DNA of 64,000 bases from an uncultured Lachnospiraceae bacterium. Lineage in GTDB: Bacteria > Bacillota > Clostridia > Lachnospirales > Lachnospiraceae. The stretch is taken from positions 1 through 64,000 of the forward strand of contig CACWQE010000007.1 in the NCBI GenBank assembly GCA_902762905.1, written 5' to 3'. Shown here piece after piece: positions 1 through 64,000 of the stretch. The notes under the pieces were generated by a model. That model was not told the origin of the DNA. It worked only from the letters and a program-made list of their open reading frames with translations, and searched no databases. The first letter of the stretch is position 1. Every line of letters starts with the position of its first letter. The position numbers and the translations under genes were made by a program.

Positions 1-68
1 CAAAGGAATGTCCGAAATCAGGGATATCGCTTTTGTGTAGGTGTCTAAAAAATAGGCACTACACTAAT

Positions 69-759
69 TCAAAATGTCCTTGACAAGGGGTACAGTTTAA
101 GCAACATAATGTCATATCTTCCCATGCCACCCTCTCCATTAGAACGAATCACATATTCCTCACGTAATTCCACCAATAACCCTAAAACAAATCCATGATA
201 AAAACGTTCCGGCTCTGTATATTCCGATTCTCTCTTACCGGTATCAAAGCTGCTAAAGATTCTTTATTGCATCCTGTGCTGTCACATCATCCATATTATA
301 TGTTACTGCCTGAAATTGTTGTTGTTCTGCCGCTGTTAATTGATCAGAATTCCCTAAAAAAGCATAACGTGAATATTGTGCAACAATAATATTCTTAAGC
401 TTTGCAACCGCATCCCCATAGGTCGCCTGCTTTACATCTGCGAAGCTAATAAATAGCACCGGATATGTTCCCTGTATCTTGCGGTACGACTCTCTCTCCC
501 AGACTTTCAATCCCTCAAACAAATCTCCCCGCTCCTTATACTGATTGGAAAAAAAGTAATTCATCATACTAAGATTCAACGTCTTACCAAAACGTCTTGG
601 TCTGGTGATCAAAGTAATCGCATCCCCACTCTCCCACCACTGTTCAATCAGTTCTGTCTTATCTATGAAAAAATATTGATTCTCTCTTATCTCAGCAAAA
701 TCCTGTCGTCCGATACTAATTGTCCGTGCCAGATCATTAACCTCCCTCCGGAAATACAT
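69..759 (-). pseudogene. Decayed AAA-ATPase-like / PD-(D/E)XK nuclease protein
   Basis: The remains of a gene of the 'AAA-ATPase-like + DUF1703 nuclease' family common in Lachnospiraceae and Bacteroidetes. The first 168 codons (759-253) encode the family's N-terminus, with IGRQDFAEIRENQYFFIDKT and RPRRFGKTLNLSM (a degenerate P-loop), and stop just after DAIKNL. In a different minus frame, from about 252 to the TGA at 69-71, the nuclease-domain motif ERFYHGFVLGLLVELREEY followed by GRYDIML can be read. The central ATPase part (Walker B, sensor) and the last part of the nuclease domain are missing, so an internal deletion plus frameshift has occurred. The family's usual start (M-ARTISIGR) is also lost: the codon before ARTISIGR is CTG at 732-730. 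Almost certainly non-functional. Confidence 0.8.
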
Positions 760-818
760 TCAATCTAAGTTGACAAATACACCATTAGTTGATATATTCT
801 TACCCATCATAACACAAA

Positions 819-860
819 AATGCCATGAAGGAAATCCTTCATGGCATTCTTTTTGTTCTT
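819..860. terminator. Bidirectional Rho-independent terminator
   Basis: A perfect 14-bp stem (AATGCCATGAAGGA at 819-832, complement at 835-848) with a 2-nt loop. It is followed by CTTTTTG on the plus strand and by a T5 run on the minus strand. It lies just past the stop of the BspA-like gene and separates it from the pseudogene. Confidence 0.9.
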
Positions 861-872
861 AATATATATCTC

Positions 873-3800
873 TTATTTCTTGATCTTAACTGATTTCTTC
901 TGTCCCTTATTGCTTAATATAGACTTATATGCCTTATATTTCTTCTTAGGAACTTTAATCTTTGCTTTCTTATGAATTCCATAGAATGCATTGCTTCCAA
1001 CTGATTTAAGAACCGTAGACTTAACCGTGATCAGTTTAAGGCTCTTACATCCATAGAATGCATTCGAACCAATTGATTCGACTCCCTTAGGAATTACTAC
1101 CTTTTTCAGCTTCTTACAGTTCTGGAATGCGTTACTCTCAATCGCAACAACATTTGCTCCAATCACAACTGCTTTTGCCTTTGCACAATCTGCAAACGCA
1201 CTCGCTGCAATACCAGTAACTTTATATGGTACACCCTCCACATTCACTGTACTTGGAATTACAATCTTTGCAACCTTTGCATTCGTTACCTTCTGAATGG
1301 TAACTTCACCCTGCTCTCCATTTGTCGCAACCTTAGTTACTCTTACTGTTGCATTGGATGCAGCATCTACAACTGTTTGTCCATTTCGAACCGTCGATGC
1401 CGTATTCGCTCCATTTGCATTTGGCTGTGTTGCTGTATTACCAGACGTATTGTTTCCTGCTGTATTATTACCAGGAGTTGGTGTCGGGGTTGGTGTCGGG
1501 GTTGGGGTTGGGGTTACACTAGGATCACCTGCAATCGTGACATCTACAAAACTTGTAGCCTGTCTACTTCCGGTTGAATTCTTTGCTGTTGCAGTAATAC
1601 GTACCCTCTTATCTCTTGCATCTGCTTTCTGAATCGTTACCTGCCCCGTTGCATCTACTGTCACATATTCCGGTGCATTTGTAGTATATTCAATTGGAAT
1701 ATTTGATGCAACTGCATATTGATCCATATTCGTTGCGTCTACCGTTGTATTAAATGTGTTGGTATAGCTTGTAAATACATTAAAAGTATCACCAGCTTTT
1801 ACACTCGTTGCATATTCTGCTGGAAGTGTTAATACAATAGAACTAATATCTGAATTCACTGTCACCTTATATGTTGTAGCCCAAGATTCATGTCCTTTTG
1901 GATATACGGTAACATCTGCTGTTCCTAAACCATTAGCTACCAAGTAGAAGTACATATTACCAACATTTGATGAAATCTTATTATTATTTGTCTTTGTTGC
2001 AGACACTTCATAACCAGTCTCTACATTATAATTATCAACGACTGCATTTCTTGTGTTCGCAGGAAATACAACATTCGGATCACTTGTCTTAACTACAATA
2101 TCATAAGAATCCAAAATCTTAAGAGATTCTTCATCCCCTTCCATCTGATAGAACAATTGTGGATTACCATTTTTGTTGCCTACCAGACTCTGTATATTCT
2201 CATTAGCAGTAAACGGTTGTTCATAAGTATAAACTCCATCTGCACCCTTACGATTTCGATATACTCCCACATTATACTTTAACGAATCTGTAATCTCTAC
2301 ATTATAGGTAGTTGTGAATGGACTTACGATATTCTTTCCATTCTCCAATTGGAACTGCATCTGTGAAGTGATGTCAAACTGAAATGTTCCAGTTTTCAAC
2401 GTATCTACGCGAATTACATCCACCGCATAACCATTATATTTACATTCCTTATAATCCTCATCCCCCTTCTTAGGTGGAGTAGAATCATAATATGTCTGGT
2501 CAGTAATACGATAATTGTTACCCATTTCAGCTGTTTCCCAATAATATCCGCTCTGCAGTTTTGCATGGACCTTCATATATTCCTTCGATGACTCAGAATG
2601 AGTATCATCTTTGATCGTTGCACTTATGAAATTGGACTTGTTTTCTGAAAAAATATAATATGGGAATGCCCAATTCTCCTGGCCAAATGGTAATACTGTC
2701 TTTTCCGGTGGAGTCACAATAACTGCCACCTTATATCCATTCTCTGATGCTGTAGAAAATTGTTTATTATTTTCTTTTATTGTTTTGTTGAATACATTCT
2801 CACTTACCAATGTTGTAGTTGCAAATGTAAAATTTCTTAGCTTACTACATCCTGCTATTGCATTTTCCTCGACAGTCTGTACTTCATCCCCTAATACTAC
2901 CGCCGTCAACAGTGTACAATAAGATAATACATTCTTATCCAGTTTTGCTACTTTGGTACCTTTCAATTCAAAATTACTTAAATCTGTCCCATAAAATGCG
3001 TCATTGCTAATTGTTGATAATTCTACTGCTTTTGTAAAATCTACTGCTTTTAGTGCCGCATATTTAAATGCCATTCCGTTGATTTTTAATAAATTACCTC
3101 CAAAAACAGCCTCTCCTAATCCACTTTGTGAATTCTCTATACCAGCCCTCATAAATGCACTCTGTCCAATCTCTACTAAAGAATCCGGTAATTGATAGTC
3201 CCCGTTTTCTTCTACATGCAAATATAAATGCTTACAATTTTCAAATGCATTGATATCGATTTTTTCAACATTAACAAAATCAACATTTTTTAACGCAGTA
3301 CAGTTCTTAAATGCATATCCACCAATTGTCTGTAATCTTTCAGACATAGTAATTGTCTGTAAAGCAAAGCATCCAAGAAATGCATTTTTCTGCATTTCTG
3401 TAATATTACCAAGATCTACTTGCGACAAAGCATCTTGAACATTTTTATGTGTCGTCTCAGTATCCAACTCTGCATTTTTACTTTTATAAAAACTTTCTTC
3501 ACCCAATACAAAGGTATCCGAATTAGATTGCGGCAACACTACCGTCTTAAGATCAAGGCACTCAGCAAAAGCACCTTTATAATCTTGCTCTACACTAGAC
3601 AATGTTCCAGATCCAATTTCCTTCAATGAAGTATACATACGAAGATCCGCTACCTGTACCCCACTAGAATAAAATGCTCCCTTTCCAATTGTCTCTACAT
3701 AATCACCAGCAGGCAATACATCCGTGGTATTCTCTATATCTGGACAATTTGCATAAAGTAACAATGGAATATCTTTCCATCGGTTCTCTTGATTCACAGA

Positions 3801-6308
3801 TGAGTCAATATCTACTTGCCATATCGTCCGACTAACACCGGTTGCGCCAAAAACTGTTCTTGATCCGTTCTTGGCATCTCCCACTGTAACATATGCAGGC
3901 ACATAAAATACTCCATCTGCAACCCCGTTACTTGCATACTTTTTCTTTGCACCATTCGTAATTAATGTCACCATCTTCCACTGTCCATAAAATGGTGCTG
4001 TATTTAAGTATAACTCACCACCGGTTACCGAATCTGGAAGTGTTACAGAACCAAGTTTACCATTAGTTATTATCGATGATGTTTTCCCAACTCCCTCTGC
4101 TCTTGAATAGGATTTACCATTTTTCTGTTTGACGCTTATCTTGGAACCATATCCTTCCACTCCCGTTTCATTAACTACGTCAATAAAAGCAAACGCTCCT
4201 GCTCCAATCTCTTCCAAACCTGTATACTTCTGTAAATCTACACTAGTAAACTGATTACCTAGAAAAGCAAGCGTTCCAATCTTGGTAATATTCTGAACCT
4301 TGCCCTTATTATTGTCGCCAATATAGTAATTCTTAAGCGGGACATTATAGAAACAATGATCCGGTATTACTGTAATAGATGCCGGTAATGTTGCCGATGT
4401 CATACTCCAACAGTGTTCAAACAAATAGTTTCCTAAAGTCGGAGCCTCCTCTTTGCCTTCCTTATCCTGCACAACTATAGACGGCAATGATTCACAGCAA
4501 TAGAACGCACCCTTGGAAAGATTCTGAATCGTATTCGGTAATACATTTGCAGTTCCATTCTTACCTGCCTGAATTACCTCCATTCCTTTTCCTCTCGCAA
4601 ACGCATATGCTCTGATATCTAATTTCTCACCTTTTACATATGGTAATACAAATGTCTGCAATACTTGGTTTCCCTGAAATGCTCCTGGCCAGATCATACG
4701 CGTCTCCTCAGAAGCCGTCTTTGCAGAATTCCAAACAATCTTTGTAATCTTCGATTTTTTAGAAGAATTATCCACCTCGTCCTTCGTATTTGCAAACATT
4801 TTTCTTGGTAGAAAATAGAATGCCCTGGTTCCAATACTCTCCACTGTATCTGGAATCACTACTTCTGTCAAATTATAGCAATCCGAAAACACCTCACTAC
4901 CAACTAAGGCACCTGAAGATGTCTTCTGCTTGTCACCATCCATCTTAACATCATTCGGATTTACAATTCGTCCACCAAGCGGGAGTGAATTAATAGATGT
5001 ATTAATCTCTTGACTTGTTTTTGCACTTAAGTCATCACCATCCCATACGCCTGTCTTCATAGAATATTGTGCATCCTCAATATGTTGATATCCAATCTGC
5101 TTTAATTGATTCATAGAAAGCAGAAACTTTGTATCCGTAATAGCAGTTCCCCGAAAGGCACAATCTCCAATTGCAGTTACAGAACAATTACCATCTTCAT
5201 CTACTCTCTGCTCAACTTTTGCTAACAATACACAATAATCAAATACATTATCTGCTAATTCTGTCAAGTTAGGAGAAATTGAAACCTCTGTGAATACCTT
5301 ATTTCCGAAAAAACATCCTTCCTCAACCTTCTCTACATAATCTGGAAGATATATCCCCGCTGGCTCTTCCATTCCTTTCGGATACATTGTTGTCAATTCG
5401 CTTTTTGCAAACGCAGCAGCACCTAAAGTAACACCTCCGTTATTAGAAGTTGTCTTTGGAAGAATTACCTTAGTCAAATTTTTCGATTTATAAAATGCCC
5501 GAGCACCGATACCTGCTAATGCATTACATTGCGAAAAATCAATTGTACTATCCTTTGCGAATGTCACTCCTTCAAATGCACTCGCTAACACTTGAACAAA
5601 ATCCTTACTAAAAGTTACTACCACACCAGTATTTCCTTCTGATGTTCCCGCATTCACAAAAGCAGATACAGGAATTTTTGCAACTCCTGACCCAATTGTA
5701 ATTTTCTCTAAAGCTGTACAATTCTGGAAAATACCAGTTGCAGACTCAAAGACATTGGGATTGTTTCCCTGTAATGATAATGTAATTGATTTCAATGCCT
5801 TATCATTTGCAAATACATTATTTCCCACACTTGTTAATTTATTGGGTAAAGTATTGTTACTATTGAAAGTAGTTAATTTTTCACAATTAGTAAACGCCTG
5901 CTCCCCTAATTTGATTATATTATCTGTCAAATTTATTTCTTCCAAACCAGAACAATCCTGAAATGCATTTGCACCAATTGTAGTAACTGAATTCGGTAAC
6001 ACAACTTTGGTAAAGTTACAATTATCAAATGCTTTTTCTGGAATCTCTTTGACCGATGTTGCCCCAGACAAATCAAGTGTTCCATCCAACGATCTCAGAT
6101 CCGCATATCTGAAATTCGTTTTTGTCTTATTCTCCCCTTTTGCCGTATTATATGCCTTGCAAACGGCATTAAATAACGCCTCATCTGTAATCACATTGGC
6201 AACTAAGACATTGTCTGTCGTTGCGGCTGATACAATGTTATGATTTGAAAATACTAACATGATCGCCATGACGAAAACAATTCCCATCGTCTTCCACCTT
6301 TTTTTCAT
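873..6308 (-). CDS. BspA-type leucine-rich-repeat surface protein (1811 aa)
   Basis: A very large secreted protein. Residues 1-28 form a Sec signal peptide (MKKRWKTMGIVFVMAIMLVF, then ...VSAA). Residues ~70-1180 are filled with LRR_5/BspA repeats of the form 'F.NC..L..V.LP..V..IG..AF.NC'. Residues ~1190-1585 look like beta-rich Ig-type segments. A Pro-Thr linker (PTPTPTPTPTPTPG) at ~1590-1605 leads into a last LRR_5 block (~1670-1811) ending in a basic tail, KAKIKVPKKKYKAYKSIL and KSVKIKK. There is no LPXTG motif. BspA-like proteins are generally surface-exposed and bind host or matrix proteins; the ligand here is unknown. The ATG has a strong GAGGAGG site. The gene follows the pilus cluster but is cut off from it by the terminator at 6348-6386, so it probably has its own promoter, for which I found no convincing match. 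Confidence 0.85.
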   Translation of the reverse strand: MKKRWKTMGIVFVMAIMLVFSNHNIVSAATTDNVLVANVITDEALFNAVCKAYNTAKGENKTKTNFRYADLRSLDGTLDLSGATSVKEIPEKAFDNCNFTKVVLPNSVTTIGANAFQDCSGLEEINLTDNIIKLGEQAFTNCEKLTTFNSNNTLPNKLTSVGNNVFANDKALKSITLSLQGNNPNVFESATGIFQNCTALEKITIGSGVAKIPVSAFVNAGTSEGNTGVVVTFSKDFVQVLASAFEGVTFAKDSTIDFSQCNALAGIGARAFYKSKNLTKVILPKTTSNNGGVTLGAAAFAKSELTTMYPKGMEEPAGIYLPDYVEKVEEGCFFGNKVFTEVSISPNLTELADNVFDYCVLLAKVEQRVDEDGNCSVTAIGDCAFRGTAITDTKFLLSMNQLKQIGYQHIEDAQYSMKTGVWDGDDLSAKTSQEINTSINSLPLGGRIVNPNDVKMDGDKQKTSSGALVGSEVFSDCYNLTEVVIPDTVESIGTRAFYFLPRKMFANTKDEVDNSSKKSKITKIVWNSAKTASEETRMIWPGAFQGNQVLQTFVLPYVKGEKLDIRAYAFARGKGMEVIQAGKNGTANVLPNTIQNLSKGAFYCCESLPSIVVQDKEGKEEAPTLGNYLFEHCWSMTSATLPASITVIPDHCFYNVPLKNYYIGDNNKGKVQNITKIGTLAFLGNQFTSVDLQKYTGLEEIGAGAFAFIDVVNETGVEGYGSKISVKQKNGKSYSRAEGVGKTSSIITNGKLGSVTLPDSVTGGELYLNTAPFYGQWKMVTLITNGAKKKYASNGVADGVFYVPAYVTVGDAKNGSRTVFGATGVSRTIWQVDIDSSVNQENRWKDIPLLLYANCPDIENTTDVLPAGDYVETIGKGAFYSSGVQVADLRMYTSLKEIGSGTLSSVEQDYKGAFAECLDLKTVVLPQSNSDTFVLGEESFYKSKNAELDTETTHKNVQDALSQVDLGNITEMQKNAFLGCFALQTITMSERLQTIGGYAFKNCTALKNVDFVNVEKIDINAFENCKHLYLHVEENGDYQLPDSLVEIGQSAFMRAGIENSQSGLGEAVFGGNLLKINGMAFKYAALKAVDFTKAVELSTISNDAFYGTDLSNFELKGTKVAKLDKNVLSYCTLLTAVVLGDEVQTVEENAIAGCSKLRNFTFATTTLVSENVFNKTIKENNKQFSTASENGYKVAVIVTPPEKTVLPFGQENWAFPYYIFSENKSNFISATIKDDTHSESSKEYMKVHAKLQSGYYWETAEMGNNYRITDQTYYDSTPPKKGDEDYKECKYNGYAVDVIRVDTLKTGTFQFDITSQMQFQLENGKNIVSPFTTTYNVEITDSLKYNVGVYRNRKGADGVYTYEQPFTANENIQSLVGNKNGNPQLFYQMEGDEESLKILDSYDIVVKTSDPNVVFPANTRNAVVDNYNVETGYEVSATKTNNNKISSNVGNMYFYLVANGLGTADVTVYPKGHESWATTYKVTVNSDISSIVLTLPAEYATSVKAGDTFNVFTSYTNTFNTTVDATNMDQYAVASNIPIEYTTNAPEYVTVDATGQVTIQKADARDKRVRITATAKNSTGSRQATSFVDVTIAGDPSVTPTPTPTPTPTPTPGNNTAGNNTSGNTATQPNANGANTASTVRNGQTVVDAASNATVRVTKVATNGEQGEVTIQKVTNAKVAKIVIPSTVNVEGVPYKVTGIAASAFADCAKAKAVVIGANVVAIESNAFQNCKKLKKVVIPKGVESIGSNAFYGCKSLKLITVKSTVLKSVGSNAFYGIHKKAKIKVPKKKYKAYKSILSNKGQKKSVKIKK
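1478..1521. repeat. G-rich tandem repeat encoding the Pro-Thr linker
   Basis: Short tandem GGGGTT / GGTGTC units on the plus strand (the template strand of the LRR gene) encode the alternating Pro-Thr linker. G4 runs stand at 1486-1489, 1498-1501, 1504-1507 and 1510-1513. Gain or loss of 6-bp units would keep the reading frame. Confidence 0.75.
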
Positions 6309-6347
6309 TCCTTATCCTCCTCTTACATTATGTTATTTATCTATGTC

Positions 6348-6386
6348 AAAAAACGGTAGTCCCAGAGGTTCATCTGAAACTACCGT
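6348..6386 (-). terminator. Rho-independent terminator closing the pilus cluster
   Basis: On the minus strand, an 8-bp outer stem (ACGGTAGT/ACTACCGT at 6379-6386 and 6353-6360) encloses an inner CAGA/TCTG stem and is followed by a T6 run (6348-6353). It sits directly after the stop of the 1881-residue protein gene. Confidence 0.85.
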
Positions 6387-6396
6387 CTGACAAACA

Positions 6397-9300
6397 TTAA
6401 ATATTGAACTTATTTCTGTTCGTAACATCAACATTTGAATACACTGGTATGTTATTATAACTTGGTATTACAAATATTGTATTATCCGTCAAGTCGAATA
6501 ATGTCTGCTGCAATCTAATTTTGATTCTTGCGAATGCCGTCTTTCCTTGATTATCCTTTGCCCATACTACTATATATGTATAGTTACCATAATTTGCAAA
6601 ATAATCAATGGTATGACCATCTTTATCCTTCTTTTCATTCAAACCTAACGTATCACCATAAGGATCACCATCTGTTGGTGCGAACTTATACATGCCTTTT
6701 CGAAGTTTAACATTAATCTTATTTTCCTCAATCTTAACCTTCTCATCTGCATTGTCCTGATCAAACGGTCCCTTATACTGATGAATCAATACATGATTTG
6801 CATCATCTGTATAATTATTAGAATAATCACCCTCCGGATTGATACTATCATAATTCAAATCATAGAATACTAATACTTCACTCAATCCACCTGACAGAGA
6901 ACTAAATTTCACATCAAAGTTAAACTCTGGATATTCGGTAACATTATCTAACTTGTACACAATATTACCTTCTTCATCTAACTTCATCTTGCCATTAGAA
7001 TCCTCTGTAATCTCTTTATTATCAGTATCTTTAATTGTTACCTTTGGTCGAGAACCCGAATTACGTACAGAATCTACTACGATATTAACATATAACATAC
7101 GTTCATCATTATTGTTCTTGTCCGCACCAGTTACAACAGAATGTCCGGCACCGCAATAGTGAACAGTTCCCTTTCCATACTGATATGAATATAAGAAGTA
7201 GTTATCCATACCATCATTTGGTGATGCAGCGTATAATGAAGATCTTGACTTGGCATCACCAGCAGTCGTTGCTAAGCTAGAACCCGCTAATGCATACCAT
7301 ACAGCCATGTTCGAATCTTCCAAATCAGCTGCATATGTCTGCGTATGAGTTGGTGAAATCGTAAGATTCTCACCTAATGTGAATGGATATGTTGTAACAA
7401 TACCCTTATTCACCTGCGTTGCCTTGTTCGTTCCACCAATGCTGTTATTATCATAATCAACACCGATAGAATACTTAATACTATCTTGCAAGTTATATTC
7501 CACATACTTATAAGGCGATGTCAAATGAGACGCTGTCTCGAATATACCAACAGAATCCGTAGTACCTACCAAACTGATGATACCAAACAGACTACCACCA
7601 TTACCTACATTAGAAAAATCCTTTGCAGACTGCTGCCATACTACTAAGTCTTCTTGTGCATCCCCTAAAATAGATTTCTGTGTCATGAAATATTTAGGAT
7701 CAGCATATTTGTATACCGGATACCGTACAATACTCGAGCTTGATGGAGACAGTACAAAAATCTGCGACCATGGATTCTTATAAGTTGTCGTTCCTGATGC
7801 ATCAATCGGCAAGTTATCCGCATATTGGATACTTTGTGTCTGTAAATAGCACAACTGCCAACTATATGCATTAGAATGTCCCCAATTCGACTTCTTGTCA
7901 TTCTTCGCATCTTCTATCGTATCATACAAATTAAATGTCATCCCAAATCCATCACCCGGACTTACTGTATTTCCTTCTACGATACTATATGGCTTATAGA
8001 TCGTATACGAATTACCTGCCGTCTTAGTCTTAGCATTTGGGAATGGTTCTACCAGACTTTCATCCTTACGTACCAAGTTAACAGTTACATCCTTGTTGGT
8101 CAAAGTAATCGGACCGTAATATACATCATCCACTGTATCATGTACATAAGCTAACTTGTAAGTACGATCAGTAACTGTTGGTGTAGTTGCATTAATACTA
8201 TCCAATGTCGCATGGAATCGATCTATACCAAACACGCTTCTAAGCTCAGTTGTAATATTGACAGATCCTGCACTTTCATAACGAGTTGTTGAATCATGTG
8301 TAGTAAGTAAAGAGCCACCATCTTCTATATATTTCTTAACGGCACTACATTCATTCACAGTCAAATCTTTACCACCAAAATCTTCCGCAAAACCTAACAC
8401 AACCATATCATAATTTGTACCTAACCAATTATCGGCTGTACATGCATAATCAGAATACTTCTTGTACAGATTATGATATTTCACTACATCATCATGTAAT
8501 TTGGTCCATTCTTCATAATAAGATAAATAAGTTGCATCCATATTATAATATCCTGAATAATACATAAAGTAATTATAATATGCTTCATGATCAATCCACT
8601 GCTGAATCTGATCAGCAGTAACAACACCCATGTTACCCTTCTTACCTGCTGAACCAACTTCGCCCTGTAGATTCTTAAGGAATGTCTCCATATTGCTTGT
8701 ACAACTACTCTTATTTAACTTGCCAAGTGCCTTCTGCCATTGCTCATAATAAGAATCCGCTTTGATCTGATAATACTCAATCCAAGTAATTGCATTGCCA
8801 TCACCATCCGTAACCGGAGTAATTGTATTACCATCTTCATCTTTTCTTTCAACACCATTCGCATTATCCATGGTAACCGGCTTGCCATCTACACCTGTAT
8901 TTGCTTCCACAATGCTAGAGACTTCATGGAACTCATCAATCAACATAATATCCAGATCAAAATCATAATCATTCGCTAATTCATCTGCAAAGTTGGTATC
9001 CCAATTATCTGCTCCATTCTTATCGTGATTATCAATCTTCTGACCATTACTATCATACTTAACAATACCAAACTTATGCTCATGCAATCCCGTATATGTA
9101 AGTTTTGCAAAATCCTTCTTCGTTCCTGTTGTATTATAATGAAAATCAGCTGCTGACTGCGATACCAGATTATATTTTGCTTTGTAAGCAGCCAACTGAC
9201 ATTCTGTACACATATACAAAGTATGTGCATCCTGGGAACCAACACCGAAACCTTCATTTGCAACTTCATCGACAGGCATAATCTGAAGGGTACGAACTTC

Positions 9301-12042
9301 TTTCTTTTCAACCTCATCTTCTCTTACATAATATGCATATCCTGTCTTCACATCACAAGCCTGTGCAGTAGTGATTCCCTGTGTATAAAGAGAAGCCACT
9401 AATTTCCAACTTACCAATCCGTAGAAATCATCCTGCGGAAATTCATATACTAACTCAACCTGCTCGCTTGATCCATTACTCGTTGCCTGACAAGTAACAA
9501 TCTTCTCATGACCAGCTCCACCATCTACAATTTCATCCTGATCAAAAGTTCCATCACCATCCTGATCTACATATAAAACAAGCTTGCATAACACATTACC
9601 ATTCAAAGTATTCGCATTTACCGTTCCAGTAATCTTCATGGAATTGTCTACCTTCTTGTTATATGTAGATTCATCTCCTCTTGAATAATCCTTTGGCGAA
9701 CTATTGATAATCAAACTTGGACGAGTTGCTGATGCCTGAATCACATTCTTTATCTCATCAGCAGTGGTCTGATTAAACACAGTTACATAATCTCCTGCCT
9801 TTGCACCATACTTCTTGTCCTTATTATCATTATATTCATCTTTCTTATCGTACGCTGAAATATCCAAGTCCCATTTTATGTTTGCAGCTGCTGCCATCGT
9901 TGCTGCCGAGCCATCGTTCGCCGCAGTAACTGTACTATCAACTCCCTTATATTCAGTTGGATTATACTTAAAGTACGCATAATCCAATAATTTGAACATA
10001 TTAGAATCAGGATCAATATCCTTTGACATTAATTTCTCTAGACGCGTCTTGTTATATACTTTCATATATGCCTGAGAAACTGCATCACTAAACACAATTG
10101 GCATACCTGCATCAATATAATCCTTCAACTCTTTTAACTTAATGGAAGTAATATCATTACCATTCAACAGCACATCTGTTACTAAATTCTCTGAATTAGC
10201 AATTGTTCCATATGGATTACCACCTAATCCACTACCGGAATTACTACCGTATCCCTGTAAATGAGTTGCAATACCAGTATGCGTATACATATCAAACGAA
10301 CTTACAAATTTACTCTGATTATATGCAATAAAATTAGAAATACCCGTATAGTTACCACCAAAATCTGAACGTAAGGTATATGGTGTCAACGCACTTGTAT
10401 TGCCACCAATATATACAAAATCGTATGTATCCAAAACCACATCTTTAGTTGAAATAAATTCATCTGTTGACATCTGATCTATCTGGATCTGATTGTAACT
10501 AAGACCAGTTGCTCTCGCAATCTTAGCTGGTGTCACCTCAAATGCATAATACTCTGCTCCATTTGCTTCATCAACCGTAGTATTGGATAATACATCTCCT
10601 GGGTTCGTATAGTAATTACCTTCTAATCCCATACTTGTTGCAACCGCTGCACCTGTCATTGGTGATTTCTTGGCTGCAATATCCATATCGATTGGATAAC
10701 ACGGCTGAATCTCTAACACACGAAACTTCTTACCGTTACGACCATTTGATTCTGACCCACGGTAATTAGATCCATTGATCAAATCCGCAATTAATTTTGC
10801 ACCTTCCGTTTTCTTTGCATCACCGGCAAAGAATCCATTATCTACCGGCAATACATAAGCATATTTTGCTTTATTATCTGAAGTAACCAAGTTATTATAA
10901 AGCTCTAAATACTTATTACCGCCATTACCACCACTGTTATCTTTAGGATCTACATTAGCAACATCATAAATGATATACTGCGTGCCATCCGCCATTGTCT
11001 TTAAGGTATTATACACCTCTTCTGTCTGCGGTGTTGTCACTTCCACTTTAACTGCGCTATTCTCAATAAAGATAAACTCATATCCTTCGAGATCTGCACT
11101 TGTCAATGTTGTAATATCTTTATAGTCTAATGTAAAGTTTTCTGGATAAAAGCTGGATTTACCATAATAGATAGAACTCATTAACTCTTTCTTGGCAAAA
11201 TCCTCCGCCATAGTTCCACCAGCACCAATCTGTCCTGGTCCCTGCAATACCAAAATTTTACCACTTGCCTGAGCACTAATAACTTTACTAAAATAATGAG
11301 AAGTTCCTACACCAGCAAGAAAATCTTCTGCCGATTGACTTCTGTCCCAACCAAATACTGGCGAATACAAATAACGTTCTGATATCTCATTAATCAATGC
11401 CTTATACGTTTTGGTTGTAACTACCGCATCTCCAGACTTCTTTGGCTTATCAATAATAATCGGCTTATGGTCTGTCATTGCATAATTATTCTTAATATAG
11501 CTATAAATATCATCATCCATAGCATAACTACCAGTGTATACAGTTTCATTCGGTGCTTCTAAATAAATTAAATCTGCATTACCAAGTAAACTACCAACTG
11601 ATTGACCTGCACTTACTTCTGTCGTCAATTTGACATTTGCATCAATTGCCAGATCTGTAACTTGTACCTTACCAGGTGCCATTGTAGCAGTCTTCTTTTC
11701 ACTATTAGCATCAATAACTAAATTTTTGAAATTAGCATCTGTAACCGCATACTGTTCAATTGCATGCGTTCCCGTCATATTAGATGGAATAATATGAACA
11801 ATATTGTACATATAATCTGCTTCTTTATTAGAATCCTCAATAATAAGATCAATATTAGAAACATATTCCATATAGCCAAGATTACCATCTAAAGGTGCTT
11901 CTCTGTTTTGTAAATCTGAATTAATCTTTTCTGATTCTCCAACTCCATTACCAGCTAATGTATAGGCAGCAACTGAAACACCGAAGATTGCAACAATCAG
12001 TAATGCAATTGTAATTAAAAGTTTTTTCTTTTCTTTTAACAT
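6397..12042 (-). CDS. Giant exported pilus-cluster protein, DUF5057-like (1881 aa)
   Basis: Last gene of the pilus cluster. Its N-terminus, MLKEKKKLLITIALLIVAIF, is a lysine-rich stub plus one hydrophobic segment (residues ~8-28): an uncleaved anchor or Sec signal, not a prepilin leader. Around residue 442 it has KFRVLEIQP and near residue 940 RTLQIMPVDE. At ~1214-1255 it reads MVVLGFAEDFGG then GGSLLTTHDSTTR, resembling a ThuA/glutamine-amidotransferase-type fold. I associate this combination with DUF5057 proteins of Clostridia; that assignment is from memory. Function is unknown; the position after the minor pilins suggests a tip adhesin or surface partner. The reading frame extends to a GTG at 12060, but that codon lies just before the AAAGGAG site, which is correctly spaced for the ATG at 12042. 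Confidence 0.7.
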   Translation of the reverse strand: MLKEKKKLLITIALLIVAIFGVSVAAYTLAGNGVGESEKINSDLQNREAPLDGNLGYMEYVSNIDLIIEDSNKEADYMYNIVHIIPSNMTGTHAIEQYAVTDANFKNLVIDANSEKKTATMAPGKVQVTDLAIDANVKLTTEVSAGQSVGSLLGNADLIYLEAPNETVYTGSYAMDDDIYSYIKNNYAMTDHKPIIIDKPKKSGDAVVTTKTYKALINEISERYLYSPVFGWDRSQSAEDFLAGVGTSHYFSKVISAQASGKILVLQGPGQIGAGGTMAEDFAKKELMSSIYYGKSSFYPENFTLDYKDITTLTSADLEGYEFIFIENSAVKVEVTTPQTEEVYNTLKTMADGTQYIIYDVANVDPKDNSGGNGGNKYLELYNNLVTSDNKAKYAYVLPVDNGFFAGDAKKTEGAKLIADLINGSNYRGSESNGRNGKKFRVLEIQPCYPIDMDIAAKKSPMTGAAVATSMGLEGNYYTNPGDVLSNTTVDEANGAEYYAFEVTPAKIARATGLSYNQIQIDQMSTDEFISTKDVVLDTYDFVYIGGNTSALTPYTLRSDFGGNYTGISNFIAYNQSKFVSSFDMYTHTGIATHLQGYGSNSGSGLGGNPYGTIANSENLVTDVLLNGNDITSIKLKELKDYIDAGMPIVFSDAVSQAYMKVYNKTRLEKLMSKDIDPDSNMFKLLDYAYFKYNPTEYKGVDSTVTAANDGSAATMAAAANIKWDLDISAYDKKDEYNDNKDKKYGAKAGDYVTVFNQTTADEIKNVIQASATRPSLIINSSPKDYSRGDESTYNKKVDNSMKITGTVNANTLNGNVLCKLVLYVDQDGDGTFDQDEIVDGGAGHEKIVTCQATSNGSSEQVELVYEFPQDDFYGLVSWKLVASLYTQGITTAQACDVKTGYAYYVREDEVEKKEVRTLQIMPVDEVANEGFGVGSQDAHTLYMCTECQLAAYKAKYNLVSQSAADFHYNTTGTKKDFAKLTYTGLHEHKFGIVKYDSNGQKIDNHDKNGADNWDTNFADELANDYDFDLDIMLIDEFHEVSSIVEANTGVDGKPVTMDNANGVERKDEDGNTITPVTDGDGNAITWIEYYQIKADSYYEQWQKALGKLNKSSCTSNMETFLKNLQGEVGSAGKKGNMGVVTADQIQQWIDHEAYYNYFMYYSGYYNMDATYLSYYEEWTKLHDDVVKYHNLYKKYSDYACTADNWLGTNYDMVVLGFAEDFGGKDLTVNECSAVKKYIEDGGSLLTTHDSTTRYESAGSVNITTELRSVFGIDRFHATLDSINATTPTVTDRTYKLAYVHDTVDDVYYGPITLTNKDVTVNLVRKDESLVEPFPNAKTKTAGNSYTIYKPYSIVEGNTVSPGDGFGMTFNLYDTIEDAKNDKKSNWGHSNAYSWQLCYLQTQSIQYADNLPIDASGTTTYKNPWSQIFVLSPSSSSIVRYPVYKYADPKYFMTQKSILGDAQEDLVVWQQSAKDFSNVGNGGSLFGIISLVGTTDSVGIFETASHLTSPYKYVEYNLQDSIKYSIGVDYDNNSIGGTNKATQVNKGIVTTYPFTLGENLTISPTHTQTYAADLEDSNMAVWYALAGSSLATTAGDAKSRSSLYAASPNDGMDNYFLYSYQYGKGTVHYCGAGHSVVTGADKNNNDERMLYVNIVVDSVRNSGSRPKVTIKDTDNKEITEDSNGKMKLDEEGNIVYKLDNVTEYPEFNFDVKFSSLSGGLSEVLVFYDLNYDSINPEGDYSNNYTDDANHVLIHQYKGPFDQDNADEKVKIEENKINVKLRKGMYKFAPTDGDPYGDTLGLNEKKDKDGHTIDYFANYGNYTYIVVWAKDNQGKTAFARIKIRLQQTLFDLTDNTIFVIPSYNNIPVYSNVDVTNRNKFNI

Positions 12043-12078
12043 TTCTCTCTCCTTTTCCACCTTACTTAAGCTTGTAAC

Positions 12079-12909
12079 TTAATCGCCCTTAATCCTTAAT
12101 AATTGTGGTTTCACAGTCAATACATTGGAATTACGGATATTAACTGTTTCATCCATCTTATAATTATAACCTTTATACTTTGAATCCTCTAACAACATAT
12201 TAAGCGACACTGCTCCCGCACTCGGATCTACAGAGACTTTAAAATCATTCACATAGGATGAAAGAAGTCCATCTTCTCCAACTGACCCTAGCGAATTGAT
12301 TGCATCGGTAAAACTCGGAACTGATCCCAATGCAAATTCACCTGAACGATACATTTTTAATTCTGTATCATCATATCCAAATATTACATATGATTTTTTA
12401 TCCGAAGATATATTATATTCAATATATATATACTTCGGTGTAATATATTTATATTCCTGTCCCGGATCATCAACCTTTTTCAATGTATTCTTTGACAATG
12501 CCCAAAATGATAAAACAGTTCCGGCATCACCATCCACTTCCGAACCAGCCTGTGGATACTTTTTCTTTTCCTTATTGTAAAGCTCACCCGTACTCAGATC
12601 AACGATAACTTCTCGCGGTTTCTCAGAAACCGTAGAATTGGACAACTGGTAATTTGCATAATTATCCGGTACATACGATGTTCCATCATCCGCTTCAACC
12701 CGGATATAAGTTGCCTGCATAATTGCTTCTGACAGTTGGGAATAGATTCTTTGCGCTTCCGTTTGCATCTGCATATTCTTTTTCGCTTTGCGTTGCGAAA
12801 TTAATGTAGAGGAAACAAAACCACTAATCATCACCATAATAATGGATAGAATGGCAATTGAAATCAGTAACTCGACCAGGGAGAATCCACTATTGTTTTT
12901 ACTTTTCAT
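12079..12909 (-). CDS. Minor prepilin, PilW/GspJ-like
   Basis: A 276-residue type IV prepilin. The class III leader reads NNSG/FSLVELLISIAILS: cleavage after Gly, Phe at +1, Glu at +5, then the hydrophobic helix that packs in the pilus core. The helix runs on into QRKAKKNMQMQTEAQRIYSQLSEAI, the arrangement typical of PilW/GspJ minor pilins ('...QAQRVLSQLSED.'). The globular part is otherwise unrecognisable. A GGGGGA site precedes the ATG. It sits between the GspH-like gene (20 bp upstream) and the giant DUF5057-like gene. In GspH-I-J-K systems, J joins I and K in the priming tip. Confidence 0.8.
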   Translation of the reverse strand: MKSKNNSGFSLVELLISIAILSIIMVMISGFVSSTLISQRKAKKNMQMQTEAQRIYSQLSEAIMQATYIRVEADDGTSYVPDNYANYQLSNSTVSEKPREVIVDLSTGELYNKEKKKYPQAGSEVDGDAGTVLSFWALSKNTLKKVDDPGQEYKYITPKYIYIEYNISSDKKSYVIFGYDDTELKMYRSGEFALGSVPSFTDAINSLGSVGEDGLLSSYVNDFKVSVDPSAGAVSLNMLLEDSKYKGYNYKMDETVNIRNSNVLTVKPQLLRIKGD

Positions 12910-12929
12910 CTTATTATATTCCCCCTTTT

Positions 12930-13406
12930 TTATTTAATATAATGGTTGCCTGTGATACTGTCCAAATGAATGGTGGCAACCAGATTACCAGTTTTATCGT
13001 AAAACTGATAATCTCCTGCACCATTTCCATTTACTACAGCTCCTGTTGATTTATCAAACTGAATTGTAACCTTAGAAGTACAATCTGCACCATTGTATTT
13101 AATTGTAACGTACTTATCCCACTTCTCATACTCCGTTGTGGATACTGTCTTCGCACCATCCACAATCTTAAGCTCATATGTTGTTCCATTTAATACAAAT
13201 TCTGCCTTCATACTTTGTTGTTGCGAAGCAGTTGCTTTCGTCGTCATCCATAGGTTTGTCAATTGCGAATCAAAAGTAGTGATTGCATCCTGTATCTTTG
13301 CCTTACGAATTAACCCCACAGACACGACAGCCAATCCTGATAAAACTGCCATAATCGCAAGAACAATCAACATTTCGACTAAAGTGTACCCTTTGTTTTT
13401 TCTCAC
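12930..13406 (-). CDS. Minor prepilin, GspH/FimT-like
   Basis: A 158-residue prepilin starting at GTG (MRKNKG/YTLVEMLIVLAIMAVL): Gly before the cut, Tyr at +1, Glu at +5. The small C-terminal domain, with an alternating hydrophobic beta pattern and a terminal DKTGNLVATIHLDSITG segment, resembles GspH/FimT pseudopilins. It is 15 bp downstream of the large K-like gene and 20 bp upstream of the J-like gene, so it is almost certainly in one transcript with them. The in-frame start is GTG; a nearby ATG is out of frame. Confidence 0.75.
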   Translation of the reverse strand: MRKNKGYTLVEMLIVLAIMAVLSGLAVVSVGLIRKAKIQDAITTFDSQLTNLWMTTKATASQQQSMKAEFVLNGTTYELKIVDGAKTVSTTEYEKWDKYVTIKYNGADCTSKVTIQFDKSTGAVVNGNGAGDYQFYDKTGNLVATIHLDSITGNHYIK

Positions 13407-13421
13407 CTCATCACCACTCCC

Positions 13422-16337
13422 TTAATTGGTTACATCTGTAACATTTTTCTTCCAGTTAACAAACTCCAAAATGTCTCCGAACTGAATTGTTGTAATTGTT
13501 CTAGCATTCTCCGTATCGTCATCTAATGTAATATCTGTCTGACTCTCATCACCGCCATAACTACGGAATAATCCAAGTGCTGTACGATACAATGTATTAC
13601 TATCTTTGGCATTATCTTCGCATACACGCAACACCGATTTAACAACTTCCTGGTTAGCAATGAAATCCATATCATGACTTACGATAACTTTACCACCTGC
13701 CACTATCAAGCCTTCAAAACTGCTAATATTATCTTCAAATGTAACATCACCCTTACAAATGATAATACCTTTTAACGCAGTACCTGCTTTATTTGCCTTA
13801 ATTGTAATATCACCTTCATTTAACCATAATCCATAACCCGAATCATCTAAGTTTGGATTTGCAACATCTTTAATTACACTATTAGAAAATGTTGAGAATT
13901 TGAAATAATGATTAATCGGCGTAATTGCACTCTCCCCTATGGTATGTGCAAGTTCTACATCCGTAGCAACTGTATCTTCCGTTGTCAACAACAATTTCAT
14001 TTCTTTGTATTGATTTCTCAGTTTATTGGTTACAGCCAACGATAACACATCACCACTTGCAGATTCCGCATTCAGAATTGCATCGCCATTATCACCCTTA
14101 GCATCTTCACCTTCATTGATACGATTTGCCGCCTGAACCAAAGCTGCTGTTGACTTCTTGCTGTCAGCGACAATATTAAATGTATTACCAACTTTTATCG
14201 TCAATGCTGCATTAGAATAAATTCTTTCGAAATCAGTCTGTGTAGAATTATTCGCAGTTGGCAGTTTTAACATGTTAACCTGAAAATCTTCATAATCTGT
14301 AATATCCGTTAAATATGCTTTTGCAGCAGAAGTTGAACCATCTTCAAATAACTTACTGTATGCCGCAATAAACTTATTCACATCCTGATCATCTGCTTTC
14401 GCAGCTGTTGTGAAATCAAAATAGTAATATTTTTTTCCATCAATGATAGATACAACAACCGGAATCTTAGAAAGTGCTTTTTTCATTCCTTCCTTTGGAT
14501 CTGGCCACACATCTTTAAATGGTGACTCTGACAACACAGCTTCTGGAAGTGTTACATAATAACCTGTTACATTACCATCCTTATCTGTATCTTCCAATAA
14601 GGAACTCGGTGGAATATATGCAAGCTGATTACTCTTGATAGAAACAGCTTCACCTGTCTTGTAATCCTGTACCGCTTTGCGCTTCTTCCCCTTACTTGTA
14701 GCTGTATATTCCTTATCGCTTGTATAGTTGCCATCTTCATCATTGTTTGCATATGAGAATGTATGTACTTCTACATCTTCATTAACAACTTCTCCATCTT
14801 CATTAACGTAAGAACTCATCTCCTGAGTCTCCGTCTTTGTCTTCTTTGACAATTCAATATAAGACTGTCCCGCAATGTACATACTTGATACATCTTTAAG
14901 ATCTAAAGTTGCATTCTCACCATTAATAATAACAGAACTACTATTGTAATGAGCCTGACCAGTCTGTTCTGCATTCTTTGATTCATCCCAATTATGTGCA
15001 AATAGTCCATTCTTCTGTAAATATCTCGTTGAAAATGATCTATTGTCTGTTGTAGAATTATTATAGCCGTAATATTCACCAATCAAGGCAAATCTTGCTC
15101 CCGTCGCATTTACTTCCAAGTCATCTGAAATATAACAATTAGCATTCAGTGAAACTTCTGAACCTTTCAGTGATTTTCCACCTTTTTTCATAGAGTAACC
15201 ACCTAACACAATGCTATCTGCCCATATATCAGCTTTGCCAATTGTATTGCCACTAATTGCACTAACTGTAAGATTTGACATATTCATTGATGCAATCGTA
15301 CCAGGAACAACAATTTTATTCGCTGTAATAACAACATCAGAATTACTCATATAGATACCAGAATACATACTTGACTCTCTCGTACCATCATCCTGTAACT
15401 TGAATCTATTATCATCCAAATTGCCAGTTACACCATAAGAACATACCGGAACTGTATACATGTCTGCCAACTTATTACCTGCTCCGCCACTATTCAAGGA
15501 CGAATTTGCGGAGATTGCACCTTTGACGGTATCTGCTTTATCTCGATTAGTTACATCCGTGCCTGTTCCATTGTAGTCCTTGTTATAGAAATCAGATGCC
15601 GCATACACGTCACCAGTAATATTAACCTTAGAATTTGTAATCTCAATACCTTTATCTGCAATCATTGAAAACGAAAACAAATTATTCAACGAAGCATCTA
15701 TTGTTTGGAATGATACACTAAATTGCGGCTCTCCAATCACTAAGTCTGTTGTAATCGACTGTGTAAACTGTGTAGCACTACCCGTATTTCCAACCCTAAA
15801 TGTAGAATAATCTGCCGTTCTTGAAAGGGTTAGATTCAGCAAAGTAAGATTATCATCATTTGTATTCTCGACCTTCTGAATAGAAAGCTTAACGCCATCG
15901 TCTCCCACATCATCATAGCAATAAGACATATAACTCTTCAATTTAGCTTCCGCTTTAGGTACACTTTCATACTGTTCTGCCGCTTTTACCAACTTAATAA
16001 ATGTCTTTTTCAGCATTTTATTTGATGTTTCATTATCCATTGTAACATAAGACTTCGTTGTCGCATCATAATATACTACAACTTCTAGTGTACTTTCATA
16101 CGCCTCACTTAATTTCTGCATAGAATCAGCACCAACACCTGCATAGATTTCATCCATTGCCTGCTCTAAGTAATAGAAATTATCTCTCGAGTTAATATCC
16201 AGTGCTTTTAACTTGTAACATAATGCAATGGCTACAAGTAACGCAGATGTCAATACTGCAAGAAACGAAAGGGTTACAATAACCATAATAAATGTATTAC
16301 CTTGGTTATTATTATGTTTTTTTATTTTTTTCAACAT
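13422..16337 (-). CDS. Large PilX/GspK-like pilus tip protein (971 aa)
   Basis: The N-terminus NNNQG/NTFIMVIVTLSFLAVL has a prepilin-type Gly and hydrophobic helix (residues ~17-40), but residue +5 is Met rather than Glu. Loss of Glu5 is characteristic of GspK/PilX proteins, which cap the pilus tip. The rest is far longer than usual for GspK (~300 residues). It contains long stretches of short beta-strand units (for example IEITNSKVNITGDVYAAS near residue 230 and GLIVAGGKVIVSHDMDF near 890), suggesting a beta-helical or bactofilin-like solenoid. The start ATG overlaps the preceding stop (TAAATG), with GGGGGA just upstream. It is probably the K component of the minor-pilin complex and may itself be an adhesive head. 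Confidence 0.65.
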   Translation of the reverse strand: MLKKIKKHNNNQGNTFIMVIVTLSFLAVLTSALLVAIALCYKLKALDINSRDNFYYLEQAMDEIYAGVGADSMQKLSEAYESTLEVVVYYDATTKSYVTMDNETSNKMLKKTFIKLVKAAEQYESVPKAEAKLKSYMSYCYDDVGDDGVKLSIQKVENTNDDNLTLLNLTLSRTADYSTFRVGNTGSATQFTQSITTDLVIGEPQFSVSFQTIDASLNNLFSFSMIADKGIEITNSKVNITGDVYAASDFYNKDYNGTGTDVTNRDKADTVKGAISANSSLNSGGAGNKLADMYTVPVCSYGVTGNLDDNRFKLQDDGTRESSMYSGIYMSNSDVVITANKIVVPGTIASMNMSNLTVSAISGNTIGKADIWADSIVLGGYSMKKGGKSLKGSEVSLNANCYISDDLEVNATGARFALIGEYYGYNNSTTDNRSFSTRYLQKNGLFAHNWDESKNAEQTGQAHYNSSSVIINGENATLDLKDVSSMYIAGQSYIELSKKTKTETQEMSSYVNEDGEVVNEDVEVHTFSYANNDEDGNYTSDKEYTATSKGKKRKAVQDYKTGEAVSIKSNQLAYIPPSSLLEDTDKDGNVTGYYVTLPEAVLSESPFKDVWPDPKEGMKKALSKIPVVVSIIDGKKYYYFDFTTAAKADDQDVNKFIAAYSKLFEDGSTSAAKAYLTDITDYEDFQVNMLKLPTANNSTQTDFERIYSNAALTIKVGNTFNIVADSKKSTAALVQAANRINEGEDAKGDNGDAILNAESASGDVLSLAVTNKLRNQYKEMKLLLTTEDTVATDVELAHTIGESAITPINHYFKFSTFSNSVIKDVANPNLDDSGYGLWLNEGDITIKANKAGTALKGIIICKGDVTFEDNISSFEGLIVAGGKVIVSHDMDFIANQEVVKSVLRVCEDNAKDSNTLYRTALGLFRSYGGDESQTDITLDDDTENARTITTIQFGDILEFVNWKKNVTDVTN

Positions 16338-17846
16338 TTAATTTCCCCCTTTCGATCCAGATATAATCGGTAAAGAATTCTTATATTTCGTCATTCTTCC
16401 CGTCGTGCTGTCGACAGACAAATCAGCCAAGAAATCGCTATAATCTGATATATTATATGGCTTGTCTGATATATATATATCAACACTATATAATGGATTT
16501 TCAATCTGTGCAGCCTCGCTCATATTTTTCATATTTATCTGCTTAACGAAATTATAACCAGATACCATATTTGTGTCACCCGCTGGTACAACAGTATATT
16601 TGTTAACCGAAGAAATCGGTGTCTTAGTACCACCTGCATTTTCATCAAAGTTATGATAAACCTTTACATTATCTGCATCTGGATTATCACACATAATATT
16701 CACATTGACATTAGCACGCTCTTTAATCGCATCATTATTAATCAAATATGCATTTCTATAAGACTGCTCTACCTGATTCAACTGACTCTGTGACGGCTCT
16801 GTACCCGCATGTTCCTCTTTATACTGCACACGATATGCCTCTACAATACCTTTAATTGCATCTTCCGAAAACTGTTCTGCAGTCTCAACCACATACAATT
16901 CAACATTCTGATCAGATGACACTTTTGAAGTATTAAGCAAAATGTAATCATTATCCATATAATTACTATTATATAAACATGGATTGTACATTAAATATAT
17001 TGCAGGAAGTGTATCGTAAAAAGTCTGCTTATAAGGCACATACTCAATTGGTGACAAATAACTCGATAAACTCTTACCAGCATATACGCCATCTTTTAAA
17101 GTATATGTTGATTTATCTTTGTACCGTAACTTACAAGTTACTGTATATGTCTTTTTTGTTTCTCCATCTTTGATCTTGCTGCCTTCTTCAACCGATATTT
17201 CAACCACACGAGTTGCACTATCATTTGGAAACGCTACAATATCTGCCTGCTGTTTTGTATACTGTTCCCATCTGGCTTTGTCGCCAACACGTAAAATATC
17301 TAATTTCTTTGACATAAATGCATTTGTAACAGTCAGATCATAGTTGCCAATTGTACCATTAATAATCGCAAAATCTTTGGCATCAAAGTTGGCAATTGCA
17401 GGAAGAATTTGATTATTCGGATTTTCATATGTAGACTCATTTCCTTCTTTTTTTGCATATTCAATGTTATTCACATGAATAGCATAATAAAAATCTTCAT
17501 TCTTTCTTCCCACTTTTGCCTGGCCAGTCATTACATAGCCATCAAATGTCTTGCCATTAATCTGTCCGTTTCCTGCCACACCTTGTATTGTTCCAGCTTT
17601 AGTGGCATTCTGAACAGCTGCAGTCAATCCTGATTTGTTTGGATCAAAAAATTCATCATCTTCATTCTTAATGTTTTCCATTAAATTCTCTGCATATTCA
17701 TACTTATTCTGTGCAGTTTTCGACTTATTAGAGGTATTCATTGCAACAACTAGCTTACTTACTATTGGCCCGATCAAAATGCCAAATACAACAACAGCAA
17801 TCGCTAATTCTACAAACGTAACACCTCTATTATGGATTTTCTTCAT
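16338..17846 (-). CDS. Large minor prepilin, PilV/GspI-like (502 aa)
   Basis: Leader MKKIHNRG/VTFVELAIAVVVFG: Gly before the cut, Val at +1, Glu at +5, then a hydrophobic helix. After the helix, NKYEYAENLMENIKNED resembles the 'A..LAE.LME' region of PilV/GspI minor pilins. The ~450-residue globular part is much larger than typical family members and has no fold I recognise. The frame extends to a GTG at 17858, but the GGAGTGA site is correctly spaced for the ATG at 17846. The stop abuts the start of the K-like gene, indicating translational coupling, and the pilO-like gene lies 19 bp upstream. Confidence 0.7.
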   Translation of the reverse strand: MKKIHNRGVTFVELAIAVVVFGILIGPIVSKLVVAMNTSNKSKTAQNKYEYAENLMENIKNEDDEFFDPNKSGLTAAVQNATKAGTIQGVAGNGQINGKTFDGYVMTGQAKVGRKNEDFYYAIHVNNIEYAKKEGNESTYENPNNQILPAIANFDAKDFAIINGTIGNYDLTVTNAFMSKKLDILRVGDKARWEQYTKQQADIVAFPNDSATRVVEISVEEGSKIKDGETKKTYTVTCKLRYKDKSTYTLKDGVYAGKSLSSYLSPIEYVPYKQTFYDTLPAIYLMYNPCLYNSNYMDNDYILLNTSKVSSDQNVELYVVETAEQFSEDAIKGIVEAYRVQYKEEHAGTEPSQSQLNQVEQSYRNAYLINNDAIKERANVNVNIMCDNPDADNVKVYHNFDENAGGTKTPISSVNKYTVVPAGDTNMVSGYNFVKQINMKNMSEAAQIENPLYSVDIYISDKPYNISDYSDFLADLSVDSTTGRMTKYKNSLPIISGSKGGN

Positions 17847-17865
17847 GCCATGAATCACTCCATTC

Positions 17866-19110
17866 TTATTTGTAAATCTTCACTGAACCAGATTTACTAG
17901 CAACGTTTACACGTCCTGATGATGCATCATCATCCGCAACTTTTACGTAGACTGGAAGCTTAGATGTATTATTAATTGTAACCCTAACTCCAACCTTATC
18001 CTCTTCATCTTTCTTAGCAGATGACTGTAACAACACTTTAATATCCTCTGCTGAAGTTACTTCTGCTGTATAAGAAGTTGAATTATCCAAAACATATTTA
18101 CAATATGTCTTTCCATCTTCCTCATAGAAATCAAAACTTAATGTTGAAACACTATTATCACTATTAGAAATCACACTTGCATCTTTGCCTGAACCATTCT
18201 GTCCAACAACCTTAGCAGAAACATCACTTCCTGATGGATTCAATAAGGCATAGAAGTCATAACTATTCACGATTGCCGCACCATCATTTTCATCATACTT
18301 ATTAAGCGAAGAATCACTTCCGCTTGCAGAACCGCTTCCGCCCTCGAAAATATTACCTACACCAACTTCTACATCATCAAGATCAATTGAGCGAGGTGAA
18401 CGATCTGGGCTTTCAATTGCGTAACACATCAGATTCATCTTACCTGTATACAGATTATCTTCTGCATCATAAGCAATTTCAATACTATCTACAGTCATAC
18501 GATCTGTATATGTATCTACATAAGATACAATATCCTTAATTGCACTATAACTTCCTGTATATTCAATTGGAAAAGCTGCACGATAGCACTGATATCCAGC
18601 ATCCGTTGCATTCTCTGCTACGTCTGTTGTTCCGTCAGCTGCAGTTGTTGTCTCTGTTGTTGCTGTAGTCACCTCTGTAGTCGTCGCCTCTGTAGTTGCA
18701 GCAGTATCTGTTGTGCTACCATCTGTAAGTGCAGCATCTCCTCCTCCAACTCCTAATGTGTAGAATTGCTCTTTCTCGCCCAATCCTAATGACGTAACAT
18801 CAAATTCATAATCTTCTTTAATTCCCTGTAAGAACATAATGCTAATTTCCTGATTCAGATCTGCAGGAAATGAATTCATAATATCATCAAATTTTCCTTG
18901 ATATTCCTCTGTCTCAGCCAGATATTGATCACGTTTTGCCTGTTTACCCTGTAATTCCACCAATCTTGCTTGTAAAGTCTGATTCTCACTCTTAATTCTT
19001 GAAACGTCGTCCATATTAGGTTTTGCTACATATAATATTGACATTACAGCAATTACAACACCTACAAGTCCGATCAATAACGCTTTTTGTGAATTAGTAA
19101 TACTTCCCAT
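17866..19110 (-). CDS. pilO: Type IV pilus alignment protein PilO-like
   Basis: A 414-residue bitopic inner-membrane protein. One transmembrane segment (residues ~9-29, ALLIGLVGVVIAVMSILYVA) is followed by a coiled coil (ENQTLQARLVELQGKQAKRD) and the FPADLNQE motif usual at the start of the PilO ferredoxin-like domain. The domain is split by a Thr/Ala-rich low-complexity insert (~130-165) containing TTEATTTEVTTATTETTTAA. The C-terminal ~150 residues look like an extra beta domain. PilO pairs with PilN to link the motor and platform to the pilus. AGGAGGG precedes the ATG; it follows pilMN by 12 bp. Confidence 0.8.
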   Translation of the reverse strand: MGSITNSQKALLIGLVGVVIAVMSILYVAKPNMDDVSRIKSENQTLQARLVELQGKQAKRDQYLAETEEYQGKFDDIMNSFPADLNQEISIMFLQGIKEDYEFDVTSLGLGEKEQFYTLGVGGGDAALTDGSTTDTAATTEATTTEVTTATTETTTAADGTTDVAENATDAGYQCYRAAFPIEYTGSYSAIKDIVSYVDTYTDRMTVDSIEIAYDAEDNLYTGKMNLMCYAIESPDRSPRSIDLDDVEVGVGNIFEGGSGSASGSDSSLNKYDENDGAAIVNSYDFYALLNPSGSDVSAKVVGQNGSGKDASVISNSDNSVSTLSFDFYEEDGKTYCKYVLDNSTSYTAEVTSAEDIKVLLQSSAKKDEEDKVGVRVTINNTSKLPVYVKVADDDASSGRVNVASKSGSVKIYK

Positions 19111-19122
19111 TCTTCATCCCTC

Positions 19123-20760
19123 CTATTCTGCTGGAACTGTCTCTAATGTTGCATCTCCTGCATTCTGCTCATCAAGAGTTGCCTCATCCTCTTCATCCGT
19201 TGAAACAAATACAGCTGTCAAATTAAATGTACTAATCTCTTCGCCAGTCTCCTCATCTAACTCAGTTGCAATATCTGTAACAAATACATCATCAATGCAA
19301 TCAATTTTCTTTAATTGAATAATAAATTTGGCAATTGCATCATAATTCTTTGCTGTACCTTCCATTTTAATATCAGCATCCGTAGACGAATAAGTAGCAA
19401 TCTGCAAATCTTTCGGCTGATTCTTCTCTAACTCGTCAAACAGAGTTGAGAAATTCTCATTCAATGTCTTAGTCTGATCATACATACTCTTGATATCATC
19501 ATACTTAGCCATAACATCATCATGTTCACTAATAATCTGATCAATATCAGCAATTGCTGCAATCTGTGCATTTAATGAATTCTGTTCTGCCTGTGCATTG
19601 TTCTTCATAACAATCGTAGCCACAGATGCTCCTGCTGCAATCACAACACCAGCAATCAAAACACCTACTCCATACTTCATATAATCCGCACTATTAGCAC
19701 CCTTTGTCTTAACCTCTGTAGGACGGAATCCCATCGGTGCAAAAGCAGCACCAATCGGAGAGATTAAATATACTGGATTATAAATCTTAAGATCAATTTT
19801 AGGGTCGAACTTAACATTATATAAACTATCCATAATCTTGGTCTGGATGTTTAACTGAATCTTAAATAAACCATCAATACCACGAATCAGTGCACCATCA
19901 CCTGTTAAGAACACATCATCAATCGGCTTGTCTGGATTCTTTGCCACATAATAGTCAATAACACGACCAACGTTATTAATCAAATAACGAAATGCTCCTG
20001 TTGCTGCATTGTCGTCAAAATCAACTGTTACCAATCGTTCATTCTGTAATAATGTCATTGCTGTTGTCGCATCCACACCTTTTTCATCCATAACTTCTGT
20101 CACAACAGCATTCGTTCCATATGGGACAGTACGTTGTAACAACAACGTATCTCCTTTTACAATATTTAAAATTGTAGACTCACTACCCAACTGGATAACC
20201 ATTGTTGTCATAGTTGAACTTGTCTGTGTCTTGATCAACTGCAACATAGAATTACCAACATAATCCACTGCCTGTACAGTCAGTCCCAACATACTTCCCA
20301 ATTCATAATAGCCCTTCACCATTGCAATTGGAGCTGCAACTACCATCAATTTCAACTGCTTGCTCTTATCTTCATTGACAACATGTTCCAATATAGTATG
20401 AGACACAATATAATCTTCTACATTAACAGGGAAATATTCTGAAGCATTCGCTGCAACAATTCCCTTTACCTTATTCTCTTTTACATCTGGAATTAATACT
20501 TCACGGTTAACCGCTTTCGTAGAACTCAAAATAAAGATTGCGTTTTTATTGGTTACACCGTTTGCCTCTAATTGTTCCTTAATAGCTGCCGCAATCTTTT
20601 CAATATCCCGAAGTGCACCATCTTCATATGCATCTTCTGGTGTCTCAAATATTAATGCATTATGCACTACCGTCTGTTTCTTTGTTGAAGGTGATACTTC
20701 AACAATCGTAATACTTTCATTTGTTATTTCTATTGTTAAGACTTTATTACTCTTTGCCAT
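19123..20760 (-). CDS. pilMN: PilM-PilN fusion protein
   Basis: Residues 1-~345 are the actin-like ATP-binding PilM domain: VLTIEITNESITIVEV at the N-terminus, then EYFPVNVEDYIVSHTI and DDVFLTGDGALIRGIDGLF. One transmembrane helix (~361-384) and a PilN-like periplasmic part follow (coiled coil SLNAQIAAIADIDQIISEHD, then a ferredoxin-like domain with IKMEGTAKNYDAIAKFI and a final FNLTAVFV strand). In most bacteria PilM is cytosolic and binds the N-terminus of PilN; here they are one chain. A pilMN gene is known in Clostridioides difficile, so the fusion has precedent. GGGAGG precedes the ATG. The acidic C-terminal tail is unusual. Confidence 0.85.
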   Translation of the reverse strand: MAKSNKVLTIEITNESITIVEVSPSTKKQTVVHNALIFETPEDAYEDGALRDIEKIAAAIKEQLEANGVTNKNAIFILSSTKAVNREVLIPDVKENKVKGIVAANASEYFPVNVEDYIVSHTILEHVVNEDKSKQLKLMVVAAPIAMVKGYYELGSMLGLTVQAVDYVGNSMLQLIKTQTSSTMTTMVIQLGSESTILNIVKGDTLLLQRTVPYGTNAVVTEVMDEKGVDATTAMTLLQNERLVTVDFDDNAATGAFRYLINNVGRVIDYYVAKNPDKPIDDVFLTGDGALIRGIDGLFKIQLNIQTKIMDSLYNVKFDPKIDLKIYNPVYLISPIGAAFAPMGFRPTEVKTKGANSADYMKYGVGVLIAGVVIAAGASVATIVMKNNAQAEQNSLNAQIAAIADIDQIISEHDDVMAKYDDIKSMYDQTKTLNENFSTLFDELEKNQPKDLQIATYSSTDADIKMEGTAKNYDAIAKFIIQLKKIDCIDDVFVTDIATELDEETGEEISTFNLTAVFVSTDEEDEATLDEQNAGDATLETVPAE

Positions 20761-20806
20761 ATCGTAGCCTCCCTCGCTAATCAGAAGTTATTAAAATAAG
20801 GGATAT

Positions 20807-21607
20807 TCACATCCCCAACATGCCCAGATACCAGCTCACAAGCTGTTCACCGCATATCATTGTAATATAAACGCCCAAAGATAAATACGGGCCGAAAGCA
20901 AACTGTCGTCCGCTTTCCTTAATCTTCATTATAATCAGATGTATCACCGACCCTGCAATACAACCAATTCCTAATGCTATAAAATTAAGTTTCCAGCCTA
21001 ATAGTAAGCCAGTTGCTGCCATTAATTTGATGTCACCGTCCCCTATCACGCTACTTATCTCTTCACCATAACGCCGTCTCATAAGCGGCGTAGCAATCCA
21101 GTTCGTAACGCATAAAAAACCGCTGACTGCAATAAGACCAATTAAATATTGTAACCAATTAGAATAATCTGCAAATAAATGAATTAGTCCACACACACAA
21201 ATAATACAAGTATACTCCACTGGAATATACTGTGTCATCCAATCAACTATACTCAATGCCAAAAGCATTCCCGCAGAAATAATATATAGAACATTCTGTA
21301 TGTTATTGCCCCCTGACCAAAGGAGCAATCCAGATATTAAAATAAATGTACAACCAAACCATATATATTGCTGTGTCGTTGCCCTTTTTCTGGCACAACA
21401 TTGCTTTCGAACATTCAAAAACGCAACAAGCATAAACTCACTCACAACATTGCTCTTTCCATGAAAAAAATCTTTACGTGCAAAGCACGTCTCTTTTTTT
21501 TCACATTCTGCGCAATCCTGCTCCGCCACATATAACACATAATATGCAAGTGGTACACTCGTCGCACTCAGTATAATTGTCAATACAATTATTAAAATAT
21601 AATACAT
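20807..21607 (-). CDS. pilD: Prepilin peptidase (A24 family)
   Basis: A polytopic membrane aspartyl protease that removes prepilin leaders. Catalytic aspartates lie in SIVDWMTQYIP and in the hallmark GDGDIKLMAATG; FGPYLSLG near the end is also conserved. The N-terminal ~90 residues contain a CAEC pair and a later C and CC, but do not look like the standard N-methyltransferase domain, so the methylation function is uncertain. The frame can be extended to a TTG at 21646, but that codon lies beside the loop of a strong hairpin (21627-21657); the ATG at 21607 is preferred, with a weak AGGG site. Encoded right after the major pilin. Confidence 0.85.
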   Translation of the reverse strand: MYYILIIVLTIILSATSVPLAYYVLYVAEQDCAECEKKETCFARKDFFHGKSNVVSEFMLVAFLNVRKQCCARKRATTQQYIWFGCTFILISGLLLWSGGNNIQNVLYIISAGMLLALSIVDWMTQYIPVEYTCIICVCGLIHLFADYSNWLQYLIGLIAVSGFLCVTNWIATPLMRRRYGEEISSVIGDGDIKLMAATGLLLGWKLNFIALGIGCIAGSVIHLIIMKIKESGRQFAFGPYLSLGVYITMICGEQLVSWYLGMLGM

Positions 21608-21626
21608 ATCTTCATATACCCTAAAT

Positions 21627-21657
21627 GGTACATTCCCTATGTACAAGGGAATGTACC
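21627..21657 (-). promoter_or_regulatory. Stem-loop between major pilin and prepilin peptidase genes
   Basis: A perfect 11-bp inverted repeat (GGTACATTCCC / GGGAATGTACC) with a 9-nt loop starts 12 bp after the pilin stop codon. No T-run follows on the minus strand, so it is not a standard terminator. It is well placed to protect the pilin mRNA 3' end or to attenuate transcription into pilD. Confidence 0.75.
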
Positions 21658-21669
21658 TCTAAGTTGTTA

Positions 21670-22131
21670 TTATTTAAGGTTAGAACCAGTTTCTGGATAA
21701 ACCTCATTTGCTGCATTTGCATCACCAACATATACTTTAATTGTATTACTTGCTGCATCCAAATCAATGTAGAATGTCTGATCCATGGAGCCACCCTGCA
21801 TATCCTTCTTAGCCTTACCGGTCGGAACAGAAGTTGTACCCAAAGCAGAAGCAAACTCTGTCTTGAAACTGTCGCCTGACAAATCAGCTGCAGCCAATGG
21901 ATGCATTGACCATGAATTAGTTCCTGAAGGCGCTACATCAAACGCATTTTCATTAGACAATGCTGTTGTGATAGCTGTTGCAATTGTCTGTCCAGTCTGG
22001 ATATCTGTAGAGATTCTAGACTTGTTGATGTACTTGATCAATGCTGGTGCAAGAGCACCTGCTAAGATAGCCATAATCGCAATAACGATAATAAGCTCAA
22101 CCATTGAGAAACCTTTGTTTGTTTTTTTCAT
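21670..22131 (-). CDS. pilA: Major type IV pilin
   Basis: A 153-residue prepilin with a textbook leader, MKKTNKG/FSMVELIIVIAIMAIL: short basic leader, Gly at -1, Phe at +1, Glu at +5. The hydrophobic helix runs into ALIKYINKSRISTDIQTGQT, as in major pilins of Clostridia. The globular domain is small, has no Cys pair, and ends in ...YPETGSNLK. It is taken as the major subunit because it is small, directly follows a long structured leader region and precedes pilD. AAAAGGAGAG precedes the ATG. Flanking RNA structures suggest separate control of its level relative to the assembly genes. Confidence 0.88.
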   Translation of the reverse strand: MKKTNKGFSMVELIIVIAIMAILAGALAPALIKYINKSRISTDIQTGQTIATAITTALSNENAFDVAPSGTNSWSMHPLAAADLSGDSFKTEFASALGTTSVPTGKAKKDMQGGSMDQTFYIDLDAASNTIKVYVGDANAANEVYPETGSNLK

Positions 22132-22170
22132 AATTATCTCTCCTTTTCTTATATGAATATTTTATTAAAA

Positions 22171-22192
22171 CTGTCGTGGTTGTCGTCGACAG
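22171..22192 (-). promoter_or_regulatory. Small hairpin in the pilin leader
   Basis: CTGTCG/CGACAG, a 6-bp stem with a 10-nt loop, ends 40 bases before the pilin ATG and is followed on the minus strand by TTTTAAT. It could be a weak attenuator or part of the leader fold. Confidence 0.35.
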
Positions 22193-22215
22193 GTTTAATC
22201 GTGTGAAATTAATAA

Positions 22216-22345
22216 CGCCATGCCATCTCGACTTCGTTCCACTCGTCTTGATGCGGCTAGTCGCCGTATATTATACAGCCACATGTTAATTCGCCATGCC
22301 AGCTCGATTTCACTTCGTTCATCTCGCTGCGGCTAATCGCCGTAT
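22216..22345. repeat. Two imperfect 54-bp direct repeats upstream of the pilin gene
   Basis: Copy 1 is 22216-22269 and copy 2 is 22292-22345. By eye about 43 of 54 positions match. Both begin CGCCATGCCA and end CGCCGTAT, with an internal GCGGCTA.TCGCC segment that can form a short stem. They lie between pilC and the pilin gene. The unit is GC-richer than its surroundings and has no plausible reading frame. Confidence 0.75.
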
Positions 22346-22410
22346 GTATGGTCAGCCAACAACAAGTTATCGCAAGTAAACTTGCAAAACTTGCTCTTGT
22401 CCGACCATAC
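22346..22410 (-). ncRNA. Nested stem-loop, possible cis-regulatory RNA after pilC
   Basis: Three nested complementary pairs: GTATGGTC (22346-22353) with 22403-22410; ACAAG (22362-22366) with 22396-22400; GCAAGT (22372-22377) with 22380-22385. The order is consistent with one elongated hairpin on the minus-strand transcript, starting 16 bases after the pilC stop. No T-run follows. Whether it is a processing site, an attenuator or a leader element is unknown; it does not resemble the cyclic-di-GMP riboswitch classes I know. Confidence 0.4.
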
Positions 22411-22426
22411 GCATGGCTCATATGTA

Positions 22427-23641
22427 TTACATATTGTCAATACCTTCGTACATACTAAGGATAGGACCGTATACTGCTGCTACAATCAAGCCTACAATAC
22501 CAGCCATCAATACCATAGTTAACGGTTCCATTGCTTGTGTCAAAGATTCTGTTGCAAGATCCACTTCTCTCTCATAGAGATCTGCAACCTTATCCATCAT
22601 GTCTTCAATATTACCTGTCTCTTCACCAATCTTAACCATCTGCACTAACATAGTCGGGAACACTCCCATATCCTTTAATGGTTTAGAAAGTGGAAGACCT
22701 TTTGCAACCTGCGCTTTTGTATCCATCAGTCCATCCCGGAAAATCTTGTTGTCCATCATCTTAGCAACCTGTTCAATTGCATCTAACATCGGGATACCTG
22801 CTGCCATCAAAGTGCTTAACGTTCTTGCAAATCTAGAAGCATTCGACTTAATTACCAAATCCTTGAAGATTGGTGCATTAATCGCAATCTTAGCTGAAAG
22901 CAACTGACCCGTTGGTGTTGCTTTGAACATCTTCACACCGAACACGATAGCTGCAATTATAACAACTAACAAGTACCACTTTGTTAATATAAAATTACTA
23001 CCTGCCATCATTAATCTAGTTGCCCACGGTAACTGGGTTCCCATATCTGCAAACATATCTACAAATGAAGGAATAACTGCAATCATAACTACAACGATAA
23101 CTAAGACAGCTACAATCATGACAATAATCGGATACGTTAACGCTCCCTTAATCTTACCCTTCAGCGCATCATCCTTCTCAAAGTGAGTAGACAGTCTTGC
23201 AAAAGAAGTCTCCATACTACCTGAAGCCTCACCAGCAGCTACCATGTTAATCATAATTGGTGGAAATACACTCGGATTCAAACGCATCGCATCTGAGAAT
23301 GTTCCACCTTTCTCTACATAAATCTTCGCCTCTACCAACGCATTCTTAAGTGTCTTATTGTCCATCTGTTCTGACAACATCTCTAACGCCGTAATTACCG
23401 TAACACCAGCATTCAAAATACTTACCATCTGTTTACACAATATCGACAGATCACGACTCTTCACCTTTTTCTTTCCGATGCTGATTCCTTTTCCAGTAGA
23501 TTCACCTGCATCTTTCATCTCTGTCACTGACAGGCCTTCTGACTTCAGCTTGTCCATCGCTTTCTCACGATCTGCTGCATCAATGGTTCCCTTCTTAGCT
23601 TTACCATTGGCATCTACTGCCTTGTAATTAAACTGTGCCAT
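22427..23641 (-). CDS. pilC: Type IV pilus inner-membrane platform protein PilC
   Basis: A 404-residue GspF/PilC protein on which PilB and PilT act. It starts MAQFNYKAVDANGK, the family's usual opening, and has two GspF domains (~65-190 and ~270-390), each with the conserved 'LSTLLAAGI/ILNAGV...AL' pattern (CKQMVSILNAGVTVITALEM and ARTLSTLMAAGIPMLDAIEQ) and G-E-x-S/T-G-x-hxxxh motifs (AAGEASGSMETSF, KIGEETGNIEDMM). Three hydrophobic segments are visible. The frame extends seven codons upstream (23662), but GGAGGAG is spaced correctly for the ATG at 23641. Confidence 0.92.
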   Translation of the reverse strand: MAQFNYKAVDANGKAKKGTIDAADREKAMDKLKSEGLSVTEMKDAGESTGKGISIGKKKVKSRDLSILCKQMVSILNAGVTVITALEMLSEQMDNKTLKNALVEAKIYVEKGGTFSDAMRLNPSVFPPIMINMVAAGEASGSMETSFARLSTHFEKDDALKGKIKGALTYPIIVMIVAVLVIVVVMIAVIPSFVDMFADMGTQLPWATRLMMAGSNFILTKWYLLVVIIAAIVFGVKMFKATPTGQLLSAKIAINAPIFKDLVIKSNASRFARTLSTLMAAGIPMLDAIEQVAKMMDNKIFRDGLMDTKAQVAKGLPLSKPLKDMGVFPTMLVQMVKIGEETGNIEDMMDKVADLYEREVDLATESLTQAMEPLTMVLMAGIVGLIVAAVYGPILSMYEGIDNM

Positions 23642-23673
23642 TCTAACTCCTCCACCATTCATCTTCCATTCAT

Positions 23674-23704
23674 ACTATATTCGAATTCTATTCTCTTCCG
23701 TCAA
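23674..23704 (-). promoter_or_regulatory. Possible promoter upstream of pilC
   Basis: TTGACG (23699-23704) and TATAGT (23674-23679) with a 19-nt spacer, about 33 bases before the pilC start. The spacer is longer than the ideal 17. The pilT-pilC gap of 189 bp makes an internal promoter reasonable. Confidence 0.35.
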
Positions 23705-23830
23705 CAATCGAACAAATTATGAACATTTTATTAACAAATTATTATTTATGTATGATAATACCTTATCTTGTTCAAAATTGCAATAATTATTTGAGAAAAA
23801 AAGGAATTATTATTAATTTTTGCCAATAGT

Positions 23831-24883
23831 TTACATCTTTTTCTTCATTGCTGCCTGATCCTGTGCATAAATTAGTGCATTTTCACGACTAATTGCCCCT
23901 TCTCTGTACAATTCATACAAATGATCATCCAATGTGATCATACCCATCTGTCGACTTGTCTGGATGGTTGACTGAATCTGATGCGTCTTAGCCTCACGAA
24001 TCAAGCTTCGGATTGCTGGGCTGCCAAACATTACCTCAAATGCAGCAACTCGTCCTCTTCCATCTTCCGCAGGTACTAACGCCTGTGAGATAACACCTTC
24101 CAAGATCATTGCTAACTGTACTCTTGTCTGTTGCTGCTGATGCGTCGGGAACACGTCGATAATACGGTCGATCGTGTTCGCAGCTCCGATGGTATGCAAA
24201 GTCGAGAAAACCAAGTGTCCGGTCTCAGCCGCTGTAATAGCCGTCGAGATCGTCTCAAGGTCACGCATCTCTCCTAACAGAATAATGTCTGGATCTTCAC
24301 GAAGTGCAGCTCTCAAGGCATTACCATAACTCAATGTATCCATACCAACTTCCCGCTGGTTCACAACTGACTTCTTATGATGATGTACATACTCGATTGG
24401 ATCCTCCAGGGTAATAATATGATCTGTCAGGTTCTCATTCGCTTTATTAATAATAGAAGCAAGTGTTGTAGACTTTCCGGAACCGGTAGGTCCGGTTACC
24501 AATACCAATCCTCTCTTTCTCTTATAGAGTTCTACAACCTCTGGTGGAATTCCCAACTGATCCGGTCTTGGAATCACCGTCTCTACCCGTCGGTAAGCAG
24601 CTGCCATATTACCACGATCCATAAATACATTCACACGGAAACGTCCTGTCTCATCACTATCGAATGAAAAGTCGACCTCGCCTCTCTCCTTGAGAATCTG
24701 TTTATGTCTCTCATGCATTGTTGCACCGATCATCTCTGCCGCATCTGCCGGTTCCAATGGTGGGCACTCCACCTCGATCAGTTTACCATTAATTCTAAGC
24801 TTCGGTGGAATACCTACCGCAATATGTACATCGGAAGCTTTCTGCTCCACCGAAAACGCTAATAACTCCTTAACATCAATCAT
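23831..24883 (-). CDS. pilT: Pilus retraction ATPase PilT
   Basis: A 350-residue hexameric secretion ATPase that depolymerises pili (twitching, DNA uptake). Visible motifs: SDVHIAVG at the N-terminus; Walker A GPTGSGKST near residue 130; Asp box (TLEDPIEYVH); Walker B DPDIILLGEMRD; His box (GHLVFSTLHT). The AIRSLIREAKTHQI segment near the end is the PilT-type AIRNLIRE motif, which separates it from PilB. Length is normal for PilT. GGAAAGGGG precedes the ATG; pilB ends 66 bp upstream. Confidence 0.95.
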   Translation of the reverse strand: MIDVKELLAFSVEQKASDVHIAVGIPPKLRINGKLIEVECPPLEPADAAEMIGATMHERHKQILKERGEVDFSFDSDETGRFRVNVFMDRGNMAAAYRRVETVIPRPDQLGIPPEVVELYKRKRGLVLVTGPTGSGKSTTLASIINKANENLTDHIITLEDPIEYVHHHKKSVVNQREVGMDTLSYGNALRAALREDPDIILLGEMRDLETISTAITAAETGHLVFSTLHTIGAANTIDRIIDVFPTHQQQQTRVQLAMILEGVISQALVPAEDGRGRVAAFEVMFGSPAIRSLIREAKTHQIQSTIQTSRQMGMITLDDHLYELYREGAISRENALIYAQDQAAMKKKM

Positions 24884-24949
24884 CTCTGTTCCCCTTTCCT
24901 CTTGTCACCTTTTGTTATCTCTTTCCTTGAACCTCATTCATGGTATATT

Positions 24950-26668
24950 CTAATATTCATCTCCTGCTTCGTATACAATCTTACGCATCTCAGAAAGTGA
25001 AGTAATTCCATTCAATACATGTTTCGCACAACTCAATTTCAAGGTCATCATACCCTCTTTCAGAGCCTGTTTCTCAATCTCATTCGCCGGAGCATTCCTT
25101 GCGATAACCTGCTGTAGACTTCTTGTTACCGTCATCATCTCATACACACCGATTCGGCCGGAAAATCCGGTATCATTACAAAGTGGACATCCATTCGGCT
25201 CATAGATAACAACATCTTCTGTATTAGGATCAAGTCCAAGTAACGCTTTTTCATGATCTTCTGCGTAACGTGGCTGCTTGCAGGTGCACAGACGTCTTAC
25301 CAGTCGCTGTGCAATAACACCAACTAACGCATCACCTGCTGTATACGGTTCAATACCCATATCAATCAAACGGGTAACTGTAGAAGCTGCCGAATTCGTA
25401 TGCAATGTAGATACAACCAAGTGACCTGTGATAGCGGCCTTAACCGCAATATCTGCTGTCTCACCATCTCGAATCTCACCGATCATGATGATATCCGGAT
25501 CCTGACGCAGGATAGAACGAAGGGCAGCCGCAAATGTCATCTCAGCTTTCTCATTAACCTGACACTGATTGATACCATCAATATTCGCCTCTACCGGGTC
25601 CTCAACCGTGATAATATTAACCTCTTCTGTATTCAACTCACTCAACGCCGTATAAAGTGTAGTAGACTTACCAGAACCAGTAGGTCCGGTTACCAAAATG
25701 ATTCCATGCGGATTACTAAGAATTCCATCGAACACTTTCTCTTCTTCCGGACTGAAACCAAGTCCTGACTTCGGTCTGGTCAATCCATCCTTCGAAGTAA
25801 GACGCATAACCGTCTTCTCACCATATACCGTAGGAAGCATAGACACACGGATATCAAACTCCTTCCGGTCTACCATAATGGAGATACGACCATCCTGCGG
25901 CTTACGTTTCTCAGAAATGTCCATACCACCCATAATCTTAAGACGTGCGCAGATACCAGACAGTAAGGAATAATCATAAGACATAACCTGCTTCAATACA
26001 CCATCAATACGATACCGGACGCGAACCGAAGACTCCAACGGTTCAATATGAATATCAGACGCTCTCTGTCTGACACCACCCTCTAAGATCTGCTTAACCA
26101 GCAAAACAATTGGTGAGTTCTCAATATCCGCATTATATTCATCTTCTTCCGCCTGGGAAAGCATATCCTGTTCACGCTCTTTCCGGTACGCTTCCGCAGC
26201 CTCCATCGCCTGATGGTTACCATAATACTTACCGATAGCCTCTGTCAGATCTTCTTCCATTGCCAGCAATGGTTCAATCTGCGCACCGGTAACAATTGAC
26301 AGATCATCCACCGCCACAATATCCATCGGGTCTGCCATTGCCACCCGGAGTACATTCGGATTCGCCTCATCATATCCCAAAGGAAGCACCTTATACTTCA
26401 TAACAATATCTTCCGGTATAAGATTCAACACATCATCATCAAACTTGCATCCCTTCAGTTCTATGTACTCTACGCCTAATTGCTGTGTCAATGTCGCAAT
26501 CAGCAATTCTTTACTTATATAGCCCTCTTCAAGAAGAGTCTGACCTAACTTCTGCCCTTTCTCTTTCTGCTTGGCCAATGCCTCCTGCAACTCTTCTTCT
26601 GTGATTGCACCTGCCGCAACAAGCAAATCACCCATTCTGATCTTCTTTCTTCCTACACCAATACGCAT
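24950..26668 (-). CDS. pilB: Pilus extension ATPase PilB with MshEN domain
   Basis: A 572-residue GspE/PilB ATPase. The N-terminal ~150 residues are a MshEN domain: RMGDLLVAAGAITEEELQEA followed by KLGQTLLEEGYISKELLIAT, matching the paired R-x-G-x2-L-x3-G-x-I / L-G-x2-L-x3-G-x-I pattern of the cyclic-di-GMP-binding form. The motor has Walker A GPTGSGKST near residue 327, Walker B DPDIIMIGEIRD near 395, a His box, and a zinc-binding CTC...CPLC site. It is the first gene of the pilus cluster. The frame extends to a TTG at 26674, but the ATG at 26668 with AGAGG upstream is preferred. Confidence 0.93.
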   Translation of the reverse strand: MRIGVGRKKIRMGDLLVAAGAITEEELQEALAKQKEKGQKLGQTLLEEGYISKELLIATLTQQLGVEYIELKGCKFDDDVLNLIPEDIVMKYKVLPLGYDEANPNVLRVAMADPMDIVAVDDLSIVTGAQIEPLLAMEEDLTEAIGKYYGNHQAMEAAEAYRKEREQDMLSQAEEDEYNADIENSPIVLLVKQILEGGVRQRASDIHIEPLESSVRVRYRIDGVLKQVMSYDYSLLSGICARLKIMGGMDISEKRKPQDGRISIMVDRKEFDIRVSMLPTVYGEKTVMRLTSKDGLTRPKSGLGFSPEEEKVFDGILSNPHGIILVTGPTGSGKSTTLYTALSELNTEEVNIITVEDPVEANIDGINQCQVNEKAEMTFAAALRSILRQDPDIIMIGEIRDGETADIAVKAAITGHLVVSTLHTNSAASTVTRLIDMGIEPYTAGDALVGVIAQRLVRRLCTCKQPRYAEDHEKALLGLDPNTEDVVIYEPNGCPLCNDTGFSGRIGVYEMMTVTRSLQQVIARNAPANEIEKQALKEGMMTLKLSCAKHVLNGITSLSEMRKIVYEAGDEY

Positions 26669-26704
26669 ATGCAAAAACCTCTCATAAAATTTAATTGCTT
26701 TTAT

Positions 26705-26713
26705 TGTACCACA
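26705..26713 (-). promoter_or_regulatory. Extended -10 promoter for the pilus cluster
   Basis: On the minus strand, TGG-TACAAT (-10 at 26705-26710, extended TG at 26712-26713) lies 37 bases before the pilB ATG. The -35 match (TTCATT) is weak, which an extended -10 tolerates. Confidence 0.5.
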
Positions 26714-26779
26714 TCACCAAAAAAAATGAAATAGCAAATGTATTTTTGACGATTTGCATAAAAGAATTTGTGGAAAAGC

Positions 26780-26806
26780 ACTTTTTTGTTTTTTCTTCAT
26801 AGAATA
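26780..26806 (+). promoter_or_regulatory. Sigma-K-type promoter upstream of sigK
   Basis: AC at 26780-26781, a 16-nt spacer, then CATAGAATA at 26798-26806. This matches the mother-cell sigma-K consensus AC-N16-CATANNNTA and is one base from the sigma-E -10 CATACA.T. It sits 27 bases before the sigK start codon. Confidence 0.6.
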
Positions 26807-26832
26807 ATGAAAAGCCCTTTCAGGTGATTCTA

Positions 26833-27453
26833 ATGCAGACATTCAAGCAGCCATTATCAAAAGAATCCGAAATCTATTATCTTAAGCGCAGTAAAGCCGG
26901 GGATATTGAGGCCAGAAATATTTTGGTAGAATATAACTTGAGACTGGTTGCCCATATTGTCAAAAAGTACAATAATTTTGAACGTGACTTAGATGACCTG
27001 ATATCAATCGGAACCATCGGGCTGATCAAAGCAATCAACACTTACGATATCGAAAAAGGAAACCGTCTTGTAACATATGCCTCCCGCTGTATTGAAAACG
27101 AATTATTAATGATGCTAAGACAGGAACGTAAATGTTCCAAAGAACTGTCTTTATATGAACCGATCGGGACAGACAAAGAAGGAAACGAAATTAATCTGCT
27201 AGACATTGTAGAATGTGACAACAACGACATTGCAGAACACATTATATTAGAAGATAATATTGCTTTGTTATATCACACACTTCTCACACTTCTTGACGAA
27301 CGAGAGCGGAAGGTTCTCACGTTACGCTATGGTCTGTATGGAATACAGCCTCTCACGCAACGCGAAGTCGCTTCCGCCCTCGATATATCCCGTTCCTATG
27401 TGTCCCGCATAGAAAAAAAAGCATTAAACAAACTACGTCAATCATTCACCTGA
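26833..27453 (+). CDS. sigK: Sporulation sigma factor, SigK-like
   Basis: A 206-residue sigma-70 factor. Region 2 reads NLRLVAHIVKKYNN...DLDDLISIGTIGLIKAINTYD, then TYASRCIENELLM; region 4 ends TQREVASALDISRSYVSRIE. The segment EPIGTDKEGNEI (loop after region 2) is typical of sigma-E/K. It lacks the hydrophobic pro-sequence of Bacillus pro-sigma-K (N-terminus MQTFKQPLSKESE), as in some clostridial SigK, so it would be active without SpoIVFB cleavage. The gene is uninterrupted, with no skin element. The ATG at 26833 is chosen because AGGTGA (26822-26827) is its ribosome-binding site; the upstream GTG falls inside that site. It is divergent from pilB and convergent with the U32 gene. Confidence 0.85.
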   Translation: MQTFKQPLSKESEIYYLKRSKAGDIEARNILVEYNLRLVAHIVKKYNNFERDLDDLISIGTIGLIKAINTYDIEKGNRLVTYASRCIENELLMMLRQERKCSKELSLYEPIGTDKEGNEINLLDIVECDNNDIAEHIILEDNIALLYHTLLTLLDERERKVLTLRYGLYGIQPLTQREVASALDISRSYVSRIEKKALNKLRQSFT

Positions 27454-27457
27454 TTGA
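27438..27457 (-). terminator. Hairpin over the shared ends of sigK and the U32 gene
   Basis: TCAATCA/TGATTGA (7 bp, 6-nt loop) covers both stop codons (27442-27444 minus; 27451-27453 plus). On the minus strand it is followed by GTAGTTTGTTT and, 20 bases on, a T9 run, so it may be a weak terminator for the minus-strand operon. The plus side has no T-run. Confidence 0.4.
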
Positions 27458-28674
27458 TACCTTAAAATCGTTCCAACAGGCAGGGTACATCCAACATCGA
27501 CAGTTAATGGTTCTTTCGGATGTGGTGCACTCTCAACCAATTCCATCTTCTCATTCCAGATTGACTTCACCGGAAGAGTCCGATTGTCACCATCAAACAA
27601 CATCGCCTCAATCTGTTGTCCGACCACAAACTTATTCCTTTGGATAAATTGTATTCTTCCCTGCTCATCCACAGATTCTACCTTGCCGATATAGATATAA
27701 TCTTTGACATATTCATTATTGTCATACACTTGCTCATCCGGACCCGGTTTACCAAAATAGAACCCGGTCGTAAATTGTCTGTAGGTACACTTACCAATCT
27801 CTTCTTTGTAATACGAAAGATTCGCCTTGTACTTCTCTTCACTTTCCAGATAATCATCAATGGCTTTCCGATAGGTTCTTGCCACCGTTGCAACATATAA
27901 CGCAGTCTTCATTCGGCCTTCAATCTTAAAGCTGTCAATCCCAGCCTCAACCAATTCCGGCACATGTTCAATCATGCACAAATCCTTAGAATTAAAGATA
28001 TAGGTTCCTCTATCATCTTCTTCCACCGGGAAATATTCACCCGGTCTTTTCTCTTCCACAACACTATACTTCCATCTACAAGGATGCGTACATGCACCCT
28101 GATTCGCATCTCTGCCAGTCAAAAAATTACTAAGCAGGCAGCGTCCTGAATACGATATGCACATCGCACCGTGAATGAAACTTTCAATCTCCATATCTTC
28201 CGGAATATTTGCCCGAATTTCTTTCAATTCCTCCAGCGATAACTCTCTGGCAGAAACAACACGTTTGGCACCTAACCGATACCAGAACTGATAGATGCCA
28301 TAATTCGTATTATTTGCCTGTGTACTTACATGAAGTTCCATATCCGGCAGGATCTCTCTCGCCATAGTAAAGATTGCCGGATCCGATATAATCAGCGCAT
28401 CCACTGGAACATCCTGTAACCGTTCCAAATACGCCCGCACTCCCGGAAGATCCGCATTATGTGCAAATATATTCACTGTTACATAAAGTCTCGCCCCATG
28501 CGCATGACAATAATCACAGCCCTCTTTCATCTCATCCATCGTAAAATTGTGTGCTTTTGCGCGCAACCCAAATGCTTCTCCACCAATATACACCGCATCC
28601 GCACCATAATCCACTGCAACGCGCAGTACTTCCAGACTTCCCGCCGGAATCAATAATTCAATCTTTCTTCTCAT
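27442..28674 (-). CDS. U32 family peptidase/RNA-modification protein (YrrO/RlhA type)
   Basis: A 410-residue U32 family protein. It opens KIELLIPAGSLEVLRVAVDYGADAVYIGG and has the family signature E-S-F-I-H-G-A-M-C-I-S-Y-S-G-R-C. Later cysteines in GACTHPCRW and in KDLCMI complete the set thought to bind an iron-sulfur cluster. Relatives (TrhP/YrrN-YrrO, RlhA) take part in 5-hydroxylation of tRNA U34 or 23S rRNA C2501 using prephenate. The neighbour trmR methylates the resulting ho5U34, which favours the tRNA role. AAGGAAAAG precedes the ATG. Its last 12 bases overlap the end of sigK. Confidence 0.85.
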   Translation of the reverse strand: MRRKIELLIPAGSLEVLRVAVDYGADAVYIGGEAFGLRAKAHNFTMDEMKEGCDYCHAHGARLYVTVNIFAHNADLPGVRAYLERLQDVPVDALIISDPAIFTMAREILPDMELHVSTQANNTNYGIYQFWYRLGAKRVVSARELSLEELKEIRANIPEDMEIESFIHGAMCISYSGRCLLSNFLTGRDANQGACTHPCRWKYSVVEEKRPGEYFPVEEDDRGTYIFNSKDLCMIEHVPELVEAGIDSFKIEGRMKTALYVATVARTYRKAIDDYLESEEKYKANLSYYKEEIGKCTYRQFTTGFYFGKPGPDEQVYDNNEYVKDYIYIGKVESVDEQGRIQFIQRNKFVVGQQIEAMLFDGDNRTLPVKSIWNEKMELVESAPHPKEPLTVDVGCTLPVGTILRYQSGE

Positions 28675-28756
28675 CGCCTTTTCCTTCTATCCAACAGCAA
28701 TCATCACATTATTCTATTCGTTAATCAACTATATATTTTGTAGTTATTTCATGCAA

Positions 28757-29401
28757 TTACAACATCTTAACCGATAAGGACACACCGTCTCCTAACGGAA
28801 TAATAGACGTCTCCAATTCTTCATGTTTCTTCAATGTATACAAATACTCACGCATTCGGCTATGTATGGTCCGATTCCGTCGTTCCACCACATATTTCGA
28901 ATCCAGAACCTCTCCATCCTGTAGAACATTATCCGATATCAACACACCACCTTTTCGAAGAAGCCGAATTACATCCGGGAGAAAATGAATATACTGTCCT
29001 TTGGCAGCATCCATAAAAATCAAATCATAAGAACCTTGTAATTCTTTCAATATATCAGCCGCATCCCCTTCTAATAATGTGATGCAATCTTCTTTTGCTG
29101 CTCTTTTAAAATTCTCTTTGGCTTTTGCAATTCGCGGTTCCCATTTCTCGATCGTTGTGATATGTCCATTTTCAGGAAGAAACTGACTCATATAAATTGC
29201 CGAAAAACCAACCGCAGTTCCTACTTCCAAGATCTGTTGTGGTCTCTGGATCAACAACATTGTCTTCATCCATTCTTTGGTTTCTTTCCGTATGATTGGC
29301 ACTCCATCCCGAAGTGCCTCCTCCTCAATCTGGCCAACAACTCCCGTCTCATCTGCATTCATTGAGTTGATAAAAGAAGTAATCCTTTCTTCCACTATCA
29401 T
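28757..29401 (-). CDS. trmR: tRNA 5-hydroxyuridine methyltransferase TrmR (YrrM)
   Basis: A 214-residue class I SAM-dependent O-methyltransferase. Motif I reads ILEVGTAVGFSAIYMSQFLP, motif II ITTIEKWEPR, and the metal/substrate-binding DLIFMDAAKGQYIHFL segment is the O-methyltransferase-3 hallmark, followed by LISDNVLQDGEV. In Bacillus the orthologue methylates 5-hydroxyuridine at tRNA position 34. The start overlaps the stop of the preceding gene by 4 bp (ATGA), indicating translational coupling. The U32 gene follows in the same operon. Confidence 0.85.
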   Translation of the reverse strand: MIVEERITSFINSMNADETGVVGQIEEEALRDGVPIIRKETKEWMKTMLLIQRPQQILEVGTAVGFSAIYMSQFLPENGHITTIEKWEPRIAKAKENFKRAAKEDCITLLEGDAADILKELQGSYDLIFMDAAKGQYIHFLPDVIRLLRKGGVLISDNVLQDGEVLDSKYVVERRNRTIHSRMREYLYTLKKHEELETSIIPLGDGVSLSVKML

Positions 29402-29784
29402 GATGTTTCCTCACTTTGTATTCCACATATCTTCTTGCAGATCGCATCTGCTGACATTCCAGGACTCAATTGGTAAGTTCCCGCCAATATCTTACGATTA
29501 TACTTTCCTAAATATAATCTTGCCAGAAATAGCTTATCGTCTTCAACAATCCCATTACTCTCCATCGCCAAAGCAATCTGTCTTGCATTCTCTCCCTGTT
29601 CTATCGTAACCGTCATAACATCCTGTGACGCAGGCACATATGGTATATCCGCAAACACTTTATAAGAGAACTGATAACACCACACAAAGCCTTCTACCAG
29701 AACAAACAACAAGATTACATTGATCAGTGTTCGAAGACTAATCTGCAATATAACTTTTGACCTATCTTCCCGTTCTCCTGCCAT
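29398..29784 (-). CDS. Short MltG-like membrane protein (YrrL region)
   Basis: A 128-residue bitopic protein: transmembrane helix at ~20-38 (LINVILLFVLVEGFVWCYQF), then an MltG-type N-terminal domain (VTIEQGENARQIALAMESNG, GTYQLSPGMSADAI). The position matches yrrL/mltG in the yrr cluster. However, the lytic transglycosylase catalytic domain, normally ~200 further residues, is absent, and the gene ends cleanly at an ATGA overlap with trmR rather than in a frameshift. It may act as a peptidoglycan-binding partner or be an evolutionarily shortened form; it cannot be a transglycosylase on its own. Confidence 0.7.
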   Translation of the reverse strand: MAGEREDRSKVILQISLRTLINVILLFVLVEGFVWCYQFSYKVFADIPYVPASQDVMTVTIEQGENARQIALAMESNGIVEDDKLFLARLYLGKYNRKILAGTYQLSPGMSADAICKKICGIQSEETS

Positions 29785-29792
29785 CTTTCATC

Positions 29793-30128
29793 CTACTCCA
29801 TATAACTGTAATCTAATTCCAGACCGTCTGCTATTGTCTCGTATACCATAGCCATCTTTCTCGTAAGAACCTGTTCTGCAACCAGAAATTCGTTCACTGC
29901 CGGATTACGCAACACAGGTTCAAATTCTAAACTCAAGTTATGAATCTCCTGATATCGGTTCACTCCATCATCGTAGCTTTGCAACTCATAATTACGTCTG
30001 CGAAACTCATTCATTTTCCCGTATAACTCCTGATCCATCATAACCCTCTTTCTGGCATCCTGATATCGGTTATACTCTTCACTATTCTTAATTACCTGAT
30101 TCAACTGCTTGGCTTCCGCTACGATCAT
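29793..30128 (-). CDS. YlbF/YmcA family protein
   Basis: A 111-residue, mostly alpha-helical protein of the YlbF/YmcA (Com_YlbF) family: AKQLNQVIKNSEEYNRYQDA, MNEFRRRNYELQ, then the C-terminal segment LVAEQVLTRKMAMVYETIAD. In Bacillus, YlbF, YmcA and YaaT form the Y-complex that works with RNase Y in mRNA maturation and affects competence, biofilm and sporulation. The neighbouring RNase J gene fits an RNA-decay context. The start at 30128 is chosen because AGAGGTGA overlaps the alternative GTG at 30137. It sits 8 bp upstream of the MltG-like gene. Confidence 0.75.
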   Translation of the reverse strand: MIVAEAKQLNQVIKNSEEYNRYQDARKRVMMDQELYGKMNEFRRRNYELQSYDDGVNRYQEIHNLSLEFEPVLRNPAVNEFLVAEQVLTRKMAMVYETIADGLELDYSYME

Positions 30129-30159
30129 GATTCTCACCTCTTCTTCCTATCCGTTACAA

Positions 30160-31863
30160 TTACACCTCTGTAATGATTGGTAAGATCATCGGATTTCTCT
30201 TTGTACGTTTCCACAAGAACTCACCTAAATCATCTTTGATGGATGTTTTAATCTTACCCCAGTCTGTTACATTATGATCCAGGCAACGATTCAAGGCATC
30301 TTCTACCACATCATGACATTCTTCCATCAAATTCTCAGATTCTCTCACATAAACAAAACCTCTTGATACAATATCCGGTCCCGCCACTAAAAGATTACTA
30401 TGTTTTTCCAGTGTAACTACCACAATTATCAAACCATTCTGTGATAAATGTTGACGATCCCTTAATACAATATTACCAACATCTCCTACGCCCAGACCAT
30501 CTACCAGTATTCCCTGTGATGTCACATGTCCTGTCACCTTAACATTATCTTTTGAAAGTTCCAATACACTACCATTATTCATGATCACGATATGATCTTT
30601 GTCAACACCCATCTCCTGTGCAAGTTCTGCATGTCTCTTCAAATGACGATACTCGCCATGTACCGGAATTGCATATTGCGGTTTGGTCAAGGCATAGATT
30701 AATTTCAGTTCCTCCTGGCAGGCATGCCCGGAAACATGTGTATCCTGAAAGATTACCTTTGCACCCTTCATCTCCAATTCATTGATGATCTTATTGATTG
30801 CCTTCTCATTACCCGGGATCGGGCTTGAACTTAATATTACAGTATCTCCCGGTGTAATGCTGACCTTACTATGGATATTAGCCGCGATACGGCTAAGCGC
30901 TGCCATATTCTCACCCTGACTACCTGTTGTAATCAATACAATCTGTTCATCTGGATAATTCTTCATCTGTTCAATACCAATCAACGTATTGTCCGGAATC
31001 TGAATAAATCCAAGTTCTGTTGCAGTATTAATTACATTAACCATGCTACGACCTTCGATCACAACCTTACGTCCATACTTATCTGCACTATTAATAATCT
31101 GCTGCACACGATCCACATTCGATGCAAATGTTGCAATAATCAATCGATTATTCTTATTCTCCGCAAACAGAACATCAAAGGTATGTCCTACTTTCTTCTC
31201 ACTTGGTGTAAATCCCGGACGCTCTACATTCGTAGAATCAGCCATCAAAGCGAGTACACCCTTCTTACCAAGTTCTGCATATCTCTGTAAATCAATTGTC
31301 TCTCCAAATACCGGTGTGAAATCCACCTTAAAATCTCCCGTATGCACCAGAATTCCCGCTGGCGTATAGATAGCAAGACCAGAAGAATCAGGAATGGAAT
31401 GATTTGAACGGATAAACTCAATTCGAAAACATCCCAGATTAATCGTCTGACCATGCTTGACAACTTTGCGTTTTACATTATTAAGCAGATTATGTTCTCT
31501 TAACTTATTATCAATCAGTCCCATTGTAAGCTTTGTTGCATAAATTGGGATATTGATTTCCTTCTCTACATAAGGAATTGCACCAATATGATCCTCATGT
31601 CCATGTGTCACAACAAGACCCTTCACCTTGTCAATGTTATCCTTAAGATATGAGACATCCGGAATAACCAGATCAATTCCTAACATGTCTTCTTCCGGAA
31701 ATGCCAGACCACAATCGATTACTACAATCGTATCCTCATACTCAATCGCAGTAATATTCATGCCAATCTGCTCAAGACCTCCTAAAGGAATAATCTTCAC
31801 GCTGGGAGCCTGCTCTGTTTTTCCCTTTCTGGCAAACTCACCCTTCTTTGTATTCATTTTCAA
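30160..31863 (-). CDS. rnjA: Ribonuclease J
   Basis: A 567-residue metallo-beta-lactamase/beta-CASP RNase with 5'-exo and endo activity. Motifs: the opening VKIIPLGGLEQIGMNITAIE; motif II THGHEDHIGAIPYV; motif III SNHSIPDSSGLAI; motif IV HTGDFKVDFTP; beta-CASP part TGSQGENMAALSRIA; HVSGHACQEELKL; IPVHGEYRHLKRHAELA; and a C-terminal dimerisation domain. Length is normal. The start is either a TTG (31863), overlapping the DUF1292 stop as TTGA and 6 bases after GGAGGT, or the ATG at 31857, 12 bases after it; the TTG spacing is better. Confidence 0.93.
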   Translation of the reverse strand: MKMNTKKGEFARKGKTEQAPSVKIIPLGGLEQIGMNITAIEYEDTIVVIDCGLAFPEEDMLGIDLVIPDVSYLKDNIDKVKGLVVTHGHEDHIGAIPYVEKEINIPIYATKLTMGLIDNKLREHNLLNNVKRKVVKHGQTINLGCFRIEFIRSNHSIPDSSGLAIYTPAGILVHTGDFKVDFTPVFGETIDLQRYAELGKKGVLALMADSTNVERPGFTPSEKKVGHTFDVLFAENKNNRLIIATFASNVDRVQQIINSADKYGRKVVIEGRSMVNVINTATELGFIQIPDNTLIGIEQMKNYPDEQIVLITTGSQGENMAALSRIAANIHSKVSITPGDTVILSSSPIPGNEKAINKIINELEMKGAKVIFQDTHVSGHACQEELKLIYALTKPQYAIPVHGEYRHLKRHAELAQEMGVDKDHIVIMNNGSVLELSKDNVKVTGHVTSQGILVDGLGVGDVGNIVLRDRQHLSQNGLIIVVVTLEKHSNLLVAGPDIVSRGFVYVRESENLMEECHDVVEDALNRCLDHNVTDWGKIKTSIKDDLGEFLWKRTKRNPMILPIITEV

Positions 31864-32141
31864 AACTCTACCTCCATATCACTGTCTTCCAACAACTCTT
31901 CAAATATTGGAAACAAATTCTCTAATTCTTTCTCATCATCAATAAATGTGTACGTACCAAATTCTGTATCCTGTCCTTCTTCCTCTTCTTTAAGGATATA
32001 GCAATCTCCTTCCTCTTCACCGTCATCCGCCGGTGCCACCAGATAATACGTAACTCCCATTAGCTGCGTCTGTTCTAATACATAGAATTCCACTTCTTCA
32101 CCATCATCAAACGTAATTACAATTGTCTCTAATTCTTCCAT
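31860..32141 (-). CDS. DUF1292 protein (YrzB)
   Basis: A 93-residue acidic protein of the DUF1292/YrzB family: METIVITFDDGEE-like opening (MEELETIVITFDDGEEVEF), then YLVAPADDGEEEGDCYILK and FVIDDEKEL-type ending (YTFIDDEKELENLFPIFEEL). Function unknown. Always found next to ruvX/ireB in Firmicutes, as here. The AAAGGAAAG site is spaced for the ATG at 32141; the reading frame is open further upstream (to 32174), where it runs into the ruvX end. Confidence 0.88.
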   Translation of the reverse strand: MEELETIVITFDDGEEVEFYVLEQTQLMGVTYYLVAPADDGEEEGDCYILKEEEEGQDTEFGTYTFIDDEKELENLFPIFEELLEDSDMEVEF

Positions 32142-32157
32142 ATTCTTTCCTTTCTCT

Positions 32158-32580
32158 TTACAACGGGTGTGCATCTAAATAACTTTGCAAGATCACCGCT
32201 GCTGCCATCTTATCTACATATTCTTTTCGATTCTCACGACGCACGCCTGACTCAATCAAAATACGCTCTGATTCTACTGTTGATAATCGCTCATCCTGTA
32301 ATACAACTTCTAAACCTGTTCTTCGTTCCAAGTGTTCCTTGAATTCTTCTGTAGCTTTTGCTCTCGTCCCTACCGTATTATTCATATTCTTCGGATATCC
32401 AAGCACAACAAAAGAAACCTTATACTCGTCAATGATCTCTTCAATCTTAGCTAAGGTCTTTCGTAACTTATTCTCCGACTTTCTTTCTATGGTCATAATA
32501 GGCTGCGCAGTAATTCCCAATTCATCACTCAAGGCTACACCAACCGTCTTAGTACCATAATCCAGTCCTAAAATCCGCAT
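32158..32580 (-). CDS. ruvX: Holliday junction resolvase-like / pre-16S rRNA nuclease RuvX (YqgF)
   Basis: A 140-residue RNase H-fold protein. It opens [20 protein letters not shown] (first catalytic Asp in LDYG), has [18 protein letters not shown], the ERL motif in [15 protein letters not shown], and ends with [14 protein letters not shown] (last catalytic Asp). In E. coli YqgF matures the 16S rRNA 5' end. AGGAG sits 7 bases before the ATG at 32580, which is therefore chosen over the longer frame. Fixed neighbour order ireB-ruvX-DUF1292 as in Bacillus yrzL-yrrK-yrzB. Confidence 0.92.
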
Positions 32581-32645
32581 CTTCTGTCTCCTAATAGATT
32601 CATTCTGTTCTGAATCGTACCGCAAACAAGATTGTTAGATCGAAT

Positions 32646-32912
32646 CTACTTCAATCTTGTCTCGATATAATTCTCCAACAGAACTTCGATAATCTCATCT
32701 CTCTCTGCCTTCATAATTAAACTTCTTGCATTCTTATAACTTGTAATATACGTAGGATCTCCACTGATAATATATCCTACGATCTGGCTAACCGGGTTAT
32801 AGCCTTTCTCAGACAATGCCGTATATACCTGTGCAAGAATATCTGTCACTGGCAGGTTGTTATCTTTCACTACTTCAACAAATTGTGTATTAAATGTATT
32901 CTGATTATTCAT
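32646..32912 (-). CDS. ireB: IreB family regulatory protein (UPF0297, YrzL)
   Basis: An 88-residue protein of the UPF0297/IreB family: ILAQVYTALSEKGYNPVSQI, VGYIISGDPTYITSYKNAR and a C-terminal EIIEVLLENYIE. In Enterococcus IreB is phosphorylated by the PASTA kinase IreK on N-terminal threonines and limits cephalosporin resistance. Here the N-terminus MNNQNTFNTQF carries two threonines that could serve. Three starts are close together (GTG 32921, ATG 32918, ATG 32912); AAGGA is best spaced for 32912. It precedes ruvX. Confidence 0.9.
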   Translation of the reverse strand: MNNQNTFNTQFVEVVKDNNLPVTDILAQVYTALSEKGYNPVSQIVGYIISGDPTYITSYKNARSLIMKAERDEIIEVLLENYIETRLK

Positions 32913-32973
32913 AACCATCACGTCCTTATCTCGATACCTATATGATAATATAATTTTACAAAAGTTGCAAGTT

Positions 32974-34377
32974 TTAATATCTATACTTTACGATTTGATT
33001 CACCAGATCTTCTGTAGCATGTACATTTACTTTAACATATCTTTTTGTATGTCCTGTGAAATCTTCCATAGAATTTCCCACCATTTCCTCAATCAGCACT
33101 TCATCTTCCATTCCACGTAGAGATTGTTCATACGTTATCTTCTGTCTGTTTGTAAGCTCTAACAGTATCTCACTGCGCTCATGTTTCTTCTCCTCCGGAA
33201 TCTGATCCGGCATCCGTTCCGCCACCGTTCCTGATCTTATCGAATATTTAAATACATGTATTTCATACAACTCTAACTGTCGTAAATGTTCTAATGTTAT
33301 TGCAAATTCCTCATCCGTTTCCCCCGGAAATCCAACAATCACATCCGTTGTAATAGCTGGTCGGTCAAAATGTTGTCTTAACAGATTACACTTCTTCGCA
33401 AACTCTTCTATCGTATACTTACGATTCATCCGCCGCAGCGTCTCATTGCACGCACTTTGCAAAGATAAATGAAAATGAGGGCATACCTTTCCACTCTTGG
33501 TAATACGGTTCAGAAATTCCTCTGTAATAATCCGGGGCTCTAACGAACCCAACCGGATTCTTCTGACTTCCGGTATCTTGGCAATCTGCTCGATCAATCT
33601 GCCAAGTTCCATACATTCTAATTTTCCCAATCTTTGATCCACAAAATCCTCACTTTGCGTGTAATCAATCTCCTCTTCTCTCTTATGTTCACCCATCACA
33701 GAATCATATTGAACATCTTTCCCCTTAAAATCAATTCCATACGAAGAAATATGAATTCCGGTCAGAACAAATTCTTTCACACCAGTCTTAGCAAGACCAC
33801 GGATCTCCTCTATAATATGTTCCGGTCTGCGGCTACGCACCCGTCCTCTCGTATATGGAATAATGCAGTAGGAACAAAACTGATTACATCCATCCTGAAT
33901 CTTGACATAAGCCCGCTGATGATCCAAATGAGCTGAGCTAAGACTTCCCATCTCCTCATATTCGCCCGTCTTACCAATCTCCACATAGCAGTCATCCTCT
34001 GTCTTACCATCCATATATTCCCGAATGACCTGCACAATATCTTTCTTGCAGTTATTACCCACTACAATATCTACAAAATCTTCACCCTTTAATACATCAT
34101 GCTCCGCATTCACATAACACCCTGCCGCAATCACAACTGCCTCCGGGTTACGTTTCTTCGCTCTACGTAGCATTTGCCTCGATTTTCTCTGTGCCATATT
34201 CGTAACAGAACAGGTATTTACAATATATATATCTGCCACATCCTCCGGCTCCACAACAATCATCCCTGCTGCGATCATCTTATCTTTCATGGCATCTGCT
34301 TCGTATTTATTTACCTTACATCCCAGATTCATAATAGCCGCTGTGAGCGGCTGTCTATTTGGTTCATTCTTCTTCAT
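32974..34377 (-). CDS. mtaB: tRNA t6A37 methylthiotransferase MtaB
   Basis: A 467-residue radical-SAM methylthiotransferase converting t6A37 to ms2t6A in ANN-decoding tRNAs. The N-terminal cluster uses Cys20 (NLGCKVN), Cys56 (NTCSVTN) and Cys87 (AAGCYVN), and the SAM cluster Cys164, Cys168 and Cys171 (CNQFCSYC). IPYTRGRVRSR and a C-terminal TRAM-like region fit MtaB/YqeV. Odd: ~40 extra acidic residues (about 217-256) sit between HISSYGID and LGRLIEQI, where relatives have about ten. The ATG at 34377 has AAAGGA; the longer frame lacks a site. Divergent from the HPr-like gene. Confidence 0.9.
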   Translation of the reverse strand: MKKNEPNRQPLTAAIMNLGCKVNKYEADAMKDKMIAAGMIVVEPEDVADIYIVNTCSVTNMAQRKSRQMLRRAKKRNPEAVVIAAGCYVNAEHDVLKGEDFVDIVVGNNCKKDIVQVIREYMDGKTEDDCYVEIGKTGEYEEMGSLSSAHLDHQRAYVKIQDGCNQFCSYCIIPYTRGRVRSRRPEHIIEEIRGLAKTGVKEFVLTGIHISSYGIDFKGKDVQYDSVMGEHKREEEIDYTQSEDFVDQRLGKLECMELGRLIEQIAKIPEVRRIRLGSLEPRIITEEFLNRITKSGKVCPHFHLSLQSACNETLRRMNRKYTIEEFAKKCNLLRQHFDRPAITTDVIVGFPGETDEEFAITLEHLRQLELYEIHVFKYSIRSGTVAERMPDQIPEEKKHERSEILLELTNRQKITYEQSLRGMEDEVLIEEMVGNSMEDFTGHTKRYVKVNVHATEDLVNQIVKYRY

Positions 34378-34399
34378 AAAATTAATTCCTTTTACATAA

Positions 34400-34428
34400 A
34401 TTATACACATATCCGTCTTGACTTTTAC
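34400..34428 (-). promoter_or_regulatory. Possible promoter for the mtaB operon
   Basis: A perfect TATAAT on the minus strand (34400-34405), 23 bases from the mtaB start codon, but only a poor -35 (GTAAAA) at 17-nt spacing. It overlaps the divergent HPr-like promoter. Confidence 0.35.
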
Positions 34429-34446
34429 TATTTAAAAAGTTATCAT
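34418..34446 (+). promoter_or_regulatory. Sigma-A promoter of the HPr-like gene
   Basis: TTGACT (34418-34423), exactly 17 bases, TATCAT (34441-34446); the start codon is 48 bases downstream. It overlaps the region upstream of mtaB, so the two divergent genes share a short control region. Confidence 0.7.
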
Positions 34447-34494
34447 ATTAACAGAAATGTCAAAGACATAATATTATTTTTAGGAGGACACGCT

Positions 34495-34725
34495 ATGAAA
34501 TCAGTTAAAATTTCTTTGAATTCAATTGATAAAGTGAAAAGCTTCGTGAATGACATTGCTAAGTTTGATGCAGAGTTCGATCTTGTCTCTGGCAGATACG
34601 TAATCGACGCAAAGTCTATCATGGGAATCTTCAGCTTAGATATCTCACAGCCAATCGACTTGAATATCCATGCAGAAGGTGATGACACAGAGATTATGAA
34701 GGCATTAGAGCCATACATCATCTAG
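34495..34725 (+). CDS. HPr/Crh-like protein lacking the phospho-histidine
   Basis: A 76-residue HPr-fold protein. The second half, VIDAKSIMGIFSLDI followed by LNIHAEGDD, is the HPr Ser46 region, with Ser41 as the likely HPrK target. The first part reads ISLNSIDKVKSFVNDIAKFD, where true HPr has G-I-H-A-R-P-A; no histidine is present there, so it cannot carry PEP-derived phosphate. This is the arrangement of Bacillus Crh, a regulatory-only HPr paralogue acting with CcpA. AGGAGG lies 7 bases before the ATG. Upstream in-frame codons are antisense to mtaB and are not part of the gene. A monocistronic unit with its own promoter and terminator. Confidence 0.8.
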   Translation: MKSVKISLNSIDKVKSFVNDIAKFDAEFDLVSGRYVIDAKSIMGIFSLDISQPIDLNIHAEGDDTEIMKALEPYII

Positions 34726-34734
34726 TCATTAACA

Positions 34735-34786
34735 AGAGGATGCCAGGAAGAAAAGAACTTATCTTCCCATGACAGCCTCTTTTTTT
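34735..34786 (+). terminator. Terminator of the HPr-like gene
   Basis: AGAGG (34735-34739) pairs with CCTCT (34776-34780), and GGAAGA with TCTTCC inside it; a T7 run follows at 34780-34786. Confidence 0.8.
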
Positions 34787-34862
34787 CATGTACTTTTTCC
34801 ATCCGCACTTGCTATACATTCTCCATGTGATCGCACAGATGATCTTCTTACAGTTACTTTTC

Positions 34863-36062
34863 TTACGCTTTCACAAGATCTTCAATTCTGGCTTCTACCA
34901 CTTCTACAGAAGCATACGCTTCTTCCATCAATTGATCAATCACATCTGCTAATTTCTCTTCGGAACGCTTGATAATCTCCAGAATCGGTTTCGTTACCGG
35001 ATGTTTGGCCACAAAGATCGTACAGCAATCCTCATATGGCAGAATTGAAGTCTCATACGTATCAATCTGCTCCGAAATATCTACAATTTCCTGCTTGTCC
35101 ATACCAATGCACGGACGGAATACAGGCATCGTACACACTTCATTCGTACATGCTAAACTATGCATGGTCTGCGAGGCTACCTGTCCAATACTCTCACCCG
35201 TGATCAAAGCCTGACAGTTATTTTCTTTTGCAATATGTTCCGCAATCTTCATCATGTAACGACGCATAATGATCGTCAATTCCTCATGTGGACATTTTTC
35301 ATAGATTGCAAGCTGAATATCTGTAAAATTTACAATATGAAGTCGAATCTTTCCTGAATATCCAGACACAATTCTTGCCAGGTCAATTACTTTCTGTTTA
35401 GCACGCTCTGACGTATACGGTGGTGCATTGAAATATACCGCCTCCAACTCCACTCCACGTTTGGATATCATATATCCGGCTACCGGAGAATCAATTCCAC
35501 CAGACAGCAGCAACATTGCCTTGCCATTCGTTCCAACCGGTAGCCCACCGGCACCTTTAATTGTCTCCGAATACATATATACTCTTTCCCGCACTTCAAT
35601 ATTCAACATCACATCTGGTTTATGCACATCCACTGATAGATTCGGGAATTCCTCCAACAGATAATGTCCAATCTCACTATTCAGCTCCATAGACTTTAAC
35701 GGGAACTTCTTATTCGTTCTTCTGGCATTTACCTTAAATGTCAATGCCTTATCTCCATAACATTCCCGCATATACTCAATTGCTTTATCCTTGATTGCGT
35801 CAAATGTCACCTGTTCCTCAACTACAATCGGGCAGATTCCTACAATACCGAATACCTTCTGAAGCTCCGCAATCAAATCTTCATAATCATATGCAGATTC
35901 TACCTCCAAAAAGATTCGCCCATATTCCCTGCGAATTGTAAACTCACCAAGAGATGTTACATGATTCTTAATCTGCTGACAAAGCACATCCTCAAAAACA
36001 TAACGATTCTTGCCCTTTGTTCCAATCTCTGCATATTTAATTAAAAATGTCTTATATTCCAT
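34863..36062 (-). CDS. thiI: tRNA 4-thiouridine synthase ThiI
   Basis: A 399-residue ThiI without the C-terminal rhodanese domain, the usual Firmicute form. N-terminal ferredoxin-like domain (FLIKYAEIGTKGKNR), THUMP domain (~60-165), then the AANH/PP-loop domain with the ATP-binding SGGIDSPVAGY. It activates U8 of tRNA for thiolation; a persulfide is delivered by the neighbouring cysteine desulfurase, 7 bp upstream. CTNEVCTMPVFRP and EDCCTIF supply conserved cysteines. The start ATG has only a weak GTGAG site, consistent with coupling to iscS. Confidence 0.93.
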   Translation of the reverse strand: MEYKTFLIKYAEIGTKGKNRYVFEDVLCQQIKNHVTSLGEFTIRREYGRIFLEVESAYDYEDLIAELQKVFGIVGICPIVVEEQVTFDAIKDKAIEYMRECYGDKALTFKVNARRTNKKFPLKSMELNSEIGHYLLEEFPNLSVDVHKPDVMLNIEVRERVYMYSETIKGAGGLPVGTNGKAMLLLSGGIDSPVAGYMISKRGVELEAVYFNAPPYTSERAKQKVIDLARIVSGYSGKIRLHIVNFTDIQLAIYEKCPHEELTIIMRRYMMKIAEHIAKENNCQALITGESIGQVASQTMHSLACTNEVCTMPVFRPCIGMDKQEIVDISEQIDTYETSILPYEDCCTIFVAKHPVTKPILEIIKRSEEKLADVIDQLMEEAYASVEVVEARIEDLVKA

Positions 36063-36069
36063 GATATTC

Positions 36070-37224
36070 TCACTTTCTCGTAAACTTTCTAAGTAGTGGT
36101 AAAATCTCTTCTAATACCTTTACTGTATATTCTGCTTCCTCTACTGTATTATACTCACAAAAACTGAAACGTAAAGTAGATTCTAACAAATCTTTGTCCA
36201 GTCCAATCGCCTGTAGCACTCCACTGATTGCCGGATGATTCGAGGAACATGCAGAACCGGCCGATACATAGATTCCTTTGTCCTCTAATGCATGCAATAA
36301 CACTTCACTCCGTACTCCCCGGAAACTTAGACTTGCAATATGTGGAGATTCTCCCGAATTATCTGTCACGCCCTCTATCTTTGTTGCCCCTGCGATCAAT
36401 GCATCCTTTACTGCCTGCATTTGCTTATTATTTGCATCTAGTCTGCCATACATGATCTCTGTTGCTTTACCCATACCAGCAATTGCCGCTGTATTCTCAG
36501 TTCCGGAACGCATTCCTTTTTCCTGTCCGCCACCATACAGCACCGGTTTGATCTTTACTTTACTATCTACAAATAAGGCACCGCTTCCTTTCGGTCCATG
36601 AATCTTATGCCCACTCATAGACATTGCATCAATTCCAACACGTTTCGGATAGATCACCCGCTTGCCAAATGCCTGAATTGCATCTACGTGGTATAAAATC
36701 TGTCTATCATGTTCCTTATTATACTGTTTAATAATTGTCGCAATCTCTTCAATCGGTTCTACTGCACCAATCTCATTATTGACTGCCATCGTTGATACTA
36801 ATATCGTATCATCCATAAGGTTATCCTTTAAATGATCTAAATCCACTTTCCCATGTGCATCTACTTTCAGAAAAGTAACTTCAAATCCCAGCTCTTGCAG
36901 ATACAGAACCGGATTGTATACCGATGCATGTTCAATCCCGGTTGTAACGATATGGTTTCCGGCCCGCTTATTCGCCAAAGCAAGTCCTAGTAAAGCAAGA
37001 TTATTCGACTCTGTACCTCCGGATGTAAAGATAATCTCCTTTGATTCACATTTCAATTGTTTGGCAATACTATTTCTTGCATTACGCACATAGTTCTCCG
37101 CTTCAACACCTTTCAGATGCATAGAGGATGGGTTACCATAATCCTCATCCATTGTTTTCAGCATGATCTCCCGTACCTCAGGAATAATCTTAGTTGTTGC
37201 TGCATTATCAAAATATACTTCCAT
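36070..37224 (-). CDS. Cysteine desulfurase (IscS/NifS family, NifZ-like partner of ThiI)
   Basis: A 384-residue PLP-dependent class V aminotransferase. It opens VYFDNAATTK, has the PLP lysine in SMSGHKIHGPKGSGALFV, the GGGQEKGMRSGTEN segment, and the catalytic-cysteine loop AGSACSSNHPAISGV. It moves cysteine sulfur as a persulfide to partners. Directly upstream of thiI, so in this context it most likely supplies sulfur for tRNA s4U (the nifZ-thiI arrangement of Bacillus), though general Fe-S roles cannot be excluded. AGGAG lies 14 bases before the ATG. Confidence 0.9.
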   Translation of the reverse strand: MEVYFDNAATTKIIPEVREIMLKTMDEDYGNPSSMHLKGVEAENYVRNARNSIAKQLKCESKEIIFTSGGTESNNLALLGLALANKRAGNHIVTTGIEHASVYNPVLYLQELGFEVTFLKVDAHGKVDLDHLKDNLMDDTILVSTMAVNNEIGAVEPIEEIATIIKQYNKEHDRQILYHVDAIQAFGKRVIYPKRVGIDAMSMSGHKIHGPKGSGALFVDSKVKIKPVLYGGGQEKGMRSGTENTAAIAGMGKATEIMYGRLDANNKQMQAVKDALIAGATKIEGVTDNSGESPHIASLSFRGVRSEVLLHALEDKGIYVSAGSACSSNHPAISGVLQAIGLDKDLLESTLRFSFCEYNTVEEAEYTVKVLEEILPLLRKFTRK

Positions 37225-37248
37225 GATATTTACTTTCTACTCCTTTTC

Positions 37249-39870
37249 TCACTCTGCAGTCCCTGCCTTTTCATTGCTTGCCTTTTTGCGAAACTTATCA
37301 TACAAACATATGCAAGCAAAGATAAAGATCCCTATCAAACTGCCAATTGCTCCCTGTACAAAATACGGTGTCTGATACCGGAATTCTACAACATGTTTTC
37401 CTTTTTTCAAAGGAACTCCTATCATAGTGTCTGCTACTTTCTTATACTCTATCTGTTGACCATCCACATACACCGCAAATCCATCCATCGCCTGAATAGA
37501 GGTCATCATAATTCCATCCTGTTCCGCCGTGATATTTCCCTTCACATAGGTGGAATCCATTTGCTCTATGTTATATACATTTTTTGATAACTTCTCATAA
37601 GCCTTTGCATAATTATCTTCATTGAACTTGGCAAATTGATACCACATAGAATTCTTCTCCCCAACACTAATGTCATGTGCTGCATAGATAATTATTTTCT
37701 GCCCTTTCTTTACTTTTCCAATATGTAATGTCTCCTGCATCTGGCGTTGCTCCGGCTCAAAATATGTCTGCTCACCATCAATCATTACACCAACCTGTTG
37801 CAGACTCTCACTATTACTAACCATATACAGATCCATATCTTCCTCTATCGTAAAATTAAGAGTCGTAACTTCCTGTCCCTTTGGTGCACATGCTGTATAT
37901 TCATAATAATAGAAACCTTTATTCAAATATTCATCATTCGGATGTAACGTACTAACAATATCATTACAGGTCACCTCAGGATAAATAATATCAAAAATAG
38001 CATTCTCCCCTGTTGCATATTGGACAAACTGATTCTGCGCCTCGATTGGTCCTAATGTGGTTCCCTGCCAATCCAACACTTTGTCAGATGTCATATAGCC
38101 TAATCCAGCCAGACGTTTGGTCTTGTAAAGCGTCACATCCCCCTGTTGTCCAACTTTCTCTACATCACTAAAATTATACTCACTCATACTTGTTCCATAG
38201 CGAATATTAAACATCAGATTCAACAATGGCGAACCACCACAAAATTCATATGCAGACGTAGAAAAACATTGTCCCAATGAAACATGTAAATACACATCTG
38301 CGCCATTACAATAAGAGGCAAATATCTCATCCGACGGAAGCGACTCCATCAATCCCATATTTCTAGTACAATGCGCCATCTCGACGCGTTCACCATCCGC
38401 CAGCTGCAATCCATCAACTAATTTTTCCGTATCTTTTATATAATATTTATCTTTATAATCCGTTACATCATAAGCAGAAAAAATATATACTGCATTGGCA
38501 ATCAATTCTCCCATTATCAATATACATAACACCGTAATCCATTGCGAACTCGTAATACTTTTTCTACACTGCAATACACAAATGATCTGATACAGTGCAA
38601 ACAGCAAAATGGTGATCAGGTACGTATAGAATTCCTGATATTGTTGCACATTAAAAAATCCAACCACAATCAATACACACCCAAGCAGCAAAACAAAAAC
38701 AACGCTCCTCAATCGAACCTCTTGTATATGCATAATCAACTGCATACATATGAAACACGATAAGAACACATACAGATATAGAAATCTATGATACACTGCA
38801 TTCGGCACACTAAATCCGTGCCAAACATAACTCAATGCACCAATATATATACTTCCCGTAACCACAAAATATAAGATTGTAGTCTTAATCTTTTCTTTTT
38901 TCGGAATCTTTGTAAACAAATATAGTAGCAGGATACTCGCAACTCCTACTGATATATAGAGATTCGGTCGTAAATCCGTAACATCATATACTGTGTCAAA
39001 CACAAATAATTTACTGATTGATTTCCATACATTCGCAATAATCGAAGAAACATATAATCTCTTATCCTGTTCTGTGATAGCGGAATATCTATTCGCAACA
39101 CCAGCAACACATGGTATAATAACGACTAATCCACTTATTGCTGCCAAAAGAGAACTTGTCATAAACACAGCAAATTTACGCACTTTTTGTTTGACATCTG
39201 AATTCATGACAAAAACAAACCACAACAACAAAAAGATACATACCTGGTATGCGGTATAGAAATTACACAAGATTGCTAACGTTAACAAACAATAGTATCG
39301 CTTCCAGTACCCATCTTCCAACATCCGCTCTATCTCTAATAATAATAGCGGAAACAAAATGATTACATCATTCCAATTAAAATAAGCCACAAAATTCAGA
39401 ATACAATTAGACAACGCAAATACACACCCTAAAGTAAGCGCAACCAATTTCTTATGTGATTTCATTTGATTAAATTTTGTGTGCATAAAGTAATATGTCA
39501 TGGTAACCGCAATACAAGACCATTTCAAAACCATAACAATCTGCACTGTATTTTCAAGCCACCTCTTAGAAACTGCTACAATAAGTATTGTAAATGGTGA
39601 AACTAAATAATATGCAAAATTAAGGAAGAAGTCAAAGCCTCCCCCTGCATTCCAACTATAAAATAAAGATTCTCCTGAATGTATCTTATTCCATAATTCC
39701 ACACATAATTGATAGTACTGTATTCCACTGTCTCCTCGTAATATACTTCCCCCTCCTACCAGCCATCCATTCCGGATAACAGAATGGATCACAACAATTA
39801 ACCATGGAATTCCAAATGCTACAATATAAATTCCCTTATTCTTAAGAAGTTCTTTTACTTTTATCTGCAA
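37249..39870 (-). CDS. YfhO family polytopic membrane protein
   Basis: An 873-residue membrane protein with about a dozen hydrophobic segments over residues ~1-490, an extracellular beta-rich region, and a final helix (FVQGAIGSLIGIFIFACICL) before a basic tail. The N-terminal pattern LRGDSGIQYYQL ... SLFYSWNAGGGFDFFLNFAYY is the YfhO (GT-C-like) signature. Bacillus YfhO takes part in decorating lipoteichoic acid with sugars. Start is a TTG at 39870 preceded by GAAGGGAAG; a stop lies two codons upstream in frame, so no longer start exists. It sits between iscS and a surface-protein gene. Confidence 0.85.
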   Translation of the reverse strand: MQIKVKELLKNKGIYIVAFGIPWLIVVIHSVIRNGWLVGGGSILRGDSGIQYYQLCVELWNKIHSGESLFYSWNAGGGFDFFLNFAYYLVSPFTILIVAVSKRWLENTVQIVMVLKWSCIAVTMTYYFMHTKFNQMKSHKKLVALTLGCVFALSNCILNFVAYFNWNDVIILFPLLLLEIERMLEDGYWKRYYCLLTLAILCNFYTAYQVCIFLLLWFVFVMNSDVKQKVRKFAVFMTSSLLAAISGLVVIIPCVAGVANRYSAITEQDKRLYVSSIIANVWKSISKLFVFDTVYDVTDLRPNLYISVGVASILLLYLFTKIPKKEKIKTTILYFVVTGSIYIGALSYVWHGFSVPNAVYHRFLYLYVFLSCFICMQLIMHIQEVRLRSVVFVLLLGCVLIVVGFFNVQQYQEFYTYLITILLFALYQIICVLQCRKSITSSQWITVLCILIMGELIANAVYIFSAYDVTDYKDKYYIKDTEKLVDGLQLADGERVEMAHCTRNMGLMESLPSDEIFASYCNGADVYLHVSLGQCFSTSAYEFCGGSPLLNLMFNIRYGTSMSEYNFSDVEKVGQQGDVTLYKTKRLAGLGYMTSDKVLDWQGTTLGPIEAQNQFVQYATGENAIFDIIYPEVTCNDIVSTLHPNDEYLNKGFYYYEYTACAPKGQEVTTLNFTIEEDMDLYMVSNSESLQQVGVMIDGEQTYFEPEQRQMQETLHIGKVKKGQKIIIYAAHDISVGEKNSMWYQFAKFNEDNYAKAYEKLSKNVYNIEQMDSTYVKGNITAEQDGIMMTSIQAMDGFAVYVDGQQIEYKKVADTMIGVPLKKGKHVVEFRYQTPYFVQGAIGSLIGIFIFACICLYDKFRKKASNEKAGTAE

Positions 39871-39939
39871 TACTCATACTTCCCTTCGCATAAAAAACTC
39901 ATTGTAGAATTATACCATCATAACCCGCGTGAATGCAAC

Positions 39940-39991
39940 AAAAAATGCCAACGTTTGATTATCAATAGGCTATCAAACATCAGCACTTTTT
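39940..39991. terminator. Terminator after the cysteine-rich surface protein gene
   Basis: GTTTGAT/ATCAAAC core stem (39953-39959 with 39972-39978), extended with mismatches to 39947 and 39984. A T6 run follows on the minus strand (39940-39945) and T5 on the plus (39987-39991). Confidence 0.8.
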
Positions 39992-40002
39992 GCAAACAAT
40001 TT

Positions 40003-43000
40003 TTATTTTATCTTAACTTTTGATCCAATTCCCTTCTTTCCAAGAATCTTCTTATAGTCTTTCTTTACTTTCTTTGGTACTTTAATCGTTGCCTTTGCTG
40101 AAATACCTTTAAACGCTTTTGCTCCAATACTTTGTTTCGTCAAAGAATCTGTCTTTATGGTAATCTGCTTTAACTTCTTACAACCAGAGAATGCACCTTT
40201 TCCAATCTTCTTCACATTAGAAGGAATTATCACTTTTTTCAAATTGGTACATTTGCCAAAGGCACTTTCTCCAATCTCTTCTACATTCACCCCAATTGTA
40301 ACCGATTTCAACTTCTTGTTCTTTTCAAATGCGTTCTTTTCAATCGCTACCACTTTGTAAGTAGCACCGTTGATCGTCGCCTCCGAAGGGACTGTCACTT
40401 TGGTTGCATCTTTTGTAGGTGCTGCACCATAAGACACTGCCGGCATTCCATCACTTGCTGTTACCACACGATATGTAATGTGCGTAGATTGATCTACCAC
40501 CTGCATATTCACATATATATTAGTATTATTGTTGGTGTTATTGTTATTAATAATTGTTACATTGGTTGGCTGATTATTAACTGGCAGCTGGACATCATCT
40601 TTCTTATCATCCTTAGGGTTATCTCCCTGTGGCTGCTTATCATCATCCTTTTTCCCTTCATCTGGATTCTTCGTCTCTTCTTTCTTTGGAATTACATCTG
40701 TATGTACATCAGAATACTCTGTTCCCATCCAAATTACTTTTGCAGTATACGTAATACTACCTTCTGCTGTAGAGGTCGCGTCTATTACTTTTGGATCTGC
40801 TACCGTACATTCTTTTTGTATAGTATGCCCGTTCACATCTTCTGTACATGTTTTGCAGGTAATGGTTGCATTAACAGCATATCCATCTTCCGTCTTGTTC
40901 CAGACAAATACCGGAGCTATATAATCATGTTCTCCGTATTCTCCGTATTCAGCACCGCACACTTCACATTGCGCCTTCTTCACACAGGTTGCCGTTCCAC
41001 CCCGGTGTGCTTCCTCTGTAAATTGTTTTCCACATTTAGAACAACTTCCGGAATGCGTTCCATTTCCATTGTCCTTAACTTCATTCTTATTATGTCCTGT
41101 TGCAGGAAGCACCGTCTGCGCTAACGTAACCGCCGTCGTTCCTGCTGCATCCCTAAATACCTTTGCACATCTTTCACATTGATAATATTCAATATTACCT
41201 TCCTCTGTACAGGTTGCCTCTTTTGCAGCAATCTTCTTCATCTGATGAGAAAGTTTTGCGATCGTGTCCTGCTTTTCCGCTGTGTATTTTCTGCCATCTA
41301 CCGTCTTAGCAAAGTTATATAAAATAGTTCCCTCTTTATCACAGGTTGCCTCGGTTAATATTGTACTGGTAACCTCTCCCGATACGGAATCATATGATTT
41401 CTGGTGATTTTCAACACCCGCATCACATCGCTCACATGTAAGAACTACTTTAACACTATATGTATCTCCATCCTTACTCCATTGATACTCCGGTTCACCA
41501 TAGTTATGATTATTCACATCAACCGAGCCATAACCCGCTTTACAAACTTCACACTTTGCCTTACTTGTACAAGTTGCAGTTCCTCCTCGATGTGATTCTT
41601 TTGTAAACTGCTTTCCGCACCTAGAACAGGTTCCTGAATGCGTTCCATCTCCATTATCTGTAATCTCACTCTGATCATGTCCAGGCGCTTTAATTGTCAT
41701 TTGTTCAATCGTTGTCTCGTTTACAGCTTTTTCATCCGTATAACACTTGCCGCAGGTCTCACATTGCCAGTATTGTTTGTTACCGTCTCCTTCACATTGT
41801 CCCACAGCCTTTGCTGCTACATAATTCAGTTTATGTCCGATCGCTGCTATCTCTCCTGTTGCTTGTCTTCCTTCAGAATATGATCTGTTATTCAAAACTG
41901 CCGTTGCGGTATAATACCGATCACCAGCCTCTGTACAAGTTGGCTGTTTGGTATCCACCTGGGTTACTGTACAATTCTTATCCTCTAATACATTCGTACA
42001 TCCCGTAGCAGTACATGCCAGCCTTGCTGTTACTGTATATCCGTTCGTTGTCTTTGTCCATGTAAAAACAGGAGTGGCGTCATATGTATGTGGCAATAGA
42101 TTTCCATAAGATGCACCGCATTTCGTACATACTTTCTTACTATGACAAGTTGCTGTCCCCCCTGCATGTTCTTCCTTTCCTGTTGTATGCCCACACTTGC
42201 TGCATACCTGTGAATGTGTTGTTCCATCCGTTCCTGCCTTGCATGCATAGGTATGTCCGGTTGCCTTTATAACAACCTCTGCATCTGTCAACAAATTCTT
42301 ACTCGAATCAAATTTCTTCTTACATATACCACATTCATTATACGCAATATGTCCCGGTGTATCACAGGTTGCCGCTACTGCATTTACCGCTGTTAACTGA
42401 TGTCCGGTTGCATCTATCTCAAATGCCTTATCTTCATAATCACTTTTTCCTGACACTGTCGCACGATATGTAACTGAACCTTTTGCAGTACAGGTTGCAT
42501 CTGTTTTGCTCAGTTGCGTCATTGTACAATTCACAGTTTCTTTGTTACTACATACAGAACAGGTATATGCTGCTGTCGCGGTATAAGAACCATCTGCCTG
42601 CTTTGTCCATGCGAATACTGGTGTTCCATAGACATGTGAGCCCTTCTCACCAGTCACTGTCTTTTGATCTTTGAACTCTTTTCCATCATATGTTGCAGTT
42701 GCAGTATAAGTAGTTGTTCCCGCTTTCGTACAGGTTGTCTCTGTCGAAGTTGAGGTTATCGTGCAATTTACCCTCGTGTTAATATCATTACGACTACAGA
42801 TAATGGTTGCCTTAGCAGACGCATTGTCTGATCCCCATTTAAATGTTACCGTATAATCATGTCCTAATGCGGCAATTGTCACACTCTGAAGTGTTGTTTC
42901 CTGAGTCGCAGCGTTATCTTTGTAATATTTTCCACATAACGTACATTGATAATAGAGACTATTCCCCGCCGTTATACAGGTTGCTTTTGTCGCCGCATGC

Positions 43001-44319
43001 GTCTCTAAATTATGATTATTATTCTTTGCGAGCACTACCTGAGCCGCCGTGGTAGATTTCGTTCCAGTCGAATCCAAAAAATATCGATGACATTTATTAC
43101 ACACCCAATAAGCAACATTACCCTCCGCCATACAGGTTGCTGCTTTTGCCGGATATGCTGTCATACTATGCCCTGCCGCACAAGAATCATCATTCGTATT
43201 CGAATACACGCCATCCGATATCTGATATACAATATGGTGTGTACTGTCTAATACCGGATAGTTATCCGTTGTTCCCACATCAACATTCTGTCTCCATACT
43301 ACATCTGTACCGGAAGTACTTCCATTCAAGAGGTAAGCCGCCTTACCACTCTTAAAATCGCTTAGCGAAACACAATGAGCATCAGCCGCTGTCCCCGTAT
43401 AATTGTCTACTCCCACAGCCTTGCTTGCATGGCTGCTATCACAATATGCCTTCTGAATCGTTCCCGTATTATATCCGGCAACACCGCCTAATCCCTCTGT
43501 ACCATTACCGATCTCACCAACACTATAAACAGATGTTACACTTCCACTATTATAACCTACAACTCCTCCGCAATATGTTGATGCAGATGTCTCTATCTCA
43601 TTACTACAATAAACAATCTTGCCTGCATTATTACCTGCTATTCCGCCAGATGTTGCCCCCTGTGTACCCGTAGCAACTGCCTTTCCATTACCGCTTACCT
43701 GACAATATTGGATAACTCCTGTACTCATATTCTGTGCACAGATTCCTCCTGCATAACTCTGTGTAGAAATACTACTGTTCTTCACATAACAATGATCGAT
43801 CGTACCATAATTATATGCTACCACTGTCGCTGCTGCGTAGCCCCCGGTAAAGGTTGCCCCCTCTATCGTTACATTCTTAACCACTGCCCCTGCCGATATA
43901 CTTCCAAACAGTCCACCATACACGTTGGATGTCACATCATTGCCTGTAGCCCCCTGATATGTCAGATTAGAGATGGTATATCCCCGTCCGTCAAAGGTAT
44001 CATTATATCGCTTATTCTCCACATCATTTCCAATCCTGACCCAGTTGCTTGATGTGATCGTAATATCATTCATGAGGATTGCATTTGCAGCTTCCGAATT
44101 ATTACCACTCACTTTACTCTTTAACCATATCAGATTTGCTTCACTTGTGATCTGATACGGATTGGTACTCGAACCATCCCCGCTGGTTGGTTCAACAGCC
44201 GTAACTGATGCCGCCTTCACATTCTTTGCCGGAACATTCACTCCGCCGATTGCCATAATCCCTATCATTAACCATGCCAGCATCCTGCTTTTTCCTTTTC
44301 TTCGTTGCCTGTAACCCAT
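40003..44319 (-). CDS. Cysteine-rich surface protein with C-terminal LRR (1438 aa)
   Basis: A secreted protein: signal peptide MGYRQRRKGKSRMLAWLMIG, cut after ...VKAAS. Residues ~40-370 hold GLUG-like repeats (GGLFGSISAGAVVKNVTIEG, GGIAGNNAGKIVYC) suggesting a beta-helix. About 385-1270 is built of two Cys-rich repeat types: ATC..GN..Y..C..C.K.F (five copies) and HSG.CS.CGKQFT...HRGGTATC (three). Then come a Lys/Asp/Pro linker, a polar NNNNTNNNTN run and two to three LRR_5 repeats, ending KATIKVPKKVKKDYKKIL plus KVKIK. No LPXTG. Ligand unknown. The ATG at 44319 is seven bases after AGGAGG; an ATG two codons upstream abuts the site. Confidence 0.8.
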   Translation of the reverse strand: MGYRQRRKGKSRMLAWLMIGIMAIGGVNVPAKNVKAASVTAVEPTSGDGSSTNPYQITSEANLIWLKSKVSGNNSEAANAILMNDITITSSNWVRIGNDVENKRYNDTFDGRGYTISNLTYQGATGNDVTSNVYGGLFGSISAGAVVKNVTIEGATFTGGYAAATVVAYNYGTIDHCYVKNSSISTQSYAGGICAQNMSTGVIQYCQVSGNGKAVATGTQGATSGGIAGNNAGKIVYCSNEIETSASTYCGGVVGYNSGSVTSVYSVGEIGNGTEGLGGVAGYNTGTIQKAYCDSSHASKAVGVDNYTGTAADAHCVSLSDFKSGKAAYLLNGSTSGTDVVWRQNVDVGTTDNYPVLDSTHHIVYQISDGVYSNTNDDSCAAGHSMTAYPAKAATCMAEGNVAYWVCNKCHRYFLDSTGTKSTTAAQVVLAKNNNHNLETHAATKATCITAGNSLYYQCTLCGKYYKDNAATQETTLQSVTIAALGHDYTVTFKWGSDNASAKATIICSRNDINTRVNCTITSTSTETTCTKAGTTTYTATATYDGKEFKDQKTVTGEKGSHVYGTPVFAWTKQADGSYTATAAYTCSVCSNKETVNCTMTQLSKTDATCTAKGSVTYRATVSGKSDYEDKAFEIDATGHQLTAVNAVAATCDTPGHIAYNECGICKKKFDSSKNLLTDAEVVIKATGHTYACKAGTDGTTHSQVCSKCGHTTGKEEHAGGTATCHSKKVCTKCGASYGNLLPHTYDATPVFTWTKTTNGYTVTARLACTATGCTNVLEDKNCTVTQVDTKQPTCTEAGDRYYTATAVLNNRSYSEGRQATGEIAAIGHKLNYVAAKAVGQCEGDGNKQYWQCETCGKCYTDEKAVNETTIEQMTIKAPGHDQSEITDNGDGTHSGTCSRCGKQFTKESHRGGTATCTSKAKCEVCKAGYGSVDVNNHNYGEPEYQWSKDGDTYSVKVVLTCERCDAGVENHQKSYDSVSGEVTSTILTEATCDKEGTILYNFAKTVDGRKYTAEKQDTIAKLSHQMKKIAAKEATCTEEGNIEYYQCERCAKVFRDAAGTTAVTLAQTVLPATGHNKNEVKDNGNGTHSGSCSKCGKQFTEEAHRGGTATCVKKAQCEVCGAEYGEYGEHDYIAPVFVWNKTEDGYAVNATITCKTCTEDVNGHTIQKECTVADPKVIDATSTAEGSITYTAKVIWMGTEYSDVHTDVIPKKEETKNPDEGKKDDDKQPQGDNPKDDKKDDVQLPVNNQPTNVTIINNNNTNNNTNIYVNMQVVDQSTHITYRVVTASDGMPAVSYGAAPTKDATKVTVPSEATINGATYKVVAIEKNAFEKNKKLKSVTIGVNVEEIGESAFGKCTNLKKVIIPSNVKKIGKGAFSGCKKLKQITIKTDSLTKQSIGAKAFKGISAKATIKVPKKVKKDYKKILGKKGIGSKVKIK

Positions 44320-44424
44320 CTTCATACCTCCTACATATCATTTTCCCTATTGCTATTCTTGTTTGATACTAAATATTCTTTCCGGTTGTTGTATTCATTC
44401 ACCATTACAGAAAGTCTAACTTAG

Positions 44425-44433
44425 ATTATATCA
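44425..44433 (-). promoter_or_regulatory. Extended -10 promoter of the cysteine-rich surface protein
   Basis: TGA-TATAAT on the minus strand (44425-44433), giving a leader of about 95 bases before the ATG at 44319. The -35 hexamer is poor. The rest of the 220-bp gap up to the SDR gene shows no clear terminator. Confidence 0.55.
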
Positions 44434-44539
44434 TTTTATAACACGAAAATCTATCACGAAATCAATAATAAACAACAAAAAAGAACCCGAAAACAGTCAT
44501 TTTCACATAACTGTAATCAAGCTCTAACCTTCCCACGTA

Positions 44540-45289
44540 CTACCTTCCCCCATCAACCCGCAGCACTTCTCCATTCACAAAAGAAGCCTGCTCGGATGCA
44601 AGAAACAGTACTGCGTCTGCAATCTCTTCCGGTCTCGCCATCCGCTGCATTCCCGTCCGGTCAATCACTTTCTGTAATTCTTCTTCTGACTTATAATGTC
44701 CCATCTCTGTCTCGGTAAGACCCGGTGCAACCGCATTGACACGGATATGATATCTGCCAAGTTCCTTGGCGATAGACCGTGTTGCCCAGATAAGTGCAGC
44801 CTTACTGGAACCATATGCCAGATAACCCGGATTCGTCTCAATTCCACCCACAGAAGCCATGTTAATAATACTTCCACGATCTTGACGCATCATGATCTTA
44901 GATACCAGCTGCATAATGTAGATTTGTGAAAAATAATTGACCTGAAAGACCTCTTTGAGATCTTTCAGCGGTGTCATCTGCAACAACGCTCCATATGGCA
45001 TCCCTGCGTTATTGACCAACACATCGACAGACTTTTTCGTCTTACGGATCATAGATATCGCCTGCTTGATCTCATCCTCTGAGTTCAGATCAAAATATAC
45101 CGGTTCGATCGTCACCTGATACTGTTTAGCCAGATCCTGCATATCCTGTTCAAATTCGGAGGATGTCCGTCTTGCACAAGCCCAGATATTGGCACCATTT
45201 GCAGCAAATTTCTCTACAATATTACGTCCGATTCCCCGATTGGAACCGGTAATGATACAATTGTAACCCTCTAATAATCTTGTCTCCAT
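44540..45289 (-). CDS. SDR family NAD(P)-dependent oxidoreductase (FabG-like)
   Basis: A 249-residue classical short-chain dehydrogenase. Cofactor motif TGSNRGIG at residues 14-21, NNAG in VDVLVNNAGMPYG, the catalytic Ser in INMASVGG and Tyr-x3-Lys in YGSSK, then VAPGLTETEM and the C-terminal VNGEVLRVDGG. The R-T after ACA suggests NADP preference, but the substrate cannot be read from sequence; FabG-type or sugar/alcohol dehydrogenases are the nearest relatives. Transcribed after rsmE with an 85-bp gap. GGAAATGGAG precedes the ATG. Confidence 0.85.
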   Translation of the reverse strand: METRLLEGYNCIITGSNRGIGRNIVEKFAANGANIWACARRTSSEFEQDMQDLAKQYQVTIEPVYFDLNSEDEIKQAISMIRKTKKSVDVLVNNAGMPYGALLQMTPLKDLKEVFQVNYFSQIYIMQLVSKIMMRQDRGSIINMASVGGIETNPGYLAYGSSKAALIWATRSIAKELGRYHIRVNAVAPGLTETEMGHYKSEEELQKVIDRTGMQRMARPEEIADAVLFLASEQASFVNGEVLRVDGGR

Positions 45290-45374
45290 AGTTCTCCATT
45301 TCCTTTATGCAATCTTCTCATTCGCATACCTTAGTACATATAAAGCACCGGAATCGGCATCATCCGCCCAGACG

Positions 45375-46121
45375 CTACTCTGCCTCCAACCCAAACATCA
45401 ACAACGACAGCACAACCATTCCCGCCGTCTCTGTGCGGAGAATCCGGTGTCCGAGCGAGATCACTTTCCCACCAATCGCTTCTATCTGTGCAATCTCCGA
45501 CGGTTCAAATCCACCTTCCGGACCAATGAATATGCCAACAGAACGTCCATCTGTAATATCATGAATCACCTGCTTTGAATATTCCATTCCTTCTGCACTT
45601 TCATATGGAACGATCACACTATCCAGAGATTCCGCATACTGTACAGCCTCTCCCATTGTCATGATTGATTTCACTTCAGGAATCCTGCCACGCTTGGACT
45701 GTTTGGCTGCACTTAATGCAACTCCATTCAGACGCTCTATCTTCTTAGCAGCCTTTTTCTCATCTAATTTCACAACACAGCGTTTCATCATGACCGGTAC
45801 AATCTCGGCAACTCCTAACTCAACTGCTTTCTGTACGATCTGTTCCATCTTATCTCCTTTTGGATATCCCTGAAACAGAACGATCTTCGCCGGCAGTTCC
45901 CGGTTATTGCCAAACACATCTACTACGCGGAGCAATACCTCCTGTGTATCTGCGTCATAGTCCTCAATCTCGCACAGATATTCTTTCTCCCCCTGATCGG
46001 TTACGAGAACCTCTTCTCCTGTCTTCATACGAAGCACGTTATGAATATGGTTATAATCTTCTCCACTGATCCGGATCGGTTCCTGTAATAACTGCTCCGG
46101 ACTCACAAAAAAACGGTACAT
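45375..46121 (-). CDS. rsmE: 16S rRNA m3U1498 methyltransferase RsmE
   Basis: A 248-residue SPOUT methyltransferase. N-terminal PUA-like domain (MYRFFVSPEQL, HIHNVLRMKTGEEVLVTD), then LFQGYPKGDKMEQIVQKAVE, LGVAEIVPVMMKRCVV, AAKQSKRGRIPEV, and the knot-forming IGPEGGFEPSEI and LGHRILRTETAGMV. It methylates N3 of U1498 in the small ribosomal subunit. AGGAG lies 6 bases before the ATG; it follows prmA by 12 bp in the heat-shock gene neighbourhood. Confidence 0.93.
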   Translation of the reverse strand: MYRFFVSPEQLLQEPIRISGEDYNHIHNVLRMKTGEEVLVTDQGEKEYLCEIEDYDADTQEVLLRVVDVFGNNRELPAKIVLFQGYPKGDKMEQIVQKAVELGVAEIVPVMMKRCVVKLDEKKAAKKIERLNGVALSAAKQSKRGRIPEVKSIMTMGEAVQYAESLDSVIVPYESAEGMEYSKQVIHDITDGRSVGIFIGPEGGFEPSEIAQIEAIGGKVISLGHRILRTETAGMVVLSLLMFGLEAE

Positions 46122-46133
46122 ACTTCACTCCTC

Positions 46134-47093
46134 TTACTTCGCTACAATCGACACCCACTCGCCCATATAGGTCGTATCCACAATCTCAAATCCGTTCCGG
46201 ATCAATGCATCTTTTACTGCCTGCTCTTTTGTGTTGATGATGCCGGATGTAATGAACACGCCATCTTCTTTCATAAATGGGCGCACCTCTGCCGATAATG
46301 GAATAATGATATCCGCCAATATATTCGCAACTACAATATCATACTGTCCGACGCTGGCAGCACCTTCTGCAAATTCCTTGTCCTCGATCAGATTTCCTAA
46401 TACAATCGTATATTTCTCTTCCGGGATATCATTTAATGCCAGATTCGCCTTGCTCGCCTCAACAGCAAGTTCGTCAATGTCAACACCATATATCTTACTT
46501 GCTCCTAATTTCATCGCAACAATGGACAGAATACCACTTCCGCATCCCGCATCCATCACAGAGGTTGTTCCATCCGGCTTAATATACTTCTTAAGGTTTG
46601 CAATACATAACTTCGTTGTCTCATGTGAACCAGTTCCAAATGCAACACCTGGATCAATATGGATCACAATATCATCCGGCTTGGCATCTGCAATCTCCGT
46701 CCAGGTTGGCTGGATCACAATATTATCCTCTAAACGGAACGGATGAAAGAATTCCTTCCAGTTATTGATCCAGTCCTTATCCTCCGTCTCACCAAGCGAG
46801 ATCTTACCCGTTCCTACCGGCAGATAAGCCGACATTTCTTTTAACTGTTCTGCAATATAATTGCACAAGTCCTTGACATCAATCTTATCATCAATATAAC
46901 AGGATATCTCTGCCACGCCATCATCCGGAGGCAATTCTGGCAGAATATCAATAAACATCGCCTTTGTATCTGCCTCTGACAAAGGAATCTTGTCCTTTAC
47001 CTCGATACCCTCTACTCCATATTCATCTAATACATAACTCAACATATCGGTTGCCTGAGTCGTTGTCTCTACCGTTACTTTCGTCCATTTCAT
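46134..47093 (-). CDS. prmA: Ribosomal protein L11 methyltransferase PrmA
   Basis: A 319-residue SAM methyltransferase that trimethylates ribosomal protein L11. N-terminal L11-recognition domain (KWTKVTVETTTQATDMLSYV), a W-I-N-N-W-K-E-F-F segment, then PGVAFGTGSHETTKLCI, motif I VMDAGCGSGILSIVAMKLG, acidic VYGVDIDELAV-type motif and NILADIIIPL. Length is normal. Located between dnaJ and rsmE as in many Firmicutes; the dnaJ terminator at 47211-47251 lies upstream, so it may have its own promoter. Confidence 0.93.
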   Translation of the reverse strand: MKWTKVTVETTTQATDMLSYVLDEYGVEGIEVKDKIPLSEADTKAMFIDILPELPPDDGVAEISCYIDDKIDVKDLCNYIAEQLKEMSAYLPVGTGKISLGETEDKDWINNWKEFFHPFRLEDNIVIQPTWTEIADAKPDDIVIHIDPGVAFGTGSHETTKLCIANLKKYIKPDGTTSVMDAGCGSGILSIVAMKLGASKIYGVDIDELAVEASKANLALNDIPEEKYTIVLGNLIEDKEFAEGAASVGQYDIVVANILADIIIPLSAEVRPFMKEDGVFITSGIINTKEQAVKDALIRNGFEIVDTTYMGEWVSIVAK

Positions 47094-47210
47094 ACCGATT
47101 ATACTCCTCTTCTATATACATGCTTCATAGCTGTTCACTTCCTCTATTGTACCTATATTCATTCCAACATACAAGTATAAATACATATTTTCACAAAAAC
47201 AAAATGAAGG

Positions 47211-47251
47211 CAAAAATACCGCTACACGATAACAAATCATGTAACGGTATT
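47211..47251 (-). terminator. Terminator of the hrcA-grpE-dnaK-dnaJ operon
   Basis: A 16-bp stem with two G-U pairs (AATACCGTTACATGAT with ATCGTGTAGCGGTATT on the minus strand), a 5-nt loop and a following T5 run, 17 bases past the dnaJ stop. Confidence 0.9.
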
Positions 47252-47267
47252 ATCTCTTTCTCTATTC

Positions 47268-48437
47268 TCAGCGTTTCTTACCGAAACCTTTCTTCTTGTG
47301 TCCACCGAAACTGAAGTCTCCTGCAGAATCCGTAGATCTTCTTGCAGTAGAACCAGTTGCTTCATCAAAGTTATTAAGAATTGTCTTCTGCTCTTCTGTC
47401 AACTTATCTGGCACCTGAACAACCAAAGTAACATAATGATCACCACGTACATTCTTATTACGAAGTGTCGGAACACCCTTGCCCTTCAGCTTAATCTTAG
47501 TATCTGTCTGTGTTCCCGGCTTAATCTCATATTCCATCGGACCATCGATCGTATTGATCGTAATCGTTCCGCCAAGTGCTGCTTGTGTAAATGTGATCGG
47601 TTCTGTAGAAAACAGGTCATACTCCTGACGCTGGAACTGTGGATGTCTGTCAACCAATACAGTAACAAGCAAATCTCCTCGTCCGCCACCATTGACACCA
47701 GGTTCACCCTTCTCGCGGATACGGATACTCTGTCCGTTATCAATACCGGCTGGTACAACTACCTGAATCTTCTTCTTGCTCTTCACATAACCAGTACCAG
47801 AGCACTGTGTACACTTATACTTAATGACTTTACCAGTACCAGAACACTCTGGACATGTCTGTACATTACGAACTACACCAAATAACGACTGCTGTGTAAA
47901 TACAACCTGACCTTTACCATTACATTTCGGACAAGTCTCCGGGTTATGTCCCGGCTGTGAACCGGTACCATGACATACAACACATTCGTCTTTCAGTGGT
48001 AATTCCAATTCCTTCTGGCAGCCAAATACAGCTTCGTCAAATTTCACACGAACACTGGTCTTAATGTTGGCACCTTTCATCGGACCATTCGATTGACGGG
48101 TTCTTCCACCACCGCCAAACATATCTCCAAAGATATCTCCAAAGATATCTCCCATATCACCAAAGTCAAATCCACCGAATCCAGCTCCACCCATGCCGCC
48201 ATTTGGATCAAATGCAGCGTGACCGAACTGATCATACTTTGCTCTGGAATCCGGATCACTTAATACCTTGTAAGCTTCAGAAGCCTCTTTGAACTTTGCT
48301 TCTGCTTCCTTGTCTCCCGGATTCATATCAGGATGGTATTTCTTGGCAATCTGTCGGTAAGCTTTCTTTAATTCTGCATCTGTTGCATTCTTTGCAACGC
48401 CAAGAACCTCATAATAATCTCTCTTTGTTTCTGCCAT
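47268..48437 (-). CDS. dnaJ: Chaperone DnaJ
   Basis: A 389-residue class I Hsp40. J domain (~1-70) with the HPD motif in [14 protein letters not shown]; Gly/Phe-rich region ([20 protein letters not shown]); four zinc-finger repeats [32 protein letters not shown]; then the substrate-binding C-terminal domains. It presents clients to DnaK. The start at 48437 is used because AAAGGTGAGG is its ribosome-binding site; the GTG three codons upstream lies inside that site. Last gene of the HrcA operon. Confidence 0.95.
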
Positions 48438-48464
48438 CTTCCTCACCTTTATCGACTAAGAGTA

Positions 48465-48490
48465 CCCACGGTCTCTATTGAGACCGTGGG
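48465..48490 (-). promoter_or_regulatory. Strong stem-loop between dnaK and dnaJ
   Basis: A perfect 11-bp stem (CCCACGGTCTC / GAGACCGTGGG) with a 4-nt loop in the 80-bp dnaK-dnaJ gap. No T-run follows on either strand. Likely an RNA-stability or partial-attenuation element. Confidence 0.75.
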
Positions 48491-48517
48491 ACTATCATTT
48501 CAAAGTATCAATCCGGA

Positions 48518-50380
<1,863 letters not shown>

Positions 50381-50462
50381 CTAAAACTCTATAATCATAT
50401 ATATTGTTTACCAAAATACCTGCCACTGGCAGCTTTTTGGATGCTTAGCAACTAAAAATTAA

Positions 50463-51128
50463 TTAGTTTGCAACTTTAACCATACTGTGACGAAGCACTT
50501 CATCCTTGTACATATAACCCTTCTGAAGTTCTTCTGCTACTATGTTCTCTCCTAACTCCTCATCTTCTACATGTAATACTGCATTATGGAAATCCGGATC
50601 AAACTGTGTACCCTCTGCATTCATTGGTTTCACACCAACATCTTCAAGGGTTACGATCATCTGCTTATAGATCTTATCAACACCTTGTTCAAACGCACGA
50701 TCCTTATCTTCTTCCGGGATAGCTGCTAGCGCTCTCTCAAAGTTATCAACTACCGGTAATAATTTCTCAAGAACCTCTTTGGCGCCTATGTCATACATCC
50801 GCTTAGATTCTTTCTCATTACGGTTTCTGGCATTCTCAAACTCTGCAAGCAAACGCTTATATCTGTCATTCGCTTCTTCTGTCAGTTCCTTCTGTTTCTC
50901 TAACTCAAGTTCTAATGCCTTGTTATTGCCGCCGCTTCTTCGACTGCCTTTCTTTGCCTTAGTTGGCTTCTTTTCTGTATCCTCTGAAACTTCTTTGGCT
51001 TCTTCAACTGCTGTCTCTTCAGTGGATTCTACCGCAACTTCTTCTACAGTCTCTTCTACTGCTTTACCGGTAGGTTTGTTCTTCTTATTCGCACTGTTCT
51101 TCGCACTGCTTTTCTTCTTTTCTTCCAC
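50463..51128 (-). CDS. grpE: Nucleotide exchange factor GrpE
   Basis: A 221-residue GrpE that releases ADP from DnaK. Residues ~1-75 are a low-complexity Lys/Glu/Ala/Val-rich extension; a long coiled coil follows (LELELEKQKELTEEANDRYK, RLLAEFENARNRNEKE), and the beta-domain has KLLPVVDNFERAL, GVKPMNAEGTQFDPDFHNAV and GYMYKDEVLRHSMVKVA. Starts at GTG with AGAGGTG five bases upstream, ten bases after the hrcA stop. Second gene of the operon. Confidence 0.95.
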   Translation of the reverse strand: MEEKKKSSAKNSANKKNKPTGKAVEETVEEVAVESTEETAVEEAKEVSEDTEKKPTKAKKGSRRSGGNNKALELELEKQKELTEEANDRYKRLLAEFENARNRNEKESKRMYDIGAKEVLEKLLPVVDNFERALAAIPEEDKDRAFEQGVDKIYKQMIVTLEDVGVKPMNAEGTQFDPDFHNAVLHVEDEELGENIVAEELQKGYMYKDEVLRHSMVKVAN

Positions 51129-51138
51129 TTTGACACCT

Positions 51139-52170
51139 CTAATCTTTCTTCTTAAATATTGTATCTAACTCACCCGTCAGATTCTTCAGGGTGTTGACGA
51201 CTTTCTTATAGTCCATACGTTTCGGTCCGATAATACCAATCGTTCCCTTTGCACCCTCTGCTAATTCATAGGTTGCTGTTACAATACTACAATCCTTCAT
51301 ATTAGAAACCGGTGCTTCCTCTCCGATATAGACCTGAATACCATTCGTATTCTCACTGTTCATAGACTCATCAATCAATTCATCTAATCCCTGTCGATCC
51401 TCTAATGCCTCTAGAAGCTTCGTCGTCTGTTCGATATCTCCAAGTTCCGGATACTTTAACATATTCGTTGTACCACTTGTATAGATCTCGACTTCATCTG
51501 CTTCATGAATGGCCTCTGCGATTCCCTGGAAAATATTCTCCATGATATCTGCAAACTCTCCAGCCTGAGACTTGATCGTCTGAATCATCTCTAAATTGAT
51601 GTCCTGTAGGGATGCTCCCTGTAAAAACGTATTCAGCAGGACATTCAGCTTAAGAATCTCATCATTTTCCAGCATCCGGTCTACCTGCATCAGCTTATTC
51701 TTGATCACATTACCATCTACTACGATAACCGCCAATAGCTGATTCTCATCTACCTGAGACAACTGAATGAACTTAAGTTTAATGTTCTGATATTGTGGTG
51801 CTGTAACAAGTGTTGCATAATTCGTATTGTATGCCAATACCTTGGCAACCTGCTTCAGCATGGATTCCATCTTATCAACACGTTCAAGCAATTGTGTCTT
51901 CATCTCTTGCATCTCGGTATCTTTCTCTGCCATCATATGGTCTACATATAACCGATAGCCCCGATCTGTCGGAACACGCCCCGCAGATGTATGCGGCTGC
52001 ATGATCAGTCCCAGTTCTTCTAAGTCTGCCATCTCATTCCGAATCGTTGCAGAAGAAAGGTTCAGATCTGTATATTTGGAAATGGTTCTTGAACCAACCG
52101 GTTCACCCGTCTCTAGATAATTAGAAATGATTGCTTTGAGTATCTTCTGCTTCCTCTCATCTAATTCCAT
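51139..52170 (-). CDS. hrcA: Heat-inducible transcription repressor HrcA
   Basis: A 343-residue repressor of class I heat-shock genes. N-terminal winged helix (LDERKQKILKAIISNYLETG, GSRTISKYTDLNLSSATIRN), then the GAF-like HrcA domain with EDRQGLDELIDE and a C-terminal GTIGIIGPKRMDYKKVVNTL. HrcA needs GroEL to stay active and binds the CIRCE operator, present here directly upstream of its own gene, so the operon is autoregulated. AAAGGGG precedes the ATG. Confidence 0.95.
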   Translation of the reverse strand: MELDERKQKILKAIISNYLETGEPVGSRTISKYTDLNLSSATIRNEMADLEELGLIMQPHTSAGRVPTDRGYRLYVDHMMAEKDTEMQEMKTQLLERVDKMESMLKQVAKVLAYNTNYATLVTAPQYQNIKLKFIQLSQVDENQLLAVIVVDGNVIKNKLMQVDRMLENDEILKLNVLLNTFLQGASLQDINLEMIQTIKSQAGEFADIMENIFQGIAEAIHEADEVEIYTSGTTNMLKYPELGDIEQTTKLLEALEDRQGLDELIDESMNSENTNGIQVYIGEEAPVSNMKDCSIVTATYELAEGAKGTIGIIGPKRMDYKKVVNTLKNLTGELDTIFKKKD

Positions 52171-52200
52171 GTATCAGACCCCTTTCCTTCTTTTTGATTA

Positions 52201-52227
52201 TTAGCACTCAACTTATCCGAGTGCTAA
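52201..52227. promoter_or_regulatory. CIRCE operator
   Basis: TTAGCACTC-N9-GAGTGCTAA, a perfect match to the HrcA binding site. It lies between the promoter and the hrcA start codon (31 bases away), so it can block transcription and also remain in the mRNA leader. Confidence 0.97.
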
Positions 52228-52238
52228 CATCTGAATAT

Positions 52239-52267
52239 AATGTACCACCCACCCATACGTTTGTCAA
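52239..52267 (-). promoter_or_regulatory. Sigma-A promoter of the hrcA operon
   Basis: TTGACA (52262-52267), 17-nt spacer, TACATT (52239-52244), immediately upstream of CIRCE. Confidence 0.8.
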
Positions 52268-52326
52268 GAAAAAAACAAGAAAATTTGTGAATATTTTGTG
52301 TGTATACAGATTCCATTTTTGAAAAA

Positions 52327-54183
52327 CTATTTTTCCGTTTTCTGTGCAGGTGTCCATATATTCTCGATCTGTTCCGGCGACCGCAACAATACATCTACAT
52401 GCTTTTTCAAATCCAGTGCATGATCATAATATACTTTCTGTTGCTCTTTTGAAAAATCCGAATATGACGTTCCATCTTCATTCTGTATCATATACCGGGT
52501 ATCGACCGGATATTCTTTTCGCATTGCTATATTATAATAATTTTGATCTGCCAAAGGCATACCAAGCAGTTGTATCAGATACGTTGACAGATAAGATGCA
52601 CTCACATTTTCTCCCTCACCCGTATTCTGCCAGTCATAATTTCCCCAGATTACATACGGTGTAGAATAGGCCATATCCTTTTCCCCACTTTTCAGCTGAT
52701 CGAGCGCATAACTTGGTGCATGATCCCCAAAAAACACAACTATGGTCGGCTCATTTTGCTGTTTCAGATAATCTGTCAGCTCCCGCAATGCTTTCCCACT
52801 CTTAGCAATACCGCTCACATATTCCTGTACCCATCGTTTTTTATTCGGGCCATAGCCCAACTCATCTGCATATGTCACAGTAATATCATTTGGTGCATTT
52901 TCCTTCTCTTCTCCATTTAAAATTGCAATATGATTTGCGATTGACACTGCAAAGCAGAACATAGGCTTTCCTTCCTGCTTGCTTTCATATTGCAGAATAA
53001 TTTCTTTCGTCAACGATTCATCTGATATATAACCACACATATCCTGATACGTCATACGGGAACGATCAATAAACCGTTCAAATCCCAATCTGGGATAAGC
53101 TACATACCGATTCCAGAATTTACCGTCGTAAGGGTGAATCGCTAAAGTTGTATATCCCTGATCTTTCAGATATCTGGCAAAGGATGGCTGATTCTTTGCA
53201 AAATACTCCTTATACGGCACACTTCCAGTATTCATCCCCCTGGTATTCCAACCAGTCAGAAATTCAAACTCTGTAAAATGTGTACCTCCACCATATACAT
53301 TAACATAGAGATTACCCGCAAGTCCTTCTTTGCATACCGCACGATAAGCCTTCATCGGGTCCTCACTATAAGTGACCATTCCTTTCAGCCAGTCCAGATC
53401 ATAGAACGCTTCGCTCATGATCACAATAATATTGGGTTGTACTTCGGAACTTTTCTCAGATGCTCCTCCTTCTTTTTTTCCTGCATTCACATATTTCTCA
53501 TAAGAATTCCATGCCTCACTTACGGTATACGGTGTACGTTCCTTTTCCTGAAAAAGGCTCTGCGTCCAATATACAAGCGGACCTGTCTGCTCCGAACTAA
53601 CAGCACTCGTCAACTGTTGCACTGCACTCTTCTTTCCATCTATTATAGAAAATGTGATAAGCCCCGCCAGGCAGAGAATGCAGCCGGTCAGACACATTTT
53701 CCGATAGTTTCCCCGACTTGCAACTGCTTTACTTACACGTACATCTAAAAAGATCCACAAGAAAAGTGTAACAATCATCGAAAACACAGAAAACCATGTT
53801 CCTTTCCACATATGGAATTCCGCATCCTTAACAACCTTAACCGCCTCTGACAATTTAGACAGATCTGAAAGTGTTACACATTCATTTAATGCATTCCATT
53901 TCATATTATTGATCACACCGAAAACCAATGTGAAAACACCTGTTATCATATATCCCGGTGTCATCTTCTTCGTTAAATTATATATAACAAACAATATCGT
54001 TGCATACAACCACACGGCATATCCAATATAATACAGATTATCCGCCGACAGCCACCCGGATATGGCATTCCAGTCAGCAAAAGTGATACATTGTAGCTGT
54101 ATAACCAATAATAGTGCCTGTAATACAATACTTACAGGCACTACCATATACAAAAATAAGCTCTTATGAATAGATTCTTTCAT
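52327..54183 (-). CDS. LTA synthase family sulfatase-fold membrane protein
   Basis: A 618-residue protein with five N-terminal transmembrane segments (residues ~9-190) and an extracellular sulfatase-fold domain. The metal site is visible: NIIVIMSEAFYD, then the nucleophile-threonine region VYGGGTHFTEFEFLTGWN, HPYDGKFWNR, and VVFFGDHAPSY. This fits LtaS-type phosphoglycerol transferases, which build or modify lipoteichoic acid; whether it is a polymerase, primase or modifier cannot be told. The 'GGTHFTEFE' form differs slightly from the usual 'GGTANTEFE'. It lies downstream of the zinc-ribbon gene and ends close to the hrcA promoter; I see no clear terminator. Confidence 0.85.
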   Translation of the reverse strand: MKESIHKSLFLYMVVPVSIVLQALLLVIQLQCITFADWNAISGWLSADNLYYIGYAVWLYATILFVIYNLTKKMTPGYMITGVFTLVFGVINNMKWNALNECVTLSDLSKLSEAVKVVKDAEFHMWKGTWFSVFSMIVTLFLWIFLDVRVSKAVASRGNYRKMCLTGCILCLAGLITFSIIDGKKSAVQQLTSAVSSEQTGPLVYWTQSLFQEKERTPYTVSEAWNSYEKYVNAGKKEGGASEKSSEVQPNIIVIMSEAFYDLDWLKGMVTYSEDPMKAYRAVCKEGLAGNLYVNVYGGGTHFTEFEFLTGWNTRGMNTGSVPYKEYFAKNQPSFARYLKDQGYTTLAIHPYDGKFWNRYVAYPRLGFERFIDRSRMTYQDMCGYISDESLTKEIILQYESKQEGKPMFCFAVSIANHIAILNGEEKENAPNDITVTYADELGYGPNKKRWVQEYVSGIAKSGKALRELTDYLKQQNEPTIVVFFGDHAPSYALDQLKSGEKDMAYSTPYVIWGNYDWQNTGEGENVSASYLSTYLIQLLGMPLADQNYYNIAMRKEYPVDTRYMIQNEDGTSYSDFSKEQQKVYYDHALDLKKHVDVLLRSPEQIENIWTPAQKTEK

Positions 54184-54204
54184 GCATTCAACTCTTCTTT
54201 CTTC

Positions 54205-54642
54205 TTATGTTCGTTTTACAAAGGTATGATTACATTTCGGGCAACGGATATTCACTTTGTTCTTGCCCTTTGGAACACGGATTACCTGATGACACTCATC
54301 GCATACAAAATATACATATTCTTTATCCAGAATACTCTTGCATTTCATGCGGGTCATCAATTTCAACAATCTCGCTTCTAACACTACCTTCCCCATATAA
54401 CGCATGTAGAAATCATTTTCTCTCTTGCGCTTATCCACATTCTTAGAGAACACTCTCAAATAACATAATACGACAAATGCGGCTCCCAACAATAGAAATA
54501 TCTTATTCTTCGTAAATAATGCCGCAACCACATACAAAAATCCTACTAACATGATCAGATTATTCAGTTCATCTAATCCGCACCGCCGTCCCATTGCTTC
54601 CTTAATATCCTCCCGGAGCATGGTGATATACTTCTGTAACAT
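54205..54642 (-). CDS. Small membrane protein with C-terminal zinc ribbon
   Basis: A 145-residue protein not assigned to a named family. Two hydrophobic segments at ~28-60 (LIMLVGFLYVVAALF, IFLLLGAAFVVLCYLRVF), a basic middle (KNVDKRKREND), and a C-terminal zinc ribbon with C-D-E-C and C-P-K-C pairs about 18 residues apart (FVCDECHQVIRVPKGKNK ... RCPKCNHTF). Similar genes occur as conserved hypotheticals in Lachnospiraceae. AGGAGG precedes the ATG. Function unknown; possibly co-transcribed with hemW and the LtaS-like gene. Confidence 0.75.
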   Translation of the reverse strand: MLQKYITMLREDIKEAMGRRCGLDELNNLIMLVGFLYVVAALFTKNKIFLLLGAAFVVLCYLRVFSKNVDKRKRENDFYMRYMGKVVLEARLLKLMTRMKCKSILDKEYVYFVCDECHQVIRVPKGKNKVNIRCPKCNHTFVKRT

Positions 54643-54672
54643 TCTATTCGCCTCCTGCTACGCTTTCTCCCA

Positions 54673-56034
54673 CTACAACATAAATTCCGCCATTACTGTA
54701 TTACTCACATCAATTCCCTGATCCGAAAGAAAGATCCTGTCATCCCCTTCTACGAGTAATCCTTGCTGTGTATATTTCGCAATCGGTCTTGCATAGACCT
54801 GTTCAATTCCCACATCAAAGCGTTTTCGGAATTCTTCCCTGCTTATTCCCAGCCTGCAGCGCAGACCTAAGAACATGAACTCTTCCATCTCATCCTTACG
54901 CTTTTGGAAATGCAGATCTTTATAATAATCACGAATAAACTCTAACAACGCATTATTCTCATACGCACGATACTGTTCTAAATGAGAGTTCCCGCTGCCT
55001 GCTTCCATTCCCATCTGTGCATATATTCCATATGCATCATCTAATCCATAGACATCTTCATCCTCATATTCATACGCATGATACATCGATGTATATTCAT
55101 CCCCTTGCATTCCATCACTTTGCAGGAACCGTGCAATATATTCCTCCATATTCTCCGTACCATGAAACCGGATCTTTTCCTGCTTTGCATTCTCCATATC
55201 CACAGTCAGATAAGAGGATGCACCAAGTCCAAGTCCTAGATATTCTCCACCTGTCCAATATCTTAAATTATGTCTGCATGCATACCCAGGTCTCGCATAA
55301 TTCGATATCTCATATCGTTCGTATCCATTCTCCATCAGCATTGTCTTCGTCTTTGCATATAAGGTCCGATCCTCTTCCTCCGTCGGAAGAAGGGCAAGTA
55401 ACGTCTCATTCTCTGCCAACGGCGTCTCGTCTTCTACAATCAGACTATAGGCCGAAATATGCTCCGGCTGCAGATCAGCAACACGTTCCAATGTATGAAT
55501 ATACGATTCCTCAGATTCACCCGGCAAGCCGGACATGATATCCACATTGATATTGTCAAATCCTGCCTTTCTTGCCTCCTGAAACGCTGTCAAAAACTGT
55601 TGATAATCATGTACACGATTCAAAACACGAAGCATCTCGTCATTAGCACTTTGCAGACCGATACTTAACCGGTTAATTCCTATCCGATGATACATCGATA
55701 ATTTGTCCGGTGTAAGACTATCTGGATTCCCCTCTATGGTGATCTCAGCAGATTCTTCCACTGTGAATGTCCGCCGGACGGTCTCTAATATCTGTTCTAG
55801 CAGATCCTCATTCATAAAAGAAGGAGTCCCCCCACCAATAAAGATCGTAACCACACGATAAGTCTTTGCCATCTCTTCGTAAGAAGAGATCTCTTTACAC
55901 AACGCTTTGACATATTGTGCCTGTTCTTCCTGTCTGCAACCACCGAAAGATAAGAAATCACAGTACAGACATTTGGACTTACAAAACGGTATATGAATAT
56001 ATAAACTTAGCTGTCTTGTCTCCTTATTCATCAT
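54673..56034 (-). CDS. hemW: Radical SAM protein HemW
   Basis: A 453-residue HemN-like radical SAM protein. Fe-S motif C18-x3-C22-x2-C25 ([12 protein letters not shown]), then [30 protein letters not shown] and a C-terminal HemN domain with EEFMFLGLR. The CxxxCxxC spacing without the extra HemN residues points to HemW, a heme chaperone, rather than coproporphyrinogen oxidase. The middle carries an insert (~305-360) rich in Tyr/Glu. The start overlaps the lepA stop by 11 bp. Confidence 0.88.
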
Positions 56035-57838
56035 CTAACTTCAATACGCTCATAAACGCCTTCTGCGGAATCTCTACATTACCAATCTGGCGCATACGCT
56101 TCTTTCCTTCCTTCTGTTTCTCTAACAGTTTCTTCTTACGTGAGATATCACCACCATAGCACTTGGCAAGTACGTCTTTGCGGAGTGCTCTTACCGTCTC
56201 CCTTGCGATGATCTTACTTCCGATTGCCGCCTGGATCGGTATCTCAAACAAATGTCTCGGAATCTCTTCTTTTAATTTCTCACACATCTTACGTCCACGT
56301 TCATATGCCGTATCTGCATGCACAATGAAAGAAAGTGCATCCACTTCTTCCTTGTTGATCAAGATATCTAACTTCACAAGATTAGAACGAACATAACCAT
56401 TCAGTTCATAATCAAAGGAAGCATATCCACGCGAACGGGATTTCAAAGCATCAAAGAAATCATAAATGATCTCATTGAGCGGAAGATCATACTTAAGCAA
56501 TGCCCTTGTCTCTTCCATATATTCCATACTCTTATAGACACCTCTGCGTTCCTGACAAAGCTGCATAATCGCACCTACATAGTCCTTCGTCACCATAATC
56601 TCCGCAGATACAAACGGTTCTTCCATATATTCAATCTGCGATGGATCTGGCAGATTTGATGGATTCGTCAATTCAATCATCTCACCATCTGTCTTATGCA
56701 CCCGGTACACAACACCTGGTGCTGTCGTCACAAGATCAAGATTATATTCTCTCTCCAAACGTTCCTGCACAATCTCAAGATGCAGCAAACCAAGAAAACC
56801 ACATCGGAATCCAAAACCTAACGCAATAGAAGTCTCCGGCTCATAACTTAATGCGGCATCATTCAGCTGTAACTTCTCTAATGCATCACGAAGATCCGGG
56901 TACTTTGCTCCATCTGCCGGATATAATCCACAATACACCATTGGATTGGCTTTCTTGTATCCTGGCAACGCCTCTGCACACGGATTGTTTGCGTCTGTAA
57001 CCGTATCACCAACACGAGTCTCCTTGACATCTTTGAGACTTGCCGTAATATATCCAACCATACCTGCTGATAATTCTTCCTGTGGAATAAACTGCCCTGC
57101 TCCAAAAATTCCAACTTCCACAACTTCCACCGTTGCTCCCGTTGCCATCATCTTGATCACACTACCCTTGCGTACCGATCCGTCAAACAAACGGCAGAAT
57201 ATGATAACTCCTTTGTAAGCATCATATTTGCTGTCAAAGATCAATGCCTTCAGGGAACCATTCACATCCCCGCTTGGAGCCGGAATCTTGGTAACGATCT
57301 GCTCTAACACCTCTTCCACATTAAGGCCTGTCTTTGCCGAAATTCTTGGTGCATCCTGTGCCTCAATTCCGATCACATCTTCAATCTCATTCACCACACG
57401 ATCCGGATCTGCACTTGGAAGATCAATCTTATTAATAACCGGCATAACTTCAAGATCATTATCAATTGCCAAATATACATTCGCAAGTGTCTGTGCTTCA
57501 ATTCCCTGTGCAGCATCTACAACTAAGATTGCTCCTTCACATGCAGCAAGACTTCTAGATACCTCATAATTGAAATCCACATGTCCCGGTGTATCGATCA
57601 GATTAAAGATATATTCCTGTCCATCTTTTGCCTTATAGACAATACGGACTGCCTGTGCTTTGATCGTGATACCACGTTCTCTCTCTAACTCCATATTATC
57701 CAATACCTGAGCCTGCATCTCCCGTTCTGTCAGCAATCCTGTCTTTTCTATGATACGATCTGCTAAGGTTGATTTCCCATGATCGATATGTGCAATAATA
57801 CAAAAATTACGAATCTTACTCTGGTCTGCGTGTGCCAT
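56024..57838 (-). CDS. lepA: Elongation factor 4 (LepA)
   Basis: A 604-residue translational GTPase. G1 [16 protein letters not shown]3 [15 protein letters not shown]4 [13 protein letters not shown]-like domains II-III and V; and the unique C-terminal domain ([40 protein letters not shown]) that defines EF4. It back-translocates or helps stalled ribosomes under stress. AGGAG precedes the ATG. Order gpr-spoIIP-lepA-hemW is conserved in Firmicutes. Confidence 0.97.
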
Positions 57839-57929
57839 TCTCTTTCTCCTCTATCTCGTTCATCAGCCTGTTGCGGCTGTATTCTTTCGTCCTATATTCA
57901 AAGACAATCCACTTTATTGTAGCACAACT

Positions 57930-59075
57930 TTATTGTTTACTCAACACTTTATCAAGTATTGCCGCTAACGGTTCCATCGCATTTTTCTCCTCTTCTACAG
58001 TATTTGTCTGCGCACCCACTTCAATCAGACAAGCCCTTGGCATCAGATGCATATTGAATCGTAAACTTTTCACATAGATCTTTCTTACGTAATCCCCATA
58101 TAATTCCTTTCCAGCCAGATACATCTGAAAACTAAATGCCAGATTCTCATTCCGATAAGGATTATACAGATACGCAATCTCCCCATTTCGATTAGACCGG
58201 CTGACTCCATTTAAAAACATAATCTTCGCCGTCTGCTTTCCATTAATATCCGTCACAAGACGGATATCTTCATCCACTCCGTCCCGATGCAGATCGATCA
58301 CCACCTCAATCGACGGATTTGCCTCTAATATCTTCGACACATTTGCATATGCCATCTCGTATGCTCGATTCCGGTCCAAAGAACCATCGATCACATCATA
58401 CAACGTCTCATCATGATACGTCGCAATGCCATATTGTTTTTCCAATATTTCCTCTAGATACGCTCCCACACCTATAATGGTATCTTCTTTCACTCCCTCC
58501 CTGCTATCCACAAAACTTTCAGATCCGTGTGTATGATAAATAAGAATCTTGTCCGTACTCATGTCCCGAAGATCTGAAACATGCAGATCCGTATCTAACA
58601 GATTATTCATTGTCATTTCTTCTGCAGACAGACTCGTATTACTATCTACAACAAATATCTTATTAAGCAGAAACTCCGGTTCACTTAACTTCTCCCTTGT
58701 ATACGTTGTTCCGACCGTCTCATTCGTCACCGGTATGGTATTTTCCGTGGTTACCGGATGTTCTTCCACCGCCAGATCAGTATTTACCGGCACATCTCCT
58801 TCATCCTCATAGAACCACTCTGGTACATCGTACCCACTAGTATAAACTGCCTCCTGTACCCCATATTCTTTTTCGTATGTAAAAAGCGGAATCATCATAG
58901 ATGCGATATATTCCGTCAGACTCTTGACAGAATCCATTGGTATTTCCATAAGAACCCATATCAGGAACAGTACACTCACCACCTGACACTTCCGCTTTCT
59001 TTTTGGATTGTTCTGATTATAATTCATACTATCATCATATTCAGACTTTCCTGATTGTATGTCATCACGCCGCAA
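57930..59075 (-). CDS. spoIIP: Stage II sporulation protein P
   Basis: A 381-residue membrane-anchored amidase/endopeptidase of the spore engulfment (SpoIIDMP) machine. One transmembrane segment near residues 32-50 follows a basic stretch (PKRKRKCQVVSVLFLIWVLM). The catalytic domain has ILIYHTHGSESFVDS (zinc His and Glu), VVIDLHRDGVDED, and the closing RACLIEVGAQTNTVEEEKNA. The longest frame starts at a TTG overlapping the gpr stop; AGGCGG lies just before it. An ATG at 59027 is possible but has no better site. Confidence 0.88.
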   Translation of the reverse strand: MRRDDIQSGKSEYDDSMNYNQNNPKRKRKCQVVSVLFLIWVLMEIPMDSVKSLTEYIASMMIPLFTYEKEYGVQEAVYTSGYDVPEWFYEDEGDVPVNTDLAVEEHPVTTENTIPVTNETVGTTYTREKLSEPEFLLNKIFVVDSNTSLSAEEMTMNNLLDTDLHVSDLRDMSTDKILIYHTHGSESFVDSREGVKEDTIIGVGAYLEEILEKQYGIATYHDETLYDVIDGSLDRNRAYEMAYANVSKILEANPSIEVVIDLHRDGVDEDIRLVTDINGKQTAKIMFLNGVSRSNRNGEIAYLYNPYRNENLAFSFQMYLAGKELYGDYVRKIYVKSLRFNMHLMPRACLIEVGAQTNTVEEEKNAMEPLAAILDKVLSKQ

Positions 59076-59973
59076 AAACCGCCTGATTAATTGCTTCAGA
59101 AATCGTATAACTAATTCGCTTTACAGCCTCATCAATATCCTTTGGAGTCACAAACATATCTTCCAGATAAGGTGTCACCATCTCACATGCAAGTTGATAC
59201 CGTTCTTCTTCATTGAATTTCTTCAGCACATTTTTTGCTGACTGCTTGCCAATCGCATCTACTAATATATCCATCGCATCATTCACGATCGTTGGCACTG
59301 CAATTACTGTCGGCACCCCAATTGCCAGCACCGGAATCCCGACGCTCTCCTCATTGATTGCATTTCTGTGATTGCCTACCCCAGACCCCGGCGTAATTCC
59401 GGTATCCGCCAACTGAATGGTCTTATTCAATCGATCCGACTCTCTTGCCGCTAACGCATCAATCACGATCAATAACTCCGGTTTGATCTCATCGATCAGG
59501 GCTTTTAATACTGTAACTGCTTCCATACCGGTCTGTGCCATAACACCCGGTGCAATCGCACTTATTTCTGCACTATGGGAAATGATTCCTTCCTTTAACA
59601 AATGCCGGGTTACATATAAGTTGTCGATCACAAACGGTCCTAATGCATCTGGTGTCACTTCCCGGTTGCCAAGTCCCGCTACCATGATCCGTTTCTTATT
59701 TCCTACAAACTGCCGTAGATGTCTGGCTAACACCTCCATCATCGGCTTATGAAACTCCTCATCTGCCCTCCGAAGCTGTTCACTTTCCAATGTAATATAT
59801 GTTCCAACCGGCTTTCCTAACTGCATCGCTCCCTGCTCATTTTCAACTACAATACGAACTTCCTTAATATCGGTATCTCCGTTATTCTTTGTCATCACAT
59901 GCACACCTTTGATCGGTTCATCACTTTGAATTTCCTCTTTCATCTCCACTGCTAAGTCTGTTCTGCCACGCAT
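59065..59973 (-). CDS. gpr: Germination protease GPR
   Basis: A 302-residue spore protease that degrades small acid-soluble proteins on germination. It opens RGRTDLAVEM, matching the region around the propeptide cleavage site of Bacillus GPR, with a shorter pro-sequence. GLGNREVTPDALGPFVIDN is the family's core motif, with TGITPGSGVGNHRNAI and VIAIGVPTVIAV-type strands (LAIGVPTVIAVPTIV) following. AAAGGAGG precedes the ATG. Downstream spoIIP overlaps its stop. Forespore sigma-F/G control is expected from the family; I found only a weak match to that promoter upstream. Confidence 0.92.
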   Translation of the reverse strand: MRGRTDLAVEMKEEIQSDEPIKGVHVMTKNNGDTDIKEVRIVVENEQGAMQLGKPVGTYITLESEQLRRADEEFHKPMMEVLARHLRQFVGNKKRIMVAGLGNREVTPDALGPFVIDNLYVTRHLLKEGIISHSAEISAIAPGVMAQTGMEAVTVLKALIDEIKPELLIVIDALAARESDRLNKTIQLADTGITPGSGVGNHRNAINEESVGIPVLAIGVPTVIAVPTIVNDAMDILVDAIGKQSAKNVLKKFNEEERYQLACEMVTPYLEDMFVTPKDIDEAVKRISYTISEAINQAVFAA

Positions 59974-60073
59974 ACAAATTGCCTCCTTTTTACATTCCTA
60001 TACAAACTATTTCCACTTGTTGGAATATTTATTCATTTCTACCTTTTTCGTCCCGTAAATTTTGAAAAAGATA

Positions 60074-60102
60074 TTGACAAAGTATGGAAGATTATGTATG
60101 AT
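60074..60102 (+). promoter_or_regulatory. Sigma-A promoter of rpsT
   Basis: TTGACA (60074-60079), 17-nt spacer, TATGAT (60097-60102). Strong match on the plus strand. Confidence 0.85.
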
Positions 60103-60113
60103 AAGCAAGTATG

Positions 60114-60150
60114 TTTACATTAGATTGTCCGTGTCCGGTTTTAATGTAAA
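60114..60150 (+). promoter_or_regulatory. Leader hairpin of rpsT
   Basis: TTTACATTA (60114-60122) pairs perfectly with TAATGTAAA (60142-60150), with a 19-nt loop, at the very start of the predicted rpsT transcript. Possible mRNA-stability or S20 feedback element. Confidence 0.55.
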
Positions 60151-60191
60151 ACCATAACATATATCATATTTAGAGAATGGAGGTGTTTTCA

Positions 60192-60455
60192 TTGGCTAAT
60201 ATCAAATCTGCAAAGAAGAGAATTAAGGTTATCGAGACAAAGACTTTAAGAAACAAGATGGCGAAATCTAAGTTAAAGACTATCATCAAGAAGTTCGAGG
60301 CTGCTGTAGCTGCTGGCGATAAGGCTGCTGCTGAGGCTCAGTTAAAGGTTTGTACATCTGAACTTAGCAAGGCTGCTGCTAAGGGCATCATGCACAAGAA
60401 TACCGCTTCTAGAAAGATTTCCCGTTTAGCTGCCGCTGTGAACAAGATGGCATAA
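60192..60455 (+). CDS. rpsT: 30S ribosomal protein S20
   Basis: An 87-residue basic helical protein opening (M)[20 protein letters not shown], the universal S20 start, and ending [18 protein letters not shown]. Initiation is at TTG (60192), six bases after GGAGGTG (60179-60185); an in-frame ATG at 60177 overlaps that site and would add five foreign residues. Use of a non-AUG start in rpsT is also known in E. coli (UUG), where it underlies autogenous control. It stands alone with its own promoter and terminator, between gpr and holA, both on the other strand. Confidence 0.95.
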
Positions 60456-60474
60456 TGGCAAGTATAGAACGCGA

Positions 60475-60509
60475 AAGGCTATCACATATGTGATAGCCTT
60501 ATTTTTATT
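60475..60509 (+). terminator. Terminator of rpsT
   Basis: A perfect 26-bp palindrome at 60475-60500 (arm AAGGCTATCACAT) followed by TTATTTTTATT. It begins 19 bases after the stop codon. Confidence 0.92.
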
Positions 60510-61494
60510 CTCTTTCTTTCTCACAAAATCCAACGATCAGTAATTCCACACCGACAATATCCTTGACCTGACCAGCCTTAATCTGCTGTTCGGTATCCTG
60601 ACACTGCTCTACCATGTTCCGTAATTGCTCAAAAGTATACTTTGTTGCCTGCGATGCATACTTTTTCACGCTGAACGGCGGAATTGCACAAGCTGCTGCG
60701 ATCTCTTTATTATTCTTACCATCTTTCACTAACGCCGACACCTGCATCAGGATATTGAAATGTCTTAACAACATACGAAGAATTCCAATCGGTGCTTCTC
60801 TTAATGCTAACAGATCCCGATATAAAGAAAGTGCCTGATTCCGGTTATGGGTTCCGATCGCATCCAACATTGCAAACATCTTACTGGTTGCCTGGCTGAC
60901 ACACACTGTCTGCACATCCTGTACCGTTATGTGTGGATCCTCATATTTATAGCAGAATAATTTCTCTAATTCGTTCCGCAGCAACAACATATCCGTTCCC
61001 ATATGCTCCACAAAATAGAAGATTGCTGTATCGTCCATCGCCTTGCCTTCTTCTTTACATAACCCCTTGATCCATGCCAATAACATCTTCTCATCCGGCG
61101 TATTCATCTCACACGCATACCCGTTCTTGCTGATCCACTTATACAGCCGATTCCGTTTATCTACTTCCGATTCTAAAAAAACAATATGCGTAGAGTCGGG
61201 CAACTCTTCTAATTGTTTTTCAAAATTATCCGGTGTCTTCTTAAACAGACTGGTATTCTCTACTACGATTACCCGTTGCTCGGCAAAGAAAGGCAGTGTA
61301 TTGGCAATCTCCAACAATTCCTGTACATTAAGACCACTTCCATGAAATCTGGTAATATTCATGTTATCTTCCGGATCTGCCAATGCTTTGATCAATTTAT
61401 CCCTATATTGATGTTTCAGGTAGTCTTCCTTACCAAATAACAAATAACAGCCTTTGATCTGACCACTCTGAATATCCTGATTAATATTCTTCAT
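60505..61494 (-). CDS. holA: DNA polymerase III delta subunit HolA
   Basis: A 329-residue clamp-loader subunit that opens the beta clamp. N-terminal AAA-like domain with GCYLLFGKEDYLKHQYRDKL, RVIVVENTSLFKK and HIVFLESEVDKRNRLYKWI; C-terminal collar domain with LRNELEKLFCYKY, FAMLDAIGTHNRNQALSLY and LLRHFNILMQV. Length normal. It lies 19 bp downstream of comEC, a common Firmicute pairing (comEC-holA-rpsT). Confidence 0.92.
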   Translation of the reverse strand: MKNINQDIQSGQIKGCYLLFGKEDYLKHQYRDKLIKALADPEDNMNITRFHGSGLNVQELLEIANTLPFFAEQRVIVVENTSLFKKTPDNFEKQLEELPDSTHIVFLESEVDKRNRLYKWISKNGYACEMNTPDEKMLLAWIKGLCKEEGKAMDDTAIFYFVEHMGTDMLLLRNELEKLFCYKYEDPHITVQDVQTVCVSQATSKMFAMLDAIGTHNRNQALSLYRDLLALREAPIGILRMLLRHFNILMQVSALVKDGKNNKEIAAACAIPPFSVKKYASQATKYTFEQLRNMVEQCQDTEQQIKAGQVKDIVGVELLIVGFCEKERE

Positions 61495-61513
61495 ATATTC
61501 TATATCCCACTTT

Positions 61514-63778
61514 CTATTTCACAGTATGAATCTGATACTGCTCTCCATCTGAATCTATCGTAATTCCTCCCGCATCTTTTGTCAAATAAATCCGTTTGCA
61601 ATATTGTCTCAACCTTTCCATCACTTCCTGTGCCGGATGTCCATACCGGTTCTTTTCCCCTACCGAAACCAATGCAGTTTGAAATGATATTGTCTGCAAG
61701 AATTCTTCTGAAGTAGCAGTCGCCGAACCATGGTGCGCTACTTTCAATATCGTAATCTGTGGTGGCAGTTTAGACAAAAGATGTGTTTCAACCTCTGCAT
61801 CCATGTCCCCTGTAAATAATGCCGTAAACTTCCTGTATTGCATGTATAATACCATGCTTCCCTGATTCTTATCTTCGTACGCTTTCTTGTCCGGGTTCAT
61901 ACATAGAAAGGAAACCTCCCCTATCTTAAGCTGATCTCCAGCCTTCATATAACAGATTACACTTCCTCTTTGTTTTGCTTTTGCTACTAATTGCTGATAC
62001 GCCTCGTCTGGATTCGTAATAGCAGGCATTACCAGATGCCGGATGGTTACCGTTGGTTCTTCCAACAACTCCGCAATTCCACTATAGTGATCACTGTCAC
62101 TATGCGAGACAAAGACATAATCTAACTTCGCACCACCATAATACTTGATACCATTTTTCAACACATAAGTGCCAACCTTCTTCACAGAGCTGCTGCCACC
62201 ATCGATCAAGACATTCTCCCTTGATGGCATTTTAAGGAAAATACCATCTCCCTGTCCCACATCAAACATGCAGATACGTAAAGGTCCCGGCAGATAAAAC
62301 CAACCAAACAGACTCACAAGAAAACAAAGAAACATCGTCTGCATCTGATAACGCTGTCGATATCCCAGCCACACAGCCACGGTCAATAACAGATAATATC
62401 CTAAGATCCATATTCCATCCGGTCTTCCCGTACAGATTGTGTGTCCCGGAATCCGTTCGCTGCATCGGCATAGAAATTGATAACATGCAAAAATTCCCTT
62501 TGCCGGGAATGCGGTTACCACACCTAACGTAGGGCTGACACTTCCAAGTATAGCTGTTATTATCAAAAAGAATAACAATATACTCATAAGCGGTACTACG
62601 ATCAGGTTCAATAACACACTATATACCGAAATCTCATAGAAGAAATATAGCATGATTGGAAGCAATACAAGCTGTACACTTATACTTACAAACAATCCAT
62701 CCAACATCTTAGGTAAATTCGGAAACCGCTCACGAAAAGCCGGCTGTACAACCGCAATTCCGATCACAGCCCCAAAAGACAACAGAAAGCTTGCCTGATT
62801 CAGCTGGTACGGCTGAACCAGCAGCATAAGCAGCATTGCTGTCGCAATTGCCGTTAGGCTATCATACTTTCTTCCCGTAATATCTGCCCCGATAGATACG
62901 ATCAGCATAACAACCGCCCGCAAAGTCGCCCCGGCAAGACCCGCCATCATTCCATATAACAGAATAAAAATAACACCGATTCCTGCTGCAACCGGATAAC
63001 TTCCAGACCATTTACGCAACATCTGATATAGCGTTCCGCCAAGCATGGCAATATGCAATCCAGAAATTGCAATCAGATGGGCAATTCCATTCCTCTGATA
63101 TAACTGTTTCACATCCGCATCCAGATTCGTGCGGTTTCCCAACACCATTGCTCCCGCCAGAGAAGCATCTGTTTCCGAAAACAACTGTGCATAGATGCGT
63201 GCAATATGATCTCTCACTGTATACAGCGCCGCTTTAACCGAATACATCTGTGAATCCATTTTGTAGAGCTTTACCTGCTGCAATACAAATATATTGCCTT
63301 TTCCAAGCTGATAGTTCCTCTCATCAAACCCACCCGGATTCGAGGCAGTCTCAAAATTCTTTACAATTCCCTCTCCTTCTAAACAGCATCCAATAGAACA
63401 TTCTTCCTCACATTCGATCCATATCCGATAACGGATTCTGATCTGCCCCAATCTCCTGACAGCAACCTGATACCGTTTTCCCGTTGTTCGTTCTTCCACA
63501 TCTGTAATTGTGCCACAAAAAGAAAGCATGGTGCCATCCTCCACTGTACAGATCTGCTGCTTATACTGTTCATAACCGTAGGCAGCACCTCCCAATGCAA
63601 AAAACAACATGCCTATATATAACCATCTTTTGTTGGAACGAATATAGGAATTCTTTCCAAATGTAATAATAATCAGTAATCCCGCTGCTACTGCTCCTAT
63701 GCACCACACCGATCCGTATCTTATAGTAACTTCCCCAAGCACGAACAAGATAACCCAGCAAAGCACAGGACGTTTCAC
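61514..63778 (-). CDS. comEC: DNA internalisation competence protein ComEC/Rec2
   Basis: A 754-residue channel for single-stranded DNA entry in transformation. N-terminal hydrophobic segments and an OB-like DUF4131 region; the Competence domain (~210-480) with IAHLIAISGLHIAMLGG and MAGLAGATLRAVVML; and a C-terminal metallo-beta-lactamase domain with MFDVGQGDGIFL, VSHSDSDHYSGI (metal ligands) and KVAHHGSATATSEEFL. It starts at GTG directly after the stop of the gerM-domain gene (TAAGTG). Full-length and intact, so natural competence is possible, but comEA and the other com genes are not in this window. Confidence 0.93.
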   Translation of the reverse strand: MKRPVLCWVILFVLGEVTIRYGSVWCIGAVAAGLLIIITFGKNSYIRSNKRWLYIGMLFFALGGAAYGYEQYKQQICTVEDGTMLSFCGTITDVEERTTGKRYQVAVRRLGQIRIRYRIWIECEEECSIGCCLEGEGIVKNFETASNPGGFDERNYQLGKGNIFVLQQVKLYKMDSQMYSVKAALYTVRDHIARIYAQLFSETDASLAGAMVLGNRTNLDADVKQLYQRNGIAHLIAISGLHIAMLGGTLYQMLRKWSGSYPVAAGIGVIFILLYGMMAGLAGATLRAVVMLIVSIGADITGRKYDSLTAIATAMLLMLLVQPYQLNQASFLLSFGAVIGIAVVQPAFRERFPNLPKMLDGLFVSISVQLVLLPIMLYFFYEISVYSVLLNLIVVPLMSILLFFLIITAILGSVSPTLGVVTAFPAKGIFACYQFLCRCSERIPGHTICTGRPDGIWILGYYLLLTVAVWLGYRQRYQMQTMFLCFLVSLFGWFYLPGPLRICMFDVGQGDGIFLKMPSRENVLIDGGSSSVKKVGTYVLKNGIKYYGGAKLDYVFVSHSDSDHYSGIAELLEEPTVTIRHLVMPAITNPDEAYQQLVAKAKQRGSVICYMKAGDQLKIGEVSFLCMNPDKKAYEDKNQGSMVLYMQYRKFTALFTGDMDAEVETHLLSKLPPQITILKVAHHGSATATSEEFLQTISFQTALVSVGEKNRYGHPAQEVMERLRQYCKRIYLTKDAGGITIDSDGEQYQIHTVK

Positions 63779-64000
63779 TTATTCCGTTGTATCCTCCTCA
63801 ATCAAATCTAAATTACGCTCAAAAATTCCATCAAACTCCATAGTTTCCCTAAAATATTGCTGCTTCTCGCCATTCTTCAAAAACTGCACCTTAGAAACCG
63901 TTGGCAGTTCAACTAAAGAATTCACGATAGAATATACAATAATATCATTCTTCAAAGAATTATCTGTATTATAGAATTCATCACTTAAATCTACATAACA
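63779..64000 (-). CDS. GerM-domain (sporulation/germination) protein, C-terminal part
   Basis: The last 73 codons of a gene that continues past the window edge. The translation YVDLSDEFYNTDN ... DIIVYSIVNSLVELPTVSKV ... FDGIFERNLDLIEEDTTE matches the end of the GerM domain ('vdLs.eF......e...vysIVnTLtelp.v..V.f...G' pattern). GerM-domain lipoproteins act in spore envelope assembly or germination, and others are general surface lipoproteins. The stop abuts the comEC GTG. The signal or lipobox part is not visible here. Confidence 0.75.
   Translation of the reverse strand, partial: CYVDLSDEFYNTDNSLKNDIIVYSIVNSLVELPTVSKVQFLKNGEKQQYFRETMEFDGIFERNLDLIEEDTTE

Follow-up and report, generated by a model that had tools for sequence, protein, structure and literature searches.

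A DUF5057 protein encoded behind the minor pilins of Lachnospiraceae type IV pili as a candidate exchangeable tip protein

Tip adhesins of the PilY1 type have been described for the most part in Gram-negative bacteria, and the grip of monoderm type IV pili (T4P) on their targets is known mainly from the modular pilins of Streptococcus sanguinis. PilY1/PilC (PF05567), the Gram-negative type IVa tip adhesin, is encoded next to the minor pilins and is a large secreted non-pilin with variable modules and a Ca2+-type loop, and the DUF5057 protein described here is like it in all these respects, as well as in its short hydrophobic/aromatic C-terminal tail (PMC11046646, PMC13190605). In contrast to PilY1, the DUF5057 protein has no beta-propeller but ThuA/GATase-like and Ig-like domains and occurs in monoderm Bacillota, and while only the N-terminal domain of PilY1 is exchanged, the whole DUF5057 protein is swapped for unrelated ones. 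PilY1 primes pilus assembly (PMC13190605), and AlphaFold-Multimer predicts that the last eight residues of Myxococcus PilY1.3, LQNVYELP, join PilX3 as an additional beta-strand (PMC11046646). S. sanguinis PilB, which has a VWA module, and PilC, which has a lectin module, likewise give a monoderm T4P adhesion at its tip via added modules, but these are fused to pilins (PMC8179133, PMC9934059), whereas the protein described here is encoded by a separate gene after the J-type minor pilin, a position called the slot below, and has no prepilin leader. Fibro-slime/PA14 proteins (TIGR02148), for which cellulose binding at the surface of Fibrobacter has been proposed (PMC4668043), occupy the same slot in seven sister species and have only the type of tail in common with DUF5057.

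The DUF5057 protein is previously unstudied, the literature search having found no paper that names it, and many gut bacteria encode it directly behind the subunits of the pilus tip. If the tip protein is indeed a separate, exchangeable one that docks by a short C-terminal tail, this would account for how the tip works in many gut Lachnospiraceae, assign a role to a domain of unknown function and offer a simple rule at the sequence level by which other genomes could be searched for tip proteins from unknown families.

The pilus operon and its last gene

The window, which is the whole stretch of 64,000 nucleotides that was analysed, carries on its (-) strand a complete T4P operon in the order pilB-T-C-A-D-MN-O-N-K-H-J-DUF5057. 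Pfam models identify a PilB-type ATPase with T2SSE and MshEN (24950..26674), a PilT-type ATPase with T2SSE (23831..24883), the platform protein PilC (T2SSF, 22427..23662), the major-pilin candidate PilA, which matches N_methyl (21670..22131), the prepilin peptidase PilD (20807..21646) and a PilM-PilN fusion (PilMN, 19123..20760). The protein of 414 aa at the PilO position (17866..19110) has no Pfam match and is assigned by synteny. It is followed by a minor pilin of 506 aa with a GspG/PilV-like N-terminus (16338..17858; N_methyl E 6e-4) and by a large K/PilX-type protein of 971 aa (13422..16337), which is recognized from its sequence, is syntenic throughout and matches no Pfam family in the window's species; its N-terminus is hydrophobic and the usual Glu5 is missing. 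An H-type minor pilin of 158 aa (12930..13406; N_methyl E 2e-9) and a J/W-type minor pilin of 276 aa (12079..12909; N_methyl E 1e-8) complete the series, the latter being the conserved upstream neighbour of DUF5057 (68 of 69 loci have one of J-type). Its length differs among the homologues of L030-L108, the shortest having about 170 and the longest about 1280 aa, with two size groups of about 170-230 and about 590-1280 aa outside the window's genus, and the large J proteins that were scanned have the leader and no other Pfam domain.

The last gene (6397..12042, (-) strand) encodes the DUF5057 protein of 1881 aa, and the open reading frame noticed in the preliminary description is real; the Pfam search gives PF16480 (DUF5057) with E 4e-30 and 105.9 bits over two stretches (cut-off 27.9). 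The ATG at 12042 is a likelier start than the listed GTG at 12060, because the ribosome-binding sequence ggagag precedes the ATG. After the stop codon lies an intrinsic terminator hairpin (6351..6388, (-) strand; fold -22.5 kcal/mol, z -4.8) followed by a T tract, which the automatic terminator scan missed and which bears out the earlier claim that the gene is the last of the pilus operon before a strong terminator. That the gene closes the operon rests on this terminator, because the next gene of the same strand, which encodes a BspA-type leucine-rich-repeat (LRR) surface protein of 1811 aa (873-6308), starts about 90 bp past the DUF5057 stop codon.

Domain architecture and C-terminal tail

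The DUF5057 protein begins with MLKEKKKLLITIALLIVAIFG, and the model places a hydrophobic helix, either signal peptide or anchor, at aa 3-29 (11956..12036). There is no prepilin motif and no N_methyl match, so that an N-terminal membrane/secretion segment without prepilin leader is confirmed and identity as a type IV pilin is rejected. The N-terminal half of the AlphaFold model contains three alpha/beta domains and one Ig-like domain (mean pLDDT 76). Alpha/beta domains 1 (aa ~77-260, 11263..11814) and 2 (aa ~262-425, 10768..11259) are delimited by predicted secondary structure, and domain 3 (aa ~440-770, VLEIQP...GNDIT, 9733..10725) by both the model and Pfam, as the DUF5057 match starts here. 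Ig-like domain 1 (aa 773-909, 9316..9726; VIA-align Z about 8) contains a Ca2+-loop-like sequence motif, DQDGDGTFDQDE (aa 826-837, 9532..9567). Putative Ca2+-type loops of the Dx(D/N)xDG kind occur in 92 of the 98 proteins of the family, some 13-fold more often than in the background, and the domain that carries the loop is not the one that carries it in PilY1. Ig-like matches filled the list of the structure search with this half, which hardly compared the alpha/beta domains with known folds.

In the C-terminal half (mean pLDDT 72), aa ~909-1666 (7045..9318) form a ThuA/GATase-like domain with large insertions. Its top VIA-align match is 4pxy_A, the ThuA-like protein BACUNI_01602 of Bacteroides uniformis, which has the same fold (Z 15.7, rmsd 4.2, 231/244 residues aligned); the next rows, OST48/WBP1 (Z 11.6) and the GATase domain of ADC synthase (Z 10.6), are well below it. 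Unlike 4pxy, the DUF5057 domain is embedded in a giant surface protein, carries large insertions and has no Pfam ThuA match. The fold was seen only with VIA-align; plain Foldseek gave no match for this half at E <= 0.001, Pfam and NCBIfam gave no ThuA or GATase profile match in the protein, and a profile compared with PDB sequences found no relative of it. The resemblance to ThuA/GATase proteins noticed earlier in the segment GFAEDFGG...HDSTTR, which lies inside this domain, is thus upheld at the level of fold and fails at that of sequence profiles, where DUF5057 itself is the family recognized. H1249-D1250 (8293..8298) and G1633-H1634 of this domain are nearly invariant in 72 homologues. As to the catalytic Cys-His-Glu of glutamine amidotransferases, the conserved motif, in an alignment read by eye only, is T-H-D-S/T and not a G-x-C-x-G elbow. 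The domain is followed by Ig-like domain 2 (aa ~1662-1846, 6505..7059; VIA-align Z about 7), which leads directly into the motif LFDLT. The long beta-rich regions of the preliminary description therefore correspond in part to two Ig-like domains, and in part are replaced by three alpha/beta domains. As a whole, the model shows several domains in a protein targeted to the membrane, with an Ig-like domain and a tail at its C-terminus, and not the lone soluble enzyme that would have told against the earlier proposal. Membership in the PilY1/PilC family is rejected, as PF05567 does not match and the model has C-terminal ThuA-like and Ig-like domains; an order-wide search with PF05567 also gave no matches, in which the controls were equally silent.

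LFDLT (aa 1848-1852, 6487..6501), which tail statistics single out as a proposed docking strand, follows the last Ig strand in a part of the model with low confidence. Most DUF5057 proteins have a motif of the LFxL[DE] type as their very last residues, and those of sister genera end at LFDLT. In the window's genus the tail is not terminal, because most DUF5057 proteins run about 20-30 residues past LFDLT; this extension (6400..6486 in the window) often ends in ...R..FNI. The last five residues fit the pattern [LIVMFY][FYKPI]x[LM]x in 78/88 DUF5057 proteins of the first set, 6/7 PA14 proteins and 8/9 other slot proteins, compared with 17/2073 other open reading frames of at least 150 aa. Because this pattern had been broadened after several types of cargo were seen, it was applied unchanged to loci fetched later, where 17/29 new DUF5057 proteins have it; a relaxed pattern, chosen afterwards, matches 29/29 of these and 54/2073 background frames. 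The strictest pattern, which was learned from DUF5057, matches 0/7 PA14 proteins. The likeness of this tail to that of PilY1.3 suggests, by analogy, docking by strand addition. The DUF5057 proteins of L202, L203 and L204 (Paenibacillaceae-like) end in DRY or NRY and not in LFxL.

Linkage to type IV pili and exchange of the slot protein

In a sample of 250 genomes of the family, representing 249 genera, PilMN is present in 55/57 genera with DUF5057 and in 19/193 others (odds ratio 252, p 3e-36), and 51 of 61 DUF5057 places share the strand of PilMN and lie 7-14 kb downstream of it. Of the two exceptions without PilMN, G248 (L194:8379-14338) has the C-terminal half of a DUF5057 gene right behind PilB-PilT-PilC, apparently in a decayed pilus operon, and the locus of G444 (L195) is cut by the contig end. 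Frequent occurrence of homologues in genomes without T4P, which would speak against a pilus partner, is thus not what the family presents. In the order, DUF5057 occurs in 12 of 196 genomes, ten of them with the same pilus neighbourhood; the other two are G042, where it lies on a 4.6-kb contig, and G094, which has only a short sub-region in common with the family. A scan of named genomes, for which an alignment of ten diverse homologues was too divergent while a five-member alignment worked, used patterns from the C-terminal core alone and gave 80 loci, mostly of Lachnospiraceae. Among the 69 loci with at least 1.5 kb upstream, a J-type minor pilin is immediately upstream in 63 and within two genes in 68, and a K gene is upstream in 67.

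Three genomes from another class of the wider phylum (5.6-6.8 Mb, with Paenibacillaceae-like gene content) have DUF5057 beside a divergent pilB-T-C-A-D-MN operon, and in L205 and L206 a short operon that encodes two prepilins and a PilX_N-like protein converges on it. The one protein of this class that was scanned is fused to an "ice-binding-like adhesive" domain (PF20597, E 5e-40). Two secreted proteins of about 1050 aa (L196:1052-4201 and L197:3826-6996) have only a short ThuA-like part in common with DUF5057, and the DNA read around them holds no pilus genes.

The slot after J can be filled by other proteins. In the window's genus, 21/26 genomes have an orthologue of PilMN and 13/26 have DUF5057. 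Seven genus-mates without DUF5057 have the orthologous operon, with PilMN 64-72% identical, and after J a secreted PA14-domain protein of 885-1222 aa; the four that were scanned match TIGR02148 fibro-slime with E about 1e-24, and BLAST found no similarity between PA14/fibro-slime slot proteins and DUF5057. In the K and J trees the seven genomes form one supported clade, so that one replacement together with matching minor pilins is enough to account for them; several independent cargo swaps in the genus are unsupported. In another genus, the slot protein of L162 has VWA and L-type lectin modules, VWA and lectin modules being also found in S. sanguinis PilB and PilC, respectively, and one gene of 379 aa lies between it and J. 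Large secreted slot proteins without Pfam matches are found in further genera (L159, L174, L177, L184, L191), and some of these may be very divergent relatives of DUF5057. A large slot protein is missing from many pili of related groups that do have J, so a slot protein of the DUF5057 type is not essential to T4P generally.

Proposed role of the DUF5057 protein

The adjacency to minor pilins, the replacement in the slot by proteins with adhesive modules and the common tail support the earlier suggestion of a pilus-tip adhesin, and the DUF5057 protein is likely to be an exchangeable non-pilin tip protein of monoderm T4P, analogous to PilY1 but of a different family and docked by its C-terminus. 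The analogy in role and not in sequence proposed in the preliminary description stands for the sequence, and for the role it is a conclusion drawn from linkage, slot exchange and tail. As the slot is also filled by known kinds of sticky proteins, the DUF5057 protein probably serves mechanically as an exchangeable grip at the end of the pilus. The N-terminal segment would secrete the protein, and the LFDLT-type tail together with the Ig-like domain at the C-terminus would fasten it to the complex of the N, K, H and J minor pilins, probably, by analogy with PilY1.3, as a beta-strand added to either the K (PilX-like) or the J subunit. The docked complex could then prime pilus assembly and travel outward at the tip. 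There the alpha/beta and ThuA-like domains, helped by bound Ca2+, would reach a ligand, which is most likely a glycan or else another surface.

The near-invariant His-Asp and Gly-His pairs could mean, as far as residue conservation can tell, enzymatic activity instead of or besides adhesion. The DUF5057 protein would in that case be a pilus-linked surface enzyme, whose ThuA-like domain processes a sugar or glycan while the pilus only displays or exports it and adhesion is secondary, to which the ThuA-like fold itself and the many gut and rumen bacteria among the carriers would also be suited. This is unlikely, as PA14/fibro-slime and VWA-lectin proteins in the same slot point to binding and not to one enzymatic reaction, and the proteins with a ThuA module outside pilus loci (L196, L197) have no tail. 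Less probable still is a membrane-held assembly or priming factor with no adhesin role, kept at the pilus base by the N-terminal helix: this helix may be an uncleaved anchor, and PilY1 itself primes assembly (PMC13190605), but exchange for unrelated adhesive modules and absence from many related pili are unexpected of an essential factor, and the member from the other class bears an adhesive domain. An unrelated secreted protein merely co-transcribed with the pilus genes, as its place at the operon's end next to another surface protein (BspA LRR) might suggest, is very improbable given the tail common to unrelated slot proteins, the near-constant proximity of J and a linkage kept in two classes despite a change in the order of the genes, which speaks against hitch-hiking alone.

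The reading of DUF5057 as an exchangeable tip protein can be extended to a plug-in tip of Lachnospirales T4P, for and against which the chances are about even. A conserved C-terminal docking tail would mount unrelated secreted proteins, such as the ThuA-like DUF5057 giants, the fibro-slime/PA14 proteins and the VWA-lectin proteins, on the same kind of minor-pilin complex, which would amount to a modular T4P binding code across gut bacteria. The tail would consist of a hydrophobic residue, a usually aromatic or hydrophobic one, any residue, Leu or Ile, usually Asp, Glu or Thr, and the terminal carboxylate.

Some loci have additional genes at this position. In G190 (L022:7171-17298), two tandem DUF5057 genes lie behind one pilus operon, and in one subgroup DUF5057 has another PilB-type ATPase gene right after it (L067, L071, L074, L076, L078, L080, L082, L083, L085, L095, L097, L100). 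A relative of the window's BspA-type LRR protein (35% over 1885 columns) comes after the PA14 slot protein in L140, and this surface protein therefore accompanies the slot whatever its cargo.

Follow-up and report, generated by a model that had tools for sequence, protein, structure and literature searches.

As described in the relevant passages of PMC10191384 and PMC9934059, the K subunit lacks the glutamate at mature position 5 (Glu5) and caps the tip complex. In ComZ of Thermus thermophilus, the pilin domain is closest to GspK and a solenoid is inserted before the last strand of this GspK-like fold (PMC6561018). A solenoid in a tip pilin is already known from ComZ, and modular pilins are described as widespread (PMC8179133). 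Tapirins are cellulose adhesins, reported in the review PMC7142884 to bind cellulose themselves. How monoderm type IV pili attach to surfaces without PilY1 is presented as an open question in PMC6916266 and PMC9934059.

Here, we analysed a stretch of 64,000 nucleotides (hereafter, the window) from the draft genome (102 contigs) of an uncultured Lachnospiraceae bacterium with relatives among the animal-gut members of this family, with emphasis on a large gene located among the minor pilin genes of a type IV pilus operon.

The K-slot gene and its operon

The genes of the window are ordered as pilB, pilT, pilC, pilA, pilD, fused pilM-pilN, a pilO-like gene, the minor pilin genes I, K, H, and J, a DUF5057 gene, and an LRR gene. 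The main features are listed below, with profile matches in parentheses.

22427..26674, minus strand: pilC, pilT, and pilB, encoding the platform protein and two ATPases (T2SSF 5.3e-60; T2SSE 1.8e-45 and 4.2e-132)
21670..22131, minus strand: PilA-type pilin of 153 aa, presumed from its position to be the major pilin (N_methyl 3.5e-8)
20807..21646, minus strand: prepilin peptidase PilD (Peptidase_A24 2.6e-13)
19123..20760, minus strand: fused PilM-PilN of 545 aa (PilM_2 5.8e-25; PilN 1.4e-8)
17866..19110, minus strand: PilO-like protein of 414 aa, named by position (best Pfam match 0.017, to an unrelated family)
16338..17858, minus strand: I-slot (GspI/PilV-type) minor prepilin of 506 aa with Glu5 (N_methyl E 5.7e-4; 19.8 bits, under the cut-off of 21.2)
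13422..16337, minus strand: K-slot minor prepilin of 971 aa, ~106 kDa unprocessed (ORF and relatives in 79 loci)
12930..13406, minus strand: H-slot minor prepilin of 158 aa with Glu5 (N_methyl 2e-9)
12079..12909, minus strand: J-slot minor prepilin of 276 aa with Glu5 (N_methyl 9.9e-9)
6397..12060, minus strand: giant DUF5057 protein of 1887 aa, next after J (PF16480 4e-30)

The K ORF is a real gene. It starts with an ATG immediately next to the stop codon of the preceding pilin gene and behind a GGGGG stretch resembling a ribosome-binding site. It spans 971 codons, whereas in 20 shuffled versions of the window no stop-free run exceeded 256 codons. Among the 79 loci, the gene directly upstream of K encodes an I- or J-labelled pilin in 76 and the gene directly downstream is H in 74; in the other three and five loci, respectively, K is truncated at a contig or locus end. 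Within this conserved type IV pilus operon, the gene takes the K slot, and its description as GspK/PilX-like in the initial annotation agrees with this K-type minor pilin position among H, I, and J.

Of the 74 loci showing J, 63 have a DUF5057 giant as the following gene and one has an LRR gene; in the remaining 10, the following gene has no counterpart among the window genes. Three of these 10 run out of sequence within 1.5 kb and seven contain an ORF of 885-1225 aa, in which PA14 was found above the cut-off in all six that were scanned (of the seven), with a weak CBM35 match in three of the six. DUF5057 was not named in any paper found in our literature search. The DUF5057 and LRR neighbours could instead be the real adhesins, which is counted against the reading that places capping and adhesion in one chain.

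The source genome has two GH9 and four GH5 proteins whose Pfam matches exceed the cut-off. PilY1 and GH48 were also searched for in this genome; neither gave a match, and the control was silent as well, so that absence is not established.

Distribution of the family and its N-terminal signature

In a protein search, matches were identified in 30 of 98 genomes (including the source genome) and 9 of 69 genera. A total of 94 relatives were detected among 84,980 species genomes, and the best 80 of the 94 represent 79 distinct loci, 77 of which are titled Lachnospiraceae, Clostridium, Eubacterium, or other clostridial groups and two Bacteroidales or Bacteroides. A narrower profile (A1) matched 21 of 196 genomes of the class; a wider profile built from 12 divergent K proteins (A3) matched 158 of 299 genomes of the phylum, among the matches listed mostly through the N-terminal region. 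A search of viral contigs yielded 130 pattern matches, none of them a relative. Recoding was considered for the in-frame TAG seen in three relatives and was ruled out, as TAG is the normal stop at which these ORFs end and the search had read through it.

The features at the N terminus of the K protein are as follows.

16299..16337, minus strand: predicted leader peptide (residues 1-13), whose last residue, Gly-1, is present in 72 of 72 proteins
16284..16286, minus strand: mature position 5, with Met replacing Glu (Glu in 0 of 72 proteins of the family alignment)

The protein begins with MLKKIKKHNNNQG, followed by NTFIMVIVTLSFLAVLTSALLVAIALCYKL, which places Gly at -1 and Met at +5 ahead of a hydrophobic helix; the mature protein would start with NTFIM. 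The family alignment (A2) comprised the window protein and proteins from 71 of the 79 loci, the omitted eight being cut, open-ended, or shorter than 800 aa. Gly-1 is present in all 72 proteins, and position 5 is occupied by Met (33), Leu (23), Val (12), Ile (2), Thr (1), or Phe (1), never by Glu. In the partner pilins of the same loci, the motif G-x4-E was found within the first 60 residues of 64/66 PilA-like, 70/76 I, 71/74 H, and 74/74 J proteins; all six I-slot exceptions carry Asp5, and the three H-slot exceptions have Ala-1 but retain Glu5. Since the partners nearly always possess Glu5 or Asp5 and the K family never possesses Glu5, the absence of this residue marks the K slot.

The initial annotation was right that the prepilin-like Gly and hydrophobic helix are kept and that Met replaces Glu5. 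Its statement that Glu5 had been 'lost' holds in that the residue is absent, but not as a property of this protein alone, and a recent loss in one gene can be ruled out because the whole family lacks Glu5. A usual GspK has ~300 residues and the window protein is approximately three times longer. Its 971 aa had been regarded as unusual against GspK, but this length is normal for the family (842-1209 aa, median 1004).

A Pfam and NCBIfam scan of the window K protein gave no match below 0.05, and neither T2SSK nor PilX_N was matched in the Pfam scan. PilX_N (PF14341) was detected in 4 of 60 relatives, all under the cut-off, and 6 of the 12 rows of the wider profile match it at E values up to 0.5 (best 2.2e-7); one distant relative (L134) exceeds the cut-off (26.6 bits vs 25.5). 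The name PilX was rejected as a link to Neisseria PilX, which is described in PMC10191384 as a dispensable pilin spread along the filament.

Predicted structure and fold matches

The AlphaFold model of the window protein, computed on the family alignment, has a mean pLDDT of 81.1 and a pTM of 0.75, and the following parts were delimited.

15717..16298, minus strand: predicted pilin-type N-terminal helix and sheet, residues 14-207 (AlphaFold model)
14802..15695, minus strand: predicted beta-solenoid, first part, residues ~215-512 (AlphaFold model and fold matches)
13848..14582, minus strand: mixed alpha/beta stretch within the solenoid, residues 586-830 (model secondary structure; conservation 0.25)
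13659..13847, minus strand: predicted beta-solenoid, closing part, residues 831-893 (model and conservation)
13434..13469, minus strand: final strand (residues 957-968), which probably returns to the sheet of the pilin domain (models; conservation 0.55)

In this model, helices at residues 15-48 and 55-86 are followed by strands between residues 88 and 202, with helices among them (102-136); the solenoid strands run from 223 to ~512 and from 831 to 893, and a last strand at 957-968 ends the structure. A second model, of a protein from locus L110 (846 aa; 33% identity with the window protein; pLDDT 79.0, pTM 0.67), shows the same order of elements. In both, a strand of 12 (window) or 10 (L110) residues closes the chain after the solenoid, and the order of helix and sheet, solenoid, and last strand is that published for Thermus ComZ.

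Several small alpha+beta folds matched a region from residues ~115-121 onward together with residues ~957-971 or ~964-971 (80-90 aligned residues, Z ~4). As these matches cover both the N-terminal region and the C-terminal end, the last strand probably forms part of the N-terminal sheet, and the solenoid looks like an insertion before this strand, not a C-terminal fusion. The conservation scores in the family alignment are 0.51-0.60 for the helix, 0.33 for the rest of the pilin domain, 0.44-0.52 for the solenoid strands, ~0.16 for the loops, and 0.55 for the last strand; conservation of the solenoid strands is similar to that of the helix and exceeds that of the remaining pilin domain. The idea that the solenoid is fast-changing in general was rejected, as this is true of two tandem tapirins (see below) but not of the window family.

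The large solenoid-like body proposed in the initial annotation is also seen in the models, but not as an uninterrupted run: a mixed alpha/beta stretch of ~245 residues and poorly conserved loops intervene. The combination of tip-capping and adhesion functions in one chain, also proposed there, is the likely meaning of this protein; what changes is the architecture, because the solenoid looks inserted and is followed by the last strand. Over the first 100 residues, structure prediction did not reveal a fold foreign to GspK; the link to GspK runs through ComZ, and no GspK chain was found among the fold matches listed, which in itself rules nothing out.

For neither model did plain Foldseek return a PDB match with an E value of 0.001 or lower. 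When Foldseek's list was re-ranked by VIA-align, which considers this list only, the top match of the window model was the tapirin structure 6n2c (Z 15.0, 292 residues, 4.0 A, 12% identity), and the L110 model matched 6n2b (Z 18.9, 284 residues, 3.8 A) and 6n2c (Z 18.4, 299 residues, 4.1 A). ComZ was the second family in both lists (Z 7.3 for the window, 9.3 for L110), with values in the range that the tool calls common and a two-domain alignment at an rmsd of 15-16 A. Other solenoids scored at most Z 7.2 and 8.1, respectively. On the basis of these models, the closest solved fold to the K solenoid is that of the tapirins. No match below 0.05 was obtained when profiles A2 and A3 were compared with the PDB sequences.

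Tapirin genes in the K slot

Matches of the wider profile in three genomes (G448, G574, and G425) include proteins of 642-660 aa. One of them (L174:6812-8737 in G448) matches PDB 4wa0 over 358/358 residues (E 1.1e-202) and 6n2b at 5.4e-84, and its tandem neighbour matches 6n2b at 1.3e-82. The PDB comparison covered the two L174 proteins; those of L175 (G574) and L176 (G425) share 54-90% identity with the first L174 protein. Because G448 matches 4wa0 and the others are alike, we infer that all three genomes are Caldicellulosiruptor.

In the two L174 tapirins, the Gly is followed by SVLIV and STLIV, respectively, as in Glu5-less prepilins. Upstream of them lie genes for PilM_2, PilN, and T2SSM-like (2.8e-5, under the cut-off) proteins and an N_methyl pilin with Glu5, together with additional N_methyl pilins and a leader peptidase. 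Judging from gene sizes and N termini, L175 contains the same row of genes. In L176, one such gene lies amid transposase-like genes, together with a second, headless copy, and the slot is not readable there. As read from their sequences and gene order, the tapirin genes of L174 and L175 are Glu5-less K-slot prepilin genes located directly after the PilM-PilN-PilO-pilin genes. The proximity of tapirin genes to type IV pilus genes has reportedly been published already. Among the matches listed in our literature search, in which accented spellings were unsearchable, no paper calling tapirins pilins was found; under the same limit, neither tapirins as K-type prepilins nor a Bacillota family with the tapirin fold in the tip slot was found in print.

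The two tandem L174 tapirins are identical at residues 56-243 (188/188) and agree at 140 of 372 positions in 244-620; in this pair, the carrier is constant and the solenoid varies. The 6n2b chain in the fold library comprises 354 of 577 residues and was aligned from residue 202 on, and the N-terminal domain of the tapirin therefore seems unresolved in the structure.

The relationship was also examined by profile comparison with hhalign, for which single-comparison E-values are given. The wider profile matched a tapirin set (A5) at 3.2e-11 over 378 columns, and at 3.5e-12 when the window and L110 rows were removed. It matched tapirin residues 1-243 at 5.3e-6 (75 columns, corresponding to the helix region), the part from residue 61 on at 1.8e-6, and that from 244 on at 5.7e-5; residues 61-243, the presumed pilin head, gave no profile match (0.43). 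As controls, six column shuffles gave 0.37-0.92 and the reversed alignment of the wider profile 0.032. The window family alone (A2) yielded no profile alignment with the tapirins (29 columns, probability 4, E 0.011), and its values for residues 1-243 and 244 onward (0.0041 and 0.033) were no better than the reversed control. The link between the window protein and tapirins therefore rests on the structure match and the bridging family.

Proposed role of the K protein and alternative explanations

We consider it likely that the protein is the K-type minor pilin of a monoderm type IV pilus, where it would cap the tip, and that its solenoid is a tapirin-like adhesin module. PilD of the same operon would cleave the protein after Gly-13. 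K would be the first subunit in place, alongside the minor pilins I, J, and H, to start the filament, which it would cap because no subunit could dock above it. The solenoid (~360 residues, split by the 245-residue stretch) would lie between the body of the pilin domain and the returning last strand, would be carried at the tip pointing outward, and would most likely bind a surface. Given the GH5 and GH9 glycoside hydrolases of the source genome, plant fibre or the plant cell wall is the first candidate ligand; host glycans or, in analogy to ComZ, DNA could also be bound.

An unlikely alternative is a division of labour like that involving PilY1, in which K would be solely a structural cap and assembly initiator, its solenoid a plug or docking platform, and the DUF5057 protein, encoded three genes downstream, the true tip adhesin. 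The frequent occurrence of DUF5057 after J (63/74 loci), the PA14-containing proteins of 885-1225 aa found there in other loci (seven loci; PA14 in 6/6 scanned), and the statement in PMC9934059 that PilY1 is absent in monoderms, which would leave its role vacant, are all consistent with such an arrangement. However, incorporation of the DUF5057 protein into the pilus is putative, and the tapirins, which provide the closest fold, are described as binding cellulose themselves (PMC7142884).

It is far less probable that K is a minor pilin along the shaft or part of the short pseudopilus of a secretion-type system. Parts of the operon are common to type IV pili and type II secretion, and shaft-inserted minor pilins are reported for C. 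difficile (PMC9556784), but the operon contains a pilT-type ATPase gene, the absence of Glu5 fits the top position (PMC9934059), and the steric argument made for ComZ (PMC6561018) also points to the tip. Least credible of all, and highly improbable, is that K is an unprocessed, membrane-anchored surface protein merely resembling a prepilin: the window sequence misses every prepilin profile and its processing is a prediction, but Gly-1 is invariant (72/72), the gene lies between pilin genes, and distant relatives match PilX_N, e.g. L134.

Returning to K as a capping adhesin, the pilus tip cap may itself be a grappling hook. A broader proposal, which we put forward tentatively, is that across Bacillota the Glu5-less K tip pilin is itself the surface adhesin, composed of a pilin carrier and a tapirin-type solenoid, that tapirins are the first characterized members, and that this one-chain design does the job of PilY1 in diderms. 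If cap and adhesin are one chain, a purified domain and a single gene deletion would suffice to address surface attachment directly, and tapirins gain a place, namely the end of a retractable fibre.

Comparison with known systems

PilB and PilC of Streptococcus sanguinis resemble K in carrying an adhesive module on a minor pilin (PMC8179133, PMC9934059), but their module is C-terminal and of the vWA or lectin type, and Glu5 is present. GspK of type II secretion and PilK/PilX-type subunits share with K the lack of Glu5 and the slot among H, I, and J (PMC10191384, PMC9934059). In GspK, however, the inserted module is reported to be an alpha-domain instead of a solenoid, and T2SSK is not matched by the window protein.

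ComZ (6qvi), a proposed tip pilin (PMC6561018), combines a pilin fold with a large solenoid that precedes the last strand, an order of elements that is also predicted for K. It differs in that its construct ends at residue 554, in that it belongs to a diderm competence pilus and binds DNA, and in that its solenoid is, per its authors, closest to an ice-binding protein. The tapirins of Caldicellulosiruptor (4wa0, 6n2b, and 6n2c) are shorter than the window protein (642-660 vs 971 aa), occur as a tandem pair in L174 and L175 with no pilin gene called directly after them, and are connected with the window family at the profile level only through the wider family, a direct match being non-significant. 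They resemble K both in the solenoid fold predicted for it (Z 15.0 and 18.9) and in the Glu5-less prepilin N terminus and the location after the PilM-PilN-PilO-like-pilin genes.

Variation in the K proteins and tapirin genes

In two genomes that carry the genus label of the tapirin genomes, the K position is occupied by proteins of 897-898 aa (L177:4838-7531 and L178:6417-9113), and in both loci a 657-667 aa protein is encoded after the K gene. The L178 K protein gave no match below 0.7 in a comparison with the PDB. These two K proteins may be the 'atypical tapirins' referred to in PMC7142884. The K-like protein of another clostridial genome (L137:4262-4795) is only 177 aa long; because this leaves no room for the solenoid, the insert is not universal. 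A complete clostridial operon was also found on two contigs titled as Bacteroidales and Bacteroides draft genomes (L047 and L052), which are probably mislabelled bins.

The tandem tapirin genes at L174:4432-8737 encode proteins that are identical at residues 56-243 (188/188) and share 38% identity in the solenoid, as if gene conversion kept the carrier alike with the solenoid diverging. At L176:5311-12979, transposase-like genes adjoin a tapirin-like gene; a second tapirin-like copy in this locus (507 aa) starts inside the pilin domain and lacks a prepilin start.

The genome containing the window has a second row of pilus genes (L031, contig C102, positions 1-3517), in the following order:
end of PilM/N
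PilO-like protein
Glu5 pilin, 360 aa
K-like protein, at least 396 aa, with the start G|ASLLA; the gene runs off the contig end

Genes following the J pilin

Two large genes follow the J minor prepilin gene in the window:
6397-12060, minus strand: giant DUF5057 protein, directly after the J pilin gene
873-6308, minus strand: BspA-type leucine-rich-repeat (LRR) protein, 1811 aa (LRR_5, 6e-116), after DUF5057

Among the best 80 of 94 relatives, the DUF5057 giant occupies the post-J position in 63 of the 74 loci showing J, and is replaced in seven by another protein of 885-1225 aa. Six of these seven replacements were scanned; all six contain PA14, and three show a weak CBM35 match. In L062, the post-J gene encodes an LRR protein. 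The post-J position looks like an exchangeable slot for large effectors, and is perhaps a monoderm counterpart of PilY1.
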